This document shows positions 1 through 64,000 of a stretch of 64,000 nucleotides of DNA, piece by piece. The notes below the pieces were generated by a model. That model was not told the DNA's origin. It made no database searches and was given only the letters and a program-made list of their open reading frames with translations. Numbering within the stretch: position 1 is the first letter of the stretch; every line of letters begins with the position of its first letter. The translations under genes were made by a program, and so were the position numbers. The stretch spans positions 1 to 64,000 of the forward strand of contig NZ_MJUZ01000007.1 in NCBI RefSeq assembly GCF_002237645.1, given 5' to 3'. Source of the stretch: Desulfovibrio sp. MES5. Its GTDB lineage: Bacteria > Desulfobacterota > Desulfovibrionia > Desulfovibrionales > Desulfovibrionaceae.

Positions 1-182
1 ACAGGATCACCAACGGCGTGGCTGAGGGCCTCAACAGCAAGATCATGGCCATCAAGAGGAAGGCTTGCGGTTATAGGAACCGGGAGCATTTCAAGACAGC
101 CATCTACTTCTTCTGTGGCGGTCTAAACCTCTACCCGGCCAGTTCCTGACAGGGGTTACCCACGGAAAACCCGGAAGAACCA
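1..182 (+). mobile_element. Right end of an ISL3-family insertion sequence
   Basis: Only the 3' part of the element lies in the window. It contains the last codons of an ISL3-type transposase, followed by a terminal region whose reverse complement begins GGTTCTTCCGGGTTTTCC. This resembles the GG-CTCTTC-type ends of ISL3 elements. The element ends near 182, inside the 3' end of the neighbouring methyltransferase gene. The left end is outside the window, so target duplication cannot be judged. Confidence 0.7.
3..149 (+). CDS. ISL3-family transposase, C-terminal fragment (window edge)
   Basis: The window opens inside this reading frame, so only 48 C-terminal residues are visible. They contain TNGVAEGLNSKI, then a basic stretch, and end in FFCGGLNLYP. 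This is the conserved C-terminal block of ISL3-type DDE transposases, including the region around the last catalytic Glu (AEGLNSKI). The frame ends at a TGA immediately before the terminal inverted repeat. Whether the whole gene is intact cannot be told from this window. Confidence 0.8.
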   Translation, partial: RITNGVAEGLNSKIMAIKRKACGYRNREHFKTAIYFFCGGLNLYPASS

Positions 183-1259
183 ATTTTTTTTAATAATAAT
201 TCCTACACAGGTCGCAGGAATTCCATCAATGAGCAGCTTTATATGTGGGGTGAATTTTAGCAAGGGAAGAGGGGAATCTATACCAGTGACAGACTGGTGC
301 GGAAATGGCGGCATATCAAAATAACAATCAAAAAGACCATTCCCCATATCAAAATTGAAGGGGTAGACCTCTCCTCCGATTTCCTTGATTTCTTTTTCGA
401 GTATGCTTAAATGCTCCCGTGTGAAGAGCACGGATCCCCAATTGTCAATAGTTCGATGAGAAGAAAGTAAGTTAAATTCCGTTGTATGAACGGAAATACC
501 ACCTGGTTTGAGAAGTTTTAACGAATTTTTAAGGAAATTCAGTCCCGCAGCGATAGAACCGAGATGTTCCATGGCACAAACTGACCAGCAGAAATCGAAA
601 TCCCCATGCAACTCTGTTGGAAGCGAATTCATGTCAACGTATTTGAGCGTGAAATTATTATTGAAATGACTTCTGTCCGTTAAATCTTCATGATATAGGC
701 TTTCCTTTGATAATGTATACTGATTGGTGGACTCCCATCCATTTTGGATGGCGTCGTCATTGCAAAAGGGCCGGTCACCGGCAACAATTGTGCAGTTTCT
801 TTGGATAAGATAACTTGGAATTTTTTCTTGTCCACACGCGAGACCCAAACCATGCTTGCCAAACATATCATGGTCATGAAGCACTTGAAGTATGAAGGCG
901 TTTTCCCAGTTTTTTCGATGAAAAGTAAATGGGACTTTAAGCTCGTTGAGCCAATGTTGAGCCCAAGAAGATTCAAGGTCTTGCTGTGTTGATAACTTGG
1001 ACTGTAAGTTTACAATTTCTTCGCTATACTCTGTTCCCTTTTCTAAGCTGGCCATGCGTTTTTCTGCCACATGATTCATAATATTTTTTATGTTTTGACT
1101 CAGATATAAGCTGTCGACTATTGCTGTATTGCCGTTTGGCTGATTGTTGTGATTAAGAATCTCATCACCTCTTCTGTTTTCGAAAATCCATTCCTTAAGA
1201 ATGTCTTTATTGTGGTTTAAAAAGTAGTGTACTATTTTTTTATTAATGTAACTAAACAT
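156..1259 (-). CDS. SAM-dependent methyltransferase, C-terminus replaced by an insertion sequence
   Basis: A 367-residue protein, last gene of the polysaccharide operon. The region FDFCWSVCAMEHLGS and then LKLLKPGGISVHTTEFN resembles the motif IV–VI part of class I SAM-dependent methyltransferases (acidic loop, then the LxPGG strand). The probable SAM-binding glycine loop is HGLGLACGQEKIPSYL. The start is an ATG preceded by GGAG six bases upstream, and it follows the GT9-like gene by 10 bp. It probably methylates a sugar or a glycan terminus, but the substrate cannot be read. The last eight residues (WFFRVFRG) are encoded by the end of the adjacent ISL3 element, so the native C-terminus is lost. 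Confidence 0.65.
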   Translation of the reverse strand: MFSYINKKIVHYFLNHNKDILKEWIFENRRGDEILNHNNQPNGNTAIVDSLYLSQNIKNIMNHVAEKRMASLEKGTEYSEEIVNLQSKLSTQQDLESSWAQHWLNELKVPFTFHRKNWENAFILQVLHDHDMFGKHGLGLACGQEKIPSYLIQRNCTIVAGDRPFCNDDAIQNGWESTNQYTLSKESLYHEDLTDRSHFNNNFTLKYVDMNSLPTELHGDFDFCWSVCAMEHLGSIAAGLNFLKNSLKLLKPGGISVHTTEFNLLSSHRTIDNWGSVLFTREHLSILEKEIKEIGGEVYPFNFDMGNGLFDCYFDMPPFPHQSVTGIDSPLPLLKFTPHIKLLIDGIPATCVGIIIKKNWFFRVFRG

Positions 1260-1269
1260 TCTTGCTCCA

Positions 1270-2880
1270 TTATCGGCAATGGGTTACAGTGTTATTGATG
1301 GTGTCGTAGACTCGTTGTTGCGATATTAGTTCCATACACAAGCTATTGGTAGTATTTTTTTTGGCACACATTATACTTTGACATCTCCAGCATGGGCTAC
1401 AATTGGCTTCTGTACAGGCGTCAATGACAGAACATTTGGGATAATCCCCTGCCCTAATATACCCATCAATAGGCCCAAACAAGGCTACTGTATTCAAGTC
1501 TAGTGCTGCGCCAAAATGCAAGAATGAACTATCCACGGTTATAAGCATTTTGCATAATGATAATATGGATATGGATTGGCGTAATTTTAAGCTGTCCACT
1601 GCGTGTATATTCGGATGGCCAAACTCTGGTAGCGATGAATTATGGAAAATGAGAATCGAATAGCTTTTTGCTAATGTATAAATAACATCCTTTATTGCGG
1701 GGTAGTTTCTGTAGTTATCTGCCGCATAAGGCTGTACAGCAAGAAAATTTTTAGGCATGACACCAAGGTTCGATAGAAACTGTTCTGCCCATTGGCGCTC
1801 TTGCTCTGTGACAGAGTATACGGGTTTTTTTTCAGCCTGCGTGAGATATTTAATGCCTAGTGCCCTAGAAAAAATTTCAATTCTATTCTGTTTAACAAAT
1901 GGGATTTCAGCTGATTCAACTTTTGAAGCAGGACACTCAGTCAGATTATGTAGAGCAAAGCAATCTTCCTGATATAGTTCGAGATGATCAATGTCTATCG
2001 TTTTGATGCCTTCGAAGCCATAAAACAACTGATGAAATCCTTTGGGGATAGCAAACCATATCTCTCGCTCAGGATATTTTCGAGCCAATGCCTTAAGACC
2101 CGGCGTCATCATCAGTAAGTCGCCGACCCCCCCCATGGCACGGGTTACCACAACCGGGCTACTGCTCTTTGCCATCACCCTGGCTTTAACCACGCCGGAT
2201 GTTTTGCGGGGGAGTAATCTAGCAAGATTACCCCCTTTGAGACGGCTGACTGAGCGCAAGATATTCACAGCAAAGTGCAGGCCTCGGCCTATAACGCCTG
2301 CCGCCACGCCCTTTCCCGCCAATCTCTGAGCCAAGCCAAAAACTCTTAAGAGCATGCGCGTTGAAAAATCAAGAGAGCCGGCCGCTCTGATCAATGCGTT
2401 GATACCGCCGGCCTGCTGGATTATACGAATAAGGTTCGCATCCTTCATACCGGCCTGGGTTTCTACCAGCAGCGTAACGCAATGGGCGAGTTTGAGTGAG
2501 TCATGTGTTGCAAGGCAATGTGCACTACGGCAAAAGAGGAAATAGCCCAGTTTGTTCAGATCGTCGAAGAGGTATGGCCGCGAACCATAATATTCGACCA
2601 GCTTCAGCGCTTCATCGGGCTCGCCCGCGTCAAAAAGCGCACGGGACAATAGCCTCGCGTGTTCCAGTCTGTGCCCCAAAAAACGAGATACTCCCATGGT
2701 GCTTTCGCTTCGCAGCAAATCTACCGCACGCTGCACCTGTCCATTGTCATGCAGATACTCAGCCAGGGCGTGAAGCTGTGGAAAAAATCCCTCAGGCATA
2801 TTTTTGCCGCCGAATCTGCTCTGCCATGTATCAGCGAGAGCCAAGGCTTCCATAATATCCCATACCTGCTTGTCAGGCAT
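1270..2880 (-). CDS. GT9-like (heptosyltransferase-type) glycosyltransferase with helical N-terminal region
   Basis: Residues from about 240 to the end resemble the GT9/heptosyltransferase fold: a VVVTRAMGGVGDLLMMTPGL start strand and loop, ALARKYPEREIWFAIPKG, and a C-terminal LITVDSSFLHFGAALDLNTVALFGP block typical of the donor-nucleotide site. The first ~230 residues are helical and TPR-like. The chosen ATG gives 536 residues and overlaps the upstream ABC gene by ATGCCTGA, with GGAGG upstream. A longer frame starts at 2973 but lies entirely inside the ABC gene. A Cys-rich patch sits near the C-terminus (CTEANCSPCWRCQSIMC), which may bind metal. Likely role: transfer of a sugar in surface-glycan assembly; donor and acceptor unknown. 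Confidence 0.7.
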   Translation of the reverse strand: MPDKQVWDIMEALALADTWQSRFGGKNMPEGFFPQLHALAEYLHDNGQVQRAVDLLRSESTMGVSRFLGHRLEHARLLSRALFDAGEPDEALKLVEYYGSRPYLFDDLNKLGYFLFCRSAHCLATHDSLKLAHCVTLLVETQAGMKDANLIRIIQQAGGINALIRAAGSLDFSTRMLLRVFGLAQRLAGKGVAAGVIGRGLHFAVNILRSVSRLKGGNLARLLPRKTSGVVKARVMAKSSSPVVVTRAMGGVGDLLMMTPGLKALARKYPEREIWFAIPKGFHQLFYGFEGIKTIDIDHLELYQEDCFALHNLTECPASKVESAEIPFVKQNRIEIFSRALGIKYLTQAEKKPVYSVTEQERQWAEQFLSNLGVMPKNFLAVQPYAADNYRNYPAIKDVIYTLAKSYSILIFHNSSLPEFGHPNIHAVDSLKLRQSISILSLCKMLITVDSSFLHFGAALDLNTVALFGPIDGYIRAGDYPKCSVIDACTEANCSPCWRCQSIMCAKKNTTNSLCMELISQQRVYDTINNTVTHCR

Positions 2881-4687
2881 TATTTTCCTCCAAGGTCTGA
2901 TAGTCAGCCAACAGTTCGGCTGCCTCGCCTTTGCGGTAGATTCGACCATCCTCAAGCCAGTAGACCAGATCACAATTTTTCAGCGCTGTAAGTTTGTGAG
3001 CGATAAGAATACGTGTAATCCCTTGTGGCAGTTCGGCAATTGTTCGCCGAATGCTTTCTTCTGTGCGGTGGTCCAGTGAACTCGTGGCTTCATCAAAAAT
3101 GAGGACTGCGGGCCTTGCGTACAATGCGCGCGCAATGGTCACCCGTTGCGCCTGCCCGCCTGAAAGGCCCGCCCCGTTTTCGCCGATGCCCCTCGAAAGA
3201 TTTTCAAAATTTTCTCCCAAAAAATCAATCTGTGCCTGCTGGCAGGCCTCGTGCAGCCGTTCAGCATCCGGCGGCCTGCCCCACTGGCTGAATGCAATGT
3301 TTTCAGCCACTGTACCTGCCATAAGATACGGGTTTTGCGGCACATAGCCTATGCTCTGGCGATAGGTCAGCATTTGCCCCGGCGTCATTTCGCGCCCGTC
3401 CACAAGAATTCTGCCTGAAGCGGGTTGCAACAAGCCAGACAATACATTGATCAAGGTGCTTTTTCCGGCGCCGGATTTGCCGATAATGCCGACACTGGCT
3501 CCTTTGGGGATATCAAGAGTGACGCCTTTAAGGGAGTCTTGCTCAGCGCCGGGATAACGGTAATAAATATTGTCAAGTCGGATCCCATCCTTGATAGCAA
3601 AATCCGAATCTTGGGATTCCACATCAAGTTGCGGCACGGCTTTGAGCTGTTCCATATATTCAAGGCAGGGCAGGCCCGTGGGCTGGTTAGCCCGAATATT
3701 AATAATAGCGCCAACTGCCCGGTTCAAAGAAGGCAACACGCGCCAGGCTGTAAGTGTGAGCATGGCAATATTTGCGGTTATGGCAGCCCTGCTCGCGTCC
3801 TGTATCAGGGTCATCCAAGCGAGCGTACAACCAATAAGCACAAAGCCCATACTTTCCAGAACCCAAGCGGGAATGGGTGGCGCTGTTTCCAAAAAAGCAC
3901 GAGGACGCACGCTGTCGCGTATGGCTTGAGAAATGGCATGTAAAAAGGTGGGCTGCTGCTGATAGATGAGTATTTCGCGAATGCCACGCACCGCTGCCAT
4001 TGTGGCGTGAGATTCTCTGGCTTGGGCCTGGGCGTTATTATGAGATGATTTGTCAATATTTTTTCTGACGGCGCCGTAAAGTGTAACGGCAGTCACGGCC
4101 ATGACCCCAAGGACAAGCATGGTCAATCCCGGCGCGTAGATAAACAAGCCCAGAAATAGTAAGCCTGCTGTAATAAAATTGCTGTAGGCCACCATGCTCT
4201 GTATGAGTAATTGCCCGAGAGAGTGACGCCATGACATCTTGGTGAAGGCTTCGGCACTGAGTGAAGAAATATGCCAGTCATAAGGCATGTAAACAAAGCG
4301 GCGCATGATTTCACACCCGACAAATCCGGCTACTTCGCCGCCCAGCAATCCGGTTTTCCAGGTAACAAAAGCTGAAACCATATTTTTTGTAACGATCATA
4401 CTGATGGGCACCAGCACAGTGCATAACATCAGTGTTCGCGAATCAGCAAAGACCGGGCCTAGAAAGGGCGCATATTCCAGTATCAAAGCGGCATACTTGG
4501 ACTGTTGAACTCTCTCCGGATCATTAAGCACGCCCACAAAAAGAGACAGGCTCAAAATACCGCCCAATTCCAACAGGCCAAGAATGACCATGCTGATAAA
4601 GAGTCCTGTCCCCGATTTGCGCAGTCTGTGCGGGAGCACACGCCAAATTCTTGAAAAACTAAAAAAAAGCAACCGAAGAGTATTCAA
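2873..4687 (-). CDS. ABC transporter, fused permease and ATPase (MsbA/PglK-like flippase)
   Basis: A 604-residue half-transporter. Residues 1–330 hold about six hydrophobic membrane segments. Residues 350–604 form an ABC ATPase with Walker A GKSGAGKST (403–411), signature LSGGQ (508–512), Walker B LIFDEATSSLD (529–539) and an H-loop His at 564. Homodimers of this type flip lipid-linked glycans or lipid A across the inner membrane. Its place among glycosyltransferase genes suggests export of the polysaccharide or lipid-linked oligosaccharide made by this operon. Translation probably starts at TTG (4687), because GGAGG lies four bases upstream and there is no better ATG. It overlaps the next gene by 8 bp. 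Confidence 0.85.
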   Translation of the reverse strand: MNTLRLLFFSFSRIWRVLPHRLRKSGTGLFISMVILGLLELGGILSLSLFVGVLNDPERVQQSKYAALILEYAPFLGPVFADSRTLMLCTVLVPISMIVTKNMVSAFVTWKTGLLGGEVAGFVGCEIMRRFVYMPYDWHISSLSAEAFTKMSWRHSLGQLLIQSMVAYSNFITAGLLFLGLFIYAPGLTMLVLGVMAVTAVTLYGAVRKNIDKSSHNNAQAQARESHATMAAVRGIREILIYQQQPTFLHAISQAIRDSVRPRAFLETAPPIPAWVLESMGFVLIGCTLAWMTLIQDASRAAITANIAMLTLTAWRVLPSLNRAVGAIINIRANQPTGLPCLEYMEQLKAVPQLDVESQDSDFAIKDGIRLDNIYYRYPGAEQDSLKGVTLDIPKGASVGIIGKSGAGKSTLINVLSGLLQPASGRILVDGREMTPGQMLTYRQSIGYVPQNPYLMAGTVAENIAFSQWGRPPDAERLHEACQQAQIDFLGENFENLSRGIGENGAGLSGGQAQRVTIARALYARPAVLIFDEATSSLDHRTEESIRRTIAELPQGITRILIAHKLTALKNCDLVYWLEDGRIYRKGEAAELLADYQTLEENNA

Positions 4688-4742
4688 ACGGCCTCCAACA
4701 CTTGCACGGCAAGGTACAAGCCCAGGGAATAGGGCGATTACG

Positions 4743-5882
4743 CTAACGATGGTCGATCAACAATTCTTGACGCAAACGCCGTAAAATTTGCCCGGCGGCA
4801 TCAATGTCGGCTTCAGCCCATTTCGCTTTCAATCCTTTGAACGCGCCGCTTGTCGCTTGCATCGCAACAAGCGTATAAGGCACGGCATGGGCTTTGGGCA
4901 TATCCATAAAATCCATATTCCCAGACCAGCCTGTGGCCACAGCGTGCAGACCGTAAAGCAAAGCCTCATGGATAGTCAATCCGTACCCCTCTGAGCGGTG
5001 TAGGGAAAGATATATGTCCTGTTTCAGGTAAAGCTCTTCCAACGCACCGGCATCTAGCATTTTTGTCATAATACTGACGCCCGGTACCTGTGCACACGCT
5101 TGTTCAAATTTTTTAAAGTTTTCGTAGTCGGCTTGAGGTGAACTGACTTTGAACGTCATTTCTGCTTCACCTGGCTTGAACGCCAAGCGAAAAGCTTCAA
5201 GTGCCGCCATCGGGTTTTTTCTGGCGAAGGCAGATCCCATATCAAATATAAAGAGACAGCGAACAATACCGTCACAAGCAAAGGCAGTTTTCTGTTTCTG
5301 TGGTGCTTCCAGCACGTGCGGCACAACGACAACTTCCTTGTCCGTGCACGGCAACAAGGCCTCGCGTACAAAGGCGCTTGGAACTTCAACTGCGTCAAGA
5401 TACTGGAGCGCATGGCGCCATACGCCCGGCACGACCGCCAGTTCCCAAGCCCAATAGCCTATAATTTTCTTGTTGTGCAAAAAACGCTTGCCCAGCCTGA
5501 AAAGAATCAAATGAAATTGAGGAGGGTTGGCATGAATGACCAAAATACACGGCAGCTTCATGCTCATAAATTCCTTAAGGGAAATAGCGCCGCTTTCTTC
5601 CAGAGAAAAGGTGGGCTGTTGCACCATAGCTTGGGTTATATCCACCCGTATAACAGCTCGCCCCTCCCGTTCAACACGGTTGGCATAAAGCCTTGCTCCT
5701 TGGGCCAACCCGCTACTGCTTCTGAAGGCACCAAGTATTGCCATAGAATTTGTGCTGGTTGGCGTTGGACGTGGATCCAAGCATGTAGCAGATCGCACCC
5801 TCAATAGCCAGAGGCGTAAACCGGGAGGAAACCGTTTCCAAATTTTTTTTAAGAAAAAAAGAAGTGAGGTTCTTTGCAACAT
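4743..5882 (-). CDS. Glycosyltransferase, GT4/group 1 type
   Basis: About 379 residues. The C-terminal half carries the group 1 signature HRSEGYGLTIHEALLYG with the E-x7-E spacing, followed by HAVATGWSGNMDFM. The N-terminal half has AILGAFRSSSGLAQGARLYA, typical of the acceptor-domain first loop. It probably adds a nucleotide-sugar-derived residue, plausibly mannose because GDP-mannose genes lie immediately upstream; that specificity is inference. The ATG at 5882 is used; a TTG three codons upstream and an internal ATG at MAILGAF are alternatives. It sits 50 bp after manC and 55 bp before the ABC gene, in one transcription unit. Confidence 0.75.
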   Translation of the reverse strand: MLQRTSLLFFLKKIWKRFPPGLRLWLLRVRSATCLDPRPTPTSTNSMAILGAFRSSSGLAQGARLYANRVEREGRAVIRVDITQAMVQQPTFSLEESGAISLKEFMSMKLPCILVIHANPPQFHLILFRLGKRFLHNKKIIGYWAWELAVVPGVWRHALQYLDAVEVPSAFVREALLPCTDKEVVVVPHVLEAPQKQKTAFACDGIVRCLFIFDMGSAFARKNPMAALEAFRLAFKPGEAEMTFKVSSPQADYENFKKFEQACAQVPGVSIMTKMLDAGALEELYLKQDIYLSLHRSEGYGLTIHEALLYGLHAVATGWSGNMDFMDMPKAHAVPYTLVAMQATSGAFKGLKAKWAEADIDAAGQILRRLRQELLIDHR

Positions 5883-5932
5883 CAGTATCAACCAGCCCCT
5901 GGGTATTTACTCAAAAAAGTTGCTACGCGAAT

Positions 5933-7375
5933 TCAACTCTGCTTGCGCCCGTACACATCGGCAAAGCGTACAATGTCGTCCTCGCCCAGGTACGCGCCGG
6001 ACTGGATTTCAATGAGCACCAAGGGGATGACGCCGGGGTTTTTCAGCCTGTGCCGTGTCCCCACGGGAATGTAGGTGGACTGGTTTTCTGTATACAAGCG
6101 GGCTTCATTGCCGTTGGTCACTTCTGCCGTGCCGCTGACAACCACCCAATGCTCGGCGCGGTGATGGTGCATCTGGAGGGAAAGCTCCGCGCCGGGGTTG
6201 ACCGTGATGCGTTTTACCTGAAAGCGGCCGTCCATAACGAGCGTTTCGTAGCTGCCCCAGGGGCGGTACACCAGCGGATGCTGTCTGCATTCGGTCCGTT
6301 GCGCTGACTGCAAGCGGCCGACAATGGTTTTGACTTCCTGCACCCGCTCGCGCGGGGCCACCAGTACGGCATCGCGCGTTTCCACAACCACAAGGTCGCG
6401 TACGCCAATGGCCGTCACCAGACGGTGCTGGGCGTTAAAATAACAGTTTTCCGCGTCTTGGGTCATGATATCGCCGTGGCAGACGTTGCCGTCGTCGTCA
6501 CCCGGCTCTGCCTGATAGAATGCCTCCCACGAGCCGAGGTCGCTCCAGCCCGTGGACAGGGGAACCACCGCCGCATGGTCCGTCTGTTCCATGACCGCAT
6601 AGTCGATGGAGTCGGACGGCGAAGCCAGAAAAGCGGGCGTGTCCGGGCGGCAGAACGCGCCGTCCGCCACGCGTCCTTGCCAGGCGGCGCAGCAGGCGGC
6701 GTGTATTTCGGGGGCAAAGCGCTCAAGCTCTTGCAGGTATATGGAGGCACGCAGCAGAAACATGCCGCTGTTCCACAAAAAGCCGCCCTGGTCCAGCATG
6801 GATTGGGCCGCCGCTGTATCGGGTTTTTCCACAAAACGGGCCACGCGAAAGCCGCCCTGGCCCAGAGCTTCGCCCAAAATTTCGCCCTGTTCAATATAGC
6901 CAAAGCCCGTTTCGGGGCTGGCGGGCGTGATGCCGAAGGTGACGATATGCCCTTGTTCTGCCAGGGCCGCGGCAGATTTCACCCCTTTTAAAAAGGCGTT
7001 CTCGTCGCCGATGGCATGGTCGGACGGCAGCACCAGCATGAGCGGATCCGCCCCGTCGCGGGCAAGGACAAGGGCCGCAAGGGCAATGGCTGGTGCTGTG
7101 TTGCGCGGCGCGGGTTCCAGCAGAATGGTGGCGCGCACCTGGCATTCGTACAATGCGGCTGTTACATAAAAGCGGTGGGCCTCATTGCAGACAATGACCG
7201 GTTCCAGGCATTCTTGAATGCGCTGCGCCCGCAAGAGCGTGTCTTTAAACAGGGTACGCCCCTCGCCCAGATCCACAAACTGCTTGGGATAGGTCTCGCG
7301 TGAGAGCGGCCACAGGCGTGTACCGCTGCCGCCGCAAAGTATCACGGGAGCAATGTTTGGCATGGATTTACTCAC
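5933..7375 (-). CDS. manC: Mannose-1-phosphate guanylyltransferase / mannose-6-phosphate isomerase
   Basis: A 480-residue bifunctional enzyme making GDP-mannose. The N-terminal nucleotidyltransferase has the signature CGGSGTRLWPLSRETYPKQF. Further on are LPSDHAIGD and EKPD, also expected for the family. The C-terminal cupin (about 350–480) has RPWGSYE and LSLQMHHHRAEHWVVVSG, the metal-binding histidines of type II phosphomannose isomerase. The length matches AlgA/ManC/CpsB proteins. It lies 125 bp downstream of the phosphomannomutase gene, which supplies its substrate. The start may be GTG at 7375 or the ATG four codons later at 7363; no strong ribosome site separates them. Confidence 0.93.
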   Translation of the reverse strand: MSKSMPNIAPVILCGGSGTRLWPLSRETYPKQFVDLGEGRTLFKDTLLRAQRIQECLEPVIVCNEAHRFYVTAALYECQVRATILLEPAPRNTAPAIALAALVLARDGADPLMLVLPSDHAIGDENAFLKGVKSAAALAEQGHIVTFGITPASPETGFGYIEQGEILGEALGQGGFRVARFVEKPDTAAAQSMLDQGGFLWNSGMFLLRASIYLQELERFAPEIHAACCAAWQGRVADGAFCRPDTPAFLASPSDSIDYAVMEQTDHAAVVPLSTGWSDLGSWEAFYQAEPGDDDGNVCHGDIMTQDAENCYFNAQHRLVTAIGVRDLVVVETRDAVLVAPRERVQEVKTIVGRLQSAQRTECRQHPLVYRPWGSYETLVMDGRFQVKRITVNPGAELSLQMHHHRAEHWVVVSGTAEVTNGNEARLYTENQSTYIPVGTRHRLKNPGVIPLVLIEIQSGAYLGEDDIVRFADVYGRKQS

Positions 7376-7500
7376 ATATATTCAAATAAGTGGCTTACGC
7401 CGCCTGCGGCATGCATGCCCGCTGCGGTACCCGGCCAGAAAATTACATTATTCGCGGGCGCAGGACAAGGCCGTTGCGGGCGTGCGGCCCGCTTCGCAGC

Positions 7501-8946
7501 TTACGCCGTAACAGCTCCGCCCCGTGATTCCAGCAGGTGCAGGAGTTGGGCGGTCTTGTCTTCCAGCAGGGCGCGGTTGGCGCGACTTTCCACATTGAGG
7601 CGCAGCAACGGCTCGGTATTGGACATGCGCAGGTTGAAGCGCCAGTCCGCAAATTCCAGATTTACGCCGTCCATGCTGTCCTCGTGGAGGGCATGGGGGG
7701 CGTACTGTTCCCGCACAAGCTGCATAAGGGCGGGCGCGCCCTGCACGCGGCGGTTGATTTCGCCGCTGCACGGATAGGCGGCCATGCGTTCGGCCACAAG
7801 TTCGGCCAGGGGGCGGCCCATGCGGTGCAGCAGTGTCGCCACCAGCAGCCAGGGCAGCATGCCCGAATCACAGTAGGCAAAGTCCCGAAAATAGTGGTGG
7901 GCGCTCATTTCGCCGCCGTATACGGCGTCTTCGGCCCGCATGCGTTCTTTCATGAAAGCATGGCCTGTCTTGCCCATGACAGGCTGGCCGCCTGCGGCCA
8001 GCACCACTTCGCGGGTGTTCCAGTAAACTCGCGTGTCGTGCACCACCTTGCCGCCGGGAGCGCGGCGCAGCAGTTCCTGCGCCAGCAGGCCGATGCAGTA
8101 ATAGCCTTCAATAAAATTGCCGTCGCTGTCATAAAAAAAGCAGCGGTCAAAATCGCCATCCCAGGCAATGCCCATATCTGCTCCGGCCTCGCGCACGGCA
8201 GCGGCAGTGGCCTCGCGGCGCTCTGGCAAAAGCGGATTGGGAACACCGTTGGGAAACGTCCCGTCAGGTTCCATATGCAGGCAGGTGAAGTCAAAGGGCA
8301 GGGCGGTCACCAAATCGCGCAACACAAGGCCCGCGCAACCGTTGCCCGCATCGGCCACGAGCTTGAGCGGCTTGCGCCCCGGAGCCGCGCCAAGTTGCCC
8401 CGCGCCGCTGTAGTCGAGCAGCCAGCGCACATAGTCGGCCCGAAAAGACGCCTCGCGCAGCGCAGAAGGTGCTGTATCCGCAGCGTGGGGCTGATCGCCG
8501 CCCGCCAGCAGTTCCGCCACCCTGTCGCGCAGGGCGAACAGCCCGGAATCCCCGCTTACGGGAATGGCTCCGCCGCGCACCAGTTTGAAGCCGTTTTCAT
8601 CTGCCGGATTATGGCTGCCGGTGATCATGATGCCTGCGTCAAAAGGGCCGTCAGCAGCCGGATTGTTAGCCTGGCTGCGCCCATGGTTGGCGGCGGCATA
8701 ATAAATTTCTTCCGTGCCGCAAAGGCCGATGTCCGTCACGCTGGCCCCGGCCTCGCGTAGGCCGTTTGCCAGGGCGTCACGCAAAAGCGGTCCGGAAAGG
8801 CGGGCATCATGCCCCAGCACAACACGTTTTGCGCCCAGCACGTCCACCACAGCCCGTCCAAGGGCATGCGCCAGAGGGGCGTTCAGAACATCAGGCACGC
8901 GACCACGGATATCGTAGGCTTTGAAGCAGGAGAGAAGAGAGCTCAT
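7501..8946 (-). CDS. manB: Phosphomannomutase / phosphoglucomutase
   Basis: A 481-residue alpha-D-phosphohexomutase, AlgC/ManB type. It interconverts mannose-6-P and mannose-1-P, feeding the guanylyltransferase encoded next. Visible motifs: FKAYDIRGRVP at the N-terminus, the phosphoserine loop IMITGSHNPADENGFK, the Mg-binding loop DGDFDRC, the sugar-binding loop GEMSAHHYF, and a C-terminal RMSNTEPLLRLNVE phosphate-binding block. The ATG at 8946 has AGGAA five bases upstream; a longer frame to 9015 has no support. It is the first gene of the minus-strand polysaccharide operon, so the operon promoter should lie in 8947–9219. Confidence 0.92.
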   Translation of the reverse strand: MSSLLSCFKAYDIRGRVPDVLNAPLAHALGRAVVDVLGAKRVVLGHDARLSGPLLRDALANGLREAGASVTDIGLCGTEEIYYAAANHGRSQANNPAADGPFDAGIMITGSHNPADENGFKLVRGGAIPVSGDSGLFALRDRVAELLAGGDQPHAADTAPSALREASFRADYVRWLLDYSGAGQLGAAPGRKPLKLVADAGNGCAGLVLRDLVTALPFDFTCLHMEPDGTFPNGVPNPLLPERREATAAAVREAGADMGIAWDGDFDRCFFYDSDGNFIEGYYCIGLLAQELLRRAPGGKVVHDTRVYWNTREVVLAAGGQPVMGKTGHAFMKERMRAEDAVYGGEMSAHHYFRDFAYCDSGMLPWLLVATLLHRMGRPLAELVAERMAAYPCSGEINRRVQGAPALMQLVREQYAPHALHEDSMDGVNLEFADWRFNLRMSNTEPLLRLNVESRANRALLEDKTAQLLHLLESRGGAVTA

Positions 8947-9219
8947 GCGGTTCCTTGGCTTGGCGCGTCTGTCGCAACTATCATAGGACAAGTATCGTGG
9001 ATGTCGTTGTACCAAGCTTGGGAGGATTTTGCCAAGCCTGTTTTTGCCACAGCACAGTAAAGCAGTAGGAAAATCGATGGAATTCTATTCACGCGCAGGC
9101 TGTGAATCAAGGCGATTGAAAGCTATATTACAAATTTGAAACAGCAGGACAGTGTGTCAACGTATCGTAAATGCTCTGTCTGGCACAGGTAGGGCATTCC
9201 CCTATCACGGAGGTATATC
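8947..9219. other. Divergent intergenic region between polysaccharide operon and accessory block
   Basis: No gene is seen here. It must hold promoters for the minus-strand manB operon and for the plus-strand ERF operon. Two TTGAAA hexamers lie at about 9117 and 9135 on the plus strand, but neither has a convincing -10 partner. It also marks the left boundary of the accessory block; no tRNA gene or obvious attachment repeat is visible. Confidence 0.5.
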
Positions 9220-9921
9220 ATGACCCCATACCAATCTGAAAATATCACCGAACTGGCCAAGGCCTTGCTCAACGTGCAGCGAACCGTACAGCCTATCACC
9301 AAAGACGCTGAAAATCCTTTTACCAAAAGCTGGTACGCCAGTCTCAACAGCGTGATGGATGCCTGTCGTGATGCGCTCATCGAAAACGGCATCTGGCTGT
9401 GTCAGTACCCTGTGCCTGTGGAGCAGCCCAACTCTCTGGGCCTGGTCACCAAGCTGACGCATGCAGAGTCAGGGCAATGGCAAAGCTCTCTTGCTGTGGT
9501 TCCTCTGCCCAAGGCCGATCCGCAGGGCATGGGATCGGCCATGACCTATTGCCGTCGCTACGCTCTAACCGCCATGTTGGGCATGGTCACGGAAGATGAC
9601 GACGGAGAAGGGGCAAGAACTGGCCGAAAAACGCCCTCACGTCCGAAATTGCCCGTAAACGCCCCTGAGGCGCGAAAAGCGGCTTCGGGCGGCACTAACG
9701 TCGCGAATAGTTCTCCAACCCTCTCAAATCGGCCGCCAGCAGTACTTGAAAATCTTCCTCCGCTGGAAGGCATAACTTACCAGCAGGTCACGGCCCAGGA
9801 CGGGCGGCCCTGCATCATTGCCAGCGGCAACACGCAAGCCAAAAAGGAATTGCTCACAGGCGCGGGCTTCCGCTGGAACCCGCAGAGAAAATTGTGGTGG
9901 AAGTATGTTGATGCCGCATAG
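9220..9921 (+). CDS. ERF-family single-strand annealing recombinase
   Basis: A 233-residue protein. Residues 5–130 match the ERF family of single-strand DNA annealing proteins, as in phage P22: ITELAKALLNVQ, then YASLNSVMDACRDALIENGI, and the conserved GMGSAMTYCRRYALTAMLG followed by an acidic tail (EDDDGEGA). A variable linker (residues 135–185) leads to a C-terminal module, KKELLTGAGFRWNPQRKLWWK, of a kind found at the ends of phage DNA-processing proteins. ERF proteins anneal complementary strands during recombination; the nuclease gene that follows would supply single-stranded ends. The start is clear: CGGAGG lies seven bases before the ATG. Confidence 0.88.
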   Translation: MTPYQSENITELAKALLNVQRTVQPITKDAENPFTKSWYASLNSVMDACRDALIENGIWLCQYPVPVEQPNSLGLVTKLTHAESGQWQSSLAVVPLPKADPQGMGSAMTYCRRYALTAMLGMVTEDDDGEGARTGRKTPSRPKLPVNAPEARKAASGGTNVANSSPTLSNRPPAVLENLPPLEGITYQQVTAQDGRPCIIASGNTQAKKELLTGAGFRWNPQRKLWWKYVDAA

Positions 9922-9939
9922 TAAAAATCAAAATACCGA

Positions 9940-9975
9940 GTAAGAGGGCTGCCTGATGGCGGCCCTCTTACTTTT
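9940..9975 (+). terminator. Stem-loop with U-tract after the ERF gene
   Basis: A GTAAGAGGGC arm (9940–9949) pairs with GCCCTCTTAC (9962–9971) and is followed by TTTTG. The form is that of an intrinsic terminator or attenuator. Yet the next gene's ribosome site (GGGGGTGAAATC) begins within 5 bp, so read-through is presumably partial. Confidence 0.6.
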
Positions 9976-9989
9976 GTGGGGGTGAAATC

Positions 9990-11153
9990 ATGAAACAGCC
10001 GGACCGCACGGAAGGCTTGCGTTCGCTAATTCGTCAGGGGTTGCAAGCCGTCTCTCAGCAAAGTACCGCCGCTCATCTGGGCGACAGATCCACCTATGTG
10101 GGCATGAGCGACATCGGCCAGCATTGGGAATGCCCTCGTGCCGCTCTCGCCCGTAAGGTGATGCCCACGCCGAATAGCCTGGAGCGTCTGCTGACCCTGC
10201 AGCGCGGGCACTGGTTTGAATCTGGCGTTGGGCAAGCTCTGGCTTCGTTGGGCCTGCATGTACTGCCCCAGCTAGAAATAAGCTGGCAGCATCAGGGCGT
10301 ACCCATCAAGGCTCATTTGGATTTTGTGCTGGTCTGGGGTGCTCCCGTCAACGCCATACGGATTCTGGAAGTGAAAAGTACGGACAAGCTGCCTGCTTCG
10401 CCGCACGATTCTCACCTGCTGCAACTGCACGGTCAGCTTGGTCTGCTGACACAAGCCTGGGACAAGCCCGTTTTCAACATACGCGCTGAGGATGGCACGC
10501 TTCTGCATAAGAAAATGACCTTTCCACAACTTTGCCTTGCCCATCTTGGCCTTCAGTTGCCTGCAACTGCTGACAAGACAAGCATGGAGGCTTGGCTGCT
10601 CTGCCTTTCCATGCAGGATGTGACTACCTTTGGTCCTTACACTTTCAATCAGGCCATGCTGGATACGGCTCTTGACCATGCGGTCCAACTCTGGGGCGAC
10701 CTCACGGCCCACCGTGCCGGGAACTTGTCCCTTTCACAGGTAACCTGCGCCCAAGGTTTTTACCCAATCTGTTCGTACTGTGAATACAACGGCGACTGCC
10801 CCAAATTCCCACAGGGAGTGCAGATGCCGCAATGGGAGCCAGCGCTTGAAAAACTGACTGTCCTCAAGGAACAACGCACGGCTTTGGATAACGAAATCAA
10901 AGAAATGGAGACGGTGCTCAAGCTGGTTCATCGGCAATCTGGCACACGGGATTGGGTAGATACGGGGAAGTATCGCTTTCGCGCCTCCGTCGCGACTGGT
11001 CGAAATACACTGAACCGCGAAGTCCTGCATGAAGAACTGACTGACATCTTCCGCTTTGAAGGCTTGGGTGACATTGACGTGGATGCCTTGCTGGCCCGTT
11101 GCGAGCGCACCGGTGCGCCTTTCGAACGACTGTCCATTTCAACAATCAACTGA
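9990..11153 (+). CDS. PD-(D/E)XK nuclease with Cas4/AddB-type iron–sulfur cysteines
   Basis: A 387-residue RecB-family nuclease. The catalytic series is RGHWFE (72–77), Asp111 in AHLDF, and Glu127/Lys129 in LEVKS, the PD-(D/E)XK arrangement. Four cysteines match the Fe-S pattern of Cas4 and AddB: Cys48 in WECPR near the N-terminus, then Cys261-x2-Cys264-x5-Cys270 after the nuclease core. It probably degrades one DNA strand to create single-stranded tails for the ERF protein encoded just upstream, forming a Red-like pair; the partnership is inferred from adjacency. Downstream of the cysteines is a coiled-coil-like region (ALEKLTVLKEQRTALDNEIKEME is split in the middle by charged heptads). The GTG/ATG choice is clear: ATG with GGGGG upstream. 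Confidence 0.82.
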   Translation: MKQPDRTEGLRSLIRQGLQAVSQQSTAAHLGDRSTYVGMSDIGQHWECPRAALARKVMPTPNSLERLLTLQRGHWFESGVGQALASLGLHVLPQLEISWQHQGVPIKAHLDFVLVWGAPVNAIRILEVKSTDKLPASPHDSHLLQLHGQLGLLTQAWDKPVFNIRAEDGTLLHKKMTFPQLCLAHLGLQLPATADKTSMEAWLLCLSMQDVTTFGPYTFNQAMLDTALDHAVQLWGDLTAHRAGNLSLSQVTCAQGFYPICSYCEYNGDCPKFPQGVQMPQWEPALEKLTVLKEQRTALDNEIKEMETVLKLVHRQSGTRDWVDTGKYRFRASVATGRNTLNREVLHEELTDIFRFEGLGDIDVDALLARCERTGAPFERLSISTIN

Positions 11154-11171
11154 GTATAAAGGAGAATTGCC

Positions 11172-11540
11172 ATGGGATATTATTCTGACGTGGCTTTATG
11201 TCTGAGCAAGGCCGGGGCGGAAAAACTGGCAGCGGCCATTGAGGCGCGTATCGTCAATACCTCTGATGATTTCGCCAGCAACGCCATAAAGGCTTTGATC
11301 GGCGGCGAGCCTGTCCGCAAGGATGAGGACACTGGCACTGTGGCTTTTTGCTGGAGCGGGGTGAAATGGTATTCCGATTTTGAAGGCGTGGCCTTTGTGG
11401 AAAACTTTATGGCCGACCTGGACGACGAAGACTACTACTTCATCCGCATAGGCGAAGACTATGATGACATCGAAGTGATCGGCGGCTTTTGGGACAATCC
11501 GCTGGGTATACAGGTCATGCGGGAAATTACGTGTTGCTGA
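11172..11540 (+). CDS. Small acidic protein of unknown function
   Basis: 122 residues, starting at an ATG with AAGGAG nine bases upstream and 18 bp after the nuclease gene, hence the same operon. No catalytic motif is recognised. The protein is strongly acidic, about 24 Asp/Glu against 9 Lys/Arg, with clusters ADLDDEDYY and GEDYDDIE in the C-terminal half. Proteins beginning with a similar MGYYSDVALCL segment occur in phage and plasmid gene neighbourhoods, from general knowledge. The charge pattern would suit a DNA-mimic or a regulator, but nothing in the sequence proves this. Its stop codon abuts the stop codon of the convergent toxin gene. Confidence 0.7.
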   Translation: MGYYSDVALCLSKAGAEKLAAAIEARIVNTSDDFASNAIKALIGGEPVRKDEDTGTVAFCWSGVKWYSDFEGVAFVENFMADLDDEDYYFIRIGEDYDDIEVIGGFWDNPLGIQVMREITCC

Positions 11541-11810
11541 TCAGGCTGGGTACTGCCGCGATGTATGCAAGACAGCTACAATGCGTATCGCATCCGGTGA
11601 ACATGTATACACAAGCAAATAGTGTTTATGGACAACAAGTTCGCGAGTCCCCTTTATACGTCCTGGTTTACCCATTTCAGAAAACGTCAGCAGTCGATTG
11701 GCCTGATTGTCGAACAAGTCATCCAATGCATCCGCAGCCTGATTATCATGTTCAAAGACGAAAGCATAAATCTGTTTTCGGTCTTCTAAGGATTGAGGAG
11801 ACCAGATCAG
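11541..11810 (-). pseudogene. RelE/ParE-type toxin gene, normal start codon apparently lost
   Basis: The frame encodes IWSPQSLEDRKQIYAF near the N-terminus and then GKPGRIKGTRELVV, LLVYTC and IRIVAVLHTSRQYP. This is the RelE/ParE mRNA-interferase or gyrase-toxin fold with its C-terminal strand and conserved Arg and His positions. It lies directly downstream of an antitoxin gene. No ATG, GTG or TTG exists in frame before residue Trp4: the antitoxin stop TAG is followed in the same frame by AAT CTG ATC TGG. Deleting one A from TATAG would restore an ATGA stop–start overlap, the usual layout. Expression would need a CTG start, or the toxin is silenced. Counted from CTG it has 89 residues. Confidence 0.7.
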
Positions 11811-11813
11811 ATT

Positions 11814-12101
11814 CTATAGTGATCCCTCTCGACTAGCCGCCAGAGAAGATTTAAAGGCTCCCATCTGTGCAAGAGCCTGCTCCTGTGTCAGGCCACGTCC
11901 CGCCTGCAATTCTTGCAATCCGCGCTCCACTTTGCCTTTAAACCACATGTCGTACTGATTTCTACGGACGTCCTGCTGTACATACTCAGCCATAAATGCT
12001 CTCAGAAGCTCAGTATTGTCGCAGGCGTTCTTTTCAGCAACATGCACAAAGGCACTCAACAGACTGGCGTCAACAGAAAAACTAACTGTTTGCTCTGACA
12101 T
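11814..12101 (-). CDS. RelB/DinJ-like antitoxin
   Basis: A 95-residue protein. The N-terminus VSFSVDASLLSAFVHVAEKN resembles the ribbon–helix–helix DNA-binding strand and helix of RelB/DinJ antitoxins. The C-terminal part (GLTQEQALAQMGAFKSSL) would wrap the toxin. It neutralises the RelE/ParE-type toxin encoded immediately downstream and probably represses its own promoter in the 12102–12186 gap. The ATG at 12101 has GGGGGT six bases upstream; a longer frame runs upstream into the divergent ATPase gene and is not used. Confidence 0.75.
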   Translation of the reverse strand: MSEQTVSFSVDASLLSAFVHVAEKNACDNTELLRAFMAEYVQQDVRRNQYDMWFKGKVERGLQELQAGRGLTQEQALAQMGAFKSSLAASREGSL

Positions 12102-12111
12102 AAATACCCCC

Positions 12112-12156
12112 TGTCTATCAAAAAGATAGGGCCTTGTTCGCCTTCGGTCAAGCGAA
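12112..12156. promoter_or_regulatory. Two inverted repeats between antitoxin and ATPase genes
   Basis: CTATC-aaaaa-GATAG (12115–12129) and TTCGC-n10-GCGAA (12137–12156) lie in the 85-bp divergent gap. They are positioned to be operators for the antitoxin, and could influence the divergent ATPase operon as well. Function is inferred from position and symmetry only. Confidence 0.4.
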
Positions 12157-12186
12157 TAGCACACACAACATGAAAAGGTGAAAATA

Positions 12187-13542
12187 ATGAAAAATCCTAT
12201 AATTATTGAAATATCCAACCTCCAGCCCACCGATCTCGACGCCGGGCAGGTTTTCAGCGGCAAGCCCTCCGGCACCACGGTAAGAGGCTATGCCGCGCCC
12301 ACAGCGCACACTCCGGCCCTTGACCCAGGCTACATCTTCCACGAGTCCAGCCGCGACATGGTGGTCTGGTTCGTAAATCTTCAAGGGCCACAGGGGGCAC
12401 ATGAACCGCTGTACGTCTTCGGCCCCACAGGCTGCGGCAAAACAAGCTGCATCAAACAACTGGCGGCCAGGCTCAATTATCCGGTCTTTGAGGTGACAGG
12501 GCACGGCCGCCTGGAGTTCGCCGATCTGGTGGGGCATCTGACGGTCAAGGACGGCAATATGGCCTTTGAATACGGCCCGCTTGCCCTTGCCATGCGCCAC
12601 GGAGCGATTTTTCTCCTGAATGAGATCGACCTGACTTCGCCGGAAATCGCCGCTGGCCTGAACAGTGTGCTGGACGGTTCCCCCCTGTGCATTGCGGAAA
12701 ATGGGGGCGAAATCATCCAGCCGCACCCCATGTTCCGTTTCGTGGCCACGGCCAATACCAATGGCGCTGGCGATGACACGGGCCTGTACCAGGGCACGCA
12801 ACGCCAGAACCTCGCATGGTTGGACCGCTTCACCATCTGCGAAGTGGGCTACCCTGATGCAACTGTGGAGAAAAAACTGCTGTCCCAGCGTTTCCCTTCG
12901 CTTCCCGAATCGTTGTGCGCCACCATGGTGGACTATGCCAATGAAGTCCGCAAGCTGTTCATGGGCGAGGCTTCCACCGGCAACCTCACCAACACCATAG
13001 AAGTGACGTTCTCCACGCGCAGTCTGCTGCGCTGGGGGGATCTGACCGTGCGCTTTCAACCCCTGGCCCATCAGGGCATTCAGCCCGTGACCTATGCCCT
13101 CGACCGTGCCCTGGCCTACCGCGCCAGCCGCGAAACCCGCGCCATGCTGCACGAACTGGCCCAGCGCATGTTCCCCCAGCATACGGAAGCGGACATCAAG
13201 GCAATGAATTCCGGTTCAGAGGAGGAATCCCTGCAAGGCGATACCGCCCTTCGTTTCATGAAAAACCGTCTGTGCCATTCCCCCACGGTAACGCAACCCC
13301 GCGTCCACCTGCAGGTGACCTATGACCTGCCAGACCAGAGCACGTCTGGTAAATTCTGGATTGGCGAGGCTCGTCCTGAAGGCCTCATGCTCCATTGGGG
13401 CAAGCAGGGAACCTCCGGTCAGCAACGATTCATCCCCGCTGACAAATGCGAAAGCAATAATGCCGTGCTGGAGCTTGAAGCCCGTGCAGCCAAAAAACTC
13501 AGGGACGGCTACGTCCTCAACACCACAAAAAGTTCATTATAG
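12187..13542 (+). CDS. MoxR/CbbQ-like AAA+ ATPase with C-terminal WGR-like domain
   Basis: 451 residues from the ATG at 12187, which has AAAAGG eight bases upstream; a GTG three codons earlier is possible. Residues 75–330 form a MoxR/CbbQ-type AAA+ module: Walker A GPTGCGKT (79–86), HLTVKDGNMAFEYGPL, a Walker B-like strand AIFLLNEID (140–148), sensor FVATANTNG and WLDRF with a likely arginine finger. The Walker B Asp is Asn here (NEID instead of DEIN). Residues 385–440 (KFWIGEARPEGLMLHWGKQG onward) resemble a WGR domain, best known from PARPs and some bacterial nucleic-acid proteins. MoxR ATPases typically remodel partner VWA proteins; such a partner is encoded three genes downstream. Confidence 0.82.
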   Translation: MKNPIIIEISNLQPTDLDAGQVFSGKPSGTTVRGYAAPTAHTPALDPGYIFHESSRDMVVWFVNLQGPQGAHEPLYVFGPTGCGKTSCIKQLAARLNYPVFEVTGHGRLEFADLVGHLTVKDGNMAFEYGPLALAMRHGAIFLLNEIDLTSPEIAAGLNSVLDGSPLCIAENGGEIIQPHPMFRFVATANTNGAGDDTGLYQGTQRQNLAWLDRFTICEVGYPDATVEKKLLSQRFPSLPESLCATMVDYANEVRKLFMGEASTGNLTNTIEVTFSTRSLLRWGDLTVRFQPLAHQGIQPVTYALDRALAYRASRETRAMLHELAQRMFPQHTEADIKAMNSGSEEESLQGDTALRFMKNRLCHSPTVTQPRVHLQVTYDLPDQSTSGKFWIGEARPEGLMLHWGKQGTSGQQRFIPADKCESNNAVLELEARAAKKLRDGYVLNTTKSSL

Positions 13543-13551
13543 GAGAAGGTT

Positions 13552-14589
13552 ATGACACACGTTCTTTCAGACATCCGAATTCTCGACAATTTGCTGGCCC
13601 TCAATCTCAACGTCAGCCTGTGGTCAGCCCGCCGCAAGATGAGCCAGGAAGACCTGGGCGGAGCGGAACTTCCCCCTGAAGATCTGGCGTCCATTGGCTC
13701 CAAGCGCATCGCCGACCCGGAAAATCTCAAAGTGTTCGGCACACTCAAGGCCCGTGCCTTCAACTATCTGGACAGGCATGGCGTGCGTTTCATGTCCGGC
13801 TGGGCCATTCCTGAAGAAAAGGCCGGGGAAATCGTGCAGGAGCTTTGCAGCATCCGCAACGACTTCCAGAAAGAAAAAGAAGCCTTTCTGGCTGGTTATG
13901 ATCAGAATGTGCAGAGCTGGATAGAAAAACATCATCAATGGGGCGAAATTATCCGCAATTCCATCGTAGGGCCGAATTATGTCCGCGCCCGCATGGATTT
14001 TCGCTGGCAATTGTACAAGGTGTCCCCGCTGGCGCAGCATGCGGATAACACAGCCGTGCTGGAAGCCGGTCTGGCTGAAGAGGTACAGGGGCTCGGCGGT
14101 ACGCTCTTTGGCGAAGTTGCTAAGTCTGCCGAGGACATCTGGCGCAGGGTGTACCACGGAAAAACAGAAGTAACCCACAAGGCCCTTTCGCCCTTGCGGA
14201 CTCTGCATACCAAGCTCACAGGCCTGTCCTTTGTAGAACCTCATGTGGCCCCGGTGGCTGACATCGTGCAGGCCGCACTGCAACGCATCCCCAAGAAGGG
14301 CAATATCACCGGCACAGACCTGCTGCTTCTGCAAGGTCTGGTCTGCCTGCTCAAGGACAGTGACGCGCTGGTGGCCCACGCCCAGAAAGTTATCGAAGGT
14401 TACGGCCCGGCCTTTGTGCTGGATGCCTTGCTGGCCGATCCGGGCAGTATCCACGAATCAGACGACCCCGCTGGAGAAATTGAAGGCATTGCAGATGGGG
14501 AGATGGACGACGAGCCAGTACTGCCGGACATCCCCGTGGCAGACAATACGCTGCCTCATCCTGCCATTCCCAGCCTGGGCTTGTGGTGA
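13552..14589 (+). CDS. DUF3150-family protein
   Basis: 345 residues, starting at an ATG nine bases after the ATPase stop with AGGAGAAGG upstream. The N-terminal part (IRILDNLLALNLNVSLWSARRKM, quoted in part) and the EDLGGAELPPEDLASIGSKR segment match the DUF3150 family as known to the reader; its function is not established. The protein is largely helical, with long amphipathic stretches around 90–130 and 220–300 and an acidic C-terminal tail. Its fixed position between a MoxR-like ATPase and a VWA protein suggests it is an adaptor or substrate of that pair. That role is inference from gene order. Confidence 0.75.
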   Translation: MTHVLSDIRILDNLLALNLNVSLWSARRKMSQEDLGGAELPPEDLASIGSKRIADPENLKVFGTLKARAFNYLDRHGVRFMSGWAIPEEKAGEIVQELCSIRNDFQKEKEAFLAGYDQNVQSWIEKHHQWGEIIRNSIVGPNYVRARMDFRWQLYKVSPLAQHADNTAVLEAGLAEEVQGLGGTLFGEVAKSAEDIWRRVYHGKTEVTHKALSPLRTLHTKLTGLSFVEPHVAPVADIVQAALQRIPKKGNITGTDLLLLQGLVCLLKDSDALVAHAQKVIEGYGPAFVLDALLADPGSIHESDDPAGEIEGIADGEMDDEPVLPDIPVADNTLPHPAIPSLGLW

Positions 14590-14591
14590 TA

Positions 14592-14607
14592 TCAAGAAAT
14601 TTCTTGA
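14592..14607. promoter_or_regulatory. Perfect 16-bp palindrome upstream of the antitoxin–doc genes
   Basis: TCAAGAAATTTCTTGA reads the same on both strands and overlaps a TTGACG hexamer (14604–14609). It lies 45 bp before the antitoxin ATG. This is the expected layout for autorepression by a dimeric ribbon–helix–helix antitoxin at its own promoter. Confidence 0.55.
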
Positions 14608-14651
14608 CGTCAAGCTATAGGCTTCGTAGTCGTAAGAAAAAGGGGGTAGCC

Positions 14652-14888
14652 ATGACACAGGCATCCGTAAAACGGGTCAAATTCGCCAGCCAGATGGAGC
14701 CAGATCTTTATGAAGACCTTAAATCTGTGGCGCAAGAGGACGGACGGCAGATTCAGGCCGTGTTGGAAGATGCTGTGCGCATCTATATTGAAAATCGTAA
14801 ACGTCCCATGGCACGACGCCATGTGCTTGACGCCCTTGAAGTCAGCATGATTGAGCACGATGCCCTGTATCAAGAGCTTGCAAAGTGA
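14652..14888 (+). CDS. Antitoxin partner of Doc toxin
   Basis: A 78-residue protein starting at the ATG at 14652, with AGGGGG nine bases upstream. The segment VKRVKFASQMEPDLYEDLKSVA resembles (in its first half) a ribbon–helix–helix DNA-binding motif, and the C-terminal half (MARRHVLDALEVSMIEHDALYQELAK, quoted here only for its helical tail) would bind the toxin. It overlaps the toxin start by GTGA, so the two are translationally coupled. It probably represses its promoter through the upstream 16-bp palindrome. The longer frame beginning at 14583 runs back through the palindrome and is not used. Confidence 0.75.
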   Translation: MTQASVKRVKFASQMEPDLYEDLKSVAQEDGRQIQAVLEDAVRIYIENRKRPMARRHVLDALEVSMIEHDALYQELAK

Positions 14889-15259
14889 GCCGGGATTACC
14901 TGACGGTTGCCGACATTCTGGGTATGCACGTCATTCTTGTTGAAAGGTATGGCGGCATGCCCGGTGTTCGGGATATGGGCGGGCTGGAATCGGCTGTATA
15001 CCGGCCCCAAAGCGGCTACTATACGGATGCTGTGGAGGAGGCCTGCGCCTTGCTGGAAAGCCTGCTCATCAACCATCCCTTCATAGACGGAAACAAGCGG
15101 ACGGCCTTCGCTGCTTGCTCGGTTTTTCTACAGATCAATGGGCACGGCATGCGGGCGGATTCGGATTGGCTGTATGCGGCCATCATTCGCTGGCTGCAAC
15201 TGCCCCCTTCGGAGCGTTTCTCCACGATGCTGACTGACTTGCGAACCATTACAGAATGA
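14885..15259 (+). CDS. doc: Doc-family toxin (Fic fold, death-on-curing)
   Basis: 124 residues from a GTG start overlapping the antitoxin stop. The catalytic loop HPFIDGNKR (64–72) matches the Doc version of the Fic motif, with His64 as base and Asn70/Lys71/Arg72 in the anion hole. The segment MPGVRDMGGLESAVYRPQ is also typical of Doc. P1 Doc phosphorylates and inactivates elongation factor Tu; the same activity is expected but not shown. The pair stabilises the DNA that carries it. It is inserted in the middle of the ATPase/DUF3150/VWA series, in the same orientation. Confidence 0.87.
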   Translation: MSRDYLTVADILGMHVILVERYGGMPGVRDMGGLESAVYRPQSGYYTDAVEEACALLESLLINHPFIDGNKRTAFAACSVFLQINGHGMRADSDWLYAAIIRWLQLPPSERFSTMLTDLRTITE

Positions 15260-15283
15260 ACTCATGAAAAATGATGAACCAAC

Positions 15284-15310
15284 GGCCCGGCTCTATGTCG
15301 GGCTTTCTTA
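15284..15310 (+). terminator. Short stem-loop with pyrimidine tract before the VWA gene
   Basis: GCCCG (15286–15290 region) pairs with CGGGC (15299–15303), followed by TTTCTTATT. It lies between the doc stop and the VWA gene's GAGG ribosome site. The stem is short, so termination strength is doubtful; the element fits a series of hairpins between genes of this block. Confidence 0.4.
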
Positions 15311-15322
15311 TTGTGAGGTACC

Positions 15323-17026
15323 ATGATTCGCTCTAAAGACATCCTCAACTGCCTGCCCCTGCTGGCGTCCGTGTTGGGCGACCAGTACGGGGTGCAGGTA
15401 CGTATTGGTGGCAATGAAGCCTGCACCAATGGCAAGGTCATCTATTTGCCTGCATTGCCTATGGATTGTGAACCGGAATTGTTGGCCCGGGCCAAAGGTT
15501 TTTGTGACCACGAGGCGGCCCATATAAGGCACACGGACTTTGCTGCACTCAAAGCTGCCAAGCTTGATCCTGTAACCTTCAACCTCTTCAATTGCCTGGA
15601 AGATTGGCGTGTAGAAAAGAAGTTGTCGGCGATCTTTCCTGGATGCCGACAAAATTTGAACTGGCTGATCCGACGATTCTTTGTGGAACAGGCACAGCCA
15701 AGGGCCGGGGGTGATTCCCCGGCCCTTGCTGTTTTGGACTATGTGCTGTTGACCGTTCGGGCCTGGGACGTGGAAGAGGTGAACATGCCACGCATGGCAG
15801 CAGCAGATGCGCTATGCCAGTATTTCCCCGGCCTGAAGGAAATGCTGGATGCCACCTTAGTCAAAGTCCGCATACATTGTCCTGACACTGCTTCCACCAT
15901 CGCTTATGCTCGTCAATTGGCCCAGAGCATCCGGCAATGGGAACCGCAACCGCAGACAGAAAGCGACGAAAACAACGTGCAAAAAGGAGGAAGCAAGCCC
16001 AATACCAACAAGGGGCGGCGCAAAGGCCACGCTTCAGGGGCGCAAGAAGGACACGGATATGGTGTCGCCCACAGCGGTTCTGCCCCTCAATCAGAGCAAA
16101 ATCCCACGCCCGGTTGTGCTTCTCAAACGCAACAGCCCACGGCCCACAGCAGGGCCAAGGATCAACTCGCAGCCCTGTTCCACGCCGAGGCGCAAGACCT
16201 GCCGCAAGCCCTGGGGGATATTCTTTCAGGGGCCCTTACACGTTGTCAGGCAGAATCAGCCTATGAAACTGTTACGGTTGCCGTGGAGGGTTTTCGTCCA
16301 TCGGAGGCCTTGCCGGAGGCCCAAAAGCAGCAAGCTCTTAAGGCCAGTATTGCCCTGCGCACACGCCTTCAGGGTCTTTTGCAGGCTCAGACACAAAAGC
16401 GGTGCAGCATCGGGCGGCGCGGGGCATTGCATCCCGGCTCGCTCCATCGGCTGCAAACAGGCAATCCGCGCATTTTCCGCAGGGAGGCGGAACAAGGTGG
16501 CCTCAACACTGCTGTGCATATCCTGCTGGACGTCAGCGGCAGTATGAGCGGCACTCCCATCGTTCTGGCAAAGCAGGCGTGCTTTGCTGTGGCAAAAGCA
16601 CTGGAAAATATCCGGGGCGTCAACCCAGCGGTCACGGCTTTTCCGGCTATGGCTTCCACAAGTTCTGTATTCCCCATCATGAGGCATGGTCAAAAGATAC
16701 CGGATAACTTCGACATAAATGCCTCTGGCGGTACGCCACTTGATGCGGCCTTGTGGTGGGTTATGCAGACAATGCTGTTCCTCAAGGAGCAAAGAAAAAT
16801 CATCCTCGTCATTACAGACGGAATACCCGATAGCACACACGCAGCAACCCATGCTGTAACCGTAGCGCAAAAGCTTGGTTTTGAGGTGTATGGCCTTGGC
16901 ATCTGCAATGAACACATCGCCCACCTGCTGCCACAGACCAGCCGGGTTATTAACGATATTCCCAATCTGGCGCCCGTCATGTTTGACATGCTTCAGACCG
17001 CCCTACTCAAAGGCGGTGCGGCATGA
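15323..17026 (+). CDS. HExxH metallopeptidase-like protein with C-terminal von Willebrand A domain (CobT-like)
   Basis: 567 residues. Near the N-terminus, CDHEAAHIRHTDF carries HEAAH (63–67), a zinc-peptidase HExxH, followed by CLEDWRVEKK (91–100) whose Glu93 or Glu98 could be the third ligand. Residues 205–290 are a low-complexity polar linker. Residues 395–560 form a VWA domain with a complete metal-ion site: DVSGS (403–407), Thr471 in GGTPLD and Asp499 in ITDG. CobT-like VWA proteins work with MoxR-like ATPases; here the ATPase is encoded upstream in the same series. A protease regulated or remodelled by the ATPase is one reading. The start ATG has GAGG six bases upstream. Confidence 0.82.
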   Translation: MIRSKDILNCLPLLASVLGDQYGVQVRIGGNEACTNGKVIYLPALPMDCEPELLARAKGFCDHEAAHIRHTDFAALKAAKLDPVTFNLFNCLEDWRVEKKLSAIFPGCRQNLNWLIRRFFVEQAQPRAGGDSPALAVLDYVLLTVRAWDVEEVNMPRMAAADALCQYFPGLKEMLDATLVKVRIHCPDTASTIAYARQLAQSIRQWEPQPQTESDENNVQKGGSKPNTNKGRRKGHASGAQEGHGYGVAHSGSAPQSEQNPTPGCASQTQQPTAHSRAKDQLAALFHAEAQDLPQALGDILSGALTRCQAESAYETVTVAVEGFRPSEALPEAQKQQALKASIALRTRLQGLLQAQTQKRCSIGRRGALHPGSLHRLQTGNPRIFRREAEQGGLNTAVHILLDVSGSMSGTPIVLAKQACFAVAKALENIRGVNPAVTAFPAMASTSSVFPIMRHGQKIPDNFDINASGGTPLDAALWWVMQTMLFLKEQRKIILVITDGIPDSTHAATHAVTVAQKLGFEVYGLGICNEHIAHLLPQTSRVINDIPNLAPVMFDMLQTALLKGGAA

Positions 17027-17115
17027 TGGTACCCTTGGACTATTGCCGCTGGAGTCCGGCACGGCCCAATCCAACATTTTTCACCCACAACCGGCGGCGC
17101 ATCCCGCGTTGCTGA
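17023..17115 (+). CDS. Possible 30-residue basic peptide coupled to the VWA gene
   Basis: An ATG overlaps the VWA stop codon as ATGA and opens a 30-codon frame with several arginines (ending RRRIPRC). No relative is recognised and no independent ribosome site exists; it would depend on coupled translation. It may be chance. Confidence 0.25.
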   Translation: MMVPLDYCRWSPARPNPTFFTHNRRRIPRC

Positions 17116-17131
17116 CACTCAAGGAGGCTGT

Positions 17132-17203
17132 ATGAATCCACTGGCATGGATACCTGTTGCTATTGCTGTGTTGCAGGTCATCAAGGAAAACTGGGACGAT
17201 TAA
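17132..17203 (+). CDS. 23-residue hydrophobic peptide
   Basis: ATG preceded by AAGGAGG six bases upstream, one of the best ribosome sites in this block. The peptide MNPLAWIPVAIAVLQVIKEN (first 20 residues) is a single hydrophobic helix with a short acidic tail, so it is probably membrane-inserted. No family is recognised. Its place after the VWA gene and before another tiny membrane protein suggests a small accessory role. Confidence 0.5.
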   Translation: MNPLAWIPVAIAVLQVIKENWDD

Positions 17204-17220
17204 CCGGCAGAATAGTTGGT

Positions 17221-17250
17221 GCAGGAGGCGGGATAATTCCCGCCTCCTGC
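17221..17250 (+). terminator. Perfect 13-bp stem-loop
   Basis: GCAGGAGGCGGGA (17221–17233) pairs perfectly with 17238–17250 around a TAAT loop. There is no downstream T-run, so it may be a processing or RNA-stability element rather than a terminator. It shares the GGCGGGA/TCCCGCC core with the hairpin at 17459–17488. Confidence 0.5.
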
Positions 17251-17278
17251 ATTTACGCAACTGAAAAGGAGAATAACA

Positions 17279-17440
17279 ATGAGCAATAAATGGGTATTTA
17301 TAGGTGGCATACTCGCTGGTGTCGCAGGGGTATTCACTGCGGCGGCGATTTCTATGGAACTGGAGGGTCGGCAAAGCGGCACCCGTGACACAGTGGATGA
17401 ACCTGAAACGCTGGCCTTGCCTGAAAGCGAAGGCATGTAG
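17279..17440 (+). CDS. 53-residue single-pass membrane protein
   Basis: The ATG at 17279 has AAAAGGAG eight bases upstream. Residues 5–24 (WVFIGGILAGVAGVFTAAAI) form one membrane-spanning helix, preceded by a Lys. The remaining ~28 residues are acidic and polar and would be a soluble tail. It is bracketed by two strong hairpins. No family is recognised. It is the last gene of the block before the IS110-type element. Confidence 0.6.
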   Translation: MSNKWVFIGGILAGVAGVFTAAAISMELEGRQSGTRDTVDEPETLALPESEGM

Positions 17441-17458
17441 AGGGCTACAGTCTGATTG

Positions 17459-17488
17459 CAGGGCGGGAGTTTTTTATATCCCGCCCTG
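17459..17488 (+). terminator. Stem-loop with T-rich loop after the membrane protein gene
   Basis: CAGGGCGGGA (17459–17468) pairs with TCCCGCCCTG (17479–17488). The loop contains six T. The element closes the plus-strand series and may terminate or stabilise the transcript. Confidence 0.5.
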
Positions 17489-17516
17489 TTTGCATGGACA
17501 GAGATTAGCTGATGGG

Positions 17517-18934
17517 ATGGCCTCGCCCGAACAAATCAGGCATGCATAGGTAAAGCAAACAACCCTGCAAAGGAGACCATCCCATGAGCGAGATTACTCT
17601 GATCGGCATCGACCTGGCAAAGAACATTTTTCGCATCAACTGCTTGGATGAAAACGGCAAGCGCGTCATGAACAAAAATCTGCACCGGGAAAGCGTTGTT
17701 CAATTTTTTGCGTCGCTATCCGAATGTACAGTGGCCATGGAAGCCTGCGCAAGTTCCCATTACTGGGGACGCACCATGAAATCTCTCGGGCATACGGTCA
17801 AGCTCATTCATCCGCGTTACGTTACGCCATACCGCCTCGGCGACAAGAATGATGCCAAGGATGCCGCGGCCATCTGTGCAGCCGCGCAACGTCCGGATAT
17901 GCGTTTCGTCCGGTTGCGCTCGCAACGCCAGTCGGACATCCAGGGCTTGCACAGGGTCCGTGAAGGACTTGTCGCCGAAAGAACCGCGACAATAAACAGG
18001 GTTCGCGCTCTGCTTGCCGAAAACGGCATCGTCATAAAACAAGGATCGACAAATGTATTCTCCGCTTTGCCTGTCATCATCGACGATTATGAAAATAATC
18101 TGTCTGGCATGATGCGACAGCTTTTGCGGATGCAATATGCCCTTCTGCTTGCTCTGCGTGAACAGTTGTCCGAGTTAGGGAAAATGCTGCAAGCACTTGT
18201 AACCCAAGAAGAAGCGTATCATGCAGCTTCCAGGTCTTGGCGTGATAACGGCAACATTACTCGGCTCGGAACTGGGCAACGGTTCCGCCTTCCGTAACGG
18301 TCGCGCTTTTGCTGCTTACTTGGGATTGACTCCCAGACAACACTCAAGCGGCGGGAAAAATGTACTTTTGGGCATCAGCAAGCATGGGAACCGCTATTTG
18401 CGTACCTTGCTGGTCCACGGGGCCAGGACAACGCTACGCTCTATTCTCTTTGGCCGCTCCCCATTTGGTGGAGGCCCGATTGAGGCGTGGGCAACAGAGT
18501 TGCTGAACCGGCGAGGTAAAAACAAAACCATTGTGGCTCTGGCGGGAAAGCTGGCGCGAATGGCGTGGGCCATATTGGCGAAAGGCGTATCTTTCCAAAA
18601 AGCAGCGTGTGCCGCATAGCATTTTTCACGAGCCTTACAGCGTGACATTTTGATGGTGTCGCATGCAAATCTCTCGCCAAACCTAAACAAACACTGATGA
18701 CGAAAACTATTTCCCTCCCGAGGATGTGAGAGTCAAGACGCATGGAATAAACGGTCGGACCTGCTTTCGGAAAACCTGGTGCAGTCCGTGGTCATGAAGA
18801 CCGATTAGCCGATTAGGACCGAAAGCGCGGATTACCCATACTGGCGCGGCGATATCGCCTGATGCCGAATATACGTGTGCATCCGATTTGTTTTTACTTC
18901 ATGAAGAAAGACCTTGACTCCTGGGCGAGGCCAT
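17517..18934 (+). mobile_element. IS110-family (IS1111-type) insertion sequence, frameshifted
   Basis: A 12-bp inverted repeat, ATGGCCTCGCCC at 17517–17528 and GGGCGAGGCCAT at 18923–18934, brackets an IS110-type transposase gene. Subterminal inverted repeats are characteristic of the IS1111 branch, and the ~1.4-kb span fits. True ends lie a few bases outside the repeats and cannot be fixed by eye. The ~300 bp after the transposase (18620–18922) shows no gene, as expected for the non-coding end that specifies the bridge RNA in this family. Confidence 0.75.
17584..18619 (+). pseudogene. IS110-family transposase, disrupted by a frameshift
   Basis: The first frame (17584–~18215) carries the DEDD-type N-terminal domain: IGIDLAKNIFRINCLDENG, MEACASSHYWGR, and KNDAKDAAAICAAAQRP. 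The second frame (from about 18210 to 18619) carries the C-terminal transposase_20 domain: MQLPGLGVITATLLGSELG, FAAYLGLTPRQHSSGGK and GISKHGNRYLRTLL. They differ by one reading frame and join near 18210–18225, where a single extra base (or two missing) would explain the break. IS110 transposases are normally one continuous frame, so this copy is probably inactive unless the break is a sequencing error. The ATG has AAAGGAG eight bases upstream. Confidence 0.82.
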
Positions 18935-19066
18935 ATACGGACAGTAATGAACTTGAATATCAAGCCGACATTAGAAATTAGGCCCGGCTACCAATTCAAT
19001 GTCATAGTCACTAAAGATATGGTGTTTGAACAGCCGTATAGAGCAGGGAGCTAGGAAATGCGATTA
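18935..19066. other. Short intergenic region
   Basis: No gene or clear signal is seen between the IS110-type end and the convergently placed ParE-like toxin gene. Confidence 0.4.
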
Positions 19067-19435
19067 TTACTTATCTCTGTCTCTACTATAAGAAGTAAGC
19101 AAGCGTTCTTTCAAAAGCGAAGAAAAATTGCGCCGCCCATCAGCGATAAGATGGATATGAACTTCATGACTCGCTTTGTGAATTTGATAAAAAATTCGAT
19201 ACGGCGGAACTTGAATCTCCCTGAAAGACAATATGTTTACTCGCCTCAATTCGGGTGGGATCCGCCCTCTATCGGGCAATTCGGACAAGCTGTCTCGCGC
19301 TTGAAGGAATTTGTTCAAAATCGTATCTGCCATGTCCGGGCCTTCTCTGTCAGCAATGAAAGAAACAATATCAGAAATGTCTCTTTTAGCACGGCTCGTA
19401 AAAGAGGAAATCCAAGTTTTCCTACCTATGCTCAT
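19067..19435 (-). CDS. ParE/RelE-family toxin
   Basis: 122 residues from the ATG at 19435, which has GGAG seven bases upstream and overlaps the antitoxin stop by 14 bp. Features of the ParE/RelE fold: an N-terminal SRAKRDISDIVSFIADR helix, a LPDRGRIPPELR loop, FREIQVPPYRIFYQI strands and a final VHIHLIADGRRNF. ParE members poison DNA gyrase and RelE members cut mRNA; the target cannot be told from sequence. The toxin frame continues past the usual end with a basic tail. Confidence 0.83.
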   Translation of the reverse strand: MSIGRKTWISSFTSRAKRDISDIVSFIADREGPDMADTILNKFLQARDSLSELPDRGRIPPELRRVNILSFREIQVPPYRIFYQIHKASHEVHIHLIADGRRNFSSLLKERLLTSYSRDRDK

Positions 19436-19712
19436 TGCGTTTCTCCGCAATCATATTCCGTAGGTCGGCAAAAACTTCGTCAGAGTCATGCAAGTTGCCA
19501 GCCTCTACATCAGCGGAGCTTTCTGCCAGTAGGCGTAACAGGGCAAGGCTTTCCTGCATTTGGTCATATTCTCGTACATTCATTACTACCGCCTTGGCTT
19601 CACCATTTTGTGTAATGATCATAGGATTGCCAGATTCATCAACGGATTCAATAAGTTGCTTGGCGTTATTTTTAAGCCATGAAATAGGCTTTATGTCGGA
19701 ATGAAATTGCAT
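19422..19712 (-). CDS. Phd/YefM-family antitoxin
   Basis: 96 residues. The N-terminal ISWLKNNAKQLIESVDESGN and PMIITQNGEAKAVVMNVREYD are the Phd/YefM DNA-binding fold. The C-terminal acidic part would inhibit the toxin encoded next. GGAGGG lies four bases before the ATG. A near-palindrome at 19738–19751 upstream is a likely operator for autorepression. Confidence 0.88.
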   Translation of the reverse strand: MQFHSDIKPISWLKNNAKQLIESVDESGNPMIITQNGEAKAVVMNVREYDQMQESLALLRLLAESSADVEAGNLHDSDEVFADLRNMIAEKRNEHR

Positions 19713-19737
19713 AGACCCTCCATATGGGAAAAATTAT

Positions 19738-19751
19738 GTCTGAATTTAGAC
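19738..19751 (-). promoter_or_regulatory. Near-palindromic operator candidate for the YefM–ParE pair
   Basis: GTCTGAATTTAGAC is symmetrical at 12 of 14 positions and lies 26 bp upstream of the antitoxin start. On the minus strand it is followed by CATAAT, a plausible -10 box, so antitoxin binding would block the promoter. Confidence 0.45.
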
Positions 19752-19914
19752 TAATCATTGTAGGAAAAGAAATCAAGGATTCTTTGTAAATTCTTTCTGC
19801 GGGACACGCTCCCCAATTTCGCGTCGCCAGACGGCCTCTTTACGAGACTGTCAGAGGTGCTCCCCAAAAATCGGACAGGTGTGATAGCTACTCAACCAGA
19901 CGAGGAGAACACAC

Positions 19915-20199
19915 ATGTCCAAGCGAAAGAATCATGCCCCGGCTTTCAAGGCCCGAGTGGCCCTGACTGCTCTTTCCGGCGATAAGACCATCGCTGAACT
20001 CAGTTCAGAATTCGGCGTTCATCAGACACTCATCCACAAATGGGTGAAGCAGCTCAAGGAGTCGGCCGCGGGCATCTTTGCCGGTGAAATCAAGACCGAA
20101 GAGGCCAGAAAGGAAAAACAACTCCAGGTACTTCATGCCAAAATCGGTCAGCTTACTGTGGAACGAGATTTTTTAGCCGAGGCCTGGGGGAAGCGGTGA
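19915..20199 (+). CDS. IS3-family transposase OrfA
   Basis: 94 residues with an N-terminal helix–turn–helix (FKARVALTALSGDKTIAELS, then FGVHQTLIHKWVKQ) and a C-terminal leucine-rich coiled coil (LQVLHAKIGQLTVERDFL). It binds the IS ends and joins OrfB. Near its end the codons TTT TTA are preceded by T, making the slippery heptamer T TTT TTA (20169–20175). A -1 shift there enters the orfB frame without meeting a stop, giving an OrfAB fusion transposase. OrfA alone ends 24 bases later. Confidence 0.9.
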   Translation: MSKRKNHAPAFKARVALTALSGDKTIAELSSEFGVHQTLIHKWVKQLKESAAGIFAGEIKTEEARKEKQLQVLHAKIGQLTVERDFLAEAWGKR

Positions 20200-21044
20200 G
20201 CGTCTCCCGCAGGCAAAGCATGGTCAATCCGGGCCATGCGCAGCTCAGCGTCGTCCGGCAGTGTCGCCTGCTCAAAGTCGTTCGTTCCAGCTTGTATTAC
20301 GAAAAAGCCGGAGAATCGGCCATAAACCGCACATTGATGCAGGAAATCGACCGGGCTTTCACCGAATGGCCGTTTTTTGGAGTGCGGCAAATGTGCCGCT
20401 ATCTTGTGTCACTGGGGTACTGCGTCGGCAGAAAGCGCGTCCGCCGCCTGATGCGGCTGATGGGGTTCATGGCAATATACCAGAAACCGAAAACCAGCGT
20501 GCCGAACCCGGAGCATAAACGGTACCCCTACCTGTTGCGCGACCTGACCATAGCCCGGAGCAACCAGGTCTGGTGCTCGGATATAACGTACATTCCAATG
20601 CGTAAGGGGTTTCTATACCTGGTCGCCATCATGGACTGGCACAGCCGCAAAGTATTGTCCTGGCGGCTCTCAAACACTATGGAAGCGGATTTTTGCATTG
20701 TGGCCCTGGAAGAAGCCTTGGAAAAATACGGCACACCAGATATCTTCAACACGGATCAGGGTAGTCAGTTTACCAGCGTTGCCTTTACAAACGTCCTGCG
20801 GAACAATGGAATCCGCATCTCCATGGACGGCCGAGGCCGTTGGCTGGACAACGTGTTTATTGAACGTCTCTGGCGCTCGCTCAAATACGAAAATGTGTAT
20901 CTGAACGCTTACGAAACTGGCTCGGAAGCCCGCGAGGGTATCGGCAGATGGATCAGCTTTTACAATCAGACTCGTCCGCACAGCAGCCTGGACGGGACAA
21001 CTCCAGAGCGCTGCTACCATCAGGGACTAGTAAAGGCAGCCTAA
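20196..21044 (+). CDS. IS3-family transposase OrfB (DDE integrase core)
   Basis: 282 residues in the -1 frame relative to orfA, overlapping it by GTGA. The integrase core shows the catalytic triad: Asp in WCSDITYIP, Asp in [11 protein letters not shown] and Glu in [12 protein letters not shown]. An HTH_21-like region ([20 protein letters not shown]) precedes it. The C-terminus, [20 protein letters not shown], is characteristic of the family. It may start independently at the GTG, or be made as an OrfAB fusion by frameshifting. The copy looks intact. Confidence 0.92.
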
Positions 21045-23953
21045 TGAGGAAAAAGACAAGCTAAGGAACCGCTGTTTCCTGTCCGAACAAGGGGGCCACC
21101 TCTAACATCCTTCATGAAGGTTTTGGAAGTAACGCCATTGGCAATAGCGACCACCAATGATGAAGCAAGGTTTTCATAATTTGCTTCGGTCATGTTCTGG
21201 CCCGCTATCGTGAGGTCTGCGGCAAGGCTAAGAACCATTCCCGCAGGGTCATACCGTTTGTATGAGTAATAACCATCACCAATCTTGATGCTGTAGGGCT
21301 GCCAGCCGGTAGCCTCCAGCGCCTTACGCTGCTTGGGGTCTTTTGGCGGGCTGCCCGTGATGGCCCCAGACATTGCCAAGCCGACCGCCCCGGCCCATAT
21401 GAGGGAACCAGTAGCCATCTTTGCGCGGGCCAGAGCAGCTTGTTCTCCCCCGGCTGCTATGGCTGCCCGGTAATCCCGGCTCAACTGCCCGATAGCTGGG
21501 GTGTGGGCTACGAAGTCCCGAAGGATGTTCGCAGGGGTCTTGATGAACGGAACCACAACCCGAATCATTGGGTGGTCATTGGCATAGCGCTGGAAGCCCC
21601 CGGCAAGGGTCTGTTCTCCTAAATCCTGCGTCCATGTGGCTTGCCTTGCGTATTCAAGGTAGGGCTTCAAGGCTTCGTCATTGCGGGCTGCCCCTCTGCC
21701 AGTGATGGCAAGGCGCATCTGCTCATTAACGTAGGACTCAATAGCCTGGGCGTCTTTCAAACCGCCCTCCATAGCCTCACGGCGCAGGGATGCACCCAAG
21801 GAGGCCCGGAAGTTGAGCTGTTTGAAAAACTCGTCAGTGCCCACCAGAATGCGGGAGGGAAGGCGAAGGTAAGGCCCCAGCACACCAGCCGAAGAGGCGA
21901 TAAGCTCTTGCATGGTGTTAAGCTGGGTTCCTCTGGGCTTTCCGTCCAGCATCATGGCTCTGATATTGTCGTAAGTGATCTGAGCACCGTTGCTTTCCAT
22001 CTTGCCAACACTGCCAGCACCTTCAAGAAGGCCATCTTCTGTTCTGAAGGCTTTCTTTGCAAGTTTCATGCTGTCTGTGAAGTAAGTATAGAGGCCGCTC
22101 AGGGTGTCTATTGCCTCTTGCCGTAATGCCTTGTCCTTGGTTATGACGCCTGACAGATAACGCTCTGTAGGCATGAGCAGGGCCTTCATAAAGTTTGAAC
22201 CAGCATTGGCAACCATTGTCATGGGTCCGGAAAGCATATTACTGATTCTGAACTCTTGGAAGATGCCAAGCTTTGTTCCTGTGGACATGGTGTTTACTGC
22301 CTGGGCAATGGCTCCTTTGTTATCAGCATTGATTACCGCGTCCCTTGCTATGCGGGCCATGTTGTCATGGTTCCAGCCTTCACGGGTAAGGAAACTGCGG
22401 ATTTGTTCTTCACTGAGGTTTGAGGGCGAAGCATGCCATTGAAAAGCCTTCTGCCCTTCGGCCTTGGCTTCGTTGGCTGCAAGCTCGTCACTGGCCTTGT
22501 AAACGCTGTCGATGTTCTTTTTCAGCGTGGCAAGGTCAAGCTTCTCCTGCATGGAAACGGAAGCAGGGTTCACATGAAGCTTGCGGGCTATCTTCAGGAA
22601 CTCCCCTGTAAAGAAGTCCATAGCTGTCTTCAGTTCCCCAAGGGTTTGGGCCGAAGCTTTAACGGCTTCAGCTTCTCCGCTGGTGATGGCCTTTTCTGCA
22701 AAGCTCTGTATGGTCTTGGTGTCCATGCCGTAGCGTTGCACAAGGTCGTCAGTGGTTGAGGAAAGCGAATCCAGAACTTCAACAGGGGCTTGCTTGGTGG
22801 TTCCTGATTCAACTGTTTCTTGAACATGCTTCAGGAAGTCGAAGCCGTGTTCACTGTGCAGGATGTCCCGGCCCGTCACCCGGCCTGTGGTGCTGCCACG
22901 GGCAAGGATATTCAAGGCATCATCAAGGTTGGCGGCTTTGCCGTCTCCTATGAGGTCTTTCAGGGTGCCGGGGTTTATCAAGCTGTCGGGCCTGAAGCTG
23001 TCCTTTGCGGCCTCTTTGGCCTCCTGAGCGGCTTCAGTATGGAGCAGGGATTTAGCGTCCTCTGAGACGCCTTTTACCCCGCTGGCTGCATCGGTGGCGG
23101 CCTCCCCGGTCTCTTCTCTGACCTGCCGGATGTGTTCCACGGTTTTGCTGTATATCTGGTCTTTGGCGGCTTTGGTGGTTGCCTTGCTGGCGCGGTAGAC
23201 GCCCACAACGGCAAGGGCTGATTCCAAGGCCATGCCTATGCCAAGGTCTTCAAAGCCGTGCTTTAGACGGCCTACAAGTTCGTTGTCGTCCTTATCCACA
23301 GCAAGGGCTTCAGTAATGACGTTTTGAAGGGCCGGGCTTTCCTGAATGGCATTGGAAAGCATCTCTTCATGCCCGTCAAAGCTGGTCACGGTGCTGTAGA
23401 AAGACTTTGCCGCCCCACGGGCCAGCGTTGCCGCCTTGGTGCTGCCCTGAAGCAGCTTTACCCCTTTGAGCAATGCGCCACCTGTGAGGAAGCCAGAGAG
23501 GAACGTGGAAAGCTGCTCTGCTGCCTTCCCGGCCCCGGTCTCTGTTGGGCCAAAGTTTTCCATATCTATGCCGTGTTCTGCTGCGGCTTCCACCACATTG
23601 AACTCTTCGCCGCCTTGGGCAAGGGTTCCGGCAAGGTCTATGGTCTCGTTGACCGAATTTATCGGGCCGTTGGCAATCCCTTTGCCCACGTCCAGAAGGT
23701 AATCAAGGAAGCCCTTGTTCTCCTCTGGCTGCTTGGCGGCGTTCTCTGGGGCGTCTGCGGCTGCTGGGGAGGGTTCCCCCTGCGGTGTCTGCTGCGGCTC
23801 AATGGCTGAAAGCTGACCCTCTGGGGTTTCTTCATTATGATGATTTATTTCAAGATCAATATTAGTGGGCAATGCTTCGGCCATGCCTTGAAGCATGCCG
23901 TTATCCCCTGAAACTTCCACATCCATGCTTTGGGGTATATTGTCGATTCTCAT
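21041..23953 (-). CDS. Phage internal virion (ejection) protein, C-terminally truncated by IS3
   Basis: A 970-residue frame; the last ~19 residues (after MKDV) are encoded by the IS3 end, so the true 3' end of the gene is missing. The N-terminus is acidic and Pro/Gln-rich, followed by FLDYLLDVGKGIANGPINS and Gly/Ala-rich hydrophobic stretches (FLSGFLTGGALLKG). Toward the end, VVPFIKTPANILRDFVAHTP, LIWAGAVGLAMSGAITGSPP and WQPYSIKIGDGYYSYKRYDP match a block I know from large podovirus ejection proteins such as T7 gp16-like proteins. Such proteins leave the capsid and form the DNA-translocating channel. GAGGTGAG lies seven bases before the ATG, three bases after the upstream gene. Confidence 0.68.
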   Translation of the reverse strand: MRIDNIPQSMDVEVSGDNGMLQGMAEALPTNIDLEINHHNEETPEGQLSAIEPQQTPQGEPSPAAADAPENAAKQPEENKGFLDYLLDVGKGIANGPINSVNETIDLAGTLAQGGEEFNVVEAAAEHGIDMENFGPTETGAGKAAEQLSTFLSGFLTGGALLKGVKLLQGSTKAATLARGAAKSFYSTVTSFDGHEEMLSNAIQESPALQNVITEALAVDKDDNELVGRLKHGFEDLGIGMALESALAVVGVYRASKATTKAAKDQIYSKTVEHIRQVREETGEAATDAASGVKGVSEDAKSLLHTEAAQEAKEAAKDSFRPDSLINPGTLKDLIGDGKAANLDDALNILARGSTTGRVTGRDILHSEHGFDFLKHVQETVESGTTKQAPVEVLDSLSSTTDDLVQRYGMDTKTIQSFAEKAITSGEAEAVKASAQTLGELKTAMDFFTGEFLKIARKLHVNPASVSMQEKLDLATLKKNIDSVYKASDELAANEAKAEGQKAFQWHASPSNLSEEQIRSFLTREGWNHDNMARIARDAVINADNKGAIAQAVNTMSTGTKLGIFQEFRISNMLSGPMTMVANAGSNFMKALLMPTERYLSGVITKDKALRQEAIDTLSGLYTYFTDSMKLAKKAFRTEDGLLEGAGSVGKMESNGAQITYDNIRAMMLDGKPRGTQLNTMQELIASSAGVLGPYLRLPSRILVGTDEFFKQLNFRASLGASLRREAMEGGLKDAQAIESYVNEQMRLAITGRGAARNDEALKPYLEYARQATWTQDLGEQTLAGGFQRYANDHPMIRVVVPFIKTPANILRDFVAHTPAIGQLSRDYRAAIAAGGEQAALARAKMATGSLIWAGAVGLAMSGAITGSPPKDPKQRKALEATGWQPYSIKIGDGYYSYKRYDPAGMVLSLAADLTIAGQNMTEANYENLASSLVVAIANGVTSKTFMKDVRGGPLVRTGNSGSLACLFPH

Positions 23954-23956
23954 GTT

Positions 23957-26200
23957 TTATCTCACCTCTATCTGACGGGTAAACTTGGCGGCTGCTCCCG
24001 GCTTTGCTGTAGCTGCCGGGGGTGGTGATGCCTTGATGCCCTTTTCTTTGAACCAGTTGTAGATATCCATCTGTGCCGCCCTAGCGTCTTTGATGCCACG
24101 GGCTTCAGGGTTTTCACCCCGCACAATGAAGTACATTTCCTGCCAAGTAAGCCCGCCTTCAACCCTGCTGTCTGCAAAGCGCAAGACATCTTGCAAAGTC
24201 TTCGCGCTGTTCAGTTGTTGGGCTGCTGTGGGGTCTTTGGCTATGCTGTCGCCAAACAGGGTATTGATGTGGTTGATTGTTCCATTGACCACTTCAACCT
24301 GTGCAGGTCTGGAACGTGAGGGAAAGAAAGAATTATCAGACCCTCCCGTTACTTCCATGTTCTTGAGGTTGGTAAGGTAGCTGCGTGTTTGCTTGTTGTC
24401 TGTTGCCTCGGCCTTTTCTGTGGCAAAGCGTTCCTTAGTGGCCTTGATTCGTTTATCAAGGAATTGCCCTTGGAACTCTTGGGTAAACCGCTGCATATCC
24501 AGAGCGGTCAAAGGGGCGTCCTTCTCCCGTGGGTCTGTCTTGGCTGCGGCCCTTTCCTTTTTCTTCTCTGCCACAAAGTCAGCAAAGGCCGTGTTCACAT
24601 CCGGCAAGTCCATCATGACTTGGGCAAGTATTCCGGCTGTGGGCTTCTTGCTGCTACCTGTGTTGTATGAGTGGTAAATGTCGGCGGCTTCTTCTGCTGA
24701 AACATCGCCAACCATTGAAATGTACGTCTTTGAGAGGTTGGCCTGAGCGGTCAAGATCGCTTGGCCTTCGGCGGTGCTGTTGCTGTCGGCTATGGCTAAC
24801 AGGCGTTGAACCTGGGTAGGGTCATAGCCTTCTTGTGCAAGGTACATTACCTGAGCCTTACCCGCTTTGCCTTGCTTAAGGTCAGATTCAAGGGTAAGGG
24901 CTGCCGTAGTAAGCTGTGGGTTGGCATACATGGACTTGAATTGCCCTTTCTGCCCGTCTTCGGCTGCCTTCTTGAAGTGGGGGTAATCCTCTGGGCTGCA
25001 AAGCTTGAGCCTGTCTACTACCTCGGCTCTAGACAAATCAGCCGAGCCTTTGGCCCCGTATTCGTAGCCCTTGGTTATGGCTGACCGGGCCGACTCCTCC
25101 CGTTGCCATTGCAAACGGGTGTGGGAGCGGGTTTCGGCCTTCCATGCCCTTTCGGTTTCCTGTTCCTCAAGCTGTTCAATGCCTTTGGCAATTCCCGGCT
25201 GTGACATGAGGCTGACCTTCTGGCCGTTCACGTCAACTGTGATTGCCTGAGCAAGCTGGCGAGCGGTTCTGGATGAGTGGTTGCCATGAAGCACCACTTT
25301 ACCAAGGAAGCCAACAACGCGGTCTTGTGAGTAGCCCAGGCGCTTCATTTCTTCGACCTCGCCCATGATGGCGCTTGCCGCTTCCTGAGCGTAGGCAACG
25401 CGATCAGAGGGAATCTTGGTATCCCTGCCGCCAAGCGGTGAAGTGAGGTCTTGCTTCATGGCTAGGATGTTCTGAATATTCTGTGCCTTCTGTTGTTCCA
25501 GAAGGTTTGCATTCTGGCTTTCCACGTCCTTGCTGTGGCGGGCTAGGATGCCATCAAGCATGCGGGCCGTAGGGTGGGCAAAGTGTTCAGCAAGCATGAA
25601 TTTGTCATCATACTTGTCTAACCCCTGCTGCTGCATGTACAGCTTTCTCTGTTCCTCGCTCCAAGCCATGACCTTTGCTGGGTCTCGCTCGTTTCGTATG
25701 TCACTTGTGCTATAGGCGTCCTCAAGTGAGGCCGCAAACTGAATGGCATTTCCCTTAAGAATTTCGCCTTCAATGGCTTTCTTCACATGAGGCGAAAGGT
25801 TTAGAACATTGGGGTCAGCAAGCGCGGCCTGCCGGAATGCCTCAATGTTCTTTGTCATTCCTGGGTGTTCGGCCTTGAAAAGCTCTGCTGAAGCCTTGTC
25901 TTCAAGAATACGCCTGTCTATGTGGGCCTCATATGCCCTATCTAAAGCTTTGTCCCAAGGGCGCAAAGCATCTACAAGACGCCCTATGTCAGAGCCAACA
26001 AGCGGGTCTCTCCCGATGGTGTTTGGTTGTGCTGGCACATAGGTACTTAGGCTGCTGCCACCCTGCATGGCTGGTCGGAAGTTGGTAATGGCTTCAAGCT
26101 TTTCTCTGATTGTCCTTGGCTCTTTGTTCCTGTTGTCCATGTTGTTTAAGGCCTCTCTCATGCGGTGGTTAAAGGTTGATATTGCATGCCCTCGCCCCAT
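23957..26200 (-). CDS. Phage internal virion protein (T7 gp15-like position)
   Basis: A 747-residue, mostly helical, charged protein without recognisable catalytic motif. Parts such as ILEDKASAELFKAEHPGMTK and MAWSEEQRKLYMQQQGLDKY, long helical arrays, and a C-terminal basic, Ala/Pro-rich tail suit a structural virion component. It directly precedes the gp16-like gene (3-bp gap), as gp15 precedes gp16 in T7-like phages, and its length matches that class. The call rests on size, character and order rather than on a clear motif. The start is uncertain: the ATG at 26200 has only a weak ribosome site, and internal ATGs at MREALNN and MDNRNKEP are possible. Confidence 0.5.
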   Translation of the reverse strand: MGRGHAISTFNHRMREALNNMDNRNKEPRTIREKLEAITNFRPAMQGGSSLSTYVPAQPNTIGRDPLVGSDIGRLVDALRPWDKALDRAYEAHIDRRILEDKASAELFKAEHPGMTKNIEAFRQAALADPNVLNLSPHVKKAIEGEILKGNAIQFAASLEDAYSTSDIRNERDPAKVMAWSEEQRKLYMQQQGLDKYDDKFMLAEHFAHPTARMLDGILARHSKDVESQNANLLEQQKAQNIQNILAMKQDLTSPLGGRDTKIPSDRVAYAQEAASAIMGEVEEMKRLGYSQDRVVGFLGKVVLHGNHSSRTARQLAQAITVDVNGQKVSLMSQPGIAKGIEQLEEQETERAWKAETRSHTRLQWQREESARSAITKGYEYGAKGSADLSRAEVVDRLKLCSPEDYPHFKKAAEDGQKGQFKSMYANPQLTTAALTLESDLKQGKAGKAQVMYLAQEGYDPTQVQRLLAIADSNSTAEGQAILTAQANLSKTYISMVGDVSAEEAADIYHSYNTGSSKKPTAGILAQVMMDLPDVNTAFADFVAEKKKERAAAKTDPREKDAPLTALDMQRFTQEFQGQFLDKRIKATKERFATEKAEATDNKQTRSYLTNLKNMEVTGGSDNSFFPSRSRPAQVEVVNGTINHINTLFGDSIAKDPTAAQQLNSAKTLQDVLRFADSRVEGGLTWQEMYFIVRGENPEARGIKDARAAQMDIYNWFKEKGIKASPPPAATAKPGAAAKFTRQIEVR

Positions 26201-27525
26201 GATGAAGAAAGCCCCGCTTGTGTGGTCTTCATAACCAGCACAAACGGGGCAGCATGAGGGAGGGAGGTTTGGAAAGTATAGGATTGGTGAACTATAAGTT
26301 TTTATTGATTATGGATTATGGATAATGATTTCTTTAGATAACCTAAAGTTAATAATTCATCATGATAAAACATAAAGAAAGAAAACTAAGGATTATGTTT
26401 AATCAAGAAAACCTTAGAATAAACTTTATATGTTTAGATTAAGGAAGAAAACTTTAGGGGAGTCTTTAAGTTTTATCTTAGGGGAGTTTTTAGAGTAATC
26501 TTAAGATGCCCCCCTACCCCCCAAGGGAAACCCTAAAAAGCCCCCTTGCCTCCTCCCGGTTGCATTTGCTTTTACAAAACATGTCTTTCTTCAATGGTGC
26601 AACCTAATTCCAACATATTGATTTGATTATTTTTTCACGATATTTGAATTTTCTTTTCAATCTTCATAACTATCTGAATTTATTTATCTTCCATTAGACA
26701 AGAATCTACTGTGAGTTACCCAGATAGGAGGGTCTTACCCCGTAGGGGAAAAGCCGAAGGTTTGCGCTTGATGGTCTAAAGAATGGTGATTGGTTGGCTA
26801 TGGGTAAGCCTGTGGGATGGGCAGGGAAAGACCACCTCTTTCTCCGATAGGTGCAACCTAATTCCAATAGACTTAATTTGCAGAAGAAAACCGCTTGGAA
26901 AGCTAGTGGCGGCTTTGGGTGCTCTCTCTATGGTGGAACCTAATTCCAATAGACTGAATTTGCAGGAGAAAACCGCTTGGAGAACTTGCGGCGGCTTTGG
27001 GTGCTCTTCCGATAGGTGGAAGGTAATTCGGAGCGGCTTCTTCCGATTGATGGCAGGTAGTTGCTAAGAGGCTGAAATTGTTGAAAGGTCGTGTAGCCCG
27101 ACCTTTGCCACCCCGGCCTGAATTTGGCTGGCCAAAATAGACTAAGGCTGGCAATGGGTCGGGGCTGGGGATTTCGTGCGGGATTTGGGGTAAATCGGGG
27201 TATGGGCTGGGGAAGACTGAAAGGGGTACACGGCTGGTGTGTATCCCGATAACTGGCGAGAGCTGGGGAGGATTGCCCTAAGTAATCCTTAGGGCGCGTG
27301 GGCGTTGCTTGCGGAAAGGGTCTGCATAGTGTGCCGACCCTTGGAGAGTTTGGGGCTAGTGGTACGGTAGTGTCGTATCCCTTCAGAGTGTGAAGTTCGT
27401 GTTTAGTGGTGCTCATCATCCTGTCGTTCTTTTTTAGCGTGATATAGACCAAAACAGAACACAACAATAATTAAAACTGTCACTAAAATATAAACATCCA
27501 TTTCCCTACCTCTTATGGTCATGCT
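26201..27525. other. 1.3-kb non-coding region of the prophage remnant
   Basis: 26280–26500 is strikingly AT-rich, with repeated CTTAGGGGAG/CTTTAGGGGAG and GGATTATGGAT words, then a C-run (26510–26530). 26844–27010 holds an 82-bp tandem repeat. 27060–27440 returns to higher GC without a convincing gene; a 175-codon minus-strand frame there has no ribosome site, atypical Pro/Ser/Arg-rich composition and runs into the repeat. In phages such a region could hold promoters, an origin or packaging signals; none can be proven from sequence. Confidence 0.5.
26844..27010. repeat. Tandem direct repeat, 82-bp period, two copies
   Basis: Two units share AACCTAATTCCAATAGACT, AATTTGCAG, GAGAAAACCGCTTGGA-type and GGCGGCTTTGGGTGCTCT segments with a few substitutions. 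The period is 82 bp, measured from AACC at 26855 to AACC at 26937. A degenerate third start (GATAGGTGGAAGGTAATTC) follows at 27011, and an isolated half-copy (GCAACCTAATTCCAACA) lies at 26599–26615. Lengths fit no codon multiple, which supports a non-coding role. Confidence 0.8.
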
Positions 27526-27840
27526 CTAGTAAATGAGGCTATTAACTATCTGCTCTGTGTAGCTCAGTCGTTCTTTCATGTTGTTGTTTAACTGTTCATC
27601 AACAGCATCTTGAATCCGCTGGGCTTCCTCTTGTTTCCTCTTTGCTTCGGCAGCCCGCTTGCTGGAGGGCATTTCAGCTTCCTTTTTCTTCTTTTGACTG
27701 TCTAAGAATCGTTGCTTATAAGCCGCTTCAATTTCCCTGAATCTTTCAATATATGGTCTTTTATCTTCATCCCAGCTAACGCAATAGGCTACTGAAGTAT
27801 AAACAAGAAGCAGGGCTAAAACAAGGCATAGGGTTTTCAT
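27526..27840 (-). CDS. Small exported charged protein
   Basis: 104 residues. The first ~20 (MKTLCLVLALLLVYTSVAYC) are a signal peptide, possibly with Cys20 near the cleavage site. The remainder is a highly charged helix with KKKKEAEM and RAAEAKRKQEEAQRIQ, predicted coiled coil. It starts two bases after the integrase stop, so it is co-transcribed with the integrase. No family is recognised. Periplasmic helical proteins made from a prophage may alter the host envelope or block superinfection, but this is only a possibility. Confidence 0.65.
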   Translation of the reverse strand: MKTLCLVLALLLVYTSVAYCVSWDEDKRPYIERFREIEAAYKQRFLDSQKKKKEAEMPSSKRAAEAKRKQEEAQRIQDAVDEQLNNNMKERLSYTEQIVNSLIY

Positions 27841-27842
27841 TG

Positions 27843-29975
27843 TTACTGCCCCCTCTGCTTCATGCTTGCTTCAATCCCATCAGTCACATTCCAAAACTGC
27901 ATTTTGCCTATGGCTTCAAAAAGTACCTTCTGGTTAAATCTCATGCCGTCTTCATCCAAGGCGTAACCACTGGAAACGCTGTTGTCTGCGTGACCTTGAA
28001 TTTCGTCTAAGTGTTCTTGGCTTACACCAGAGTTCATACCCATGTTCTTAAAGAGATGCCTGAAGCTGTGGAAGGATTTTGGCTTGGCTGCTCCCGCTCT
28101 CCCCTCTTCTCCACTGCTCTGGCGAATGCCTATTTCTTCCGAATATTTCTTCCACCAGTCTGTAAACTTGTCGCTCATTTTGTTTTGAGCGTTGGGAATG
28201 AATGTCGGGAATAGCTGCCCTTGTTCCCCATGTTGGCTTTTGAGTTTCTGAACGTGAGACAAAAAGCCAAGCTCAAGAAGCCGAGGGTGAACGGGGATTA
28301 GTCTCTGGGCTGTAGCCGTCTTGATCGTCCGTGTTCCGTCCTCATTGGCATAAATAGATAAGCAGGAAATGCCCTGACGTTGTAAAACGTCCCCAACCTG
28401 AAGGTGGGAAAGCTCTTCAATTCTTGCCCCGGTGTACATGCCAAGGAGCAAAAGCCAACGGTAATCAGTCCGTACAGCTTCGGCTGTCCATGCGGGGTAT
28501 CTCTTGCCCCTGCGGTTTGTCGCTTGCTGTGCCTTTGGCAAAGTTCCCAGCGTTGAGCCTTGGCTAAACAAGCTAGACTTTTTGAAGATGGTTTCAATAT
28601 CCTGCTGGGAATAGGGATTCTTTACTGGAACCCTTGTCTTTGCTTTCTGCTCAAATACTGTAATCCCAGATGCAGGGTTAAAATCTATATAGCCATTTCT
28701 GATAGCTGTTGTAAACACAGTGCTAAGTACAGCAAGGCGACCTTCATTAATTGTTTTAGGCGCAAGAACATTAAACTTTATGCCCTTTGCCCTTTGTTCT
28801 TCTACCCATCTAAGCACTTCTGGAAAGGTTTTCTTGTCCATGCTGCGCGGCAGGTTGGTGGGAAGATTAACAAGGGCATCTTTGTATTGCCGAATATGGG
28901 TCTTCGTGATTGACTTGATGGGCAAATCCCCCACAAGCTCAATGAAGCGCCGCATGGCGGGCTGAAAACTTCTAAGGGTGCCGGGGGAAGGCTTGCGCTC
29001 CTCAAGATACCGCTTCCAGACCTCCGACAATGGCGGGTTATCGATGGAAGGAATCAAGTTCGGGTCTGTGCCCGCTCCTGAGGCGTTTTGCTGTAAATGA
29101 GCCGCTTTTTTAGGCCGGGCCATATCAGAAGCCATCTGGCTCGCGTTTGGCTTCTCTGGGGTCTCAATCCATGCCCCCCTTGAACGCTGCAAGATAACTT
29201 TCTGAACCGTAGCTTCCTGAAGCAGCATATCAAGGCAGAATTTGCGATAGACTTCAGAAGTCAGCCGGTCTTCTTCGGTTTTGGGGGCAGCTATGCCATG
29301 CTCTGCAAGATAGCTATCTGCCACTGGTTCAATTATGTGGGTGTCGCCCTCAGTAATGAGAGATTCTGAAGCGGCTACAAAAAGTTCTGCGTTTCGCTCT
29401 AGCTGTTGCGCTTCTTCCTCAGTGATGCCTGAAAGCCGTCTAAAGGGCTTGGGTGTGTACGAAAGCCCCTTGGCTGCGTTGAGTTCAACCAAAAGCGCCT
29501 GTTGCTCGTCCCAAGCGGCCTTGGCTTCCTTAACGTCTTTGCGCAAGGGTGCCCTTCGTTTGGCTTCATCTTTGCGTAAAGCTTCATGCGGGTACAAAAG
29601 GGCAAGGCGGTCAAGTTCAAGGGCTGAAACCTGCTCAAATGGGGTCAGGGCTGGGGCTTGTACCTGCGCTAGATCTGGAATGCCTGGGGAGGTCTGAAGC
29701 GGTTGAGGCTTGGCCTTAAGCTTTCGCCTGTGTTCGCTAAATTCCTGCTCAAGCTGCTGGGCTTTGAGAAGAATTTTTGACTGAGCTTCTTTATAGTTCT
29801 CAGTCTGAAGGCTGAACTTCAATTCAGTCTTTGGCGCGTAGACTTCTAGCAAGTCTGTAGGGACTCGCATCCTGAAGTAAAAGGAGCGGCTTTTGGGTAT
29901 CCGGCAGGGTTTTGGCGGGGTAAAAGACAAGGCCCTCATGCCTCCGTGTGTACAACCTTTGTGTACAACATTCAA
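27843..29975 (-). CDS. int: Phage tyrosine integrase
   Basis: A long (710-residue) tyrosine recombinase. The N-terminus (SRSFYFRMRVPTDLLEVYAP) resembles the DUF6538 arm-binding module, followed by a long helical insertion. The catalytic domain shows TGARIEELSHLQ with the first Arg near residue 520, His636-x2-Arg639 in HSFRH, His662 in GHAD and the nucleophile Tyr671 in SSGYAL. It inserts and excises the prophage. Its gene ends, on the upstream side, about 55 bp from the 3' end of tRNA-Met, the likely attachment site. The start may be TTG at 29975 or the ATG twelve codons later (MRALSF); ribosome sites do not decide. Confidence 0.9.
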   Translation of the reverse strand: MNVVHKGCTHGGMRALSFTPPKPCRIPKSRSFYFRMRVPTDLLEVYAPKTELKFSLQTENYKEAQSKILLKAQQLEQEFSEHRRKLKAKPQPLQTSPGIPDLAQVQAPALTPFEQVSALELDRLALLYPHEALRKDEAKRRAPLRKDVKEAKAAWDEQQALLVELNAAKGLSYTPKPFRRLSGITEEEAQQLERNAELFVAASESLITEGDTHIIEPVADSYLAEHGIAAPKTEEDRLTSEVYRKFCLDMLLQEATVQKVILQRSRGAWIETPEKPNASQMASDMARPKKAAHLQQNASGAGTDPNLIPSIDNPPLSEVWKRYLEERKPSPGTLRSFQPAMRRFIELVGDLPIKSITKTHIRQYKDALVNLPTNLPRSMDKKTFPEVLRWVEEQRAKGIKFNVLAPKTINEGRLAVLSTVFTTAIRNGYIDFNPASGITVFEQKAKTRVPVKNPYSQQDIETIFKKSSLFSQGSTLGTLPKAQQATNRRGKRYPAWTAEAVRTDYRWLLLLGMYTGARIEELSHLQVGDVLQRQGISCLSIYANEDGTRTIKTATAQRLIPVHPRLLELGFLSHVQKLKSQHGEQGQLFPTFIPNAQNKMSDKFTDWWKKYSEEIGIRQSSGEEGRAGAAKPKSFHSFRHLFKNMGMNSGVSQEHLDEIQGHADNSVSSGYALDEDGMRFNQKVLFEAIGKMQFWNVTDGIEASMKQRGQ

Positions 29976-29996
29976 GCATAAGGGCCTTATATCTCT

Positions 29997-30020
29997 AGCA
30001 CTTAAATGATTTCAAGTGCT
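29997..30020. repeat. Inverted repeat between integrase and tRNA
   Basis: AGCACTT (29997–30003) and AAGTGCT (30014–30020) face each other across 10 bases. The position, between attachment site and integrase gene, would suit an integrase or excisionase arm site; this is inference. Confidence 0.35.
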
Positions 30021-30030
30021 TGTATTTCAA

Positions 30031-30060
30031 TGGTAGCAAGGGAGGGATTTGAACCCCCGA
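30031..30060. other. Probable prophage attachment site in the 3' end of tRNA-Met
   Basis: The T-arm and acceptor 3' strand of the tRNA gene lie next to the integrase gene, the usual site for tyrosine integrases. The core length cannot be set because the partner copy at the other prophage end is missing from the window. Confidence 0.5.
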
Positions 30061-30107
30061 CACTGCGGGTATGAACCGCATGCTCTAACCAACTGAGCTA
30101 CCTTGCC
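30031..30107 (-). tRNA. tRNA-Met (anticodon CAT)
   Basis: The minus strand folds as a full cloverleaf of 77 nt with encoded CCA: acceptor GGCAAGG pairing with CCTTGC-type 3' strand, D-arm AGCTCAGTTGGTTAGAGC, anticodon arm GCGGTTCATACCCGC with anticodon CAT, and T-arm with GGTTCAAATC. The acceptor and D-arm resemble elongator tRNA-Met more than the initiator. An Ile2-type (lysidine) reading cannot be formally excluded. Confidence 0.95.
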
Positions 30108-30239
30108 GTGTACTGCCCTCAGGCAGCGCGACGATCTAAATATAAGATTTGCCCAACCTTGGCAAGTAAAATTTTTCCAACACCCTGCACCCTATCAATT
30201 TTCGTATTCTGGCGTCCGGCAGGCGGGCTGTCGTACCGC

Positions 30240-31037
30240 TCAGTTCACCATAAAATAATACACAAAAGGCGCGATAAGGAGCCGGTAAACGGCAAAGGGC
30301 ACCAGGGTCATGCGCCCCACCAGGGCGACAAAAACCTTCACCGCCAGCAAGGCCGACACAAAAGAGCCGATCATGCCCACCAGAAAGAAAGGAATATCGG
30401 CAGAAGTGAACATGCTCAGATTTTTCAGCAGATCGTAGCCTGTGGCCGCAACCATAATGGGCACAGCCGCAATAAAGGAATACTCCGCCGCCAAAGGCCT
30501 TTTGGCCCCTAAAAGCATGCCGCCCATTATGGTTGCCGCAGAGCGTGAAAATCCGGGCCAGAGGGCAAGGCACTGAAAACAGCCGATGCCCAGGGCCAGC
30601 TTTGGCGTCATATCGTCAAGGCTGATGCAGGTTGTCTTGAACTTGCGCTTTTCAACAAAGATCATGCACAGCGCGCCCACCACCAGAGCAATAAGCACGG
30701 TGGCCGGGCGGAACAGGTGTTCCTTGATGTAGGAATGCAGCAAAAGGCCAAGAACGCAGGCAGGCAGCGATGTGAGAATGAGCAGCGTGATGCCGCGCAT
30801 GCCCGCAAAACGGACATAGGGCTGCGGGCGAACCAGGCCCCAAAACCGCTTCCAGTAAAGCACCACAACCGCAAGAATGGCCCCCAGTTGAATAACAACG
30901 TCAAAGGTGGCCGCTTTTTCACCGACAAAACCGAGCAAATCGCCAACAAGAATGAGATGGCCGGAGGAAGATACCGGCAAAAATTCTGTCAGCCCTTCAA
31001 CAATGCTCAGAATCAAGGCAGTGAGCAAGTTGTCCAT
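30240..31037 (-). CDS. uppP: Undecaprenyl-diphosphatase
   Basis: A 265-residue, eight-helix inner-membrane enzyme. It removes one phosphate from undecaprenyl diphosphate to recycle the lipid carrier for peptidoglycan and surface glycans, and its excess confers bacitracin resistance. Both family signatures are present: EGLTEFLPVSSSGHLIL near the N-terminus and PGFSRSAATIMGGMLLG in the middle. The length is typical. It stands alone between tRNA-Met and the divergent small gene at 31183. The ATG is preceded by a weak purine stretch (AGAGGCCATTT). Confidence 0.95.
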   Translation of the reverse strand: MDNLLTALILSIVEGLTEFLPVSSSGHLILVGDLLGFVGEKAATFDVVIQLGAILAVVVLYWKRFWGLVRPQPYVRFAGMRGITLLILTSLPACVLGLLLHSYIKEHLFRPATVLIALVVGALCMIFVEKRKFKTTCISLDDMTPKLALGIGCFQCLALWPGFSRSAATIMGGMLLGAKRPLAAEYSFIAAVPIMVAATGYDLLKNLSMFTSADIPFFLVGMIGSFVSALLAVKVFVALVGRMTLVPFAVYRLLIAPFVYYFMVN

Positions 31038-31182
31038 AAATGGCCTCTGTAATGCGCGCCGTGCGGCGAATCGCTGGCTTGGGCGTGTAGGCGCGTGGCG
31101 GGCACCGCATACTCGCGTATTGATGTTCCGTTATTGCCAAAAAACGGTCAACCGGTTATTGGTGAAAAAAAGGACGTATGCC

Positions 31183-31377
31183 ATGAATACCATTATGCCG
31201 CAGGGCGAGCTGGTACGTAAAGCCGCTGCCTATCTGTCGGAAGAACGTGCGCGCCATCCTGACAAAAGCCTGGCCACGCTGCTGGATGAAGCAGGCATGC
31301 GCTTCAACCTCACCCCGCTGGATGCCATGGCCCTGGAGCGTCTGTTTCAACAAAAGCCCTCTAGCAAGGGGGACTGA
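31183..31377 (+). CDS. Small conserved-looking protein of unknown function
   Basis: 64 residues starting at the ATG at 31183, with AAAAAGGA about nine bases upstream. The sequence (ELVRKAAAYLSEERARHPDK, then LATLLDEAGMRFNLTPLDAM) is helical and amphipathic. It has no recognised domain. Codon use and the ribosome site support a real gene. It is divergent from uppP and convergent with metG, and is followed by two strong hairpins. Confidence 0.6.
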   Translation: MNTIMPQGELVRKAAAYLSEERARHPDKSLATLLDEAGMRFNLTPLDAMALERLFQQKPSSKGD

Positions 31378-31454
31378 TCAGCCCGCCTTTACCGAGAGCT
31401 ACGTCAGCCACCAGATCAGAGCAACTTTGTAATGCTTCACATTTCAATGTGGCG

Positions 31455-31484
31455 TTCTGCCGAAAAATACGTTTTTCGGCAGAA
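31455..31484. terminator. Perfect 13-bp stem-loop between the 64-residue gene and metG
   Basis: TTCTGCCGAAAAA (31455–31467) pairs with TTTTTCGGCAGAA (31472–31484) around TACG. The A-run/T-run symmetry allows termination from either side of this convergent gene pair. Confidence 0.65.
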
Positions 31485-31523
31485 TCCACGCCACGCCATG
31501 GCGCGCTGTTCTCTCGTGCAGCA

Positions 31524-31563
31524 TTGGAGCATGCAGCCTTTTTTCAAAGGCTGCATGCTCCAA
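31524..31563. terminator. Perfect 18-bp stem-loop at the metG 3' end
   Basis: TTGGAGCATGCAGCCTTT (31524–31541) pairs with the complementary arm ending at 31563 around a short T-rich loop. It ends eight bases before the metG stop codon. The T-run is inside the loop, so it resembles a repeat-type hairpin more than a classical terminator. Confidence 0.55.
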
Positions 31564-31570
31564 ACCAAGC

Positions 31571-33589
31571 CTATGCTATTTCACTGCCGTTGGGGACATC
31601 GGAGTCCAGACCCAGCAGGGTCAGGGTCGAATCGTTCCCGGCTGTAAGCACCATGCCGTGCGACATGAGACCGCGAATCTTGCGCGGCTCAAGGTTAAGC
31701 ACTGCGCACACGCGTTTTCCCACCATTGCCTCAGGCGTATAGTGCTCGGCCAGACCAGAAAGGATCTGGCGGGGCTGCCCTTCGCCAAAGTCAATTTCAA
31801 GACGCAGAATGCGGTCGGCATTGGGATGCTTTTCAGCAACCAGCACCGTTCCTATACGCATGTCCAGAGCCTTGAAATGGTCAAAATCTATGTTCGGCTT
31901 GCCTGCTGCAGCGACGTCCTGATCCGCGCCGGCCTGCCCAGCACCAGCGGATACGGCCTGGGGCTGACTGCTGGCCGCGTTCTGCTGTTTGGCGGCTTTC
32001 TTTTCTGCCTTGGCGGCCTTGGCTTTTTCGGCCTCGCCGGAGTCCTTTTTTACCTCGATGCGTGGGAAGAGGTTTGAGGCCTCGGCCACCACCGTGCCCG
32101 GCACAAGCCCTTCAAAATTGTCCATCTCGGCTTCAAGGGCACGCACGGGAGGCATGCCGGGCTCCACAGGCTGGCCGAGCTGTTCCAGCATTTTTGCGCA
32201 GGCTACCGGCATAACCGGCCACAGACACACTGCCGTTTTGCGCATGGCCGCCAGAAGCACATACATGACAGTGGCAAGGCGCTCCATATTGCCCTGCTTG
32301 TGCAAGGCCCAGGGCGCCTGACTGTCCACATACTTGTTCAGGGCGCGCACCAGTTCCCACAGAGATTCAAGCCCCTGAGAAAACTGCACGTTGCCGAAAA
32401 GCTGGCTGAAATTGCGCATGGCCGTGGCGGTCAGTTCAATGATGGCCTCGTCCGACTCGTCAAATGCCTTGGGGGCGGGAACCCGGCTGCCGAAATATTT
32501 GGCGGTCATTGAAAGCACCCGACTAAAAAGATTGCCCAAGTCATTGGCAAGGTCAGCGTTGATACGGCCGGTCAGGGCTTCATCACTGAAGCTGGCGTCC
32601 GACCCGAAGTGCATTTCACGCAGCAGAAAATAGCGGAAGGCGTCCGCGCCAAAGCGCTGGCTCATGGCTTCGGGCTCAACCACATTACCAAGTGATTTTG
32701 ACATCTTGGTATCACGCACAAGCCAGTAGCCATGCACGTTAAGGTGCTTGTACTGGGGCAAACCAGCCGCCTTGAGCATAGTGGGCCAGAACACGGCGTG
32801 GGGCTTGAGAATATCCTTGGCAACAAGATGCTCGCCCGGCCAGAAATGCTCAAAGTCCTTGCCGTCAGGCCAGTTCAGCGCGCTTATATAGTTGAGAAGG
32901 GCGTCAAACCAGACATAGCACACATAATCCTTGTCAAAGGGCAGTTCTATGCCCCAGGTCAGCCGCGATTTGGGCCGGGATATACACAGGTCTTCCAGAG
33001 CGCCGGATTCCAGCATGGCCAGAACTTCCGAGCGGTAGCGCTCAGGCCGGATAAAGGAAGGATTCTGCTCAATGTGCTCCTTGAGCCAGGGCAGATACTT
33101 GGACATGCGGAAAAAATAGTTCTTTTCACTGATGAATTCCGGCTTGACCAGATGCTGCGGGCAAAGGCCGTTTTCCAGTTCCTTTTCGGTGTAGAAGCGT
33201 TCACAGCCATAGCAGTAATGGCCGCCGAACTCGCCGAAATAAATGTCCCCGGCATCGTAAACTTTCTGTAAAAACGCCTGCACAGAGGCCTTGTGCGCTT
33301 CATCGGTGGTGCGCACGAAGCGGTCATTGGCAACATCCAGCTTGGGCCAGAGAGACTGAAAAAGGACGCTGATGCCGTCCACAAATTCCTTGGGCGATTT
33401 ACCTTCTTTTTCAGCAGCCTGCACGATCTTGTCGCCGTGTTCGTCCGTGCCCGTGAGAAAGAGCGTGTCCTGCCCCATCAGCCTGTGAAACCGGGCCATG
33501 GCATCAGCCACGACAGTGGTATAGGCATGCCCCAAATGGGGCTTGGCATTGACATAGTAAATGGGCGTCGTGATAAAAAAGGTGTTCAC
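31571..33589 (-). CDS. metG: Methionyl-tRNA synthetase
   Basis: A 672-residue class I aminoacyl-tRNA synthetase that charges tRNA-Met. The HIGH motif is HLGH (18–21) and the KMSKS loop is at 295–299. A zinc knuckle shows Cys126/Cys129 and Cys143/His146. The anticodon-binding helical domain follows (about 350–500). After an Ala/Lys-rich linker (about 530–570) comes a C-terminal tRNA-binding (EMAP/Trbp111-like) OB fold: KALDMRIGTVLVAEKHPNAD. Length and architecture fit dimeric bacterial MetRS. It lies divergent from the HD gene side and downstream of the PSP1 gene. Confidence 0.97.
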   Translation of the reverse strand: MNTFFITTPIYYVNAKPHLGHAYTTVVADAMARFHRLMGQDTLFLTGTDEHGDKIVQAAEKEGKSPKEFVDGISVLFQSLWPKLDVANDRFVRTTDEAHKASVQAFLQKVYDAGDIYFGEFGGHYCYGCERFYTEKELENGLCPQHLVKPEFISEKNYFFRMSKYLPWLKEHIEQNPSFIRPERYRSEVLAMLESGALEDLCISRPKSRLTWGIELPFDKDYVCYVWFDALLNYISALNWPDGKDFEHFWPGEHLVAKDILKPHAVFWPTMLKAAGLPQYKHLNVHGYWLVRDTKMSKSLGNVVEPEAMSQRFGADAFRYFLLREMHFGSDASFSDEALTGRINADLANDLGNLFSRVLSMTAKYFGSRVPAPKAFDESDEAIIELTATAMRNFSQLFGNVQFSQGLESLWELVRALNKYVDSQAPWALHKQGNMERLATVMYVLLAAMRKTAVCLWPVMPVACAKMLEQLGQPVEPGMPPVRALEAEMDNFEGLVPGTVVAEASNLFPRIEVKKDSGEAEKAKAAKAEKKAAKQQNAASSQPQAVSAGAGQAGADQDVAAAGKPNIDFDHFKALDMRIGTVLVAEKHPNADRILRLEIDFGEGQPRQILSGLAEHYTPEAMVGKRVCAVLNLEPRKIRGLMSHGMVLTAGNDSTLTLLGLDSDVPNGSEIA

Positions 33590-33779
33590 TCAAGGCTCCG
33601 TAGGCTTGATTGGCTATTTTGTTCTCAATATCAGAGCAGTATCGCCTGAAGCGTTCGGGCGGACGCGCGGGCAGAAACCCGCGAGAAGGCGCGAACACAA
33701 TTCAGTGGCGTGGTCAAGGCCGCAGCGGACCTGACCGTAGACGTTGCGCACGTGCATTCAAAAATTACTCTGCCCTAAA

Positions 33780-34871
33780 TTACTCTGGCCTGCTGTGCGG
33801 CTTGCGACGCCTCTTGCGGCGCGGCTTGCCAGGATCGCCCTGCCCGCCGCCAGCATCGCCATTAGCGGCGTCATGGCCGTGGCCGAATCCCGCGCCTTCG
33901 CCGCCATTTTCCTGGCCGCGCTGCGAATCAGGTTCTTCCTGCGGAAAAAGCTCATCCATCATATCAAGCTGCTCAAGATTGTCCGGCGCGGCGGAAACTA
34001 CCAGCAGGCCGTCACCAATCTGAGGCTTGGGGGCCTGACGCGGCGGATTTTGCGGATTCTGCACGGATTCGGGCCTGTGCGGCGAAAGAGCCTGCCACTC
34101 CTCAAGCGTGAGCTCAAGTTCTTCATTGGCCTCGGTGAGCACGGCCAGCGAGTTGCGGAACATATTGGCCCGCAGCACCTTCATGGCGCCTTTGTCTGTC
34201 TGGTATTTCTTGCCGAGCCGGGGGCAGTTCTTATGGAAGTGATCGTAGTTTTCCTGCTCATAAGAAAGGCAGCAGAGCAAACGGCCACAAATGCCGGATA
34301 TCTTGGCGGGATTGAGAAAAAGGTTTTGCTCCTTGGCCATGCGGATGGTCACAGGCGCAAATTTTCGCAGGTAACGGCGGCAGCAGCAGACCATTCCACA
34401 GTTGCCCACAGCGCCGACCATCTGGGTTTCGTGGCGAACGCCGATCTGCCGCAGCTCAATGCGCGCGCGGTACTCGCGCACAAGGTCCTTCACAAGGTCG
34501 CGAAAATCAATGCGCGAAGGCGCTGTGAAGTAAAAAATGAGTTTGCTGCGGTCAAAAAAGACCTCCACATCCACGAGCTTCATATCCAGATCACGCTGGC
34601 GGATGCACTGACGGCAAAAGGCCTGCGCCTCCCTGCTCAACTGCTCGTTGGCTTCGCCGCGCCGCACGTCTTCGGGACTGGCCAGCCGTAAAATCTGCGG
34701 CAGCGGTTCTTCCTGATCAGACAGCGGATGGGCCGGGCCAGAGACAATGACGGCCAGCGCATGCCCCTGTTCGGCTTCAATAAGCACATGCTCCCCCGGC
34801 TTGAGACCGGCAGGACCGCTGTAATAGCTTGTCTGGCCAAGCGCGCGAAAACGCAGGCCATATATGGGCAT
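33780..34871 (-). CDS. PSP1-domain protein (RicT/YaaT-like)
   Basis: 363 residues from the ATG at 34871; an upstream ATG at 34928 would add 19 residues, but the family usually begins near GLRFRALGQTSYYSG. The PSP1 domain follows, with VGAVGNCGMVCCCRRYLRKF, then ISGICGRLLCCLSYEQENYD. These Cys clusters match RicT of Bacillus, which joins RicA/RicF in an Fe-S complex that guides RNase Y. In Gram-negative relatives its role is unknown. The C-terminal ~90 residues are disordered, acidic then Gly/Arg-rich, ending in a basic KPRRKRRRKPHSR tail that could bind RNA. It is co-oriented with metG. Confidence 0.85.
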   Translation of the reverse strand: MPIYGLRFRALGQTSYYSGPAGLKPGEHVLIEAEQGHALAVIVSGPAHPLSDQEEPLPQILRLASPEDVRRGEANEQLSREAQAFCRQCIRQRDLDMKLVDVEVFFDRSKLIFYFTAPSRIDFRDLVKDLVREYRARIELRQIGVRHETQMVGAVGNCGMVCCCRRYLRKFAPVTIRMAKEQNLFLNPAKISGICGRLLCCLSYEQENYDHFHKNCPRLGKKYQTDKGAMKVLRANMFRNSLAVLTEANEELELTLEEWQALSPHRPESVQNPQNPPRQAPKPQIGDGLLVVSAAPDNLEQLDMMDELFPQEEPDSQRGQENGGEGAGFGHGHDAANGDAGGGQGDPGKPRRKRRRKPHSRPE

Positions 34872-35211
34872 TGAGGTCACGGTGCAAAACCTTGTGAAAC
34901 GATTTCCAAAAAAATTCTTTTCGGTCATAAAAAGCCCGCTGTCAACCGTACGCCCCGAACAAGGGCATGCAGCAAGCCATTACGGGCAAAACTTCCGCAC
35001 TTCGAGGACAGTTGGGCGGCGGGTCGCCAAACAGGGCTTGGCGGAGTTTAGCCCTGCAATGCCTACTTGTGCAAGCGCATAGGCAAAGCTGACGCGTTTA
35101 CGGGCAATGGTCGCGGGGCTGTTACCATTGCAAGGCAAAATGGGGCAACTCCCCGGCCTGACTTGCCTTCACCCCTGCCCTGCTTTACATTAAGAAGATA
35201 CAGGAGCCATT
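34872..35211. other. Intergenic region upstream of the HD–pfk–addAB series
   Basis: No gene is seen. It must carry divergent promoters for the PSP1–metG unit and the HD-protein series. A small hairpin, GGGG-CAACT-CCCC near 35140, is enclosed by imperfect GCAAGGC/TGCCTTC arms. Confidence 0.35.
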
Positions 35212-35772
35212 ATGATGATAGAAAGAAATGAAGCCCTGCAACTTCTTGCTGCTCACGCCACCCCTCCGTCCCTCATGCAGCATGCCCTGGCCACGGAGGC
35301 CATCATGCGGGCGCTGGCGAGCCATTTGAACGAAGATGAAGAGGTGTGGGGCATTACTGGCCTGTTGCACGATCTGGACTACCCGACCACGGCGGAAAAT
35401 CCGCAGCGTCACGGTCTGGACAGCGCCGACCTGCTGGCAGACAAACTGCCGGAACCGGCCCTTGCCGCCATACGCGCCCATGCCGCCGAGATGAACGGGG
35501 GCCGGGCCGAGAGCCGTTTTGATTATGCGCTACGCTGTGGCGAAAGCGTCACCGGCCTTATCAGCGCTGCGGCCCTCATGCGCCCAACGGGCATTGAAGG
35601 CATGGAAGTAAAGAGCATCAAGAAAAAGATGAAGGATAAAGCTTTTGCCGCCAGCGTCAGCCGCGAGAATATCCGCCAGTGCGCCGAAGCCGGGCTTGAA
35701 CTGGACGCCTTTCTGGCTCTGGCCATTGAAGCCATGCGCGCCCATGCCGACGAGCTTGGACTGAGCAAATAA
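35212..35772 (+). CDS. HD-domain phosphohydrolase
   Basis: 186 residues with an HD fold: H26 region (LMQHALATEAIMRALASHL), the HD doublet in GLLHDLDYPTTAENP, then RHGLDSADLL and a distal Asp-containing helix. Such HDIG-like proteins hydrolyse phosphate esters or nucleotides, but the substrate cannot be inferred. The ATG has AGGAG six bases upstream. The gene precedes pfk by 17 bp and is probably co-transcribed with it and addAB. Confidence 0.85.
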   Translation: MMIERNEALQLLAAHATPPSLMQHALATEAIMRALASHLNEDEEVWGITGLLHDLDYPTTAENPQRHGLDSADLLADKLPEPALAAIRAHAAEMNGGRAESRFDYALRCGESVTGLISAAALMRPTGIEGMEVKSIKKKMKDKAFAASVSRENIRQCAEAGLELDAFLALAIEAMRAHADELGLSK

Positions 35773-35789
35773 CTTACCGCGAGGCCCAC

Positions 35790-37097
35790 ATGAATAAAGA
35801 ATGCGCCCTAGAGACAGGCATCCACACCCTCGGCCCCTGCAAGCTGGATTCTCACCTGCCCTACCGCACCTGGGCCGATGACAAATCCATACAGATATTC
35901 GTGGATGAAGAGCTGACTGAAGATGCGGGCCAGCCTTTCAGCGTATGCCTTGAGGCCGCCGGGCCGCGCCGCAAACTCTATTTTGACACCACGCGGGCCA
36001 AGTGCGCCATAGTCACCTGCGGCGGGCTCTGCCCCGGCATCAATGACGTCATACGCGCCATTGTTATGGAGGCCTTTCATGCCTACAACGTGCCGTCAAT
36101 CCTGGGCATTCCCTACGGTTTGGAAGGCTTTATTCCCAAGTACGGGCATGCCCTTCAGGAACTGACGCCCAAGGGCGTGGCAGACATTCACCGCTTTGGC
36201 GGCACCATGCTTGGTTCTTCGCGCGGGCCGCAGTCCGCCGAGGAAATTGTGGACACGCTGGAACGCAGTAACGTCAACGCCCTCTTTGTCATTGGCGGCG
36301 ACGGCACAATGAAGGCCGCACGGGCCATCAGCAATGAGGTGCATGCCCGCCGTCTGAAGATTTCCGTCATTGGCATTCCCAAAACCATTGATAATGACAT
36401 CAATTTCATTCCCCAGTCCTTTGGGTTTGAAACCGCTGTCTTCAAGGCCACAGAAGCCATCGAATGCGCCCATACAGAAGCCTGCGGCGTGCCCAACGGC
36501 ATTGGCCTTGTAAAACTTATGGGGCGCGAATCGGGGTTCATCGCCGCCAGGGCCGCGCTGGCCCTGAAAGAAGTGAACTTTGTGCTTATTCCTGAAGCGC
36601 CTTTTTCCCTTGAAGGTGAGGGCGGTCTGCTGCCCGCGCTTGAAGAACGCCTGAAATCGCGCGGCCATGCCGTCATTGTCGCGGCAGAGGGCGCGGGCCA
36701 GCACCTGCTGGCAGAACAGAGCGGCACGGATGCTTCGGGCAACCCCGTGCTTGGCGACATTTCCGAGCTGCTGCGCACGTTCATCAACACCTACCTTGAT
36801 GCACGCGGCATGGCCCATTCCATAAAATACATTGACCCGAGCTACATCATACGCTCCGTGCCTGCCAACGCCAATGACAAGGTGTATTGCGGCTTTTTGG
36901 GCCAATACGCCGTGCACGCCGCCATGGCTGGCCGTACGGACATGGTGGTGGGAAAGATTCAGGACCGCTACGTGCATCTTCCTCTGGAACTGGTCACGCG
37001 CAAGCGGCGCAAGCTGAACATCTACTCGGATCTGTGGCGGGCCGTGCTTGAGTCAACGGGACAGGGCATGCTCAAGGGTATGCTGCCTCCTATATAG
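35790..37097 (+). CDS. pfkA: 6-phosphofructokinase, plant/trypanosome-like (ATP-type active site)
   Basis: 435 residues, longer than the ~320 of E. coli PfkA. It phosphorylates fructose-6-P in glycolysis. The substrate site shows GGLCPGINDVIRAIV, GGDGTMKAA (169–177), PKTIDNDINF (197–206), and MGRESGFIA. Gly172 at the position equivalent to E. coli Gly104 points to ATP, whereas pyrophosphate enzymes have Asp. Lys198 in PKTIDND is shared with both plant/protist ATP-PFKs and PPi-PFKs. ATP use is thus predicted, not certain. GAGG lies six bases before the ATG. Confidence 0.92.
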   Translation: MNKECALETGIHTLGPCKLDSHLPYRTWADDKSIQIFVDEELTEDAGQPFSVCLEAAGPRRKLYFDTTRAKCAIVTCGGLCPGINDVIRAIVMEAFHAYNVPSILGIPYGLEGFIPKYGHALQELTPKGVADIHRFGGTMLGSSRGPQSAEEIVDTLERSNVNALFVIGGDGTMKAARAISNEVHARRLKISVIGIPKTIDNDINFIPQSFGFETAVFKATEAIECAHTEACGVPNGIGLVKLMGRESGFIAARAALALKEVNFVLIPEAPFSLEGEGGLLPALEERLKSRGHAVIVAAEGAGQHLLAEQSGTDASGNPVLGDISELLRTFINTYLDARGMAHSIKYIDPSYIIRSVPANANDKVYCGFLGQYAVHAAMAGRTDMVVGKIQDRYVHLPLELVTRKRRKLNIYSDLWRAVLESTGQGMLKGMLPPI

Positions 37098-37102
37098 CTT
37101 CC

Positions 37103-40100
37103 ATGCAGCATTTACGACAAGTCAAAGCATCCGCCGGATCGGGAAAAACCTATGAGCTGACGCGCTGCTTTCTGCAACGCCTCATCAGCAGTGGCGCACC
37201 GGGCAGAGCGGCTTCTCCCGCTTGCGCCCTTGTTTACGGCGGCCCCTGCGGCTGGGGCGACATCCTGGCTGTCACCTTTACCAATGCCGCAGCCACCGAG
37301 ATGCGCGAGCGCGTTATCCGGCAGCTGAAAAGCGCGGCGCTGGGCAGCCCCATGCAGGGGCTCGACCTTGACCCCGCCACGGCCAGACGTTGGGTTGACG
37401 CCATTATGCGCGACATGAGCGCGCTGAACATCCGCACCATTGACAGCCTGCTGCACCTCATCGTGCGCGCCGCCGCCCTTGAACTCAAGCTGCATCCGGA
37501 CTTTCAGCCGGTTTTTGCCACCGAAGAGGCGCTGACGCCCTATCTCGACCTTTTGCTGGAAAAAGCCTGGCAGGGTGATGAAGGCATGCGCGACCTCCTG
37601 CGCCAGGTCTGCCGGGCCATGGTCTGGCACGGGCAGAGCAAGGGCTTTCTTGCGGGCGAAAAGCTGCTGCACCAGTTGCGCCCCCTGCTGGACAGCGCCC
37701 TTTTGGGCGATTTTGGCGAGCTTTCTTCGTATGACGAGCTTGATGCGCGGCTTGCCTTTCTCAACGACACCGCAAAGCAGGCCGCCGCATGTCTGCTGGA
37801 ACTGGCCGCACGTCAGAACCTGCCCTGGCTGGCAAACGCGCTGAAGGCCATCCAGGCATGGGCCAATGGCGATTATAAAGCTTCTGCCTATCTGACCAAG
37901 GACGAAGCCGCCCAGGTTTTTAAAAAGGGCGCGAGCATTGATGCCGAGGTGGAAAGGGCCTATGTCGTCTTTTCCCGGGCTGCGGAGTCGTGCCTCGCGG
38001 ACGGGCATATCCTGCGCCAGGCCCTGCGTCTTGAGCCTTCCATCCGCATGGCCCGCATCCTGACCTCGGCCTTTGCGCATAATCAGGAACAGGAAGGCGC
38101 GCTTCCTGGTCTGCTCATTCCCCATCTGGCGCGGCAGGTGCTTGAAAGCGACTACGGCGTGCCGGACACGCTCTGCCGTCTGGGCACCCGCCTCAGTCAT
38201 TTTCTTCTGGATGAATTTCAGGACACCAGTCAGGAGCAGTGGCGCGCTCTTCGCCCCCTGGTGGAAGAAGCCCTTGCCCATGGCGGTTCACTGACCTGGG
38301 TGGGCGATGTGAAGCAGTCCATCTACGGCTGGCGTGATGGCGACCCGGAACTTTTTGACGGAATTCTTGACGACAAAGGCCTTACCGCCATTGCCGCGAC
38401 ATCCAGCCGCGACAGCCTGCCCTTCAACTGGCGCAGCAGCCGACAGGTAGTGAAACACAACAACGCCCTCTTCTCCCCGCTGGAACAGCCGGAGACGGCA
38501 CGGGCGGTCATGAACGCTCTTTTGCCGGGCGATATGCCGCCAGACCTGCGCGATGAGATCATGAATTCTTCTGTGGCGGCGCTGGTCAGCGCCTTTGAGG
38601 GCACCACCCAGCAATGCCCGGAACACGCGCCCCAAGGCGGCCTTGTGCAGGTGGAGGATGTGGCGGCCGACTCCTCCGAACTTCTGCGCGACGAAGTCTT
38701 CACACGACTGAGCAATATCCTGCATGAAGACATAGCCCCGCACCGCCCCTGGGCCGATGTGCTGGTTCTGGTGCGCAGCAATGATGGGGCCGCGCGCCTG
38801 GCCGACCATCTGGTGCGGCAGGGCATCCCCGTCATTACCGAAAACAGCCTTCTTCTTGCCGCCCATCCCCTGATCATACAGACTGTGGCCCTGCTTGCCT
38901 TTCTTGACAGCCCTGACGACAATATTGCGTTTATGACGCTTGTGACGGGCAGCATGTTTCACGACCATGCAGAGGCCGCCGAGCTTGCCCGCACCGATCT
39001 GGTCGGCTGGTGCGCCCAACAAAAAAGGGGCCTCCTGTATCAGAATTTTCGCCAGCGCTGGCCCCGCATCTGGCAGACCCTGCTGGCCCCGTTCTTCAGC
39101 CAGTCCGGCCTGATGACGCCCTATGATACGGTGCTTGAGTGGTACGCGCGCCTTCAGGTGGAGCAGCGCTTTCCTGAATCTTCAACCTTTTTGCGACGTT
39201 TTATGGAAGTGTTGCACAGCGCCGAAGAAAAGGGGCTTGCCACGCTGTCTACTTTTCTTGAGCACTGGGACGCCAAAAATCACGAAGAAAAAGTTCCCAT
39301 GCCGGAAAATATGGACGCCGTGCGCATTATGACGGTGCACAAATCCAAAGGGCTGGAAGCTCCGGTGGTTTTCGTTCCCTTTACCGGCCTGAACCTCTCG
39401 GTTTCGGACAAGCCCATGCGTGAAGAGCGCCAGGGCCTGAGCATGATGGTGCGTAACCAGAAGGCTCTTGGCCGCCCATATTACGAAGAGCTGGCCCGCC
39501 AGGGGCGGGAAAGCCTCAATCTGCTCTACGTGGCCTTTACCCGGGCCAGAGACGCCCTGTACGTCTTTCGCACAACGGCAAAACGGCAATCGCCCGTTCT
39601 GGCGGGACTGGACATACTATGGGAACGCACGGGCTGGCAGCCTCCCTATACGCTGGGCAGCCTGCCCCCTGCCTCAAAAGTTGCCGGGGGCAGCAGCGCG
39701 GAACAGCCATCCATTGCGCCCATACCTGAAAAAGCCATCTGTGCGCGATCCCAAAAGGACGAATGCGCCGTGCGGGCAGAGCAGAACGGGCAAGCCATTG
39801 CGGCGCCTGTCCCCGCTTCGGTTCCGGTTCCTGCTCCGGTTCCGGCCGCTCCTGGAGACTGGCGGCCCATGCAGTGGCTGCCGCGCCTGAAAATTTTTCG
39901 CAATCCGCTGGAGGCTTTTGACTTCAGGCCCAAAGACAGGGGCAACCTGCTGCATTTCTGCCTGGAACATCTGCGTATCACCGGCAATCCGCTAAAAGAC
40001 GCCCAGGCCGCCCTGCACTTCGGCCTGCGTCACTATCCCCTGCCCGTGCCGGATGAGGCGGACATCCATCAGGGCGTGACCGAAGCCCTGCGCTGGTTTG

Positions 40101-40441
40101 CCAGCCAGCCGCCGTCAGCCCGCTGGCTGGCAAACGGTTGGCCGGAGCATTCCATCATGACCGACGACGGCCACCTTTTACGCATGGACCTGCTGGTGCG
40201 TGAAAGCTGGGGAACACTCGTTCTTGACTACAAAAGCGGGCAGCCCGATGCCGAGCACGTGGAGCAGGTGCGCAAATATCTCGCCTGCCTGAACCGGGAT
40301 GAGGACAAGGAAGAAACCTCTGCAAGAGGGCTTCTGGTGTACCTTGACCAGCAGCTTTTTCGCCTTGTGACGCTGGACGGCGCTTCGGAACTGGTTTCAG
40401 ACTGCCATGAATTATTGCCCACGCAAGAAGGTCAGTCATGA
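37103..40441 (+). CDS. addA: AddA-like helicase–nuclease subunit
   Basis: A 1,112-residue UvrD-family helicase with C-terminal nuclease, part of a double-strand-break end-resection complex with the next gene. Helicase motifs: Walker A ASAGSGKT (9–16), motif II LLDEFQDTSQEQWR, motif III WVGDVKQSIYGWR, motif V–VI VRIMTVHKSKGLEAP and LNLLYVAFTRARDALYV. A Pro/Ala/Val-rich linker separates the C-terminal RecB nuclease: GNLLHFCLEHL, MDLLVRE and LVLDYKSGQ. It starts five bases after pfkA and overlaps addB by ATGA, indicating tight coupling. Confidence 0.92.
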   Translation: MQHLRQVKASAGSGKTYELTRCFLQRLISSGAPGRAASPACALVYGGPCGWGDILAVTFTNAAATEMRERVIRQLKSAALGSPMQGLDLDPATARRWVDAIMRDMSALNIRTIDSLLHLIVRAAALELKLHPDFQPVFATEEALTPYLDLLLEKAWQGDEGMRDLLRQVCRAMVWHGQSKGFLAGEKLLHQLRPLLDSALLGDFGELSSYDELDARLAFLNDTAKQAAACLLELAARQNLPWLANALKAIQAWANGDYKASAYLTKDEAAQVFKKGASIDAEVERAYVVFSRAAESCLADGHILRQALRLEPSIRMARILTSAFAHNQEQEGALPGLLIPHLARQVLESDYGVPDTLCRLGTRLSHFLLDEFQDTSQEQWRALRPLVEEALAHGGSLTWVGDVKQSIYGWRDGDPELFDGILDDKGLTAIAATSSRDSLPFNWRSSRQVVKHNNALFSPLEQPETARAVMNALLPGDMPPDLRDEIMNSSVAALVSAFEGTTQQCPEHAPQGGLVQVEDVAADSSELLRDEVFTRLSNILHEDIAPHRPWADVLVLVRSNDGAARLADHLVRQGIPVITENSLLLAAHPLIIQTVALLAFLDSPDDNIAFMTLVTGSMFHDHAEAAELARTDLVGWCAQQKRGLLYQNFRQRWPRIWQTLLAPFFSQSGLMTPYDTVLEWYARLQVEQRFPESSTFLRRFMEVLHSAEEKGLATLSTFLEHWDAKNHEEKVPMPENMDAVRIMTVHKSKGLEAPVVFVPFTGLNLSVSDKPMREERQGLSMMVRNQKALGRPYYEELARQGRESLNLLYVAFTRARDALYVFRTTAKRQSPVLAGLDILWERTGWQPPYTLGSLPPASKVAGGSSAEQPSIAPIPEKAICARSQKDECAVRAEQNGQAIAAPVPASVPVPAPVPAAPGDWRPMQWLPRLKIFRNPLEAFDFRPKDRGNLLHFCLEHLRITGNPLKDAQAALHFGLRHYPLPVPDEADIHQGVTEALRWFASQPPSARWLANGWPEHSIMTDDGHLLRMDLLVRESWGTLVLDYKSGQPDAEHVEQVRKYLACLNRDEDKEETSARGLLVYLDQQLFRLVTLDGASELVSDCHELLPTQEGQS

Positions 40442-43407
40442 GCGCCTCTCCCTTTCTGATTTTTCCCTGGCAGCGGCCTTTTTTGCCTGCCCTCAAGGAT
40501 CACCTGAACCAGAGCACTCAGGGCCGCCCCGGCTCGGCTCTGGCGCTGGTTCCGCACAACCGGCCCTGGCGCTATCTTGTGCAGCTCTATGCGGCTGACG
40601 GGTACACCGGGCTTTTGCCCAAGGTCATGACCTTGTCCGATGCCGTGGCTTCATGGCGCGCTTTCGACAGTTCCGCCCCCCTGCACACGGCCAATACGCT
40701 GGACCGTGTGGCAGTGCTGCACCAATGCATCAATGCCCTTGCCCGTGAAGACAGCAGCCTCGCCGCCCGCTTTGCCCGTATGGACATGGCGCTCTTTCTG
40801 CCCTGGGGGCTGCGCCTGGCCGCCCTTCTGGAAGAAATGTACGGCCAACTGGTGGAAATAACGGATATCAGCCATCTGGAAAATGAAGTGGCCGCTCCGG
40901 CAGCGGCCCTGCTGGGCGCGCTGGGCCGTATCAGCAAGGCCTATGAGGCCGCCCTGCTGAACAACAGCTGGACAACGCCAGGGCTGGACATTTTCACTCT
41001 GGCCCGCAGCAACCCGCCGGTTCCGCCCCTGTTCGCTCCACGCCCGGATCGTCCTGTGGTCATAGCGGGTTTTTCACTGCTCACAGGCGGAGAAGAACAA
41101 CTTTTGAAGCGGCTTTGGCAGGATGGAGCCGAAATCTGCCTGCACAGTGACCCGGCCCTTGCTGAAAGCACGGGGAGCGTCCATTGGGCCTGCGAAGAAC
41201 AGGCGGCGTGGCTGCGTCGCTGGAATGCGCGGGCAATTGCGGCCATGCCCCTTACCGAGCAGGAAAAAGCCCACCAGCCCCGCTACCGCTTTTTTGCCGG
41301 GTATGACTGCCACTCCCAGCTTGAAGCCTTGCGCCGCGACCTGGAATCCGTGCCCGACATCTCGCGGACTGGCCTGGAATCCACGGAGGCCGCCTCCACC
41401 GCCGTGGTGCTCACGGACAGTTCGCTGCTCATGCCGGTGCTGCACCATTTACCGGACAAGGACGTCAACATCTCCATGGGGTATCCCCTGGAGCGCTCGC
41501 CGCTGAACCGCCTGCTGGACGGCATTTTGCGGCTTCAGGCGACCAGAAGCGACGAAGGTCGCTATTATTGGCGGCAAGTGCTGCAATGCCTGCGACATCC
41601 GTATGTGAACATGCTGCGCGCACAGGATGAAGACGGTAATCCTCTGCTCCTGCGCGACGCGCTGCGTTTGCTTGAAAGGCACATTCGCGAAGGGGCGCGC
41701 TTCGTGGACATGGATGAAGCCGTACGCACCTGCCGGGGCCAGATGCCGGAAGCTTTGGCCCTGCTGCTGGAAGAAACGCTGGAAGTTCTGGTGCATGCGC
41801 CATCCGCCGCCAGCACAACCAAGGACATGGCCGACGTTCTTCAGAGCCTGTGTTCTTTTTTGCGCAGTCGCGGCGGCGAACTGTGGAAGCATTTTCCCCT
41901 GGACGCGGAAGCCATGTACCGCCTTATGCGGCAGGCTGTGCCCGTTCTGCGTGAAAACCTTCTGGCGCAAACAGACTTTCCGCTGATCACGCTTCAGGGC
42001 ATGGTTCGGGAAGTCCTCGGTCAGGAGCGCATTCCTTTTGAGGCTGAACCCCTCACGGGTTTACAGGTACTTGGCATGCTTGAAACACGCCTGCTGCATT
42101 TTGACCGCGTGCTCATCATGGACGCCACCGACGACAAACTGCCCGGCAATCCCGCACAGGATCCGCTCTTGCCGGACTCTTTACGGCAAACCCTTGGGCT
42201 GCCGGACTCGCGCCGTCGTGAAAGGGCCGCCGCGCACACCCTGTACCGGCTTTGCGCCGGAGCGGACGAGGTGGCCTTTTTCTGGCAGGAGGGCATCAGC
42301 CGCTCAGCGCTTTTTGACGGCAAAAAAAGCCGCAGCCGTTTTGTGGAACAGCTGCTCTGGCACGAAGAGCAAAGGCGTGGGGCATTGCTCACTCCCGGTG
42401 AAGCGCCGCTTGAAACTGCAAGCTGTGCAGTACGGGCCGCAGCCACAGAAACAAAAATTCTTACGCGCGGGGCTGAAATCAACGCCGCTTTGGCACGTCT
42501 GCTTCGCACGCCGCTCTCCGCCACCCGGCTGGACGTTTACCTTCAATGCCCCCTGCGTTTTGCCTGGCAGTATCTGTGCAACCTGCGCCCGCCGCAGGAA
42601 ATTAATGAAGGTGATGATCCGGCAGCCGTGGGCACCTGCATTCACAATACCCTCAAGGCCCTTTATGAACCCTATCTCCACAGGGTTGTTCGCTCTGGCG
42701 ACATCTCGCCCGCAACAGTGCGCGCCCGTTTTTTTGAGCAGCTGGAAGCAGCGGACTTACGTCGTCTGCTGCCAGCCGACAGTTGCCTGATGCTTGAAGA
42801 AGCGGCCCCCATGCGGCTCATGCGTTTTCTGGCAAGCCAACCGGACAATGTGCTTATCATGGCTCTGGAACAGGAACTTAAAGCAACCCTGCGCCTTGCC
42901 GGACGCGACTACGACTTTGTCGGCACTGTGGACCGCGTCGACCGACGTGACGATCTGCTGTACATCCTTGATTACAAAACTGGCGCTATTAAAAAGCATG
43001 ACGGCAGCCTGTGGACCGACCTGCCCTACTTTGCCCGTGCCGAAAGCCTCTGTGATTCGCTGATGGCGGACGCCACGAGTGACCCCGCCCGACTGGAACA
43101 GCTTGAAAACCTTTTTGAAGAACTGCGCACCCGTCTGCCCAGCCTGCAGTTGCCGTGCTATCTGTCCATGACGGGAGCCTGCGGCATGGCCCAGCTGGGC
43201 GACGCGGCGCTGGTGGAACTGCGTGACGAGGGAAGGGAGCATCCCCTGTTCGGCGGCCTTGTGGATGAAGACCTGAATGCGGCTCTGGGATTCTGCCGTT
43301 CTGCCCTGACCCTGACCCTGATGCACATGGAACACTCCCCCAATTTCTCGGCCCGGCCAGACAAACATTGTCAGTGGTGCCCGTATTACGGTCTTTGTTC
43401 CATATAA
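40438..43407 (+). CDS. addB: AddB-like nuclease subunit with Fe-S cluster
   Basis: A 989-residue partner of AddA. The N-terminal part is a degenerate helicase-like region without a clear Walker A. The C-terminal nuclease has YDFVGTVDRVDRRDD and YILDYKTG as the catalytic Asp and D-x-K. Fe-S ligands match AddB: a Cys in LQCPLRFAWQYLC and then Cys978-x2-Cys981-x5-Cys987 at the very end. AddAB loads recombinase after trimming broken ends. It overlaps addA by 4 bp and is the last gene of this unit. Confidence 0.9.
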   Translation: MSASPFLIFPWQRPFLPALKDHLNQSTQGRPGSALALVPHNRPWRYLVQLYAADGYTGLLPKVMTLSDAVASWRAFDSSAPLHTANTLDRVAVLHQCINALAREDSSLAARFARMDMALFLPWGLRLAALLEEMYGQLVEITDISHLENEVAAPAAALLGALGRISKAYEAALLNNSWTTPGLDIFTLARSNPPVPPLFAPRPDRPVVIAGFSLLTGGEEQLLKRLWQDGAEICLHSDPALAESTGSVHWACEEQAAWLRRWNARAIAAMPLTEQEKAHQPRYRFFAGYDCHSQLEALRRDLESVPDISRTGLESTEAASTAVVLTDSSLLMPVLHHLPDKDVNISMGYPLERSPLNRLLDGILRLQATRSDEGRYYWRQVLQCLRHPYVNMLRAQDEDGNPLLLRDALRLLERHIREGARFVDMDEAVRTCRGQMPEALALLLEETLEVLVHAPSAASTTKDMADVLQSLCSFLRSRGGELWKHFPLDAEAMYRLMRQAVPVLRENLLAQTDFPLITLQGMVREVLGQERIPFEAEPLTGLQVLGMLETRLLHFDRVLIMDATDDKLPGNPAQDPLLPDSLRQTLGLPDSRRRERAAAHTLYRLCAGADEVAFFWQEGISRSALFDGKKSRSRFVEQLLWHEEQRRGALLTPGEAPLETASCAVRAAATETKILTRGAEINAALARLLRTPLSATRLDVYLQCPLRFAWQYLCNLRPPQEINEGDDPAAVGTCIHNTLKALYEPYLHRVVRSGDISPATVRARFFEQLEAADLRRLLPADSCLMLEEAAPMRLMRFLASQPDNVLIMALEQELKATLRLAGRDYDFVGTVDRVDRRDDLLYILDYKTGAIKKHDGSLWTDLPYFARAESLCDSLMADATSDPARLEQLENLFEELRTRLPSLQLPCYLSMTGACGMAQLGDAALVELRDEGREHPLFGGLVDEDLNAALGFCRSALTLTLMHMEHSPNFSARPDKHCQWCPYYGLCSI

Positions 43408-43467
43408 ATACCAGCATGTTGGCGCTACCAATAAAAGTGTGTGCAGGGTTATTGCATCTTGTGAAAA

Positions 43468-43496
43468 TTGCAGCTATTGTTGCGCCTAATTTATAT
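43468..43496 (+). promoter_or_regulatory. Candidate sigma-70 promoter
   Basis: TTGCAG (43468–43473) and TTATAT (43491–43496) are separated by 17 bp, 75 bp upstream of the flavoprotein start codon. Confidence 0.45.
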
Positions 43497-43570
43497 ATGG
43501 GGGATACTCTGACCAGCGCCGGCGAAGGGTGTTGGGCATGTTCCATACAAGTCAGGACGGAGGTCTTGCA

Positions 43571-44710
43571 ATGTCTTTTCCCGCGTTGAAAATAGGACAT
43601 CTCACCGCCAAAATTCCTGTGGTACAGGGTGGCATGGGTGTTGGCATATCGCTTTCGGGCCTCGCTTCCGCAGTGGCCAATCAAGGCGGCATCGGCGTTA
43701 TTGCCGGAGCCATGATCGGCATGAAGGAGCCTGACGTCGCCAAGGATCCGCTTACCGCCAACCTGCGCGCCCTGCGCACCGAGATTGAAAAAGCCCGCCA
43801 GATGACCAACGGCATTGTGGGCGTCAACCTCATGGTGGCATTGACCACGTTCAGCCAGATGGTGCGTACCACCATCGAGAGCAAGGCCGATATCATCTTT
43901 TCCGGCGCGGGCCTGCCGCTGGACATGCCCAAGCATCTCCTCCAGGCTTGCGAAGAGAAAAAAGAAGAGTTCAAAACCAAACTTGTGCCCATAGTTTCTT
44001 CGGCGCGTGCGGCTTCCGTCATTGCCAAAAAATGGATTTCGCGCTTCAACTACGTGCCTGACGCCTTTGTGGTTGAAGGCCCCAAGGCTGGCGGGCACCT
44101 CGGCTTCAAGGCTGAAGAACTGCAAGACCCCGCGCACGCGCTGGAAGTGCTTGTGCCCCAGGTTATCGAAACCGTGAAGCCCCTGGAAGACAAGTACGGC
44201 AAGGCTGTGCCCATCATTGCCGCCGGTGGCGTGTACTCCGGCGAAGACATCAAAAAATTTCTCGACCTTGGCGCTTCCGGCGTGCAGATGGGCACCCGTT
44301 TTGTCGCCACTCACGAGTGCGATGCCGATGAGCGCTTCAAACAGTCGTACCTTGCGGCCACGGCTGAAGACGTCACCATCATCAAAAGCCCGGTGGGCAT
44401 GCCCGGGCGCGCCCTGATCAACAACTTCATCCAGGCCGCGCGCGAAGGCAACAAAAAGCCTTTCAAATGCGTCTTCCACTGCGTGCACACCTGCGAACAG
44501 GAAAAGACGCCGTACTGCATCGCCCAGGCGCTCATCAACGCCATGAAGGGCAACCTTGAACGCGGATTCGCCTTCTGCGGCGCCAACGTGTCGCGGGTAA
44601 ACAAGATTATCTCGGTTCGGGAACTCATGGACAGCCTGCAGCACGAATTCGATGACGCCATGGCCTCATTGAGCAAGAGCGTGCAGAGCATGTTCAACGG
44701 CAAAAGCTGA
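43571..44710 (+). CDS. NAD(P)H-dependent flavin oxidoreductase, nitronate monooxygenase-like
   Basis: 379 residues from the ATG at 43571, which has GGAGG eight bases upstream; a longer frame from 43529 lacks support. The TIM-barrel FMN fold of the 2-nitropropane dioxygenase family is indicated by PVVQGGMGVGISLSGLASAV, FSGAGLPLDMPKHL, GPKAGGHLGFK (phosphate-binding) and PIIAAGGVYSGEDI with GASGVQMGTRFVAT. In this family FMN oxidises nitronates or reduces quinones and enoyl substrates; the actual substrate is unknown. It forms a single-gene unit between a likely promoter and a strong terminator. A Cys pair region near 320 (HCVHTCEQ) is a feature of the longer subgroup. Confidence 0.88.
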   Translation: MSFPALKIGHLTAKIPVVQGGMGVGISLSGLASAVANQGGIGVIAGAMIGMKEPDVAKDPLTANLRALRTEIEKARQMTNGIVGVNLMVALTTFSQMVRTTIESKADIIFSGAGLPLDMPKHLLQACEEKKEEFKTKLVPIVSSARAASVIAKKWISRFNYVPDAFVVEGPKAGGHLGFKAEELQDPAHALEVLVPQVIETVKPLEDKYGKAVPIIAAGGVYSGEDIKKFLDLGASGVQMGTRFVATHECDADERFKQSYLAATAEDVTIIKSPVGMPGRALINNFIQAAREGNKKPFKCVFHCVHTCEQEKTPYCIAQALINAMKGNLERGFAFCGANVSRVNKIISVRELMDSLQHEFDDAMASLSKSVQSMFNGKS

Positions 44711-44730
44711 ATTGCCATGAATGCGTAGTA

Positions 44731-44766
44731 CTAAAAAAAGCCGGGCACATGCCCGGCTTTTTTTAG
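44731..44766. terminator. Perfect bidirectional terminator
   Basis: A 16-bp arm, CTAAAAAAAGCCGGGC (44731–44746), pairs perfectly with 44751–44766 around ACAT. Runs of seven T/A on each side serve both the flavoprotein gene and the convergent purQ gene. Confidence 0.92.
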
Positions 44767-44814
44767 TATCAGTCGCCGAAATTTTCAGTTGGTGAAATTT
44801 TCAGTTGCCGAAAT

Positions 44815-45624
44815 TTATTGACCGCGCAGATAGCGCACGGCATTGACGAACAGCAATGTTCCCGGGGGGTCCAGCTCGCCGCGCGTCCAGGCGGGATGAT
44901 TGGTCACATGATGGAAGGCTTCGGGGTGCGGCATAAGCCCAAGCACCCTGCCTGTGGGGTCGGTAAGCCCGGCGATGGCCAGTGCCGCGCCGTTAGGATT
45001 GAGCGGATATTCCTGTGTGGGCTGCTTTGTTTCGGGATCGGCATACTGAAGAGCAATAAGATTTTCCGATTCAAGGCGGCGCAGACACTCTTCATCACGC
45101 GGCACAAGCTTGCCTTCTCCGTGACGCACAGGCATGCACAGCATGGGCATATCCTTGGTGAAAACACAGGGACTTTTCGCATTGGGCAACAGGTGCACCC
45201 AGCGGTCTTCGTAGCGGGCAGAATCATTGTGCCCAAGCGAAACCTGGCGCTCAAAGCGCATGCCCCCAAGGGCCGGCAGCACGCCAAGCTTGACCAGCAA
45301 CTGAAAGCCGTTGCAAATGCCCAGAATGAGCTTGCCCTGCTCCAGAAAGTCGCGCAAACTTTGCAGCAGGGGAACGCCTTGTGCGTCCTTGAGGTAACGC
45401 CAGCGCATTACAGCGGCCTGGGCTGCCCCCAGGTCATCGCCATCAAGGAATCCTCCGGGGAAAACCAGAAAATGGTAGTCTGACAGCCGAACCTTGGCTG
45501 CCACGATGTCTGAAAAGTGAACCACATCGGCTCTGTCTGCACCGGCCAGGCGGGCTGCATGGGCCGTTTCAAGATGAGAATTTGTTCCGTAGCCGGTGAT
45601 GACCAGTGTATTGACCATGCCCAT
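44815..45624 (-). CDS. purQ: Phosphoribosylformylglycinamidine synthase, glutaminase subunit
   Basis: 269 residues from the ATG at 45624 (AAGGAGG ten bases upstream); the frame extends upstream to 45729 without a ribosome site. It is a class I glutamine amidotransferase: VFPGGFLDGDD, the nucleophile Cys104 in LGICNGFQLL, and MPHPEAFHHV with the catalytic His and Glu near the end. It supplies ammonia for FGAM synthesis in de novo purine biosynthesis, together with PurL and PurS encoded elsewhere. Length and motifs fit the slightly long PurQ subgroup. Confidence 0.93.
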   Translation of the reverse strand: MGMVNTLVITGYGTNSHLETAHAARLAGADRADVVHFSDIVAAKVRLSDYHFLVFPGGFLDGDDLGAAQAAVMRWRYLKDAQGVPLLQSLRDFLEQGKLILGICNGFQLLVKLGVLPALGGMRFERQVSLGHNDSARYEDRWVHLLPNAKSPCVFTKDMPMLCMPVRHGEGKLVPRDEECLRRLESENLIALQYADPETKQPTQEYPLNPNGAALAIAGLTDPTGRVLGLMPHPEAFHHVTNHPAWTRGELDPPGTLLFVNAVRYLRGQ

Positions 45625-45838
45625 GCGGGTAAAGCCTCCTTGGCTTGCTAGCAAATCTTCACGAGCCGCGCCTGTGCTGACCAGACGCACAGTGCGCAGC
45701 CTGAGGGCCGAAAACAGCCCGCACTCCACGAGCCGCAGGCAGAGCCGGGCTGTACCGATGCGTGCTGAAGAGGGAATAACACACTACGTACCTTGTTTTC
45801 GATAGTCAATGCTAGCCAAAAAAATCATTTTAGGCTAA

Positions 45839-47530
<1,692 letters not shown>

Positions 47531-47562
47531 GGCTTGCACGATCGCATCATATTTTGATGACA

Positions 47563-47597
47563 GAAAGAAGGGAGGGCGACCTCCCTTCTTTCGTTTC
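47563..47597 (+). terminator. Rho-independent terminator of pyrG
   Basis: GAAAGAAGGGAGG (47563–47575) pairs with CCTCCCTTCTTTC (47580–47592) around GCGA, followed by GTTTC. It lies 33 bp after the pyrG stop. Confidence 0.88.
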
Positions 47598-47718
47598 AGG
47601 CCTCAGGCTGCTCTTGATGCCAACACCTTGAAAACAATGATGCAAAGCTCGCGCCATCTCACGGGCTGCTTTGTTTTTGGTTGCGCAACCTCTGGCTATT
47701 GCATAATTTTTGCCACTA

Positions 47719-47734
47719 TGGCACATTACTTGTA
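47719..47734 (+). promoter_or_regulatory. Sigma-54-like promoter candidate upstream of rpoN
   Basis: TGGCACATTACTTGTA has the -24 GG and a 10-bp spacing to GT in place of the -12 GC. It lies about 43 bp before the rpoN start codon. One consensus position is wrong, so it could be chance or a weak autoregulatory site. Confidence 0.3.
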
Positions 47735-47776
47735 AATAAGATTTTTTCTGCTGACCTTTCAAGACGGAACAGGCTC

Positions 47777-49201
47777 ATGGCACTGGAACTTCGACAGCAA
47801 CTAAAACTGACTCAGCAGCTCGTGATGACCCCGCAATTGCAGCAGGCCATCAAGCTGCTCCAGCTCTCACGCATGGAGCTTCTCGAGACTGTGCAGCAGG
47901 AAATGCTGGACAATCCTTTTCTTGAAGAATCCCAGGGCGATGACATTTCGCCGGATCAAGGGGAAGACAGGCGGGAAAAAGCCGCCGAAGAGGTGTACGA
48001 TCAAGACCTGGCCAAGGATGCCGACTGGGAGGATTACCTGGGAGAGTTCGCCAGCACTCCCCGTCTTGTGCAGCCGCGCGAGTTTGAGGTTGCCGAAGAT
48101 ATTTCGCCCCTCGAAGCGCGCTACTCGGCCAAGCCCACCCTTGAAGGGCACCTGCTGTGGCAGTTGCGCCTTTCCTCCCTCACCGAACCGCAAAAAGACA
48201 TAGGCGAAGTTATCATCGGCAACCTTTCTTCAGCTGGGTATCTGCATGCCAGCCTGGAAGAAATCGCGCAGATGACGGAATCTGATCCGGCAGAAGTTCA
48301 GGTTGTGCTTGAAAAGGTACAGATGTTCGACCCCGTGGGCGTAGCCGCCCGCGATGCCCGCGAATGCCTGCTTGTACAGATAAAAAACCTGAAGTATGAC
48401 CGCGACCCCATATTGCTTGAGCTGGTGCGCTCGCATCTGGAAGACCTTGAAGCCAAGCGCTACAAGCCCCTGCTGCGCAAATTCAAGCTGGATATGGAGG
48501 AACTGAAAGAATACCTGGACATCATCCAGAGTCTTGACCCCCTGCCCGGAGCCAGCTTTGGCGGTGGCGAACCGACCTATGTGAGCCCTGATGTTTTTGT
48601 GTACAAAATGGGTGATGAGTTCATCATTCTGCTCAACGAAGACGGCTTGCCGCAGTTGCAGCTTTCCAACCTGAGCCAGATGGACATGAAAGGGTCCTCT
48701 GATAAAGAAAAAGAATACTGTACAGAGAAAATGCGCTCGGCCAGCTGGCTCATCAAGAGCCTCTATCAGCGCCAGCGCACCCTGTACAAGGTGATGGAAA
48801 GCATCGTACGGCACCAGCAGCCCTTTTTTGAGGATGGCGTGACCCGTCTGGCTCCCCTTATTCTCAAGGACATTGCTGATGACATCAATATGCATGAATC
48901 CACGGTAAGCCGCATTACCACAAACAAGTATGTGGCAACGCCGCACGGCATTTTTGAGCTTAAATTTTTCTTCAATAGCGGGCTGGAACTCGATGACGGC
49001 AGCCAGGTAGGCTCTGAGAGCGTTAAGGCCCTCATAAAGAAATTCATTGCTGACGAAGACAGCAGGTCGCCCCTGAGTGATGAGCGCATCGGCGAAATGC
49101 TTAAAGAGCACCTCAAGGTCAACATTGCACGGCGCACAGTGGCCAAGTACCGCACCGCCCTTGATATTCCGTCATCGTCAAGACGCAAGGAACATTTCTG
49201 A
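47777..49201 (+). CDS. rpoN: RNA polymerase sigma-54 factor
   Basis: 474 residues from the ATG at 47777. Region I is Gln/Leu-rich (LELRQQLKLTQQLVMTPQLQ, then AIKLLQLSRMELLETVQQEM), binding core polymerase and activators. An acidic region II follows, then the DNA-binding part with the helix–turn–helix and the RpoN box ARRTVAKYR near the C-terminus. It directs transcription of genes with -24/-12 promoters that require enhancer-binding ATPases. The frame extends to 47681 upstream but lacks a ribosome site there. It heads the rpoN–hpf–rapZ–PTS cluster. Confidence 0.96.
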   Translation: MALELRQQLKLTQQLVMTPQLQQAIKLLQLSRMELLETVQQEMLDNPFLEESQGDDISPDQGEDRREKAAEEVYDQDLAKDADWEDYLGEFASTPRLVQPREFEVAEDISPLEARYSAKPTLEGHLLWQLRLSSLTEPQKDIGEVIIGNLSSAGYLHASLEEIAQMTESDPAEVQVVLEKVQMFDPVGVAARDARECLLVQIKNLKYDRDPILLELVRSHLEDLEAKRYKPLLRKFKLDMEELKEYLDIIQSLDPLPGASFGGGEPTYVSPDVFVYKMGDEFIILLNEDGLPQLQLSNLSQMDMKGSSDKEKEYCTEKMRSASWLIKSLYQRQRTLYKVMESIVRHQQPFFEDGVTRLAPLILKDIADDINMHESTVSRITTNKYVATPHGIFELKFFFNSGLELDDGSQVGSESVKALIKKFIADEDSRSPLSDERIGEMLKEHLKVNIARRTVAKYRTALDIPSSSRRKEHF

Positions 49202-49346
49202 TCCTGCCCCCGGCTCGGCCCAGACGCCGCAGCTCGCGTGAGGCGAATAATTATAAAAAAAGATGGTTCATCAAATTTCCACCGTCGCTTAATAGACGGG
49301 TTCCACAGTTCTCCATGCTGGGAACTGACATCATAAGGAGGATTAC

Positions 49347-49886
49347 ATGAACATCTCTTTTGCCTTCAAAAACTTTGAAGCCTCCGACCATCTTAAAAAG
49401 TATGCCCGACGCCGCATGGAAAAGCTGGGGCGTTTCTTCGGCAAGTCTGCCGGTCTTGAGGTAAGCGTCGTGCTTACCGTAGACAAATTTCGCCATCGCT
49501 GCGAAGTGACGGTTGTTGGCGAAGGTTTGCATATTAACGCAACGGAACAGACTTCAGATATGTACGCCGCCATTGACCTTGTGACAGACAAGGTTGAGGC
49601 GCAGATCAAGCGCCAGGTTTCGCGGGTCAAGACGCAACGCCGTAAGGCACGTTCCGCCGATGTCGACGTCTTTACCTATAACCTTGATGCAGACGCTGAA
49701 GTGGCGCAACCGGTTGAAGGCACTGACCGCCTCGCAACCAAACCGCTGCACCTTGACGAAGCGCTTATGCAGCTTGATTCCATTGGCAGTGAGTTCTTAG
49801 TGTTTTTCAACGCCGAAAATGGCCGCATCAACGTGGTGTACCGCACACGCACGAGCAGCTACGCGCTGATTGACCCCGTCTTATAA
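49347..49886 (+). CDS. hpf: Ribosome hibernation promoting factor, long form
   Basis: 179 residues, the length of long HPF. The N-terminal S30AE domain (ISFAFKNFEASDHLKKYARR, EGLHINATEQTSDMYAAIDL) binds the 30S subunit and blocks the decoding centre. The C-terminal domain (LDEALMQLDSIGSEFLVFFN to INVVYRTRTSSYALIDP) drives 100S dimer formation. GGAGG lies six bases before the ATG. Its position after rpoN is the standard arrangement. Confidence 0.95.
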   Translation: MNISFAFKNFEASDHLKKYARRRMEKLGRFFGKSAGLEVSVVLTVDKFRHRCEVTVVGEGLHINATEQTSDMYAAIDLVTDKVEAQIKRQVSRVKTQRRKARSADVDVFTYNLDADAEVAQPVEGTDRLATKPLHLDEALMQLDSIGSEFLVFFNAENGRINVVYRTRTSSYALIDPVL

Positions 49887-49895
49887 TTACGCCTG

Positions 49896-49927
49896 TTCCC
49901 GGCCGTCTGATGTCAGGCGGCCGGGAA
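49896..49927. terminator. Stem-loop between hpf and rapZ
   Basis: TTCCCGGCCG (49896–49905) pairs with CGGCCGGGAA (49918–49927). There is no T-run, so partial termination or RNA processing is more likely than full termination within this gene cluster. Confidence 0.5.
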
Positions 49928-49944
49928 GCACAGCAGGGGGAATC

Positions 49945-50874
49945 ATGACTGCCACCACCAAGCAGCCACAAAAAACACAGGCTGCGAACACTGCAGCCGA
50001 ACTGCCGGTAGCCGTGTGTATTGTCACCGGCCTTTCCGGCGCGGGCAAAAGTACGGCCCTGAAAGTATTTGAAGATATGGGCCACTTTGTGGTGGACGGG
50101 TTGCCGGCAAGCCTGGCCCCCGAAATGGTAAGCATGATGTCTCGCCCTTCCATGAGCCATTTCAAGGGAATCGCCCTTGGCATGGACCTGCGCCAGAGCA
50201 ACTTTCTGGATGAGATCAATGAAGCGCTGTCTGATCTCACCGCCCAGAACATCCGCCCCATGCTCTTGTTTCTGGAATGCAACGTACAGGAGCTGCTGCG
50301 CCGTTACGCCACCACGCGCCGCCCGCACCCCCTTGAACGCGAGGGCATGGGGCTTGAAACAGCGCTGCTTTCCGAGCGCAACAGCCTGCGCCCTTTGCGG
50401 GAAATGGCCGACCTTGTTGTCGATACCTCCCGCTTCTCCATTCATGATCTGCGCCGGGCCATTCAAAAGCGCTGGAGCGACAGCAAAAGCAAGCTTCGGG
50501 CCATCAAGGTCAATGTTATTTCCTTTGGCTTCAAGTATGGCGTCCCGCGTGAGGCCGATTTTGTGTTTGACTTGCGCTTTCTTACCAATCCATACTTTGT
50601 TGAAGAACTGCGCCCCCTGAGCGGCAAGGACAAGGCCGTTGCGCAATATGTTTTTGAGCAGCCCACTGCGCGCGAATTTCGCACAAAACTTATGGACCTG
50701 TTGCTGTTCATGCTGCCGCTTATGGAAACTGAAGGCCGCTACCGCGTAACCATTGCCGTTGGCTGCACTGGCGGCCGCCACCGCTCTGTGGCCATGGCCG
50801 AAGAAATCACGCAGGCCCTGAAGCAGGCAGACTACCCCACGACTCTGGAACACCGACATCTTGAACTTGGCTAG
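49945..50874 (+). CDS. rapZ: RNase adapter protein RapZ (nucleotide-binding)
   Basis: 309 residues from the ATG at 49945, with AGGGGGA five bases upstream; the frame extends to 49870 within hpf but is not used. Walker A GLSGAGKST (29–37), FVVDGLP, and the C-terminal GCTGGRHRSVAMAE are signatures of RapZ/YvcJ. In E. coli it presents small RNAs to RNase E to control glucosamine-6-P synthase; other species use it differently. In many proteobacteria ptsN lies between hpf and rapZ; here it is missing and a mannose-type PTS follows instead. Confidence 0.94.
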   Translation: MTATTKQPQKTQAANTAAELPVAVCIVTGLSGAGKSTALKVFEDMGHFVVDGLPASLAPEMVSMMSRPSMSHFKGIALGMDLRQSNFLDEINEALSDLTAQNIRPMLLFLECNVQELLRRYATTRRPHPLEREGMGLETALLSERNSLRPLREMADLVVDTSRFSIHDLRRAIQKRWSDSKSKLRAIKVNVISFGFKYGVPREADFVFDLRFLTNPYFVEELRPLSGKDKAVAQYVFEQPTAREFRTKLMDLLLFMLPLMETEGRYRVTIAVGCTGGRHRSVAMAEEITQALKQADYPTTLEHRHLELG

Positions 50875-50908
50875 AAAAGCTGGCAGGCTCTGAGCCGAGA
50901 GGAATGCC

Positions 50909-51352
50909 ATGACGGAAGAAAGCAAGAAGACACAGGTAGGGATTATTGTTGTCTCGCATGCCGACTATGGCTCGGCCATGCTGCGCACAGCCGAATTCAT
51001 CCTCGGCCCGCAAAGCGACTGTAGCTCCATCAGTGTGGACGTTGCCCACGAAGTTTCTGAAACGGTACGCCGCCTTACCGATGCCGCGCAGCGGCTGGAC
51101 AAGGGCGCGGGGGTCATTATCCTCACCGACATGTTTGGCGGCACGCCAACAAACCTCGCCCTCGCCCTGCTCGCCACCCACAAGGTGGAAGTGGTGACGG
51201 GCGCGAATCTGCCCATGCTGCTCAAGGTCTTTTCCTCCCGTGAAAAAAGCCTGGAAGAGCTGGCGCAGCTTGCTGGCGAGGCAGGCTCCAAAGGCATTGT
51301 TGTCGCAGGAAATATGCTGCGCAACAAAACACGGGCCAAAAACGACGGCTAA
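50909..51352 (+). CDS. PTS EIIA component, mannose family
   Basis: 147 residues with the EIIA-Man fold. The phospho-acceptor His17 lies in VVSHADYGSAML, and TDMFGGTPTNLAL is the conserved second loop. It receives phosphate from HPr and passes it to EIIB. GAGGAATGCC precedes the ATG. The gene lies 34 bp after rapZ and 3 bp before the EIIB gene, so the PTS components are co-transcribed. Because the EIIC gene is damaged and no EIID is present here, the phosphorelay may serve regulation rather than sugar uptake. Confidence 0.92.
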   Translation: MTEESKKTQVGIIVVSHADYGSAMLRTAEFILGPQSDCSSISVDVAHEVSETVRRLTDAAQRLDKGAGVIILTDMFGGTPTNLALALLATHKVEVVTGANLPMLLKVFSSREKSLEELAQLAGEAGSKGIVVAGNMLRNKTRAKNDG

Positions 51353-51355
51353 TGT

Positions 51356-51814
51356 ATGTGGTTTCGTGTGGACAATCGCCTGGTGCATGGGCAGGTCATT
51401 GAAGCGTGGTTGCCCTACACGGGCGCCAGGCATCTGATTGTCGCCAATGACGAACTGGCGGCTGACGCCTTGCGGCAGCAGATAATCGAACTGGCCGTGC
51501 CGCAGCGCATCCTCACGCACTTTATCCCTGTACACGATCTGGCCATAACGCTGGACGCCTGCGGCGAAGATTGTTTTGTACTTTTTGGGAATTGCCAGGA
51601 CGCACGCCGTGCGAGCAATGCGGGCATCATTATGGAAACTCTCAATATCGGCAACCTGCATTACGGCCCTGAAAAAATGCAAATCCTTCCTCATGTGGCG
51701 CTATCCGCCGAAGACAGGGAAGACCTGCGCTCTATCCAGCAGCACCTAGTGCTCCTTGATTTTCGCAGTGTCCCCACAGAAACCGTAAGGGGTCCCCATG
51801 AGCAACTTATATGA
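51356..51814 (+). CDS. PTS EIIB component, mannose/sorbose family
   Basis: 152 residues. The phosphorylated His11 lies in the N-terminal signature FRVDNRLVHGQVIEAWLP, near the start as in the family. ANDELAADALRQQIIELAVP and TLNIGNLHYG are typical. It would pass phosphate to sugar in an intact permease. The ATG follows the EIIA stop by 3 bp, and the gene overlaps the EIIC start by 16 bp. Confidence 0.92.
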   Translation: MWFRVDNRLVHGQVIEAWLPYTGARHLIVANDELAADALRQQIIELAVPQRILTHFIPVHDLAITLDACGEDCFVLFGNCQDARRASNAGIIMETLNIGNLHYGPEKMQILPHVALSAEDREDLRSIQQHLVLLDFRSVPTETVRGPHEQLI

Positions 51815-52492
51815 AATGATGGCAACCGGGGCGCCTTACGCTTTTTTTTTGCCCTGGCTGGCGCGGCCCGCTCATCCTGCATTATTGGCATTGTCGACCG
51901 GCCCATCTGCCTTGCGCTCATAGCCGGAGCCGCCACTTCTGACTGGAGCCTGGCCCTGCCGCTGGGCATTATTTTTGAGCTTCTATGGCTGGACGCCCTT
52001 GAACTTGGCAGCGTCGTGCCACCCTACGGCAGCCTGAGCTTTTTACTACTTTTTCCCATATGCAGGCACTTTGACCTTGTGGAACCGGGTCGCCTGCTCA
52101 TCCCCCTCACTCTTTGCATGCTTGCGGCTTACGCAGCGGCCTATGGCGAACACCGGCAGCGCATCAGCCAAAATCCTATGGTTGACAAGGTGGAAGCCTG
52201 GTGTGCGGGCAACCCCAAAGGGCTCGCGCCCGGCACGGCACTACTGCTGTCCTCTCTCTACAGGAGCCTGTGGCAGATAACCCTATACTGCCTTTGCTTC
52301 ATCCTGATCTTCAGTCTCGTGGACACGCTGCACAACAGACAAGCTCTGCCCGCCCTGCGAGCGGTCACGTGGTCTGCCCTTTATGTGGCCGCCCTGATGG
52401 GAGCGGTGCTTTCGTTGCGCACACGCCAGGCATATGCGGTTCTCACGGGCAGCCTGGGAGTGTTGGCCATGCTTATCTGGATTGACGGCTAA
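51799..52492 (+). pseudogene. PTS EIIC component, mannose/sorbose family, frame broken at a T9 tract
   Basis: The ATG at 51799 (AGGGG upstream) opens MSNLYEMMATGAPYAFF and then leaves the family frame at a run of nine T (51842–51850). Reading one more T restores a continuous membrane protein: ALAGAARSSCIIGIVDRPIC, WSLALPLGIIFELLWLDALE, VVPPYGSLSFLLLFPIC, ending ...LAMLIWIDG at 52492. About 231 residues would result, with six or so membrane helices, as in EIIC-Sor. The break may be a homopolymer sequencing error, an inactivating mutation, phase variation, or transcriptional slippage on the T-run. No EIID gene follows. Confidence 0.8.
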
Positions 52493-52500
52493 AGCAGGGC

Positions 52501-52580
52501 ATGTTTGAAATGCCTTGTGGGTAAGGACCCTTTTGCAAAAAAGTCGCCTCCCCCACGCCCCAACCAACTAAAACTCTTAC
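52501..52580. repeat. Dispersed intergenic element, copy 1
   Basis: Contains GTTTGAAATGCCTTG, ACCCTTTTGCAAAA, CCTCCCCCAC, and CTAAAACT in order. The same words in the same order occur, on the other strand, at 59466–59575. The core ACCCTTTTGCAAAA can form a short hairpin. Confidence 0.5.
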
Positions 52581-52592
52581 GAACTTCCTGAT

Positions 52593-52670
52593 CTAAAGAA
52601 GGGCCTTTGAAGACAGCCTTTTCAAAACTTGCACCATCGCAAAGTCTCTCTGCTCGAACAAATGTGCCAT
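52593..52670 (-). CDS. 25-residue ORF, possible pentapeptide-repeat remnant
   Basis: ATG preceded by AAAAGGAG six bases upstream, a strong site. The short peptide MAHLFEQRDFAMVQVLKRL then stops. In the adjacent frame the downstream bases read ASFEKAVFKGPSL, resembling pentapeptide repeats (A-x-F-x-x). It may be the frameshifted start of a decayed pentapeptide-repeat gene. The rest of 52493–52840 holds no other gene. Confidence 0.3.
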   Translation of the reverse strand: MAHLFEQRDFAMVQVLKRLSSKALL

Positions 52671-52840
52671 GCTACTCCTTTTAAGGCACACGCACGCTCA
52701 CCTGGCACAACCAAAACATCCACAAAATCAAATAACCAATTGCATTGAAGCATGCCTTCTCAAGAAAAAATTTTAACCATTACAGTCTGTTGTGACACGC
52801 CGGAGGTTTATCCACAAGCGCCCATCTGCGTCCATAATGC

Positions 52841-52872
52841 AAAAACCCCGGCGCGCGGGCGCCGGGGTTTTT
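52841..52872. terminator. Terminator of ppaC
   Basis: AAAAACCCCGGCG (52841–52853) pairs perfectly with CGCCGGGGTTTTT (52860–52872). It lies 22 bp beyond the ppaC stop on the minus strand and can work in both directions. Confidence 0.92.
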
Positions 52873-52894
52873 ATTTGCTACAGACAGTCAGCGC

Positions 52895-53812
52895 TTACTT
52901 GAAAGCCTTTTCAAAGTTGGGCACAACCTGCTTTTTACGGCTCATGACGCCGGGCAGCCACACGGTGGAGCCTTCGGCCTTGACGCCAAAAGCTTTTTCC
53001 ACCACTGAGGGATCATCGGAAACGATGAGCATTTCCGAGCCTTCTTTCATGATGTCGGTCAGCAGCAGGAACACGCTGTGGCGGCCTTCAGCCTTGACCT
53101 TTTCAATTTCGGCCTGCAGGCCGGCCTTCACGGGCTCAAGGATGGAGAGGTCAACCACTTCAAGCTGGCCAATGCCAACCTTGTTGCCATTCATGTCGAA
53201 ATCTTTGTAGTCACGGAAGACAAGGTCTTTCATGGGGGTGCCGTCAACGGCGCTCTTGACCTTGAACATTTCCATGCCCAGAGCCACCACATCGCTCACG
53301 CCCGCGATCTTGGCCAGTTCTTCAACGGCCTTTTTATCAGCAGGAGTACAGGTGGGCGACTTGAAGATAACCGTGTCGGACAGGATAGCGCACAGCATCG
53401 CGCCAGCAAGGTTCTTGGGAATCGCGACGCCGTAGAAGTCATACATGTTCTTGAGAATGGTGTTGGTGCAGCCCACGGGCCAGATCCAGGCTTCCAGCGG
53501 CGAAGAAGTGGTCACGTCACCAAGCTTGTGGTGGTCGACAATGCCGAGCACAGTGGCGGAATCCATGCCCTTGGGGGCCTGGGCCAGGTCGGAGTAGTCA
53601 ACCAGATAAACATCCTTGCCAGCCACGTCGGCGACAACCTGAGGAGCAGCAAGACCGAACTTGTTCAGAACGAATTCGGTTTCGGGAGTGGGCGCGCCCT
53701 GGGCAACCGGGGTGACGTCCATACCGCGCTTGCTGTACAGGTCAGCGGCGACAATGGCGGAAACAATGCTATCGGTATCAGGATTCATGTGACCAAGAAC
53801 TAATGCGGACAT
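52895..53812 (-). CDS. ppaC: Manganese-dependent inorganic pyrophosphatase
   Basis: 305 residues of the DHH phosphoesterase superfamily, family II pyrophosphatase. Metal-binding motifs: GHMNPDTDSI (residues 7–16), DYSDLAQAP, and the DHH triplet in GIVDHHKLGD. The C-terminal DHHA2 domain ends with the substrate-binding SRKKQVVPNFEKAF block. It hydrolyses pyrophosphate from biosynthesis and sulfate activation; in sulfate reducers the second role is especially demanding. GGAGAGA precedes the ATG, and a strong terminator follows. Confidence 0.96.
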   Translation of the reverse strand: MSALVLGHMNPDTDSIVSAIVAADLYSKRGMDVTPVAQGAPTPETEFVLNKFGLAAPQVVADVAGKDVYLVDYSDLAQAPKGMDSATVLGIVDHHKLGDVTTSSPLEAWIWPVGCTNTILKNMYDFYGVAIPKNLAGAMLCAILSDTVIFKSPTCTPADKKAVEELAKIAGVSDVVALGMEMFKVKSAVDGTPMKDLVFRDYKDFDMNGNKVGIGQLEVVDLSILEPVKAGLQAEIEKVKAEGRHSVFLLLTDIMKEGSEMLIVSDDPSVVEKAFGVKAEGSTVWLPGVMSRKKQVVPNFEKAFK

Positions 53813-53998
53813 GACTGTCTCTCCTTCCGGTATGGTTCAGGTATGCGGTTCAATTTGACCGATTTGTACTCTTTAGCACAAAGTGCCGCCCATGCCAAGC
53901 GCCTCATGGAAATTTTCCTGACTGCGCCAGGCCATGAGACGCAAAGAACTTTTTATAACACTATAAATTTACAGTTAAAAAACAAGCTCGTGATTTTT

Positions 53999-55171
53999 TT
54001 ATTTTTTTAAAGCCCTTGGATGTGCCTGATCATAGGTCTGCATCAGGCTTTCAAGGCTCACCTGGGTGTAACGCTGCGTTGTTGTCAGGCGTTGATGTCC
54101 AAGCAATTCCTGAACACTGCGCATGTCTGCCCCAGCCTCCAGCAGATGGGTGGCAAAGGAGTGACGCAAGCTGTGCGGCGACACGGTAAACGTCAGTCCC
54201 GCGCGCTGGCACAGGCGCTCCACAATGCGCGCGGCCTCCCTTCTGTTAAGACGGCCCCCCCGCGTGCCCACGAACAGTGCCGGTTCTTCAGGCAGCGCCA
54301 ACAGCGGGCGTTCTTCAAGCCAGCGTTTCAGGCTTTCGTGGGACGTGTCCGAAAGAGGCGAAAGCCGTTCCTTTGAGCCCTTGCCCATAACGCGCAGCAC
54401 ACGCGAAGCCAGCTGCACGTCGTCCACATCCAGCCCCAAAGCTTCAGATATGCGCAACCCAGAGCCGTACAGCAGTTCAGCCAGGGCCAGGTCGCGACGA
54501 AGAACCCGCTCTTCTTCCGCACTGCCGGAAACAGGCCCGCTACCGCCAGTTGGCCCCTTGGTGGTATCCAGCAGGGCAAAGGTTTCATCCACGTTGAGCG
54601 CGCGTGGGTGGCGTTTTTCCTGACGAGGATTACGCACCTGGGCGGCCACGTTTTCCGCGACTCTGCCGCCGCGTTGCTGAAACCGAAAGAAAGAACGCGC
54701 TGCCGCCAGTTTGCGCGACATGGAGCTTTTGGCGTCTCCCTTGCGAAACAGCCAGGCCAAAAAGGACTGGATATGGCGGCGCGTCACAGTTTGCGGTTGC
54801 CCGAGGCTCACCCCCTGGCTGCGCAAAAACTCCGCCAATTGACCAAGGTCCACCGCATATGCTTTTTGCGTCGCCTCGGAGGCCCCTTTCTGTACAGCCA
54901 TCCAGGTCAGAAAGGCCTCGATAAAGAGTGGGCTGCGGTCAACAACGGCTGCGCCTGCCTCTGTTGTATCTCCATCTGCCGTTTTTGTCTTTTTCTGTGG
55001 GGCTGCCGCATCACGCGCTGCACGCCCGGCGGGCCTGCCCTGTCCTGCCGTCGAATATCCTTCAGACTGCCCTGCAACCCCGTCATCAGCAGGGATTGCC
55101 ATTTCACCCTGAGTGGTCACAGCGCTGGAACGACGCGCGCCCCTGGCGTTTTGCGAGTTCTTCCCCGTCAT
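53999..55171 (-). CDS. xerC: Tyrosine recombinase XerC/XerD family
   Basis: 390 residues, about 90 longer than usual XerC because of an N-terminal extension rich in Ala/Gly/Thr/Lys. The SAM-like N-terminal core (FIEAFLTWMAVQKGAS) follows, then the catalytic domain: GLRISEALGLDVDDV, His333-x2-Arg336 in HSLRHSFATHLL, His359 in LLGHQRLTTTQ and the nucleophile Tyr368. It resolves chromosome dimers at dif with a second Xer. It overlaps dprA by ATGA, so both are one operon. The extension has no predicted fold; an internal start near the conserved core is possible. Confidence 0.87.
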   Translation of the reverse strand: MTGKNSQNARGARRSSAVTTQGEMAIPADDGVAGQSEGYSTAGQGRPAGRAARDAAAPQKKTKTADGDTTEAGAAVVDRSPLFIEAFLTWMAVQKGASEATQKAYAVDLGQLAEFLRSQGVSLGQPQTVTRRHIQSFLAWLFRKGDAKSSMSRKLAAARSFFRFQQRGGRVAENVAAQVRNPRQEKRHPRALNVDETFALLDTTKGPTGGSGPVSGSAEEERVLRRDLALAELLYGSGLRISEALGLDVDDVQLASRVLRVMGKGSKERLSPLSDTSHESLKRWLEERPLLALPEEPALFVGTRGGRLNRREAARIVERLCQRAGLTFTVSPHSLRHSFATHLLEAGADMRSVQELLGHQRLTTTQRYTQVSLESLMQTYDQAHPRALKK

Positions 55172-56475
55172 ACTCCGGCCTCATATCGGGCTCCCGGCAG
55201 TCTGCGCACCTGCCCGAGCATCTCAAGCCCCACAAGCATGGCATTCATCTCAGAAACTGGCATGGCAAGGGTGCAGGCCAGATCGTCAGCCTGCATGGGA
55301 CCCTTCTGGCGCAGGCAGTCCAGCAGGAGCGCCCTGCGTTCTGAGGGAGCAAGCCGCTCAGCGGCGTCCAGTGGCGGCATATCCTGCTGTAAAGGCTGGT
55401 CTTCACCCTTGGCGGATTCGTCCCCTTGTGTACATGCGTCTGTGCGCACGCGGCGATTGTCAGTGGCGGCCTCAGCCTTGATCGCGGCCAGATCAATGCC
55501 GTCACCCTCTTCATGCGCGGATTTTTCCTCTTCGCTCAGGCTTGTCTGGCTGATGCCGTACGGTCGCAGTTGGTCCGCCAGATCACGCAACACATCCTCA
55601 GCGCTGAACACTGGGCGCGCTCCCTGCCGCACCAGATCCTGACAGCCCAGGCAGTGTGAATCCAGCGCCGGGCCGGGTACGGCGTAAACCTCACGGTTTT
55701 GCTCCAGGGCCAGACGGGCGGTAATGAGGCTGCCGGAACGACTGGCGGCCTCCACCACCAGGACGCCAAGGGCAAGACCGCTGATAATCCGGTTGCGCAC
55801 AGGAAAATGTTCTGGCAGTGGCAGCGCCCCTGGCATAAATTCCGAAATCAGCAGGCCATGCTCTCGCATGGCGTCAAAAACAGCACAGTTTCCCCGTGGG
55901 TATATGACGTCAATGCCAGTGCCGAGTACGCCAATACTGCGCCCTATGCGGGCCAGGGCAGCCTCATGGGCCACCCGGTCAATGCCCAGCGCCATGCCCG
56001 AGACAATAGTCACCCCGCAGGACGACAGGCACCGGGCCATATGGGCCGCCACCGTTCTGCCGTGTTCCGTGGACCGACGCGATCCCACAATGGCAAAAGC
56101 CGGAGCCTGCAAGAGCGTCATGTCTCCCCGGCAGTACAGCAATACGGGAGGATCGGGCAGCTGCCGCAGCGGAGCAGGATACAGGGGGTCTGTCCATAAA
56201 AGGATAACGGCGTTGATGTCGCGCGCGCTGTCCCACTCCTGCCGGGCTGTGACGCGCCATGAGCCGGTGGCCATTTCGGCCGCCTGCTTCTGGCTAAGCC
56301 CTGCCTCGCGCCAACGCTGCCGGGACTGCACCGCAGCGTAGGCTGAGCCGAACGTACGCAAAAGTCGCGCGCATGAGCGGGCCCCAAGCCCGGTACAGTG
56401 CCGCAGAGCCAGACTGGCCCAATATTCGGTACGGGCTTCTTCACCCATCTCGGCCCAGGACAGCCCTTGAGACAT
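55168..56475 (-). CDS. dprA: DNA processing protein DprA (Smf)
   Basis: 435 residues from the ATG at 56475, two bases after the upstream stop. A helix-hairpin-helix-like N-terminus precedes the Rossmann fold with YPAPLRQLPDPPVLLYCRGD, FAIVGSRRSTEHGRTVAAHM, VSGMALGIDRVAHEAAL and GSLITARLALEQNREVYAVPG. After a polar linker comes the C-terminal winged-helix domain (LLDCLRQKGPMQADDLACTL). DprA protects incoming single strands and loads RecA during natural transformation. Its coupling to xerC resembles other bacteria. Confidence 0.93.
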   Translation of the reverse strand: MSQGLSWAEMGEEARTEYWASLALRHCTGLGARSCARLLRTFGSAYAAVQSRQRWREAGLSQKQAAEMATGSWRVTARQEWDSARDINAVILLWTDPLYPAPLRQLPDPPVLLYCRGDMTLLQAPAFAIVGSRRSTEHGRTVAAHMARCLSSCGVTIVSGMALGIDRVAHEAALARIGRSIGVLGTGIDVIYPRGNCAVFDAMREHGLLISEFMPGALPLPEHFPVRNRIISGLALGVLVVEAASRSGSLITARLALEQNREVYAVPGPALDSHCLGCQDLVRQGARPVFSAEDVLRDLADQLRPYGISQTSLSEEEKSAHEEGDGIDLAAIKAEAATDNRRVRTDACTQGDESAKGEDQPLQQDMPPLDAAERLAPSERRALLLDCLRQKGPMQADDLACTLAMPVSEMNAMLVGLEMLGQVRRLPGARYEAGV

Positions 56476-56477
56476 GG

Positions 56478-57959
56478 CTAGCGGGCCAGTCCACGTGACC
56501 GGGCGATCCGGGCGGCCTCGGAACTGGGGAAGCGCGCCAGCAGCTGTTTGTAAGTCTCTGCAGCCCCGGCCTTGTCGCCAAGACGGCTCAGGCACATGCC
56601 GGTTTTGAGCAGGGCATCGGCATTTTTGTGGTGCTGCGGATAAGATGCGTCAACCTTACGAAACTGGTTCAGAGCTTCCTGATATTTGCCCTGCGCATAC
56701 AAGCCCTCGCCAATCCAGTACTCGGCATTGGCCGCATACACGCCCTGCGGGTATTCCTGCAGAAAACTTTCAAACCGGGCTATGCCCTCAGTCGAGCGCC
56801 CTGACGTCATGAGCGTAAGGGCCGCGTCATAGGCAGCTTTTTCGTTCTTCGCAGGCTTGGTGGATTGCGGCGCGGCAGCGGCAGAAGGCAAAGGCTTTGC
56901 CGGGGCCGTCGGGGCAGTCGTCTGCGTTGCGGGAGCGGGCATGGCTGCAGGAGTTGGCGTGGCAGAAGCTGGCGCGTCCACAGGGGGCAAGCCAGGATGT
57001 TCCGGCGGCAGCGCCAGGTTAGAGGGCGGCAGGGAGGGTACGGGCACGGCCGCATTGCCGCCTGCCGGGTCGCCCCTGTCGGGGTTGGCGGCATTGGCGG
57101 AAACGGCGGGCTGATTGGCGCTCTGATTTGCAAAATTTGTCGGATTGACGGCAGGCGGCACCACAGGTTCCGGGGCTGCCACGGGCGGCAGGCCTATACT
57201 GACCGTTCCCGCCCCATTGGCGGGCTGGGAAGTTTTGTTTGATGCGCCGACCTGCCCATGGGGTCCAGCCGTGGCAGCTTTCACCTGCGAGGGATTGGCG
57301 GCAGGCGTTGCGACGACGGTTTCAGTTGCGGCAGGGGCAGGCGATGTGGGCTGCGGGAAAGATCGCGGCGGAGCCGCAGGATCAATGACCCGCCCCTTGG
57401 GGGCGCTGGCAGTTTCTGGCGCGACGGCGGTGGGTTGCGTTTCTTTGCCCTTGGAGGCAGGCGTTTTTTCGCCTGCCCTGGCTGGAGAAGACACAGGTTC
57501 TGCAGCCATCGGAGCTGCAGCAGGCGAGGCCGCTGCGGCTGGGACAGGCGGGGCAGCCACTGACGCAGGACCGTTTTTCCCCAGCGCCACATCGGGCGGG
57601 CGTTGGGCAACCGGAACAGGCGTCGGGGCCGTGCCTGCTCCCCCCTGGGAGTCCGAAGAAACGTCTGCTGCCGCCGATGGCGCGGCCTTCACCGGCGCAG
57701 GCGGCAAGATGGGAACGACAGTCATGCTGGTTTTCTGGCCGCCACGGGTGCGCACTTCAAATGTTCTATTTTTGAGCTGGGCCACCTGGCTGTCCAGAGT
57801 GGCCACGCTCTGCTCCAGAGCATTCAAGCGCTGATCGGTTGCGCGCAGGGCCTGCTGGTTGGCCGTCTCTTTACCTTCCACATGGCGTAACTGCGCCGTT
57901 GAGGCGCAACCCGCGGACATAAGCACGCAAGCCAGAGGTACAGCAAAAAATTTATTCAT
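56478..57959 (-). CDS. Lipoprotein with coiled coil, Pro/Ala linker and TPR domain (CpoB/YbgF-like)
   Basis: 493 residues from the ATG at 57959 (GGGAG six bases upstream). A lipoprotein signal with lipobox LMSAGC comes first. Next is a short trimeric coiled coil (about 25–70: QALRATDQRLNALEQSVATL). About 250 residues of Pro/Ala/Thr-rich low-complexity linker follow. The C-terminal ~120 residues are three TPR-like repeats (EYPQGVYAANAEYWIGEGLY, LLKTGMCLSRLGDKAGAAET). The order coiled coil–linker–TPR matches CpoB of the Tol-Pal system, where it couples outer-membrane constriction to septal wall synthesis. The linker is much longer than usual. It is upstream of dprA in the same operon. Confidence 0.78.
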   Translation of the reverse strand: MNKFFAVPLACVLMSAGCASTAQLRHVEGKETANQQALRATDQRLNALEQSVATLDSQVAQLKNRTFEVRTRGGQKTSMTVVPILPPAPVKAAPSAAADVSSDSQGGAGTAPTPVPVAQRPPDVALGKNGPASVAAPPVPAAAASPAAAPMAAEPVSSPARAGEKTPASKGKETQPTAVAPETASAPKGRVIDPAAPPRSFPQPTSPAPAATETVVATPAANPSQVKAATAGPHGQVGASNKTSQPANGAGTVSIGLPPVAAPEPVVPPAVNPTNFANQSANQPAVSANAANPDRGDPAGGNAAVPVPSLPPSNLALPPEHPGLPPVDAPASATPTPAAMPAPATQTTAPTAPAKPLPSAAAAPQSTKPAKNEKAAYDAALTLMTSGRSTEGIARFESFLQEYPQGVYAANAEYWIGEGLYAQGKYQEALNQFRKVDASYPQHHKNADALLKTGMCLSRLGDKAGAAETYKQLLARFPSSEAARIARSRGLAR

Positions 57960-58108
57960 AACGTCTCCCGCAATAATTTTGCCCCAAGCCCGGGCATATA
58001 TCAAGAACCCTTGCGGCCCCGGCTTTTTTAAGGCAAATACAGGCTTGAACGCATTTTTTCGACCATAGCGTACTTTCCCAAGCTAGTGCAAGATTATAAG
58101 GAGCAGTC

Positions 58109-58159
58109 ATGAGTGTTTCTGTTCTGAAGCCACGCCCAGCTACAGGCGGCGCCCGATGA
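58109..58159 (+). CDS. 16-residue leader peptide coupled to the membrane-protein gene
   Basis: ATAAGGAG lies five bases before the ATG, a much better ribosome site than that of the downstream gene. The peptide (MSVSVLKPRPATGGAR) ends with TGA overlapping the next ATG as ATGA. Ribosomes finishing it could restart directly on the membrane protein. Confidence 0.5.
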   Translation: MSVSVLKPRPATGGAR

Positions 58160-59292
58160 ACTTTTTTCAGAATGCCTTGGTTCAGCTCTCCGCCTGGATG
58201 GAGCTGCCGCGTCAATGGATGCAGACCTGCCCCTTTTTGCAGACAGGCCTTGATTCCCTGTGCGTAACCCTGGCTCTGGCCGCCTTGCTGGCCTTTGCGG
58301 GGCTTGGCTTCATGTCGGCCACTGCACGAATATTGTCCATAACCCGCAAGCGCTCCTCCTATGATAAATGTGCGCGCCAACTGGCCCATCTGGCGTTGGT
58401 TCTGGGCTGGGTTCTGCTGGTGGCGGGGCGCGTGTGGTTGTTTTTCGTGCAGGGTTCCTACACCCCAGATTCCCTGCCCGACTTTATGGTGGAACTCAGC
58501 TGGATTATGCTGGGCCTCGCCGTACTGATCAGCAGTCTATACTTCGCGTTATGGAAGTTCCTTGTGAAGGTTCCGATTCTGCATGTGGTCATGGGCATGA
58601 TCAGCAGCGTGCAAGGCTGCATCGCCGTGCTTGTCGCCCTGAGTTCCGCCCGCATGATAAACGCTTATACCAGCCCCGACGCCACATCCATCACCCTGGG
58701 CGACATTTTCTTTCCCGGCTGGTTTTCGCCTTTCTGGCGCTCCTTATACTGGACTCTGCCTCTTATTCTGGCCATGGCGGCTGCAAGCGGAGCCATGTGG
58801 CTGACGCTACGCCGCCAGCGCGACGATTTCGGCCGCGACCACTACAATACCATGGTGCCCTGGTGCGCCATATGGGCTCGGAATGCCTGGGCCGTCTTCT
58901 GGCTGATATTTCTCGCATCGACAGTGGCTGAAATACAGCAGGCATGGCAGGGCGGCGTTTTCACCACTGAAAATGCCCTGCGCGAAAGCGCCAAGGTGCT
59001 GGTGTGGCTTGTTCCCCTGATTCTGTGGACAGTTGTGGCCCGCAGCGCCGCGCCCATGCGCCACAAGTTCACCCTGCTGGTGGCCCTGATCATGGCCGTG
59101 GCCTTCATGCTGCCCTATTATTCTCAGGCGACCAACCTGTCTTCCCCGGCGTCCAGGACGATCCAGGAAATGATCATTGCCCCCCTGCAGGAAAGAGAAT
59201 TGCCACCTTCGCCGCAAACAGCACCAGAAACTGCGCCCGAAGCGGACCAACAGGCAAGACCCCAAGCCGCGCCGCAAAAAAGCCCTGAGTAG
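58156..59292 (+). CDS. Polytopic membrane protein of unknown function
   Basis: 378 residues. About eight hydrophobic membrane segments are visible: SLCVTLALAALLAFAGLGFM, HLALVLGWVLLVAGRVWLFF, LSWIMLGLAVLISSLYFALW, HVVMGMISSVQGCIAVLVAL, LYWTLPLILAMAAASGAMWL, WAVFWLIFLASTVAEI, VLVWLVPLILWTVV and FTLLVALIMAVAFML. The tail is Pro/Gln-rich and cytoplasmic or periplasmic. A few histidines sit near membrane edges, but no heme-binding pattern is clear. No family is recognised. Translation is probably coupled to the leader peptide. It is divergent from the CpoB-like gene. Confidence 0.8.
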   Translation: MNFFQNALVQLSAWMELPRQWMQTCPFLQTGLDSLCVTLALAALLAFAGLGFMSATARILSITRKRSSYDKCARQLAHLALVLGWVLLVAGRVWLFFVQGSYTPDSLPDFMVELSWIMLGLAVLISSLYFALWKFLVKVPILHVVMGMISSVQGCIAVLVALSSARMINAYTSPDATSITLGDIFFPGWFSPFWRSLYWTLPLILAMAAASGAMWLTLRRQRDDFGRDHYNTMVPWCAIWARNAWAVFWLIFLASTVAEIQQAWQGGVFTTENALRESAKVLVWLVPLILWTVVARSAAPMRHKFTLLVALIMAVAFMLPYYSQATNLSSPASRTIQEMIIAPLQERELPPSPQTAPETAPEADQQARPQAAPQKSPE

Positions 59293-59395
59293 CTGACGCC
59301 CGCCTTCATGCCCCCCACGGTTCTTGGCGGTTCTGGCCAATAACGCCGGGGTGGTTTCGGGGCATGACGTGACACCAAACAGTCTTTTCTGCTTT

Positions 59396-59432
59396 CACAC
59401 AAAAACCCCGCATTACGCGGGGTTTTTGTGTG
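59396..59432. terminator. Perfect bidirectional terminator
   Basis: CACACAAAAACCCCGC (59396–59411) pairs perfectly with 59417–59432 around ATTAC, with five A/T on each side. It separates the membrane-protein gene from the convergent glycosyltransferase operon. Confidence 0.92.
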
Positions 59433-59465
59433 AGACCAGAGCAGACAAGCTTTGAAGCAGCTACA

Positions 59466-59575
59466 TCTCAATAAAAGTTTTAGGGGGTGGGGCATGGAGA
59501 CCCTTTTGCAAAAGGGTTTCCTCCCCCACAGAACATTTCTCCCAAACAAAGCATTTCAAAACATAATTACCTATT
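59466..59575. repeat. Dispersed intergenic element, copy 2
   Basis: On the minus strand it reads TTTTGAAATGCTTTG, AACCCTTTTGCAAAAGGG, CCCCACCCCCTAAAACT, sharing word order with 52501–52580. The core AACCCTTTTGCAAAAGGGTT is an almost perfect hairpin. It overlaps the end of the glycosyltransferase gene by nine bases. Confidence 0.5.
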
Positions 59576-60910
59576 TGCGTACTGCTTGCGCCATTCGTCC
59601 AAAAACAGCAGGCAGGTTTCCATTTCATCAAGAACGCCGGATCTGGCCCTGAGCGCTGCGGCAACATGATCAAAATCCGCATGGGGCCCCAGCCCCAGAC
59701 GCTCTACGGTGTGGGCCATGGCCGCGCTCAGATCCGCCGCCAGTTCCAACGTCAATCCCTTGGGCAAGGGCCGCGCAGAGGAACCGGATTCGTCATTTTG
59801 CCCGTCCGAGTTTTCGTGCGCATGTTCTTCGTTCCCGCCATCGGGCCAGGGGCCAAGACGCTCGGCCATATAATCCAGCAGGCGCTGCATGCGCTGTTGA
59901 TAGGTATGCTCGCGCAACACACGCTCCCGCGCCCTTGCGGCATACGCGCTCCGCGCTTCGGGATGCGCGAGAAAGTAGTCAAGCTTGGCGTAAAATTCTT
60001 CAATGGTGGAAAAGGTCGCCAACTCGTCGGGAGCAAAAAGGTCAGCCAATAAGCTGCGTTGGTCCAAAAGCTGAAAAGCATTCATGGCTGCCAGTTCAAA
60101 GGTACGCGGATTGACAAAATCGCCATGGCTTACAAGCTCTGTCGTGTGCAGGCTGGAATGCAGGTTGAGGTTCACCTTGATGGCGTTATAGATTTTTACG
60201 CTTTCTTCCTCGCCGATGCGCGCGCCGCCACGCTGCACATGGGCGGCCAGCAGATTTTCGCCTTCCCAGTCAGAACCCCAGATTTTGAAATTGCGGCCAA
60301 GCAGCGGCCTGAAGGCCAACCGCCGATTGGGATATCCTGCGCCCAAAAATCCTATATCCGCGCCATACTCCCGCTGTTCTTCAGGGCTGAGAGCCACTGG
60401 CTTATGAAAATCCGGCTGTGCGGCCATTGGCAGATAGAGCGCGTTGGTCTGCCCTGTCTCGGCCAGCATATCCAGGAAAGGCTGCTTCTGGATAACGGCA
60501 AAAACGTCATACAGGGGGGCGTAGGCGCGCCAGTACTGAAAAATCGCATGGTCTTCAACAAACCACATGGCCGTTCGCACCCCGGCCCGCCGCAACCGCT
60601 GCAGAAGGCTGCGCCCCATGGGAGCCTGGGCCATGGCCAGAACCAGGTGCGGTTCCTGCGCCTGCACCTGCGCCCACACTGCCTGTGCCACAACCTGAAG
60701 AAAGGAATTTTCAAGCTGCGCAGTCTGGGCAGGAGGCAACCCAAGCCCCTGCAGGCCCGTAAAAGCCGGATACATGAGCGGAGCCTCGAAAGTCCGCACG
60801 CTGTGCCCCATCTCTTCCAAGGCGCGCGCGCAGTACCTGCCTATGGGCAAGGAACCGCCATACATCGGCAAAACCACAAGAATTCTCAGAGAGGCAGAGG
60901 GCATGGGCAT
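59567..60910 (-). CDS. CgeB-like glycosyltransferase
   Basis: 447 residues from the ATG at 60910; the ATG two codons later has better ribosome-site spacing. An N-terminal Rossmann-like domain begins ILVVLPMYGGSLPIGRYCAR. The C-terminal part (YPNRRLAFRPLLGRNFKIWG, ELVSHGDFVNPRTFELAAMN, LFAPDELATFSTIEEFYAKL) is the Glyco_trans_1_2/CgeB domain. It likely transfers a sugar to a surface polymer or protein (CgeB-type enzymes act on spore coat or S-layer in other bacteria). A ~40-residue tail follows. It lies 10 bp after the GT9-like gene on the same strand. Confidence 0.78.
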   Translation of the reverse strand: MPMPSASLRILVVLPMYGGSLPIGRYCARALEEMGHSVRTFEAPLMYPAFTGLQGLGLPPAQTAQLENSFLQVVAQAVWAQVQAQEPHLVLAMAQAPMGRSLLQRLRRAGVRTAMWFVEDHAIFQYWRAYAPLYDVFAVIQKQPFLDMLAETGQTNALYLPMAAQPDFHKPVALSPEEQREYGADIGFLGAGYPNRRLAFRPLLGRNFKIWGSDWEGENLLAAHVQRGGARIGEEESVKIYNAIKVNLNLHSSLHTTELVSHGDFVNPRTFELAAMNAFQLLDQRSLLADLFAPDELATFSTIEEFYAKLDYFLAHPEARSAYAARARERVLREHTYQQRMQRLLDYMAERLGPWPDGGNEEHAHENSDGQNDESGSSARPLPKGLTLELAADLSAAMAHTVERLGLGPHADFDHVAAALRARSGVLDEMETCLLFLDEWRKQYANR

Positions 60911-60920
60911 ATTCTCCACT

Positions 60921-62198
60921 TCAGCAGTATCTGCCGGGCGGCAGCATCCAGTCCGTATCGCGGCACAACCATTCGTCAAACAGCCAGGCAACGTCAGAAT
61001 TGATCTCGCCAGAACCATTGAAGCCAGCAGCATCTTCCGCTGGCTTTGCAAAGGGCACTTTCAGATATGAAGCCAAAAATTGCCTCACCTGCGCGCGCTT
61101 GGCCGCATGCCTGTCGGTTCCGGCCACGAGGTGCAGCACTGTGCCAAGAGAATCCACGCGGCTGCGCCATAGTTGCAAACCTTCGGGCAAAGCCGCGCGT
61201 CCCGTTCCCTCGGTCAGGGCCAGCGTCAATGAGCGCAGCAGGTTCTGACTGCGAAAAGGCTCAAGGCAGGCCGTATCATACGGACATGGGGCCGACTCCA
61301 GGCAGGGGGCGCAATGCCGCTCTGCCTGCCAGACAAGATGCCCCTGCCCGTACGGCCCAGTTTCATGCGCAAAGGCTGAAGACAGAAAAAAGGCCAGAAC
61401 AGGCACGCCGAGGTGCGCGGCCAGATGCATGCTGCCTGTATCCGGCGTTATCAGGGCGTCCAGCCCGCTGACCGCGTCAACAAGACCCGGCCAGTCGGTT
61501 TTACCGCTCAGATCTTCCACCTTGTCCAGCATCTTGGGCGGCAACAGCCGTTGCAGCTTGCGCGCCACGTTTTTTTCCGCACTGGAGCCGAGCAGGCGCA
61601 CTTTTGGGCCGCCCATGGCGGAAAAAGCCGTACGCACCACTTCAGCCAGCAAGGGAGCGGGTAGTGAACGGCGGGATTCACGCCCGGCCAGCACCACGCC
61701 GATACCCTGCCCACCGGGAACGGCCACGGGATTAACCTCGGCGGGCGGCAAAGGATCATTGGCGAAGTGGCCCCAAAAATCCACAAGATTCAGCGATGAA
61801 AGCACGCGCTGGCGGCTCAGCTGAAAGGCCATTCTGGCCCACGGGGAGCGCCATACGCCGTCGGCAGCGGGTTTGTAGCCCACAACCGTCTCTGGCGCGA
61901 AGAGGCGGCACAGGGCCGCAGTCAGACCGGAAAAATTGCAGTTATATACGGCAGTGAACTCCATGTCGCGCCAGTCTGCCAGAACCCGGATATTTTTTTC
62001 CAGAACTTCATGTTCCTGGCAGCCGTGCAAAGCAAGGCCGTGTACTGTGGCAAAAGGATAGATCAGACGCGCAAGGGCAGACAGGCCAGCATCAACAGCC
62101 AGATGCACCTGGCCACGCCGCGCAAGAGTACGCAGCAAGCGCCCTGTTTGCACCACATCGCCAAAGCGTGCCGCCTGAATAACCAAAAATGTCGCCAT
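60921..62198 (-). CDS. GT9-family glycosyltransferase (ADP-heptose:LPS heptosyltransferase-like)
   Basis: 425 residues. The N-terminus (FLVIQAARFGDVVQTGRLLR) and C-terminal LDALITPDTGSMHLAAHLGV, then PVLAFF, are the donor-site signatures of heptosyltransferases. A Cys-rich segment near 300 (HCAPCLESAPCPYDTAC) is common to one GT9 subgroup. It probably adds heptose or a related sugar to the LPS core or another envelope glycan. The ATG has AGGAAGGGGC just upstream. It is followed by the CgeB-like gene and precedes the divergent precorrin gene. Confidence 0.85.
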   Translation of the reverse strand: MATFLVIQAARFGDVVQTGRLLRTLARRGQVHLAVDAGLSALARLIYPFATVHGLALHGCQEHEVLEKNIRVLADWRDMEFTAVYNCNFSGLTAALCRLFAPETVVGYKPAADGVWRSPWARMAFQLSRQRVLSSLNLVDFWGHFANDPLPPAEVNPVAVPGGQGIGVVLAGRESRRSLPAPLLAEVVRTAFSAMGGPKVRLLGSSAEKNVARKLQRLLPPKMLDKVEDLSGKTDWPGLVDAVSGLDALITPDTGSMHLAAHLGVPVLAFFLSSAFAHETGPYGQGHLVWQAERHCAPCLESAPCPYDTACLEPFRSQNLLRSLTLALTEGTGRAALPEGLQLWRSRVDSLGTVLHLVAGTDRHAAKRAQVRQFLASYLKVPFAKPAEDAAGFNGSGEINSDVAWLFDEWLCRDTDWMLPPGRYC

Positions 62199-62383
62199 GC
62201 CCCTTCCTGGTTTTGCGATTTGTCGTCAGGGCTGCCACTGCCATGAACAGCGGCATTGCCGCGCCCGCCGCCAAAATCAATCAATATGGGGAAGGTACGG
62301 CAATAGGCGAACGGAAGCAAGCGCGGGGGACTTTGCAAAAAACGCCAGCTTCTGTACAATACTGCATTCCGTAGATTTACAGC

Positions 62384-63109
62384 ATGACGCACACCGGACC
62401 CCATATGGAAACTTTCGCGCCCAAAACACCTCTGTATCCGCTCTTTCTTAGTCTCAGCGGGCTGAACTGCCTGCTGGTCGGGCTAGGGCAGGTCGGGCAG
62501 CGAAAACTGGCTGGTCTTCTGGCCTGCGATCCGGCATCGGTCCTCGTGCTGGAGCGCAATGATCCGCCAGCACACGACGCTTCCCTGCAAGATCTGCTGC
62601 GGGATCAACGCGTACGCTTTGAGCGCCGAACCTGCATGGCGGACGACATACACGGCAAAGCCCTGGTATTTGCCGCCACTGGCGATGTGGACGAAAACCG
62701 GCGCATAGCGGCATTGTGCCGTAGCCTGGGCGTACTGTGCAACTGCGCCAGCACCCCGGAAGAAGGAAACGTTCAGGTTCCGGCTGTGGCCCGTTGCGCG
62801 CCTCTTTCTGCGGCCCTGTCCACTGGCGGCGCAAGCCCTGCCCTGGCCAGGCGCTGGAAAGACGAACTGGGGCAATGGCTGGCTCCGCGTGCCCGCATGG
62901 CCACCCTTATGGGCAGGTTGCGTCCTCTGGTTCTTGCCTTGGGCGTCGAGACAGGGCAGAATACGCAGTTGTTCCGAAGCTTGGCAGTCTCCCCGCTTCA
63001 GCAGTGGCTTGAAGCCGGAGATATCGAAAACTGCCGACAGTGCCTGCTGGCGGAACTGCCAGCGGAATTGCACGTTCATATAGCGGAGTTACTTTATGAT
63101 CTCCCCTGA
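62384..63109 (+). CDS. Precorrin-2 dehydrogenase / sirohydrochlorin ferrochelatase-like (siroheme synthase N-domain)
   Basis: 241 residues. The NAD-binding fold NCLLVGLGQVGQRKLAGLLA leads, followed by FAATGDVDENRRIAALCRSL and CNCASTPEEGNVQVPAVARC (here a Pro/Gly loop and Asn-Cys in place of the more usual V-N-V-D). Then comes APLSAALSTGGASPALARRW, the conserved product-site block. It oxidises precorrin-2 to sirohydrochlorin, the branch point to siroheme and, in sulfate reducers, to heme by the alternative route. The methyltransferase half of CysG is absent here. It overlaps the next gene by 14 bp. A second ATG (METFAP) seven codons in is possible. Confidence 0.87.
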   Translation: MTHTGPHMETFAPKTPLYPLFLSLSGLNCLLVGLGQVGQRKLAGLLACDPASVLVLERNDPPAHDASLQDLLRDQRVRFERRTCMADDIHGKALVFAATGDVDENRRIAALCRSLGVLCNCASTPEEGNVQVPAVARCAPLSAALSTGGASPALARRWKDELGQWLAPRARMATLMGRLRPLVLALGVETGQNTQLFRSLAVSPLQQWLEAGDIENCRQCLLAELPAELHVHIAELLYDLP

Positions 63110-63923
63110 GTTTTCTACCGGCGTCACCCTGCTGCTCTACGGGCTGGCAAGTGTGTCCGGCATTGCTGGCATGATGGCGCGCAGCCCTTTCTGGCGGCGT
63201 GCCTGCTGCTACCTTGCTGCCGCAGGCTTTATTTTTCAGACTATCGGCCTGGCCATGGGCTTTCACAAGGCCTTGCCTGACGGGCTGAGTCTTGGCGCTT
63301 ACCTGCAGCTCATGGCCTGGTTTGTGGTCTTGTGCGGCCTTGCCTCCTGGGGCAAATTCAAGCAGGAAGCCTCGCTTATTTTTGCCTCGCCGCTGGGGCT
63401 CATGCTCTTTGCCATGTCCGCGCCCTATCTTCAGGCTGTGGTCGAGGTGCCGCATTATCTCAAAGCGCCCTTCTATGCCCTGCATATAGCCACGCTCTTT
63501 CTCAGTCTCGCCCTCATGGCCCTGGCTTTTGCGGCTGGTTCTCTTTTTCTTTTTCTTGAGTCCCGCATCAAAAGCAAGCAGTACATGAAGGGCTTCTGGC
63601 AGGACATGCCCGCTCTTGCCATGCTTGACAAAATCAACGCCTTTGCCACGGTCGTGGCCTATCCACTGTATACTCTCGGCATCGTTTCTGGCCTCATATG
63701 GGCCAAACCTGTTTTTGGAGCCACGGTAACGGGCGACCCCAAAGAAGTCATCAGCATCGTCATCTGGCTGCTGTTTTCCGTGCTGTTCAACAACAGGCTC
63801 ACCAAGGGCTGGCGTGGGCGAAAACCCGCGCGGCTGGCTGTTTTCATATTTATACTGTGTCTTTTTTCAATCATTGTGGTGAATACCTTTATGGAAACGC
63901 ACCACGCATTCATCCGGCGCTGA
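63096..63923 (+). CDS. CcsA/HemX-like cytochrome c assembly membrane protein
   Basis: 275 residues with eight hydrophobic membrane helices. Segments YLKAPFYALHIATLFLSLAL and SGLIWAKPVFGATVTGDPKE with VISIVIWLLFSVLFNNRLTK resemble CcsA/ResC/HemX proteins. Histidines at membrane edges could bind heme. CcsA proteins carry heme across the membrane for c-type cytochrome assembly; HemX relatives sit next to hemA and affect its level. Here it lies between the siroheme-type dehydrogenase and hemA, 13 bp before the latter's ATG. Confidence 0.85.
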   Translation: MISPEFSTGVTLLLYGLASVSGIAGMMARSPFWRRACCYLAAAGFIFQTIGLAMGFHKALPDGLSLGAYLQLMAWFVVLCGLASWGKFKQEASLIFASPLGLMLFAMSAPYLQAVVEVPHYLKAPFYALHIATLFLSLALMALAFAAGSLFLFLESRIKSKQYMKGFWQDMPALAMLDKINAFATVVAYPLYTLGIVSGLIWAKPVFGATVTGDPKEVISIVIWLLFSVLFNNRLTKGWRGRKPARLAVFIFILCLFSIIVVNTFMETHHAFIRR

Positions 63924-63936
63924 CTCGGGCATAATT

Positions 63937-64000
63937 ATGGACTGTGATATTTTTCTTGTGGGCCTGAATCACCGCACCGCCGGAGTGGACGTGCGCGAAC
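63937..64000 (+). CDS. hemA: Glutamyl-tRNA reductase, N-terminal start (window edge)
   Basis: Only the first 21 codons are in the window: IFLVGLNHRTAGVDVRE. GLNHRTAPV-like sequence is the hallmark N-terminus of HemA, which reduces glutamyl-tRNA to glutamate-1-semialdehyde, the first step of tetrapyrrole synthesis. It follows the CcsA/HemX-like gene and is cut by the window end. Confidence 0.92.
   Translation, partial: MDCDIFLVGLNHRTAGVDVRE

Follow-up and report, generated by a model that had tools for sequence, protein, structure and literature searches.

The CobT-like protein of Desulfovibrio sp. MES5 described here has, in our estimation, about an even chance of being the adaptor or effector subunit of a AAA+ machine that travels on mobile elements; a MoxR hexamer would be the motor, the protein's N-terminal domain would cleave a substrate at a gluzincin-like HExxH...E site, and the machine would act in the element's DNA recombination or replication. 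Its gene lies in a 64,000-nucleotide stretch of contig NZ_MJUZ01000007.1 (hereafter the window), within a module with the following features.

9220 to 9921, forward strand: ERF-type single-strand annealing protein (PF04404, E = 5.7e-34; phrog_155).
9990 to 11153, forward strand: PD-(D/E)XK, RecE-like exonuclease (weak matches to Pfam, 0.046, and PHROG, 1.2e-4; place conserved in related loci).
12178 to 13542, forward strand: MoxR/CbbQ-type AAA+ ATPase, the presumed motor partner (AAA_5, 8e-23; CbbQ_C, 1.5e-10; linkage).
13552 to 14589, forward strand: DUF3150 protein, third conserved member of the module (PF11348, 1.3e-95).
15323 to 17026, forward strand: CobT-like protein (P0001), 567 residues, an ORF from ATG (Pfam CobT, CobT_C and VWA; AlphaFold2 model).
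15509 to 15523, forward strand: HEAAH, residues 63–67, on a helix predicted at 51–70 (H63, E64 and H67 invariant in 72 homologues; lost in canonical CobT).
15599 to 15616, forward strand: EDWRVE, residues 93–98, on a helix predicted at 83–104 (E93 and E98 invariant; D94 in at least 90%).
15938 to 16147, forward strand: polar, disordered linker, residues about 206–275 (low pLDDT, weak constraint).
16529 to 16819, forward strand: VWA MIDAS, comprising D403-x-S405-x-S407 (16529–16543), T471 (16733–16735) and D499 (16817–16819), from the residue check and alignment.

Inspected residue by residue, P0001 carries H63, E64, H67, E93, D94, R96, E98, D403, S405, S407, T471 and D499 at these positions, with LEDWRVE at residues 92–98 and DVSGS at 403–407. 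The sequence-only reading had described HEAAH with a downstream ED-WRVE, a complete MIDAS (DVSGS/Thr471/Asp499) and a polar linker between them, and it was accurate in each of these particulars. Both Pfam models of CobT match above their gathering thresholds, CobT with 49.8 bits (cut-off 26.1) over residues 15–243 and CobT_C with 42.9 bits (cut-off 21). An AlphaFold2 model built on an alignment of 72 relatives (mean pLDDT 88.4) has a mainly helical N-domain at residues about 11–204 and a VWA half, both predicted with confidence, and between them a disordered linker; HExxH and E93/E98 lie on successive, confidently predicted helices.

The modelled N-domain has few strands, unlike textbook zincins, and searching it against the PDB with Foldseek gave no match to a solved structure (best E 1.6), nor did any Pfam peptidase family match it in P0001 or in the 72 family members. 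For the whole protein, CobT was the top sequence match in the PDB, and NorD of the NorQD complex (PDB 9qhd) was the best solved fold match, over the VWA region only. A weak profile match of the N-domain, at residues about 82–152, was to the anti-CRISPR AcrIIA26 (PDB 9zq6_B, E 0.04); this borderline match spans LNFVEDNFIE...EYNG, which resembles the NxxEDxRxE...YPG helix of the window family. Comparison by eye with the HExxH regions of M78/IrrE peptidases established no profile link. DUF2201_N (PF13203), a 'putative metallopeptidase' with a VWA-like domain, is also an HExxH family, and two Desulfovibrio members show the motif; its second motif, however, is WNxAxDxxxN rather than NxxEDxRxE, and we rejected membership because the Pfam model matches neither P0001 nor any of the 72 members. 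The host genome encodes a separate DUF2201_N putative metallopeptidase with HExxH (contig C41, 112086–113000; L227).

We gathered homologues from the host genome and its relatives, viral contigs, genome contigs, and annotated phages and plasmids. HExxH is present in 153/157 of them, a set biased toward the motif since DHE[ASI][AG]H was one of the two patterns used on viral and genome contigs; we therefore tallied separately the sequences that came from a whole-protein search or bore the VWA pattern, and among these, gathered without selection on the motif, HExxH is found in 75 of 79; it is found in 30 of 33 that have the VWA pattern and lack the DHE pattern. These counts led us to reject a chance motif. 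Since HExxH arises in 2.2% of shuffles of the P0001 sequence, the motif by itself carries little weight, which comes instead from its joint invariance with E93 and E98 (alignments A2 and A3). Alignment A2, with 72 rows drawn from the pattern-found set and a mean column identity of 25%, has 13 invariant columns (H63, E64, H67, E93, E98, G107, D403, S405, S407, M408, F440, D499 and G526), hardly more than the two predicted sites. The metallopeptidase-like site proposed in the sequence-only reading is thus kept, HExxH and downstream Glu together, in close and distant homologues alike, so the lack of HExxH conservation that was to refute the proposal did not appear, and across the 72 homologues the conserved pairing of HExxH with a downstream acidic ligand is that of a gluzincin-like metallopeptidase, which would bind zinc here. 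Purifying selection follows the same division: in the four least saturated pairs, pairwise dN/dS is about 0.09–0.12 for the N-domain and 0.12–0.20 for the VWA domain, and the linker, at about 0.35–0.57, is weakly constrained.

The exceptions bear on which residues make up the candidate site. Three proteins, L113, L127 and that of ICP2, have another residue in place of E93 but keep HExxH and D94; from the alignments, E93 is most likely the third metal ligand, ahead of D94 or E98. In homologue L032 the motif reads MEAAR and the ED.R.E residues are altered too, a joint loss, and two Azospirillum copies (L189 and L192) have one additional residue within HExxH; these three degenerate versions may be natural inactive variants.

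Genuine cobaltochelatase CobT (PF06213 and PF11775; PDB 9uka, 21vu and 21vt) shares the order of N-domain, linker and VWA domain with the window protein, keeps equivalents of E93, R96 and E98 as well as the MIDAS, and likewise has a MoxR-type ATPase partner, but in it the two His and the catalytic Glu of the HExxH motif are gone. In canonical CobT sequences, for which we drew on bacteria with an element-borne homologue as well, the HExxH columns read DAVSLR, DALALR or DAASLR, and in the solved CobT chains DSMALRQ; strong canonical and weak element-type matches co-occur in 6/10 genomes (G246–G250 and G252). In a tree of 62 proteins, the eight canonical CobT sequences share a single long branch, which neighbours marine phage copies (SH-aLRT 95, midpoint rooting); that the chelatase lineage lost the site once would be the simplest reading of this midpoint-rooted tree with its long branches. 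Against the NCBIfam equivalog model of CobT (TIGR01651) the window protein scores 54.9 bits, far below the cut-off of 759, and the window MoxR scores 93.8 bits against the CobS model, whose cut-off is 558.6. The label 'CobT-like' stands as a statement of descent, the homology to real CobT running over its length, and fails as a statement of function. A wider reading, which we hold tentatively and as somewhat short of an even bet, is that the 'CobT' proteins of mobile elements make up a large family of metallopeptidases that are driven by AAA+ motors and work on protein–DNA complexes, that chelatase CobT is a descendant whose protease site was lost on recruitment, and that phage cobS/cobT 'auxiliary metabolic genes' have been misread.

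CobST (cobalt) and NorQD (iron) are MoxR–VWA pairs that install metals in target enzymes. Since these nearest relatives of known role serve metal-cofactor enzymes, and since the N-domain has no peptidase match in the PDB or Pfam, the window pair might instead insert metal into a target enzyme, its HExxH/E site carrying or sensing the metal without proteolysis. NorQD does have a NorQ/MoxR-type partner with CbbQ_C, as the window MoxR has, but it corresponds to the window protein in the VWA region only, and it serves nitric oxide reductase. Canonical CobT, a known metal inserter, manages without the HExxH site, and E64 is invariant although the Glu of HExxH sites does not bind the metal; as the putative general base, it favours hydrolysis over mere metal binding or carriage. 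We consider metal insertion unlikely, if still the strongest competitor to a motor-driven protease.

In the window the genes run from the annealing protein through the exonuclease, a small ORF, MoxR, DUF3150 and an Arc-like antitoxin with Doc to the VWA protein; a VWA domain with a MIDAS and a linked MoxR-type AAA+ gene, the hallmarks of MoxR–VWA systems, are both present. Counting same-strand genes within 8 kb, for 45 cellular loci that have 6 kb or more upstream and for 46 viral contigs, we found MoxR in 42/45 cellular loci and in all 46 viral contigs, 20 of which also hold a pyrimidine-dimer glycosylase homologue; the cellular loci further contain DUF3150 (44/45), the exonuclease (34/45) and the annealing protein (28/45). 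Marine phage copies are without DUF3150 and without a nearby annealing protein. A weak match to a WGR domain (7e-4) is confined to the C-terminal extension of the window MoxR, and none of ten other MoxR proteins showed it, so we discarded a WGR tail as a general MoxR feature.

The Arc-like antitoxin and Doc (Fic-type) toxin occupy 14583–15259, between DUF3150 and the VWA gene, and Doc is also found in a relative's 95% identical copy (L014). The host genome has four further full copies of the VWA protein and one fragment, and in those four copies DUF3150 adjoins the VWA gene and the toxin pair is missing, which marks the pair as an insertion. The five full module copies (VWA proteins 67–79% identical) and the fragment are on host contigs C7, C28, C49, C51, C5 and C27; five copies in one genome point to repeated acquisition of related elements. 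Downstream, positions 17584–30000 of the window hold IS110- and IS3-type transposases, two toxin/antitoxin-like ORFs (19067–19712), an internal virion protein gene (21041–23953) and an integrase (27843–29975), and look like a decayed prophage.

Beyond this genome, the IncC plasmid pVCR94 encodes MoxR, ssb, bet, exo, DUF3150 and VWA consecutively. The CobT–CobS genes of phage SSU5 and of a Rhizobium phage adjoin DNA polymerase III alpha, the copy in cyanophage S-ShM2 is beside clamp and clamp-loader genes, and that of ICP2 is near primase and helicase. The annealing protein and exonuclease of the cellular modules, together with polymerase, primase, clamp and repair neighbours in several phages, make a DNA-linked role likely, and with such recombination and replication neighbours a substrate located on DNA, or close by, is the one we prefer. 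Like NorQ with NorD and CobS with CobT, the MoxR hexamer would probably bind the VWA/MIDAS domain; it would pass ATP-driven remodelling on to a substrate recruited via VWA, moving or unfolding it. The N-terminal domain, with its gluzincin-like site, would probably then cleave that substrate, and the likely outcome would be that proteins are cleared, processed or assembled on the element's DNA as it recombines or replicates. Several observations speak against this reading: the N-domain matches no solved structure and no Pfam peptidase family, its model is poor in strands, a few homologues (L032, L189 and L192) have a lost or altered site, and the marine phage copies lack DUF3150 and a nearby annealing protein. 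The sequence-only reading had proposed a protease-like domain whose access or assembly is governed by the VWA domain and a MoxR ATPase; the conservation of the site and the linkage to MoxR bear out part of that proposal, and the docking of MoxR on VWA and their control of access to the predicted protease site may apply, as the analogous NorQD and CobST pairs suggest.

The same neighbourhood could be read as that of a weapon, a machine that unfolds and cleaves a host protein guarding DNA or acting in defence, since the module is found on phages and conjugative plasmids alike and its neighbouring genes act on incoming DNA. With PADLOC, neither the VWA protein nor DUF3150 matched an anti-phage system, and neither of the two matches a defence or counter-defence family; the tie to recombination genes is also closer and more specific than a general weapon would show; host takeover or counter-defence thus seems distinctly improbable.

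MoxR–VWA pairs with such a protease-like domain have been described before. In group 2.2 jumbo phages, MoxR is accompanied by a vWA domain fused to an N-terminal metallopeptidase, and a role in virion assembly has been proposed (Iyer 2021, PMC7824862). The window protein belongs to this already described kind, where its architecture places it: the jumbo-phage pair (ASV44728/ASV44729), which we liken to the window by its described architecture only, also combines an N-terminal metallopeptidase–vWA fusion with an adjacent MoxR. The settings differ, the former being large phages and a virion role, the latter a prophage or plasmid recombination module with DUF3150. Assembly and trimming of structural proteins by the pair, as that proposal would have it, could find an echo in the internal virion protein gene downstream in the window, but the window gene itself sits within a recombination module, and 1,986 plasmid records, of which roughly half are conjugative, hold homologues, whereas plasmids form no particles; we regard virion maturation as improbable here, and a shade more so than counter-defence. 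A MoxR–VWA gene group on pCAR1, R478, Rts1, SXT and R391, noticed in 2009 (PMC2642839), likewise unites a CbbQ-type MoxR and a VWA protein in one conserved group, of which pVCR94 has a homologous set; a peptidase site or function is not noted there. Our search of the open literature returned nothing that joins the jumbo-phage and plasmid groups, calls the site family-wide or treats CobT as a degenerate member; literature on DUF3150 with cobS/bet/exo and on CobNST structures held nothing about the N-domain, and a paper on SXT recombination leaves the MoxR–VWA module genes unmentioned.

Cobalt chelation fares worst. A 2021 study put forward a hijack of host CobN by viral CobST and held the 'peptidase' label to be mistaken (PMC8651126); on this proposal for tailed viruses, an element-borne CobST pair would join host CobN and raise vitamin B12 output, and the full-length homology of the window protein to CobT, that of MoxR to CobS and the presence of CobN in 10/32 other genomes holding a homologue speak for it, but CobN (PF02514) was not found in the host genome (completeness 100), which has two CbiK chelatases instead, CobN is absent from the remaining 22/32, both equivalog scores are far too low and the HExxH that true CobT lacks is present, so that we reject chelation in this host and consider it very improbable as the role of the pair. 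The sequence-only remark that chelation makes no sense in this context thus agrees with the host's gene content. Without CobN the hijacking proposal cannot apply here, and with CobN missing from 22 of the 32 other hosts chelating cobalt is not what the element-borne family does in general. A cyanophage 'peptidase' and the halovirus HCTV-2 protein, from groups covered by that study, contain HEVGH...IEDARVE and HEMEH...VLEDQYID, respectively, so the sequences support the 'peptidase' label; a structure search also linked halovirus proteins (HCTV-2 and HHTV-2) to the N-domain of the window protein.

Phage cobS/cobT genes, including those in the cyanophage core genome, are currently read as vitamin B12 auxiliary metabolic genes. 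The site pattern opposes that reading, in that element copies keep a complete protease-like site that the real chelatase has lost and many hosts are without CobN, and the family is also found on IncC-type plasmids beside recombination genes. The gene that databases call 'cobalt chelatase CobT' is here probably no vitamin gene but one for a motor-driven protease belonging to DNA recombination modules, and it is the wider family reading, with CobT as a degenerate member, rather than membership in a known kind, that gives the finding its interest.

Follow-up and report, generated by a model that had tools for sequence, protein, structure and literature searches.

The EIIC gene of a mannose/sorbose-family PTS in Desulfovibrio sp. 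MES5 raises the question of how a single protein can be obtained from two reading frames. The window (the whole stretch of 64,000 nucleotides that was analysed) carries an ATG at 51798 from which the zero frame reads MSNLYEMMATGAPYAFFLPWLAR... and terminates at a TAG at 51921–51923, whereas the body of EIIC, of 213 amino acids, lies in the −1 frame, which is open from 51851 to a TAA at 52490–52492. The switch at a run of nine T described in an earlier note was thus confirmed (Table 1). The note had also claimed that one added T restores the frame, and this holds as well. When the tract is read as ten U, both parts fuse as ...GAPYAFFFALAGAARSS..., and loci of relatives such as L055, L097 and L103 run in frame from the ATG straight into the EIIC body, which supports the joined product. 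As the break has been kept in almost all related species sampled, it looks like deliberate expression control rather than an error or a dead gene, and EIIC is probably expressed by programmed transcriptional slippage, in which some mRNA would carry U10 in place of U9.

Table 1. Features of the EIIC locus and of neighbouring genes in the window.
Feature	Position	Strand	Basis or remark
Slippery tract, nine T (U9 in mRNA)	51842..51850	+	Present without a variant base in 145 of the 160 EIIC loci analysed
Start of EIIC in the zero frame: ATG, first transmembrane stretch and tract, then a tail that is out of frame and ends at TAG; 41 aa without slippage	51798..51923	+	Sequence; substitutions 5′ of the tract show the period-3 pattern of the zero frame
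EIIC main part, −1 frame, mannose/sorbose-family PTS EIIC	51851..52492	+	Profile matches; purifying selection in the −1 frame
PTS EIIB (PTSIIB_sorb), TGA stop overlaps the EIIC 5′ end	51356..51814	+	Pfam
PTS EIIA (EIIA-man)	50909..51352	+	Pfam
RapZ-like gene	49870..50874	+	Putative, from sequence
RpoN (sigma-54)-like gene	47681..49201	+	Putative, from sequence

Identity of the gene and its two coding frames

The EIIC fragment of the window, searched alone, gave no Pfam match at E 0.001. A relative (L056) matched EII-Sor (PF03609) with 45.3 bits (cut-off 26.3), and a profile built from 28 relatives matched solved mannose EIIC chains, the best being that of E. coli (6k1h, E 1.2e-5), which it resembles over positions 18–169. 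EIIA and EIIB were identified by Pfam in the window, and the stop codon of EIIB lies inside the 5′ end of EIIC, with EIIB being found upstream in all 145 loci in which the frame is broken. Further upstream are two genes which, from their sequences, are putatively RapZ-like and RpoN (sigma-54)-like. EIID and HPr were matched by Pfam elsewhere in the genome, where an ORF adjoining HPr is, from its sequence, presumably EI. With EIIA, EIIB, EIID, HPr and EI, the rest of the PTS is present in this genome. In D. vulgaris, the fitness of PtsI (DVU0829) and of a putative EIIA (DVU1632) has been reported to be correlated (r 0.89), and the EIIA and PtsI genes show common defects on alternative nitrogen sources (PMC10102598). 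The EIIA of D. vulgaris has also been described as grouping with those of rpoN gene clusters, in a text that nowhere uses the term "frameshift".

The coding state of either side of the tract was assessed by the periodicity of substitutions over 195 related pairs, with the counts from these pairs not being independent. Within the 26 bases before the tract, 477 differences fell at zero-frame third positions against 330 and 165 at the other two, while after the tract 1038 fell at third positions of the −1 frame against 302 and 146. This shift of the third-position bias from the zero frame to the −1 frame shows that the frame under selection switches at the tract. The −1 frame of the EIIC body is under purifying selection, and the part that lies beyond the frame switch is conserved coding sequence. 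The broken loci were also examined for a truncated product shared between species, and none was found, as the zero frame ends at any point between 4 and 66 codons past the tract. As its length is not conserved, the unslipped peptide probably has no function.

Conservation of the tract in the Desulfovibrionales

An EIIC match was found in 112 of the 149 relatives searched, in 48 of 79 within the genus and in 252 of 348 genomes of the order. From these 252 genomes, 160 EIIC loci were analysed, one per species; L031–L033 were left out because their contigs, judged by length, duplicate those of L036, L023 and L038, and further EIIC matches in one genome (G126) lie outside this set. Many of the genomes sampled are drafts, and the conservation counts compare species. 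In 145 of the 160 loci, covering 39 genera and including all 22 of the single-contig genomes that were picked out, the tract sits at the same position, is exactly nine T long and follows a start codon that stands in the same −1 relation to the EIIC body. Retention on this scale is beyond chance. Two loci are cut by a contig end, and in the 158 with a readable 5′ end the tract was nine long in 146 and ten long in only two. Of the 13 exceptions, one has a T8 in another frame, and the others are in frame, with T10 in two, T9 in one, T8 in two and no tract in seven, which indicates that EIIC can work without this arrangement.

Several individual loci should be mentioned here. The genus of the window holds two T10 tracts and one T8 (L022, L037 and L043), and the latter (L043, genome G057), its sole T8, has the third frame relation and is either a real variant or a sequence error. 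L074, the T9 locus in frame, has GCA before the tract where its relatives L085 and L136 have GC, and so its frame seems to have been restored by a base other than T. L098, from an incomplete genome (G185), has its T9 in a different codon phase with the start codon still in the −1 relation; it also has an alternative in-frame TTG far upstream, and its place among the 145 is unsure. Just 3′ of the tract (window 51851), 142 of the 145 broken loci carry a G, which may reflect codon constraint or be part of a signal.

None of the nine T bases varies over the 145 loci. Elsewhere in the same EIIC genes phenylalanine is encoded by TTT 1059 times and by TTC 978 times (48% of 2037 codons), and third positions are on average 71% G or C. 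None of the 22 other FFF stretches of these genes is TTTTTTTTT (nine T), and TTTTTT is used for the conserved FFEL motif in only 25 of 80 cases. The chance of TTT TTT TTT in all 39 genera would be about 10^-44 were the genera independent, a figure which overstates the surprise as they are not.

The genome of the window contains 24 other tracts of at least nine T, which were judged from the ORF table with six being translated, and none of them was a clear EIIC-like case. One tract (L187, G000:C2:99755-99763, minus strand) lies where an open frame resembling a membrane protein begins, FFFPILNTGSTLLMLHRLTPDEQ...; an ATG is nearby in another frame, and the tract is possibly a second slippage site. 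A ten-T run (L192, G000:C10:20615-20624) was also noted close upstream of what is presumably pyrB (aspartate carbamoyltransferase), and could be a site of reiterative transcription.

Outside the order, 20 of 20 EIIC genes from elsewhere in the phylum are tractless, with a longest T run of six, and have their start codon in frame, in contrast to the broken arrangement of the Desulfovibrionales. An EIIC tree was constructed from 113 of 178 rows, with broken rows limited to 10 for the genus of the window and three for others and with L043 scored as broken. The broken and in-frame states require 10 changes on this tree, six of which are forced by the starred branches alone. Most simply, the arrangement would have been gained once at the base of the order and lost about nine times, and some of these losses (the T10 tracts of two draft genomes) could be sequence errors.

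Proposed transcriptional slippage and its alternatives

In the proposed mechanism, RNA polymerase would copy the nine T and, on a fraction of transcripts, the U-rich RNA–DNA hybrid would realign with one U being added. Only the ten-U mRNA would link the start codon and the first transmembrane stretch to the remainder of EIIC, the unslipped mRNA giving a short truncated peptide, and although one transcript serves all three, EIIC would be produced in smaller amounts than EIIA and EIIB. One more T would restore the frame, yet T10 occurs in just two of the 158 loci, and reduced EIIC relative to EIIA and EIIB therefore appears to be favoured. According to Baranov et al. (2005; PMC1088944), a homopolymer of nine whose length is conserved among homologs is very likely to reflect purposeful transcriptional slippage, and in many bacterial genomes it is at runs of nine that selection against slippage begins to show. 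The tract described here is such a homopolymer of at least nine with a conserved length.

The main rival is programmed −1 ribosomal frameshifting, by which the ribosome would slip back one base on U_UUU_UUU (or U_UUU_UUG) within the tract and an mRNA keeping nine U would yield the same protein. Slippery heptamers of the form X_XXY_YYZ do occur in the right phase within the tract, the conserved break and the two coding frames fit this reading equally well, and a longer U run could increase ribosomal slippage too. Seven U would suffice for it, however, and yet all nine are invariant; a C for the ninth T (TTT to TTC in the last codon) would be silent in EIIC and would keep the heptamer T_TTT_TTT, yet was never found, as would be expected if all nine U are required. 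Conserved structure was sought in 50 rows (39 representing one genus each and 11 from the genus of the window, with L001 in both), and neither a conserved downstream hairpin nor an upstream terminator hairpin was found. Downstream folding did not go beyond codon-shuffled controls (mean z −0.23, with z < −2 in one of the 50 rows), and a conserved sequence resembling a ribosome-binding site before the tract was not apparent by eye. Weak bacterial −1 frameshift sites can lack a downstream stimulatory structure. The invariance and the missing structure favour polymerase over ribosome, which leaves ribosomal frameshifting as an unlikely source of EIIC, though one with an appreciable chance. That slippage occurs, and that it is transcriptional rather than ribosomal, is inferred, as is its efficiency.

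Replicative phase variation, with DNA populations switching between T9 (off) and T10 (on), had been raised by the earlier note next to slippage; T runs can alter their length during replication, and the two T10 tracts and one T8 tract of the genus would agree with it. Contingency loci have tracts of variable length which are in frame in many isolates, and such variation in length between related genomes was not found when species were compared: the tract is of exactly nine T in 146 of 158 loci and is not scattered around this length. Slippage at the T run is supported, and phase variation is highly improbable. The same note had allowed for a sequencing indel, and a decaying pseudogene was considered with it. 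Homopolymers are error-prone and the genome of the window is a draft of 52 contigs, but the same break recurs in the 145 loci, each from a different species, and in every one of the 22 single-contig genomes, and the −1 frame is under purifying selection. An indel or pseudogene is thus refuted, short of a bias common to all sequencing platforms, and is the least credible of the explanations. Finally, EIIC production might need no slippage at all, with ribosomes either reading past the EIIB stop or starting inside the −1 frame. In the window the EIIB frame is indeed the −1 frame of EIIC, but EIIB and the EIIC body share a frame in only 63 of the 145 loci, with EIIB in the other two frames in 68 and 14, and stop read-through was ruled out as a general route on this count. 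As to an internal start, the codon after the tract is not a conserved start (GCC in 69, GTC in 34 and GTG in 13 of 145) and the first membrane stretch would be lost. Production of EIIC by either of these routes is extremely improbable.

If EIIC is expressed by transcriptional slippage, the site may act as a sensor, with the share of U10 varying with nucleotide pools (UTP relative to the GTP that is required once the tract has been copied), and EIIC and sugar uptake would then be set by nucleotide and nitrogen status. This is a speculative extension and a rather doubtful one, suggested by the G that follows the tract, by the rpoN-like gene with which the operon begins and by the nitrogen defects of D. 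vulgaris EIIA and PtsI (PMC10102598).

Relation to known slippage genes and significance

The closest model is mxiE of Shigella flexneri, in which an added U joins two overlapping frames to give a longer functional product (PMC1088944) with a reported slippage efficiency of 20–30% (PMC4256274). Both cases would involve the addition of one U at a U run; mxiE, however, encodes a plasmid-borne activator of type III secretion, whereas EIIC is a chromosomal membrane subunit of a sugar PTS whose site is kept across an order. In dnaX of Thermus thermophilus, a cellular gene, the polymerase slips at a run of nine A (PMC1088944), but this run lies late in the gene and slippage leads to a shorter product, while the T run of EIIC is near the start and slippage would lead to the full product. 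Poly-A slippage of 15–25% restores or alters the frame in tssM1 of Citrobacter rodentium and tssM3 of Yersinia (PMC4256274); the tssM1 run has eleven A and is found in very few species, in contrast to the T9 of 145 loci in 39 genera. In a 2005 survey of bacterial genomes insertion sequences were the largest group using transcriptional slippage (PMC1088944), and other cases in the sources used here are secretion genes and dnaX (PMC1088944, PMC4256274).

A description of transcriptional slippage in Desulfovibrio was not found in the titles and abstract openings of the literature searched. The terms Desulfovibrio, PTS and phosphotransferase are all absent from the main text of the survey of frameshifts by Antonov et al. 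(PMC3711429). Automatic annotation will probably overlook this EIIC or mark it as a pseudogene. If the proposed slippage is true, an order-wide and nearly invariant U9 in a metabolic transporter would represent a long-lived natural test of why a frameshift persists even though one T would end it.
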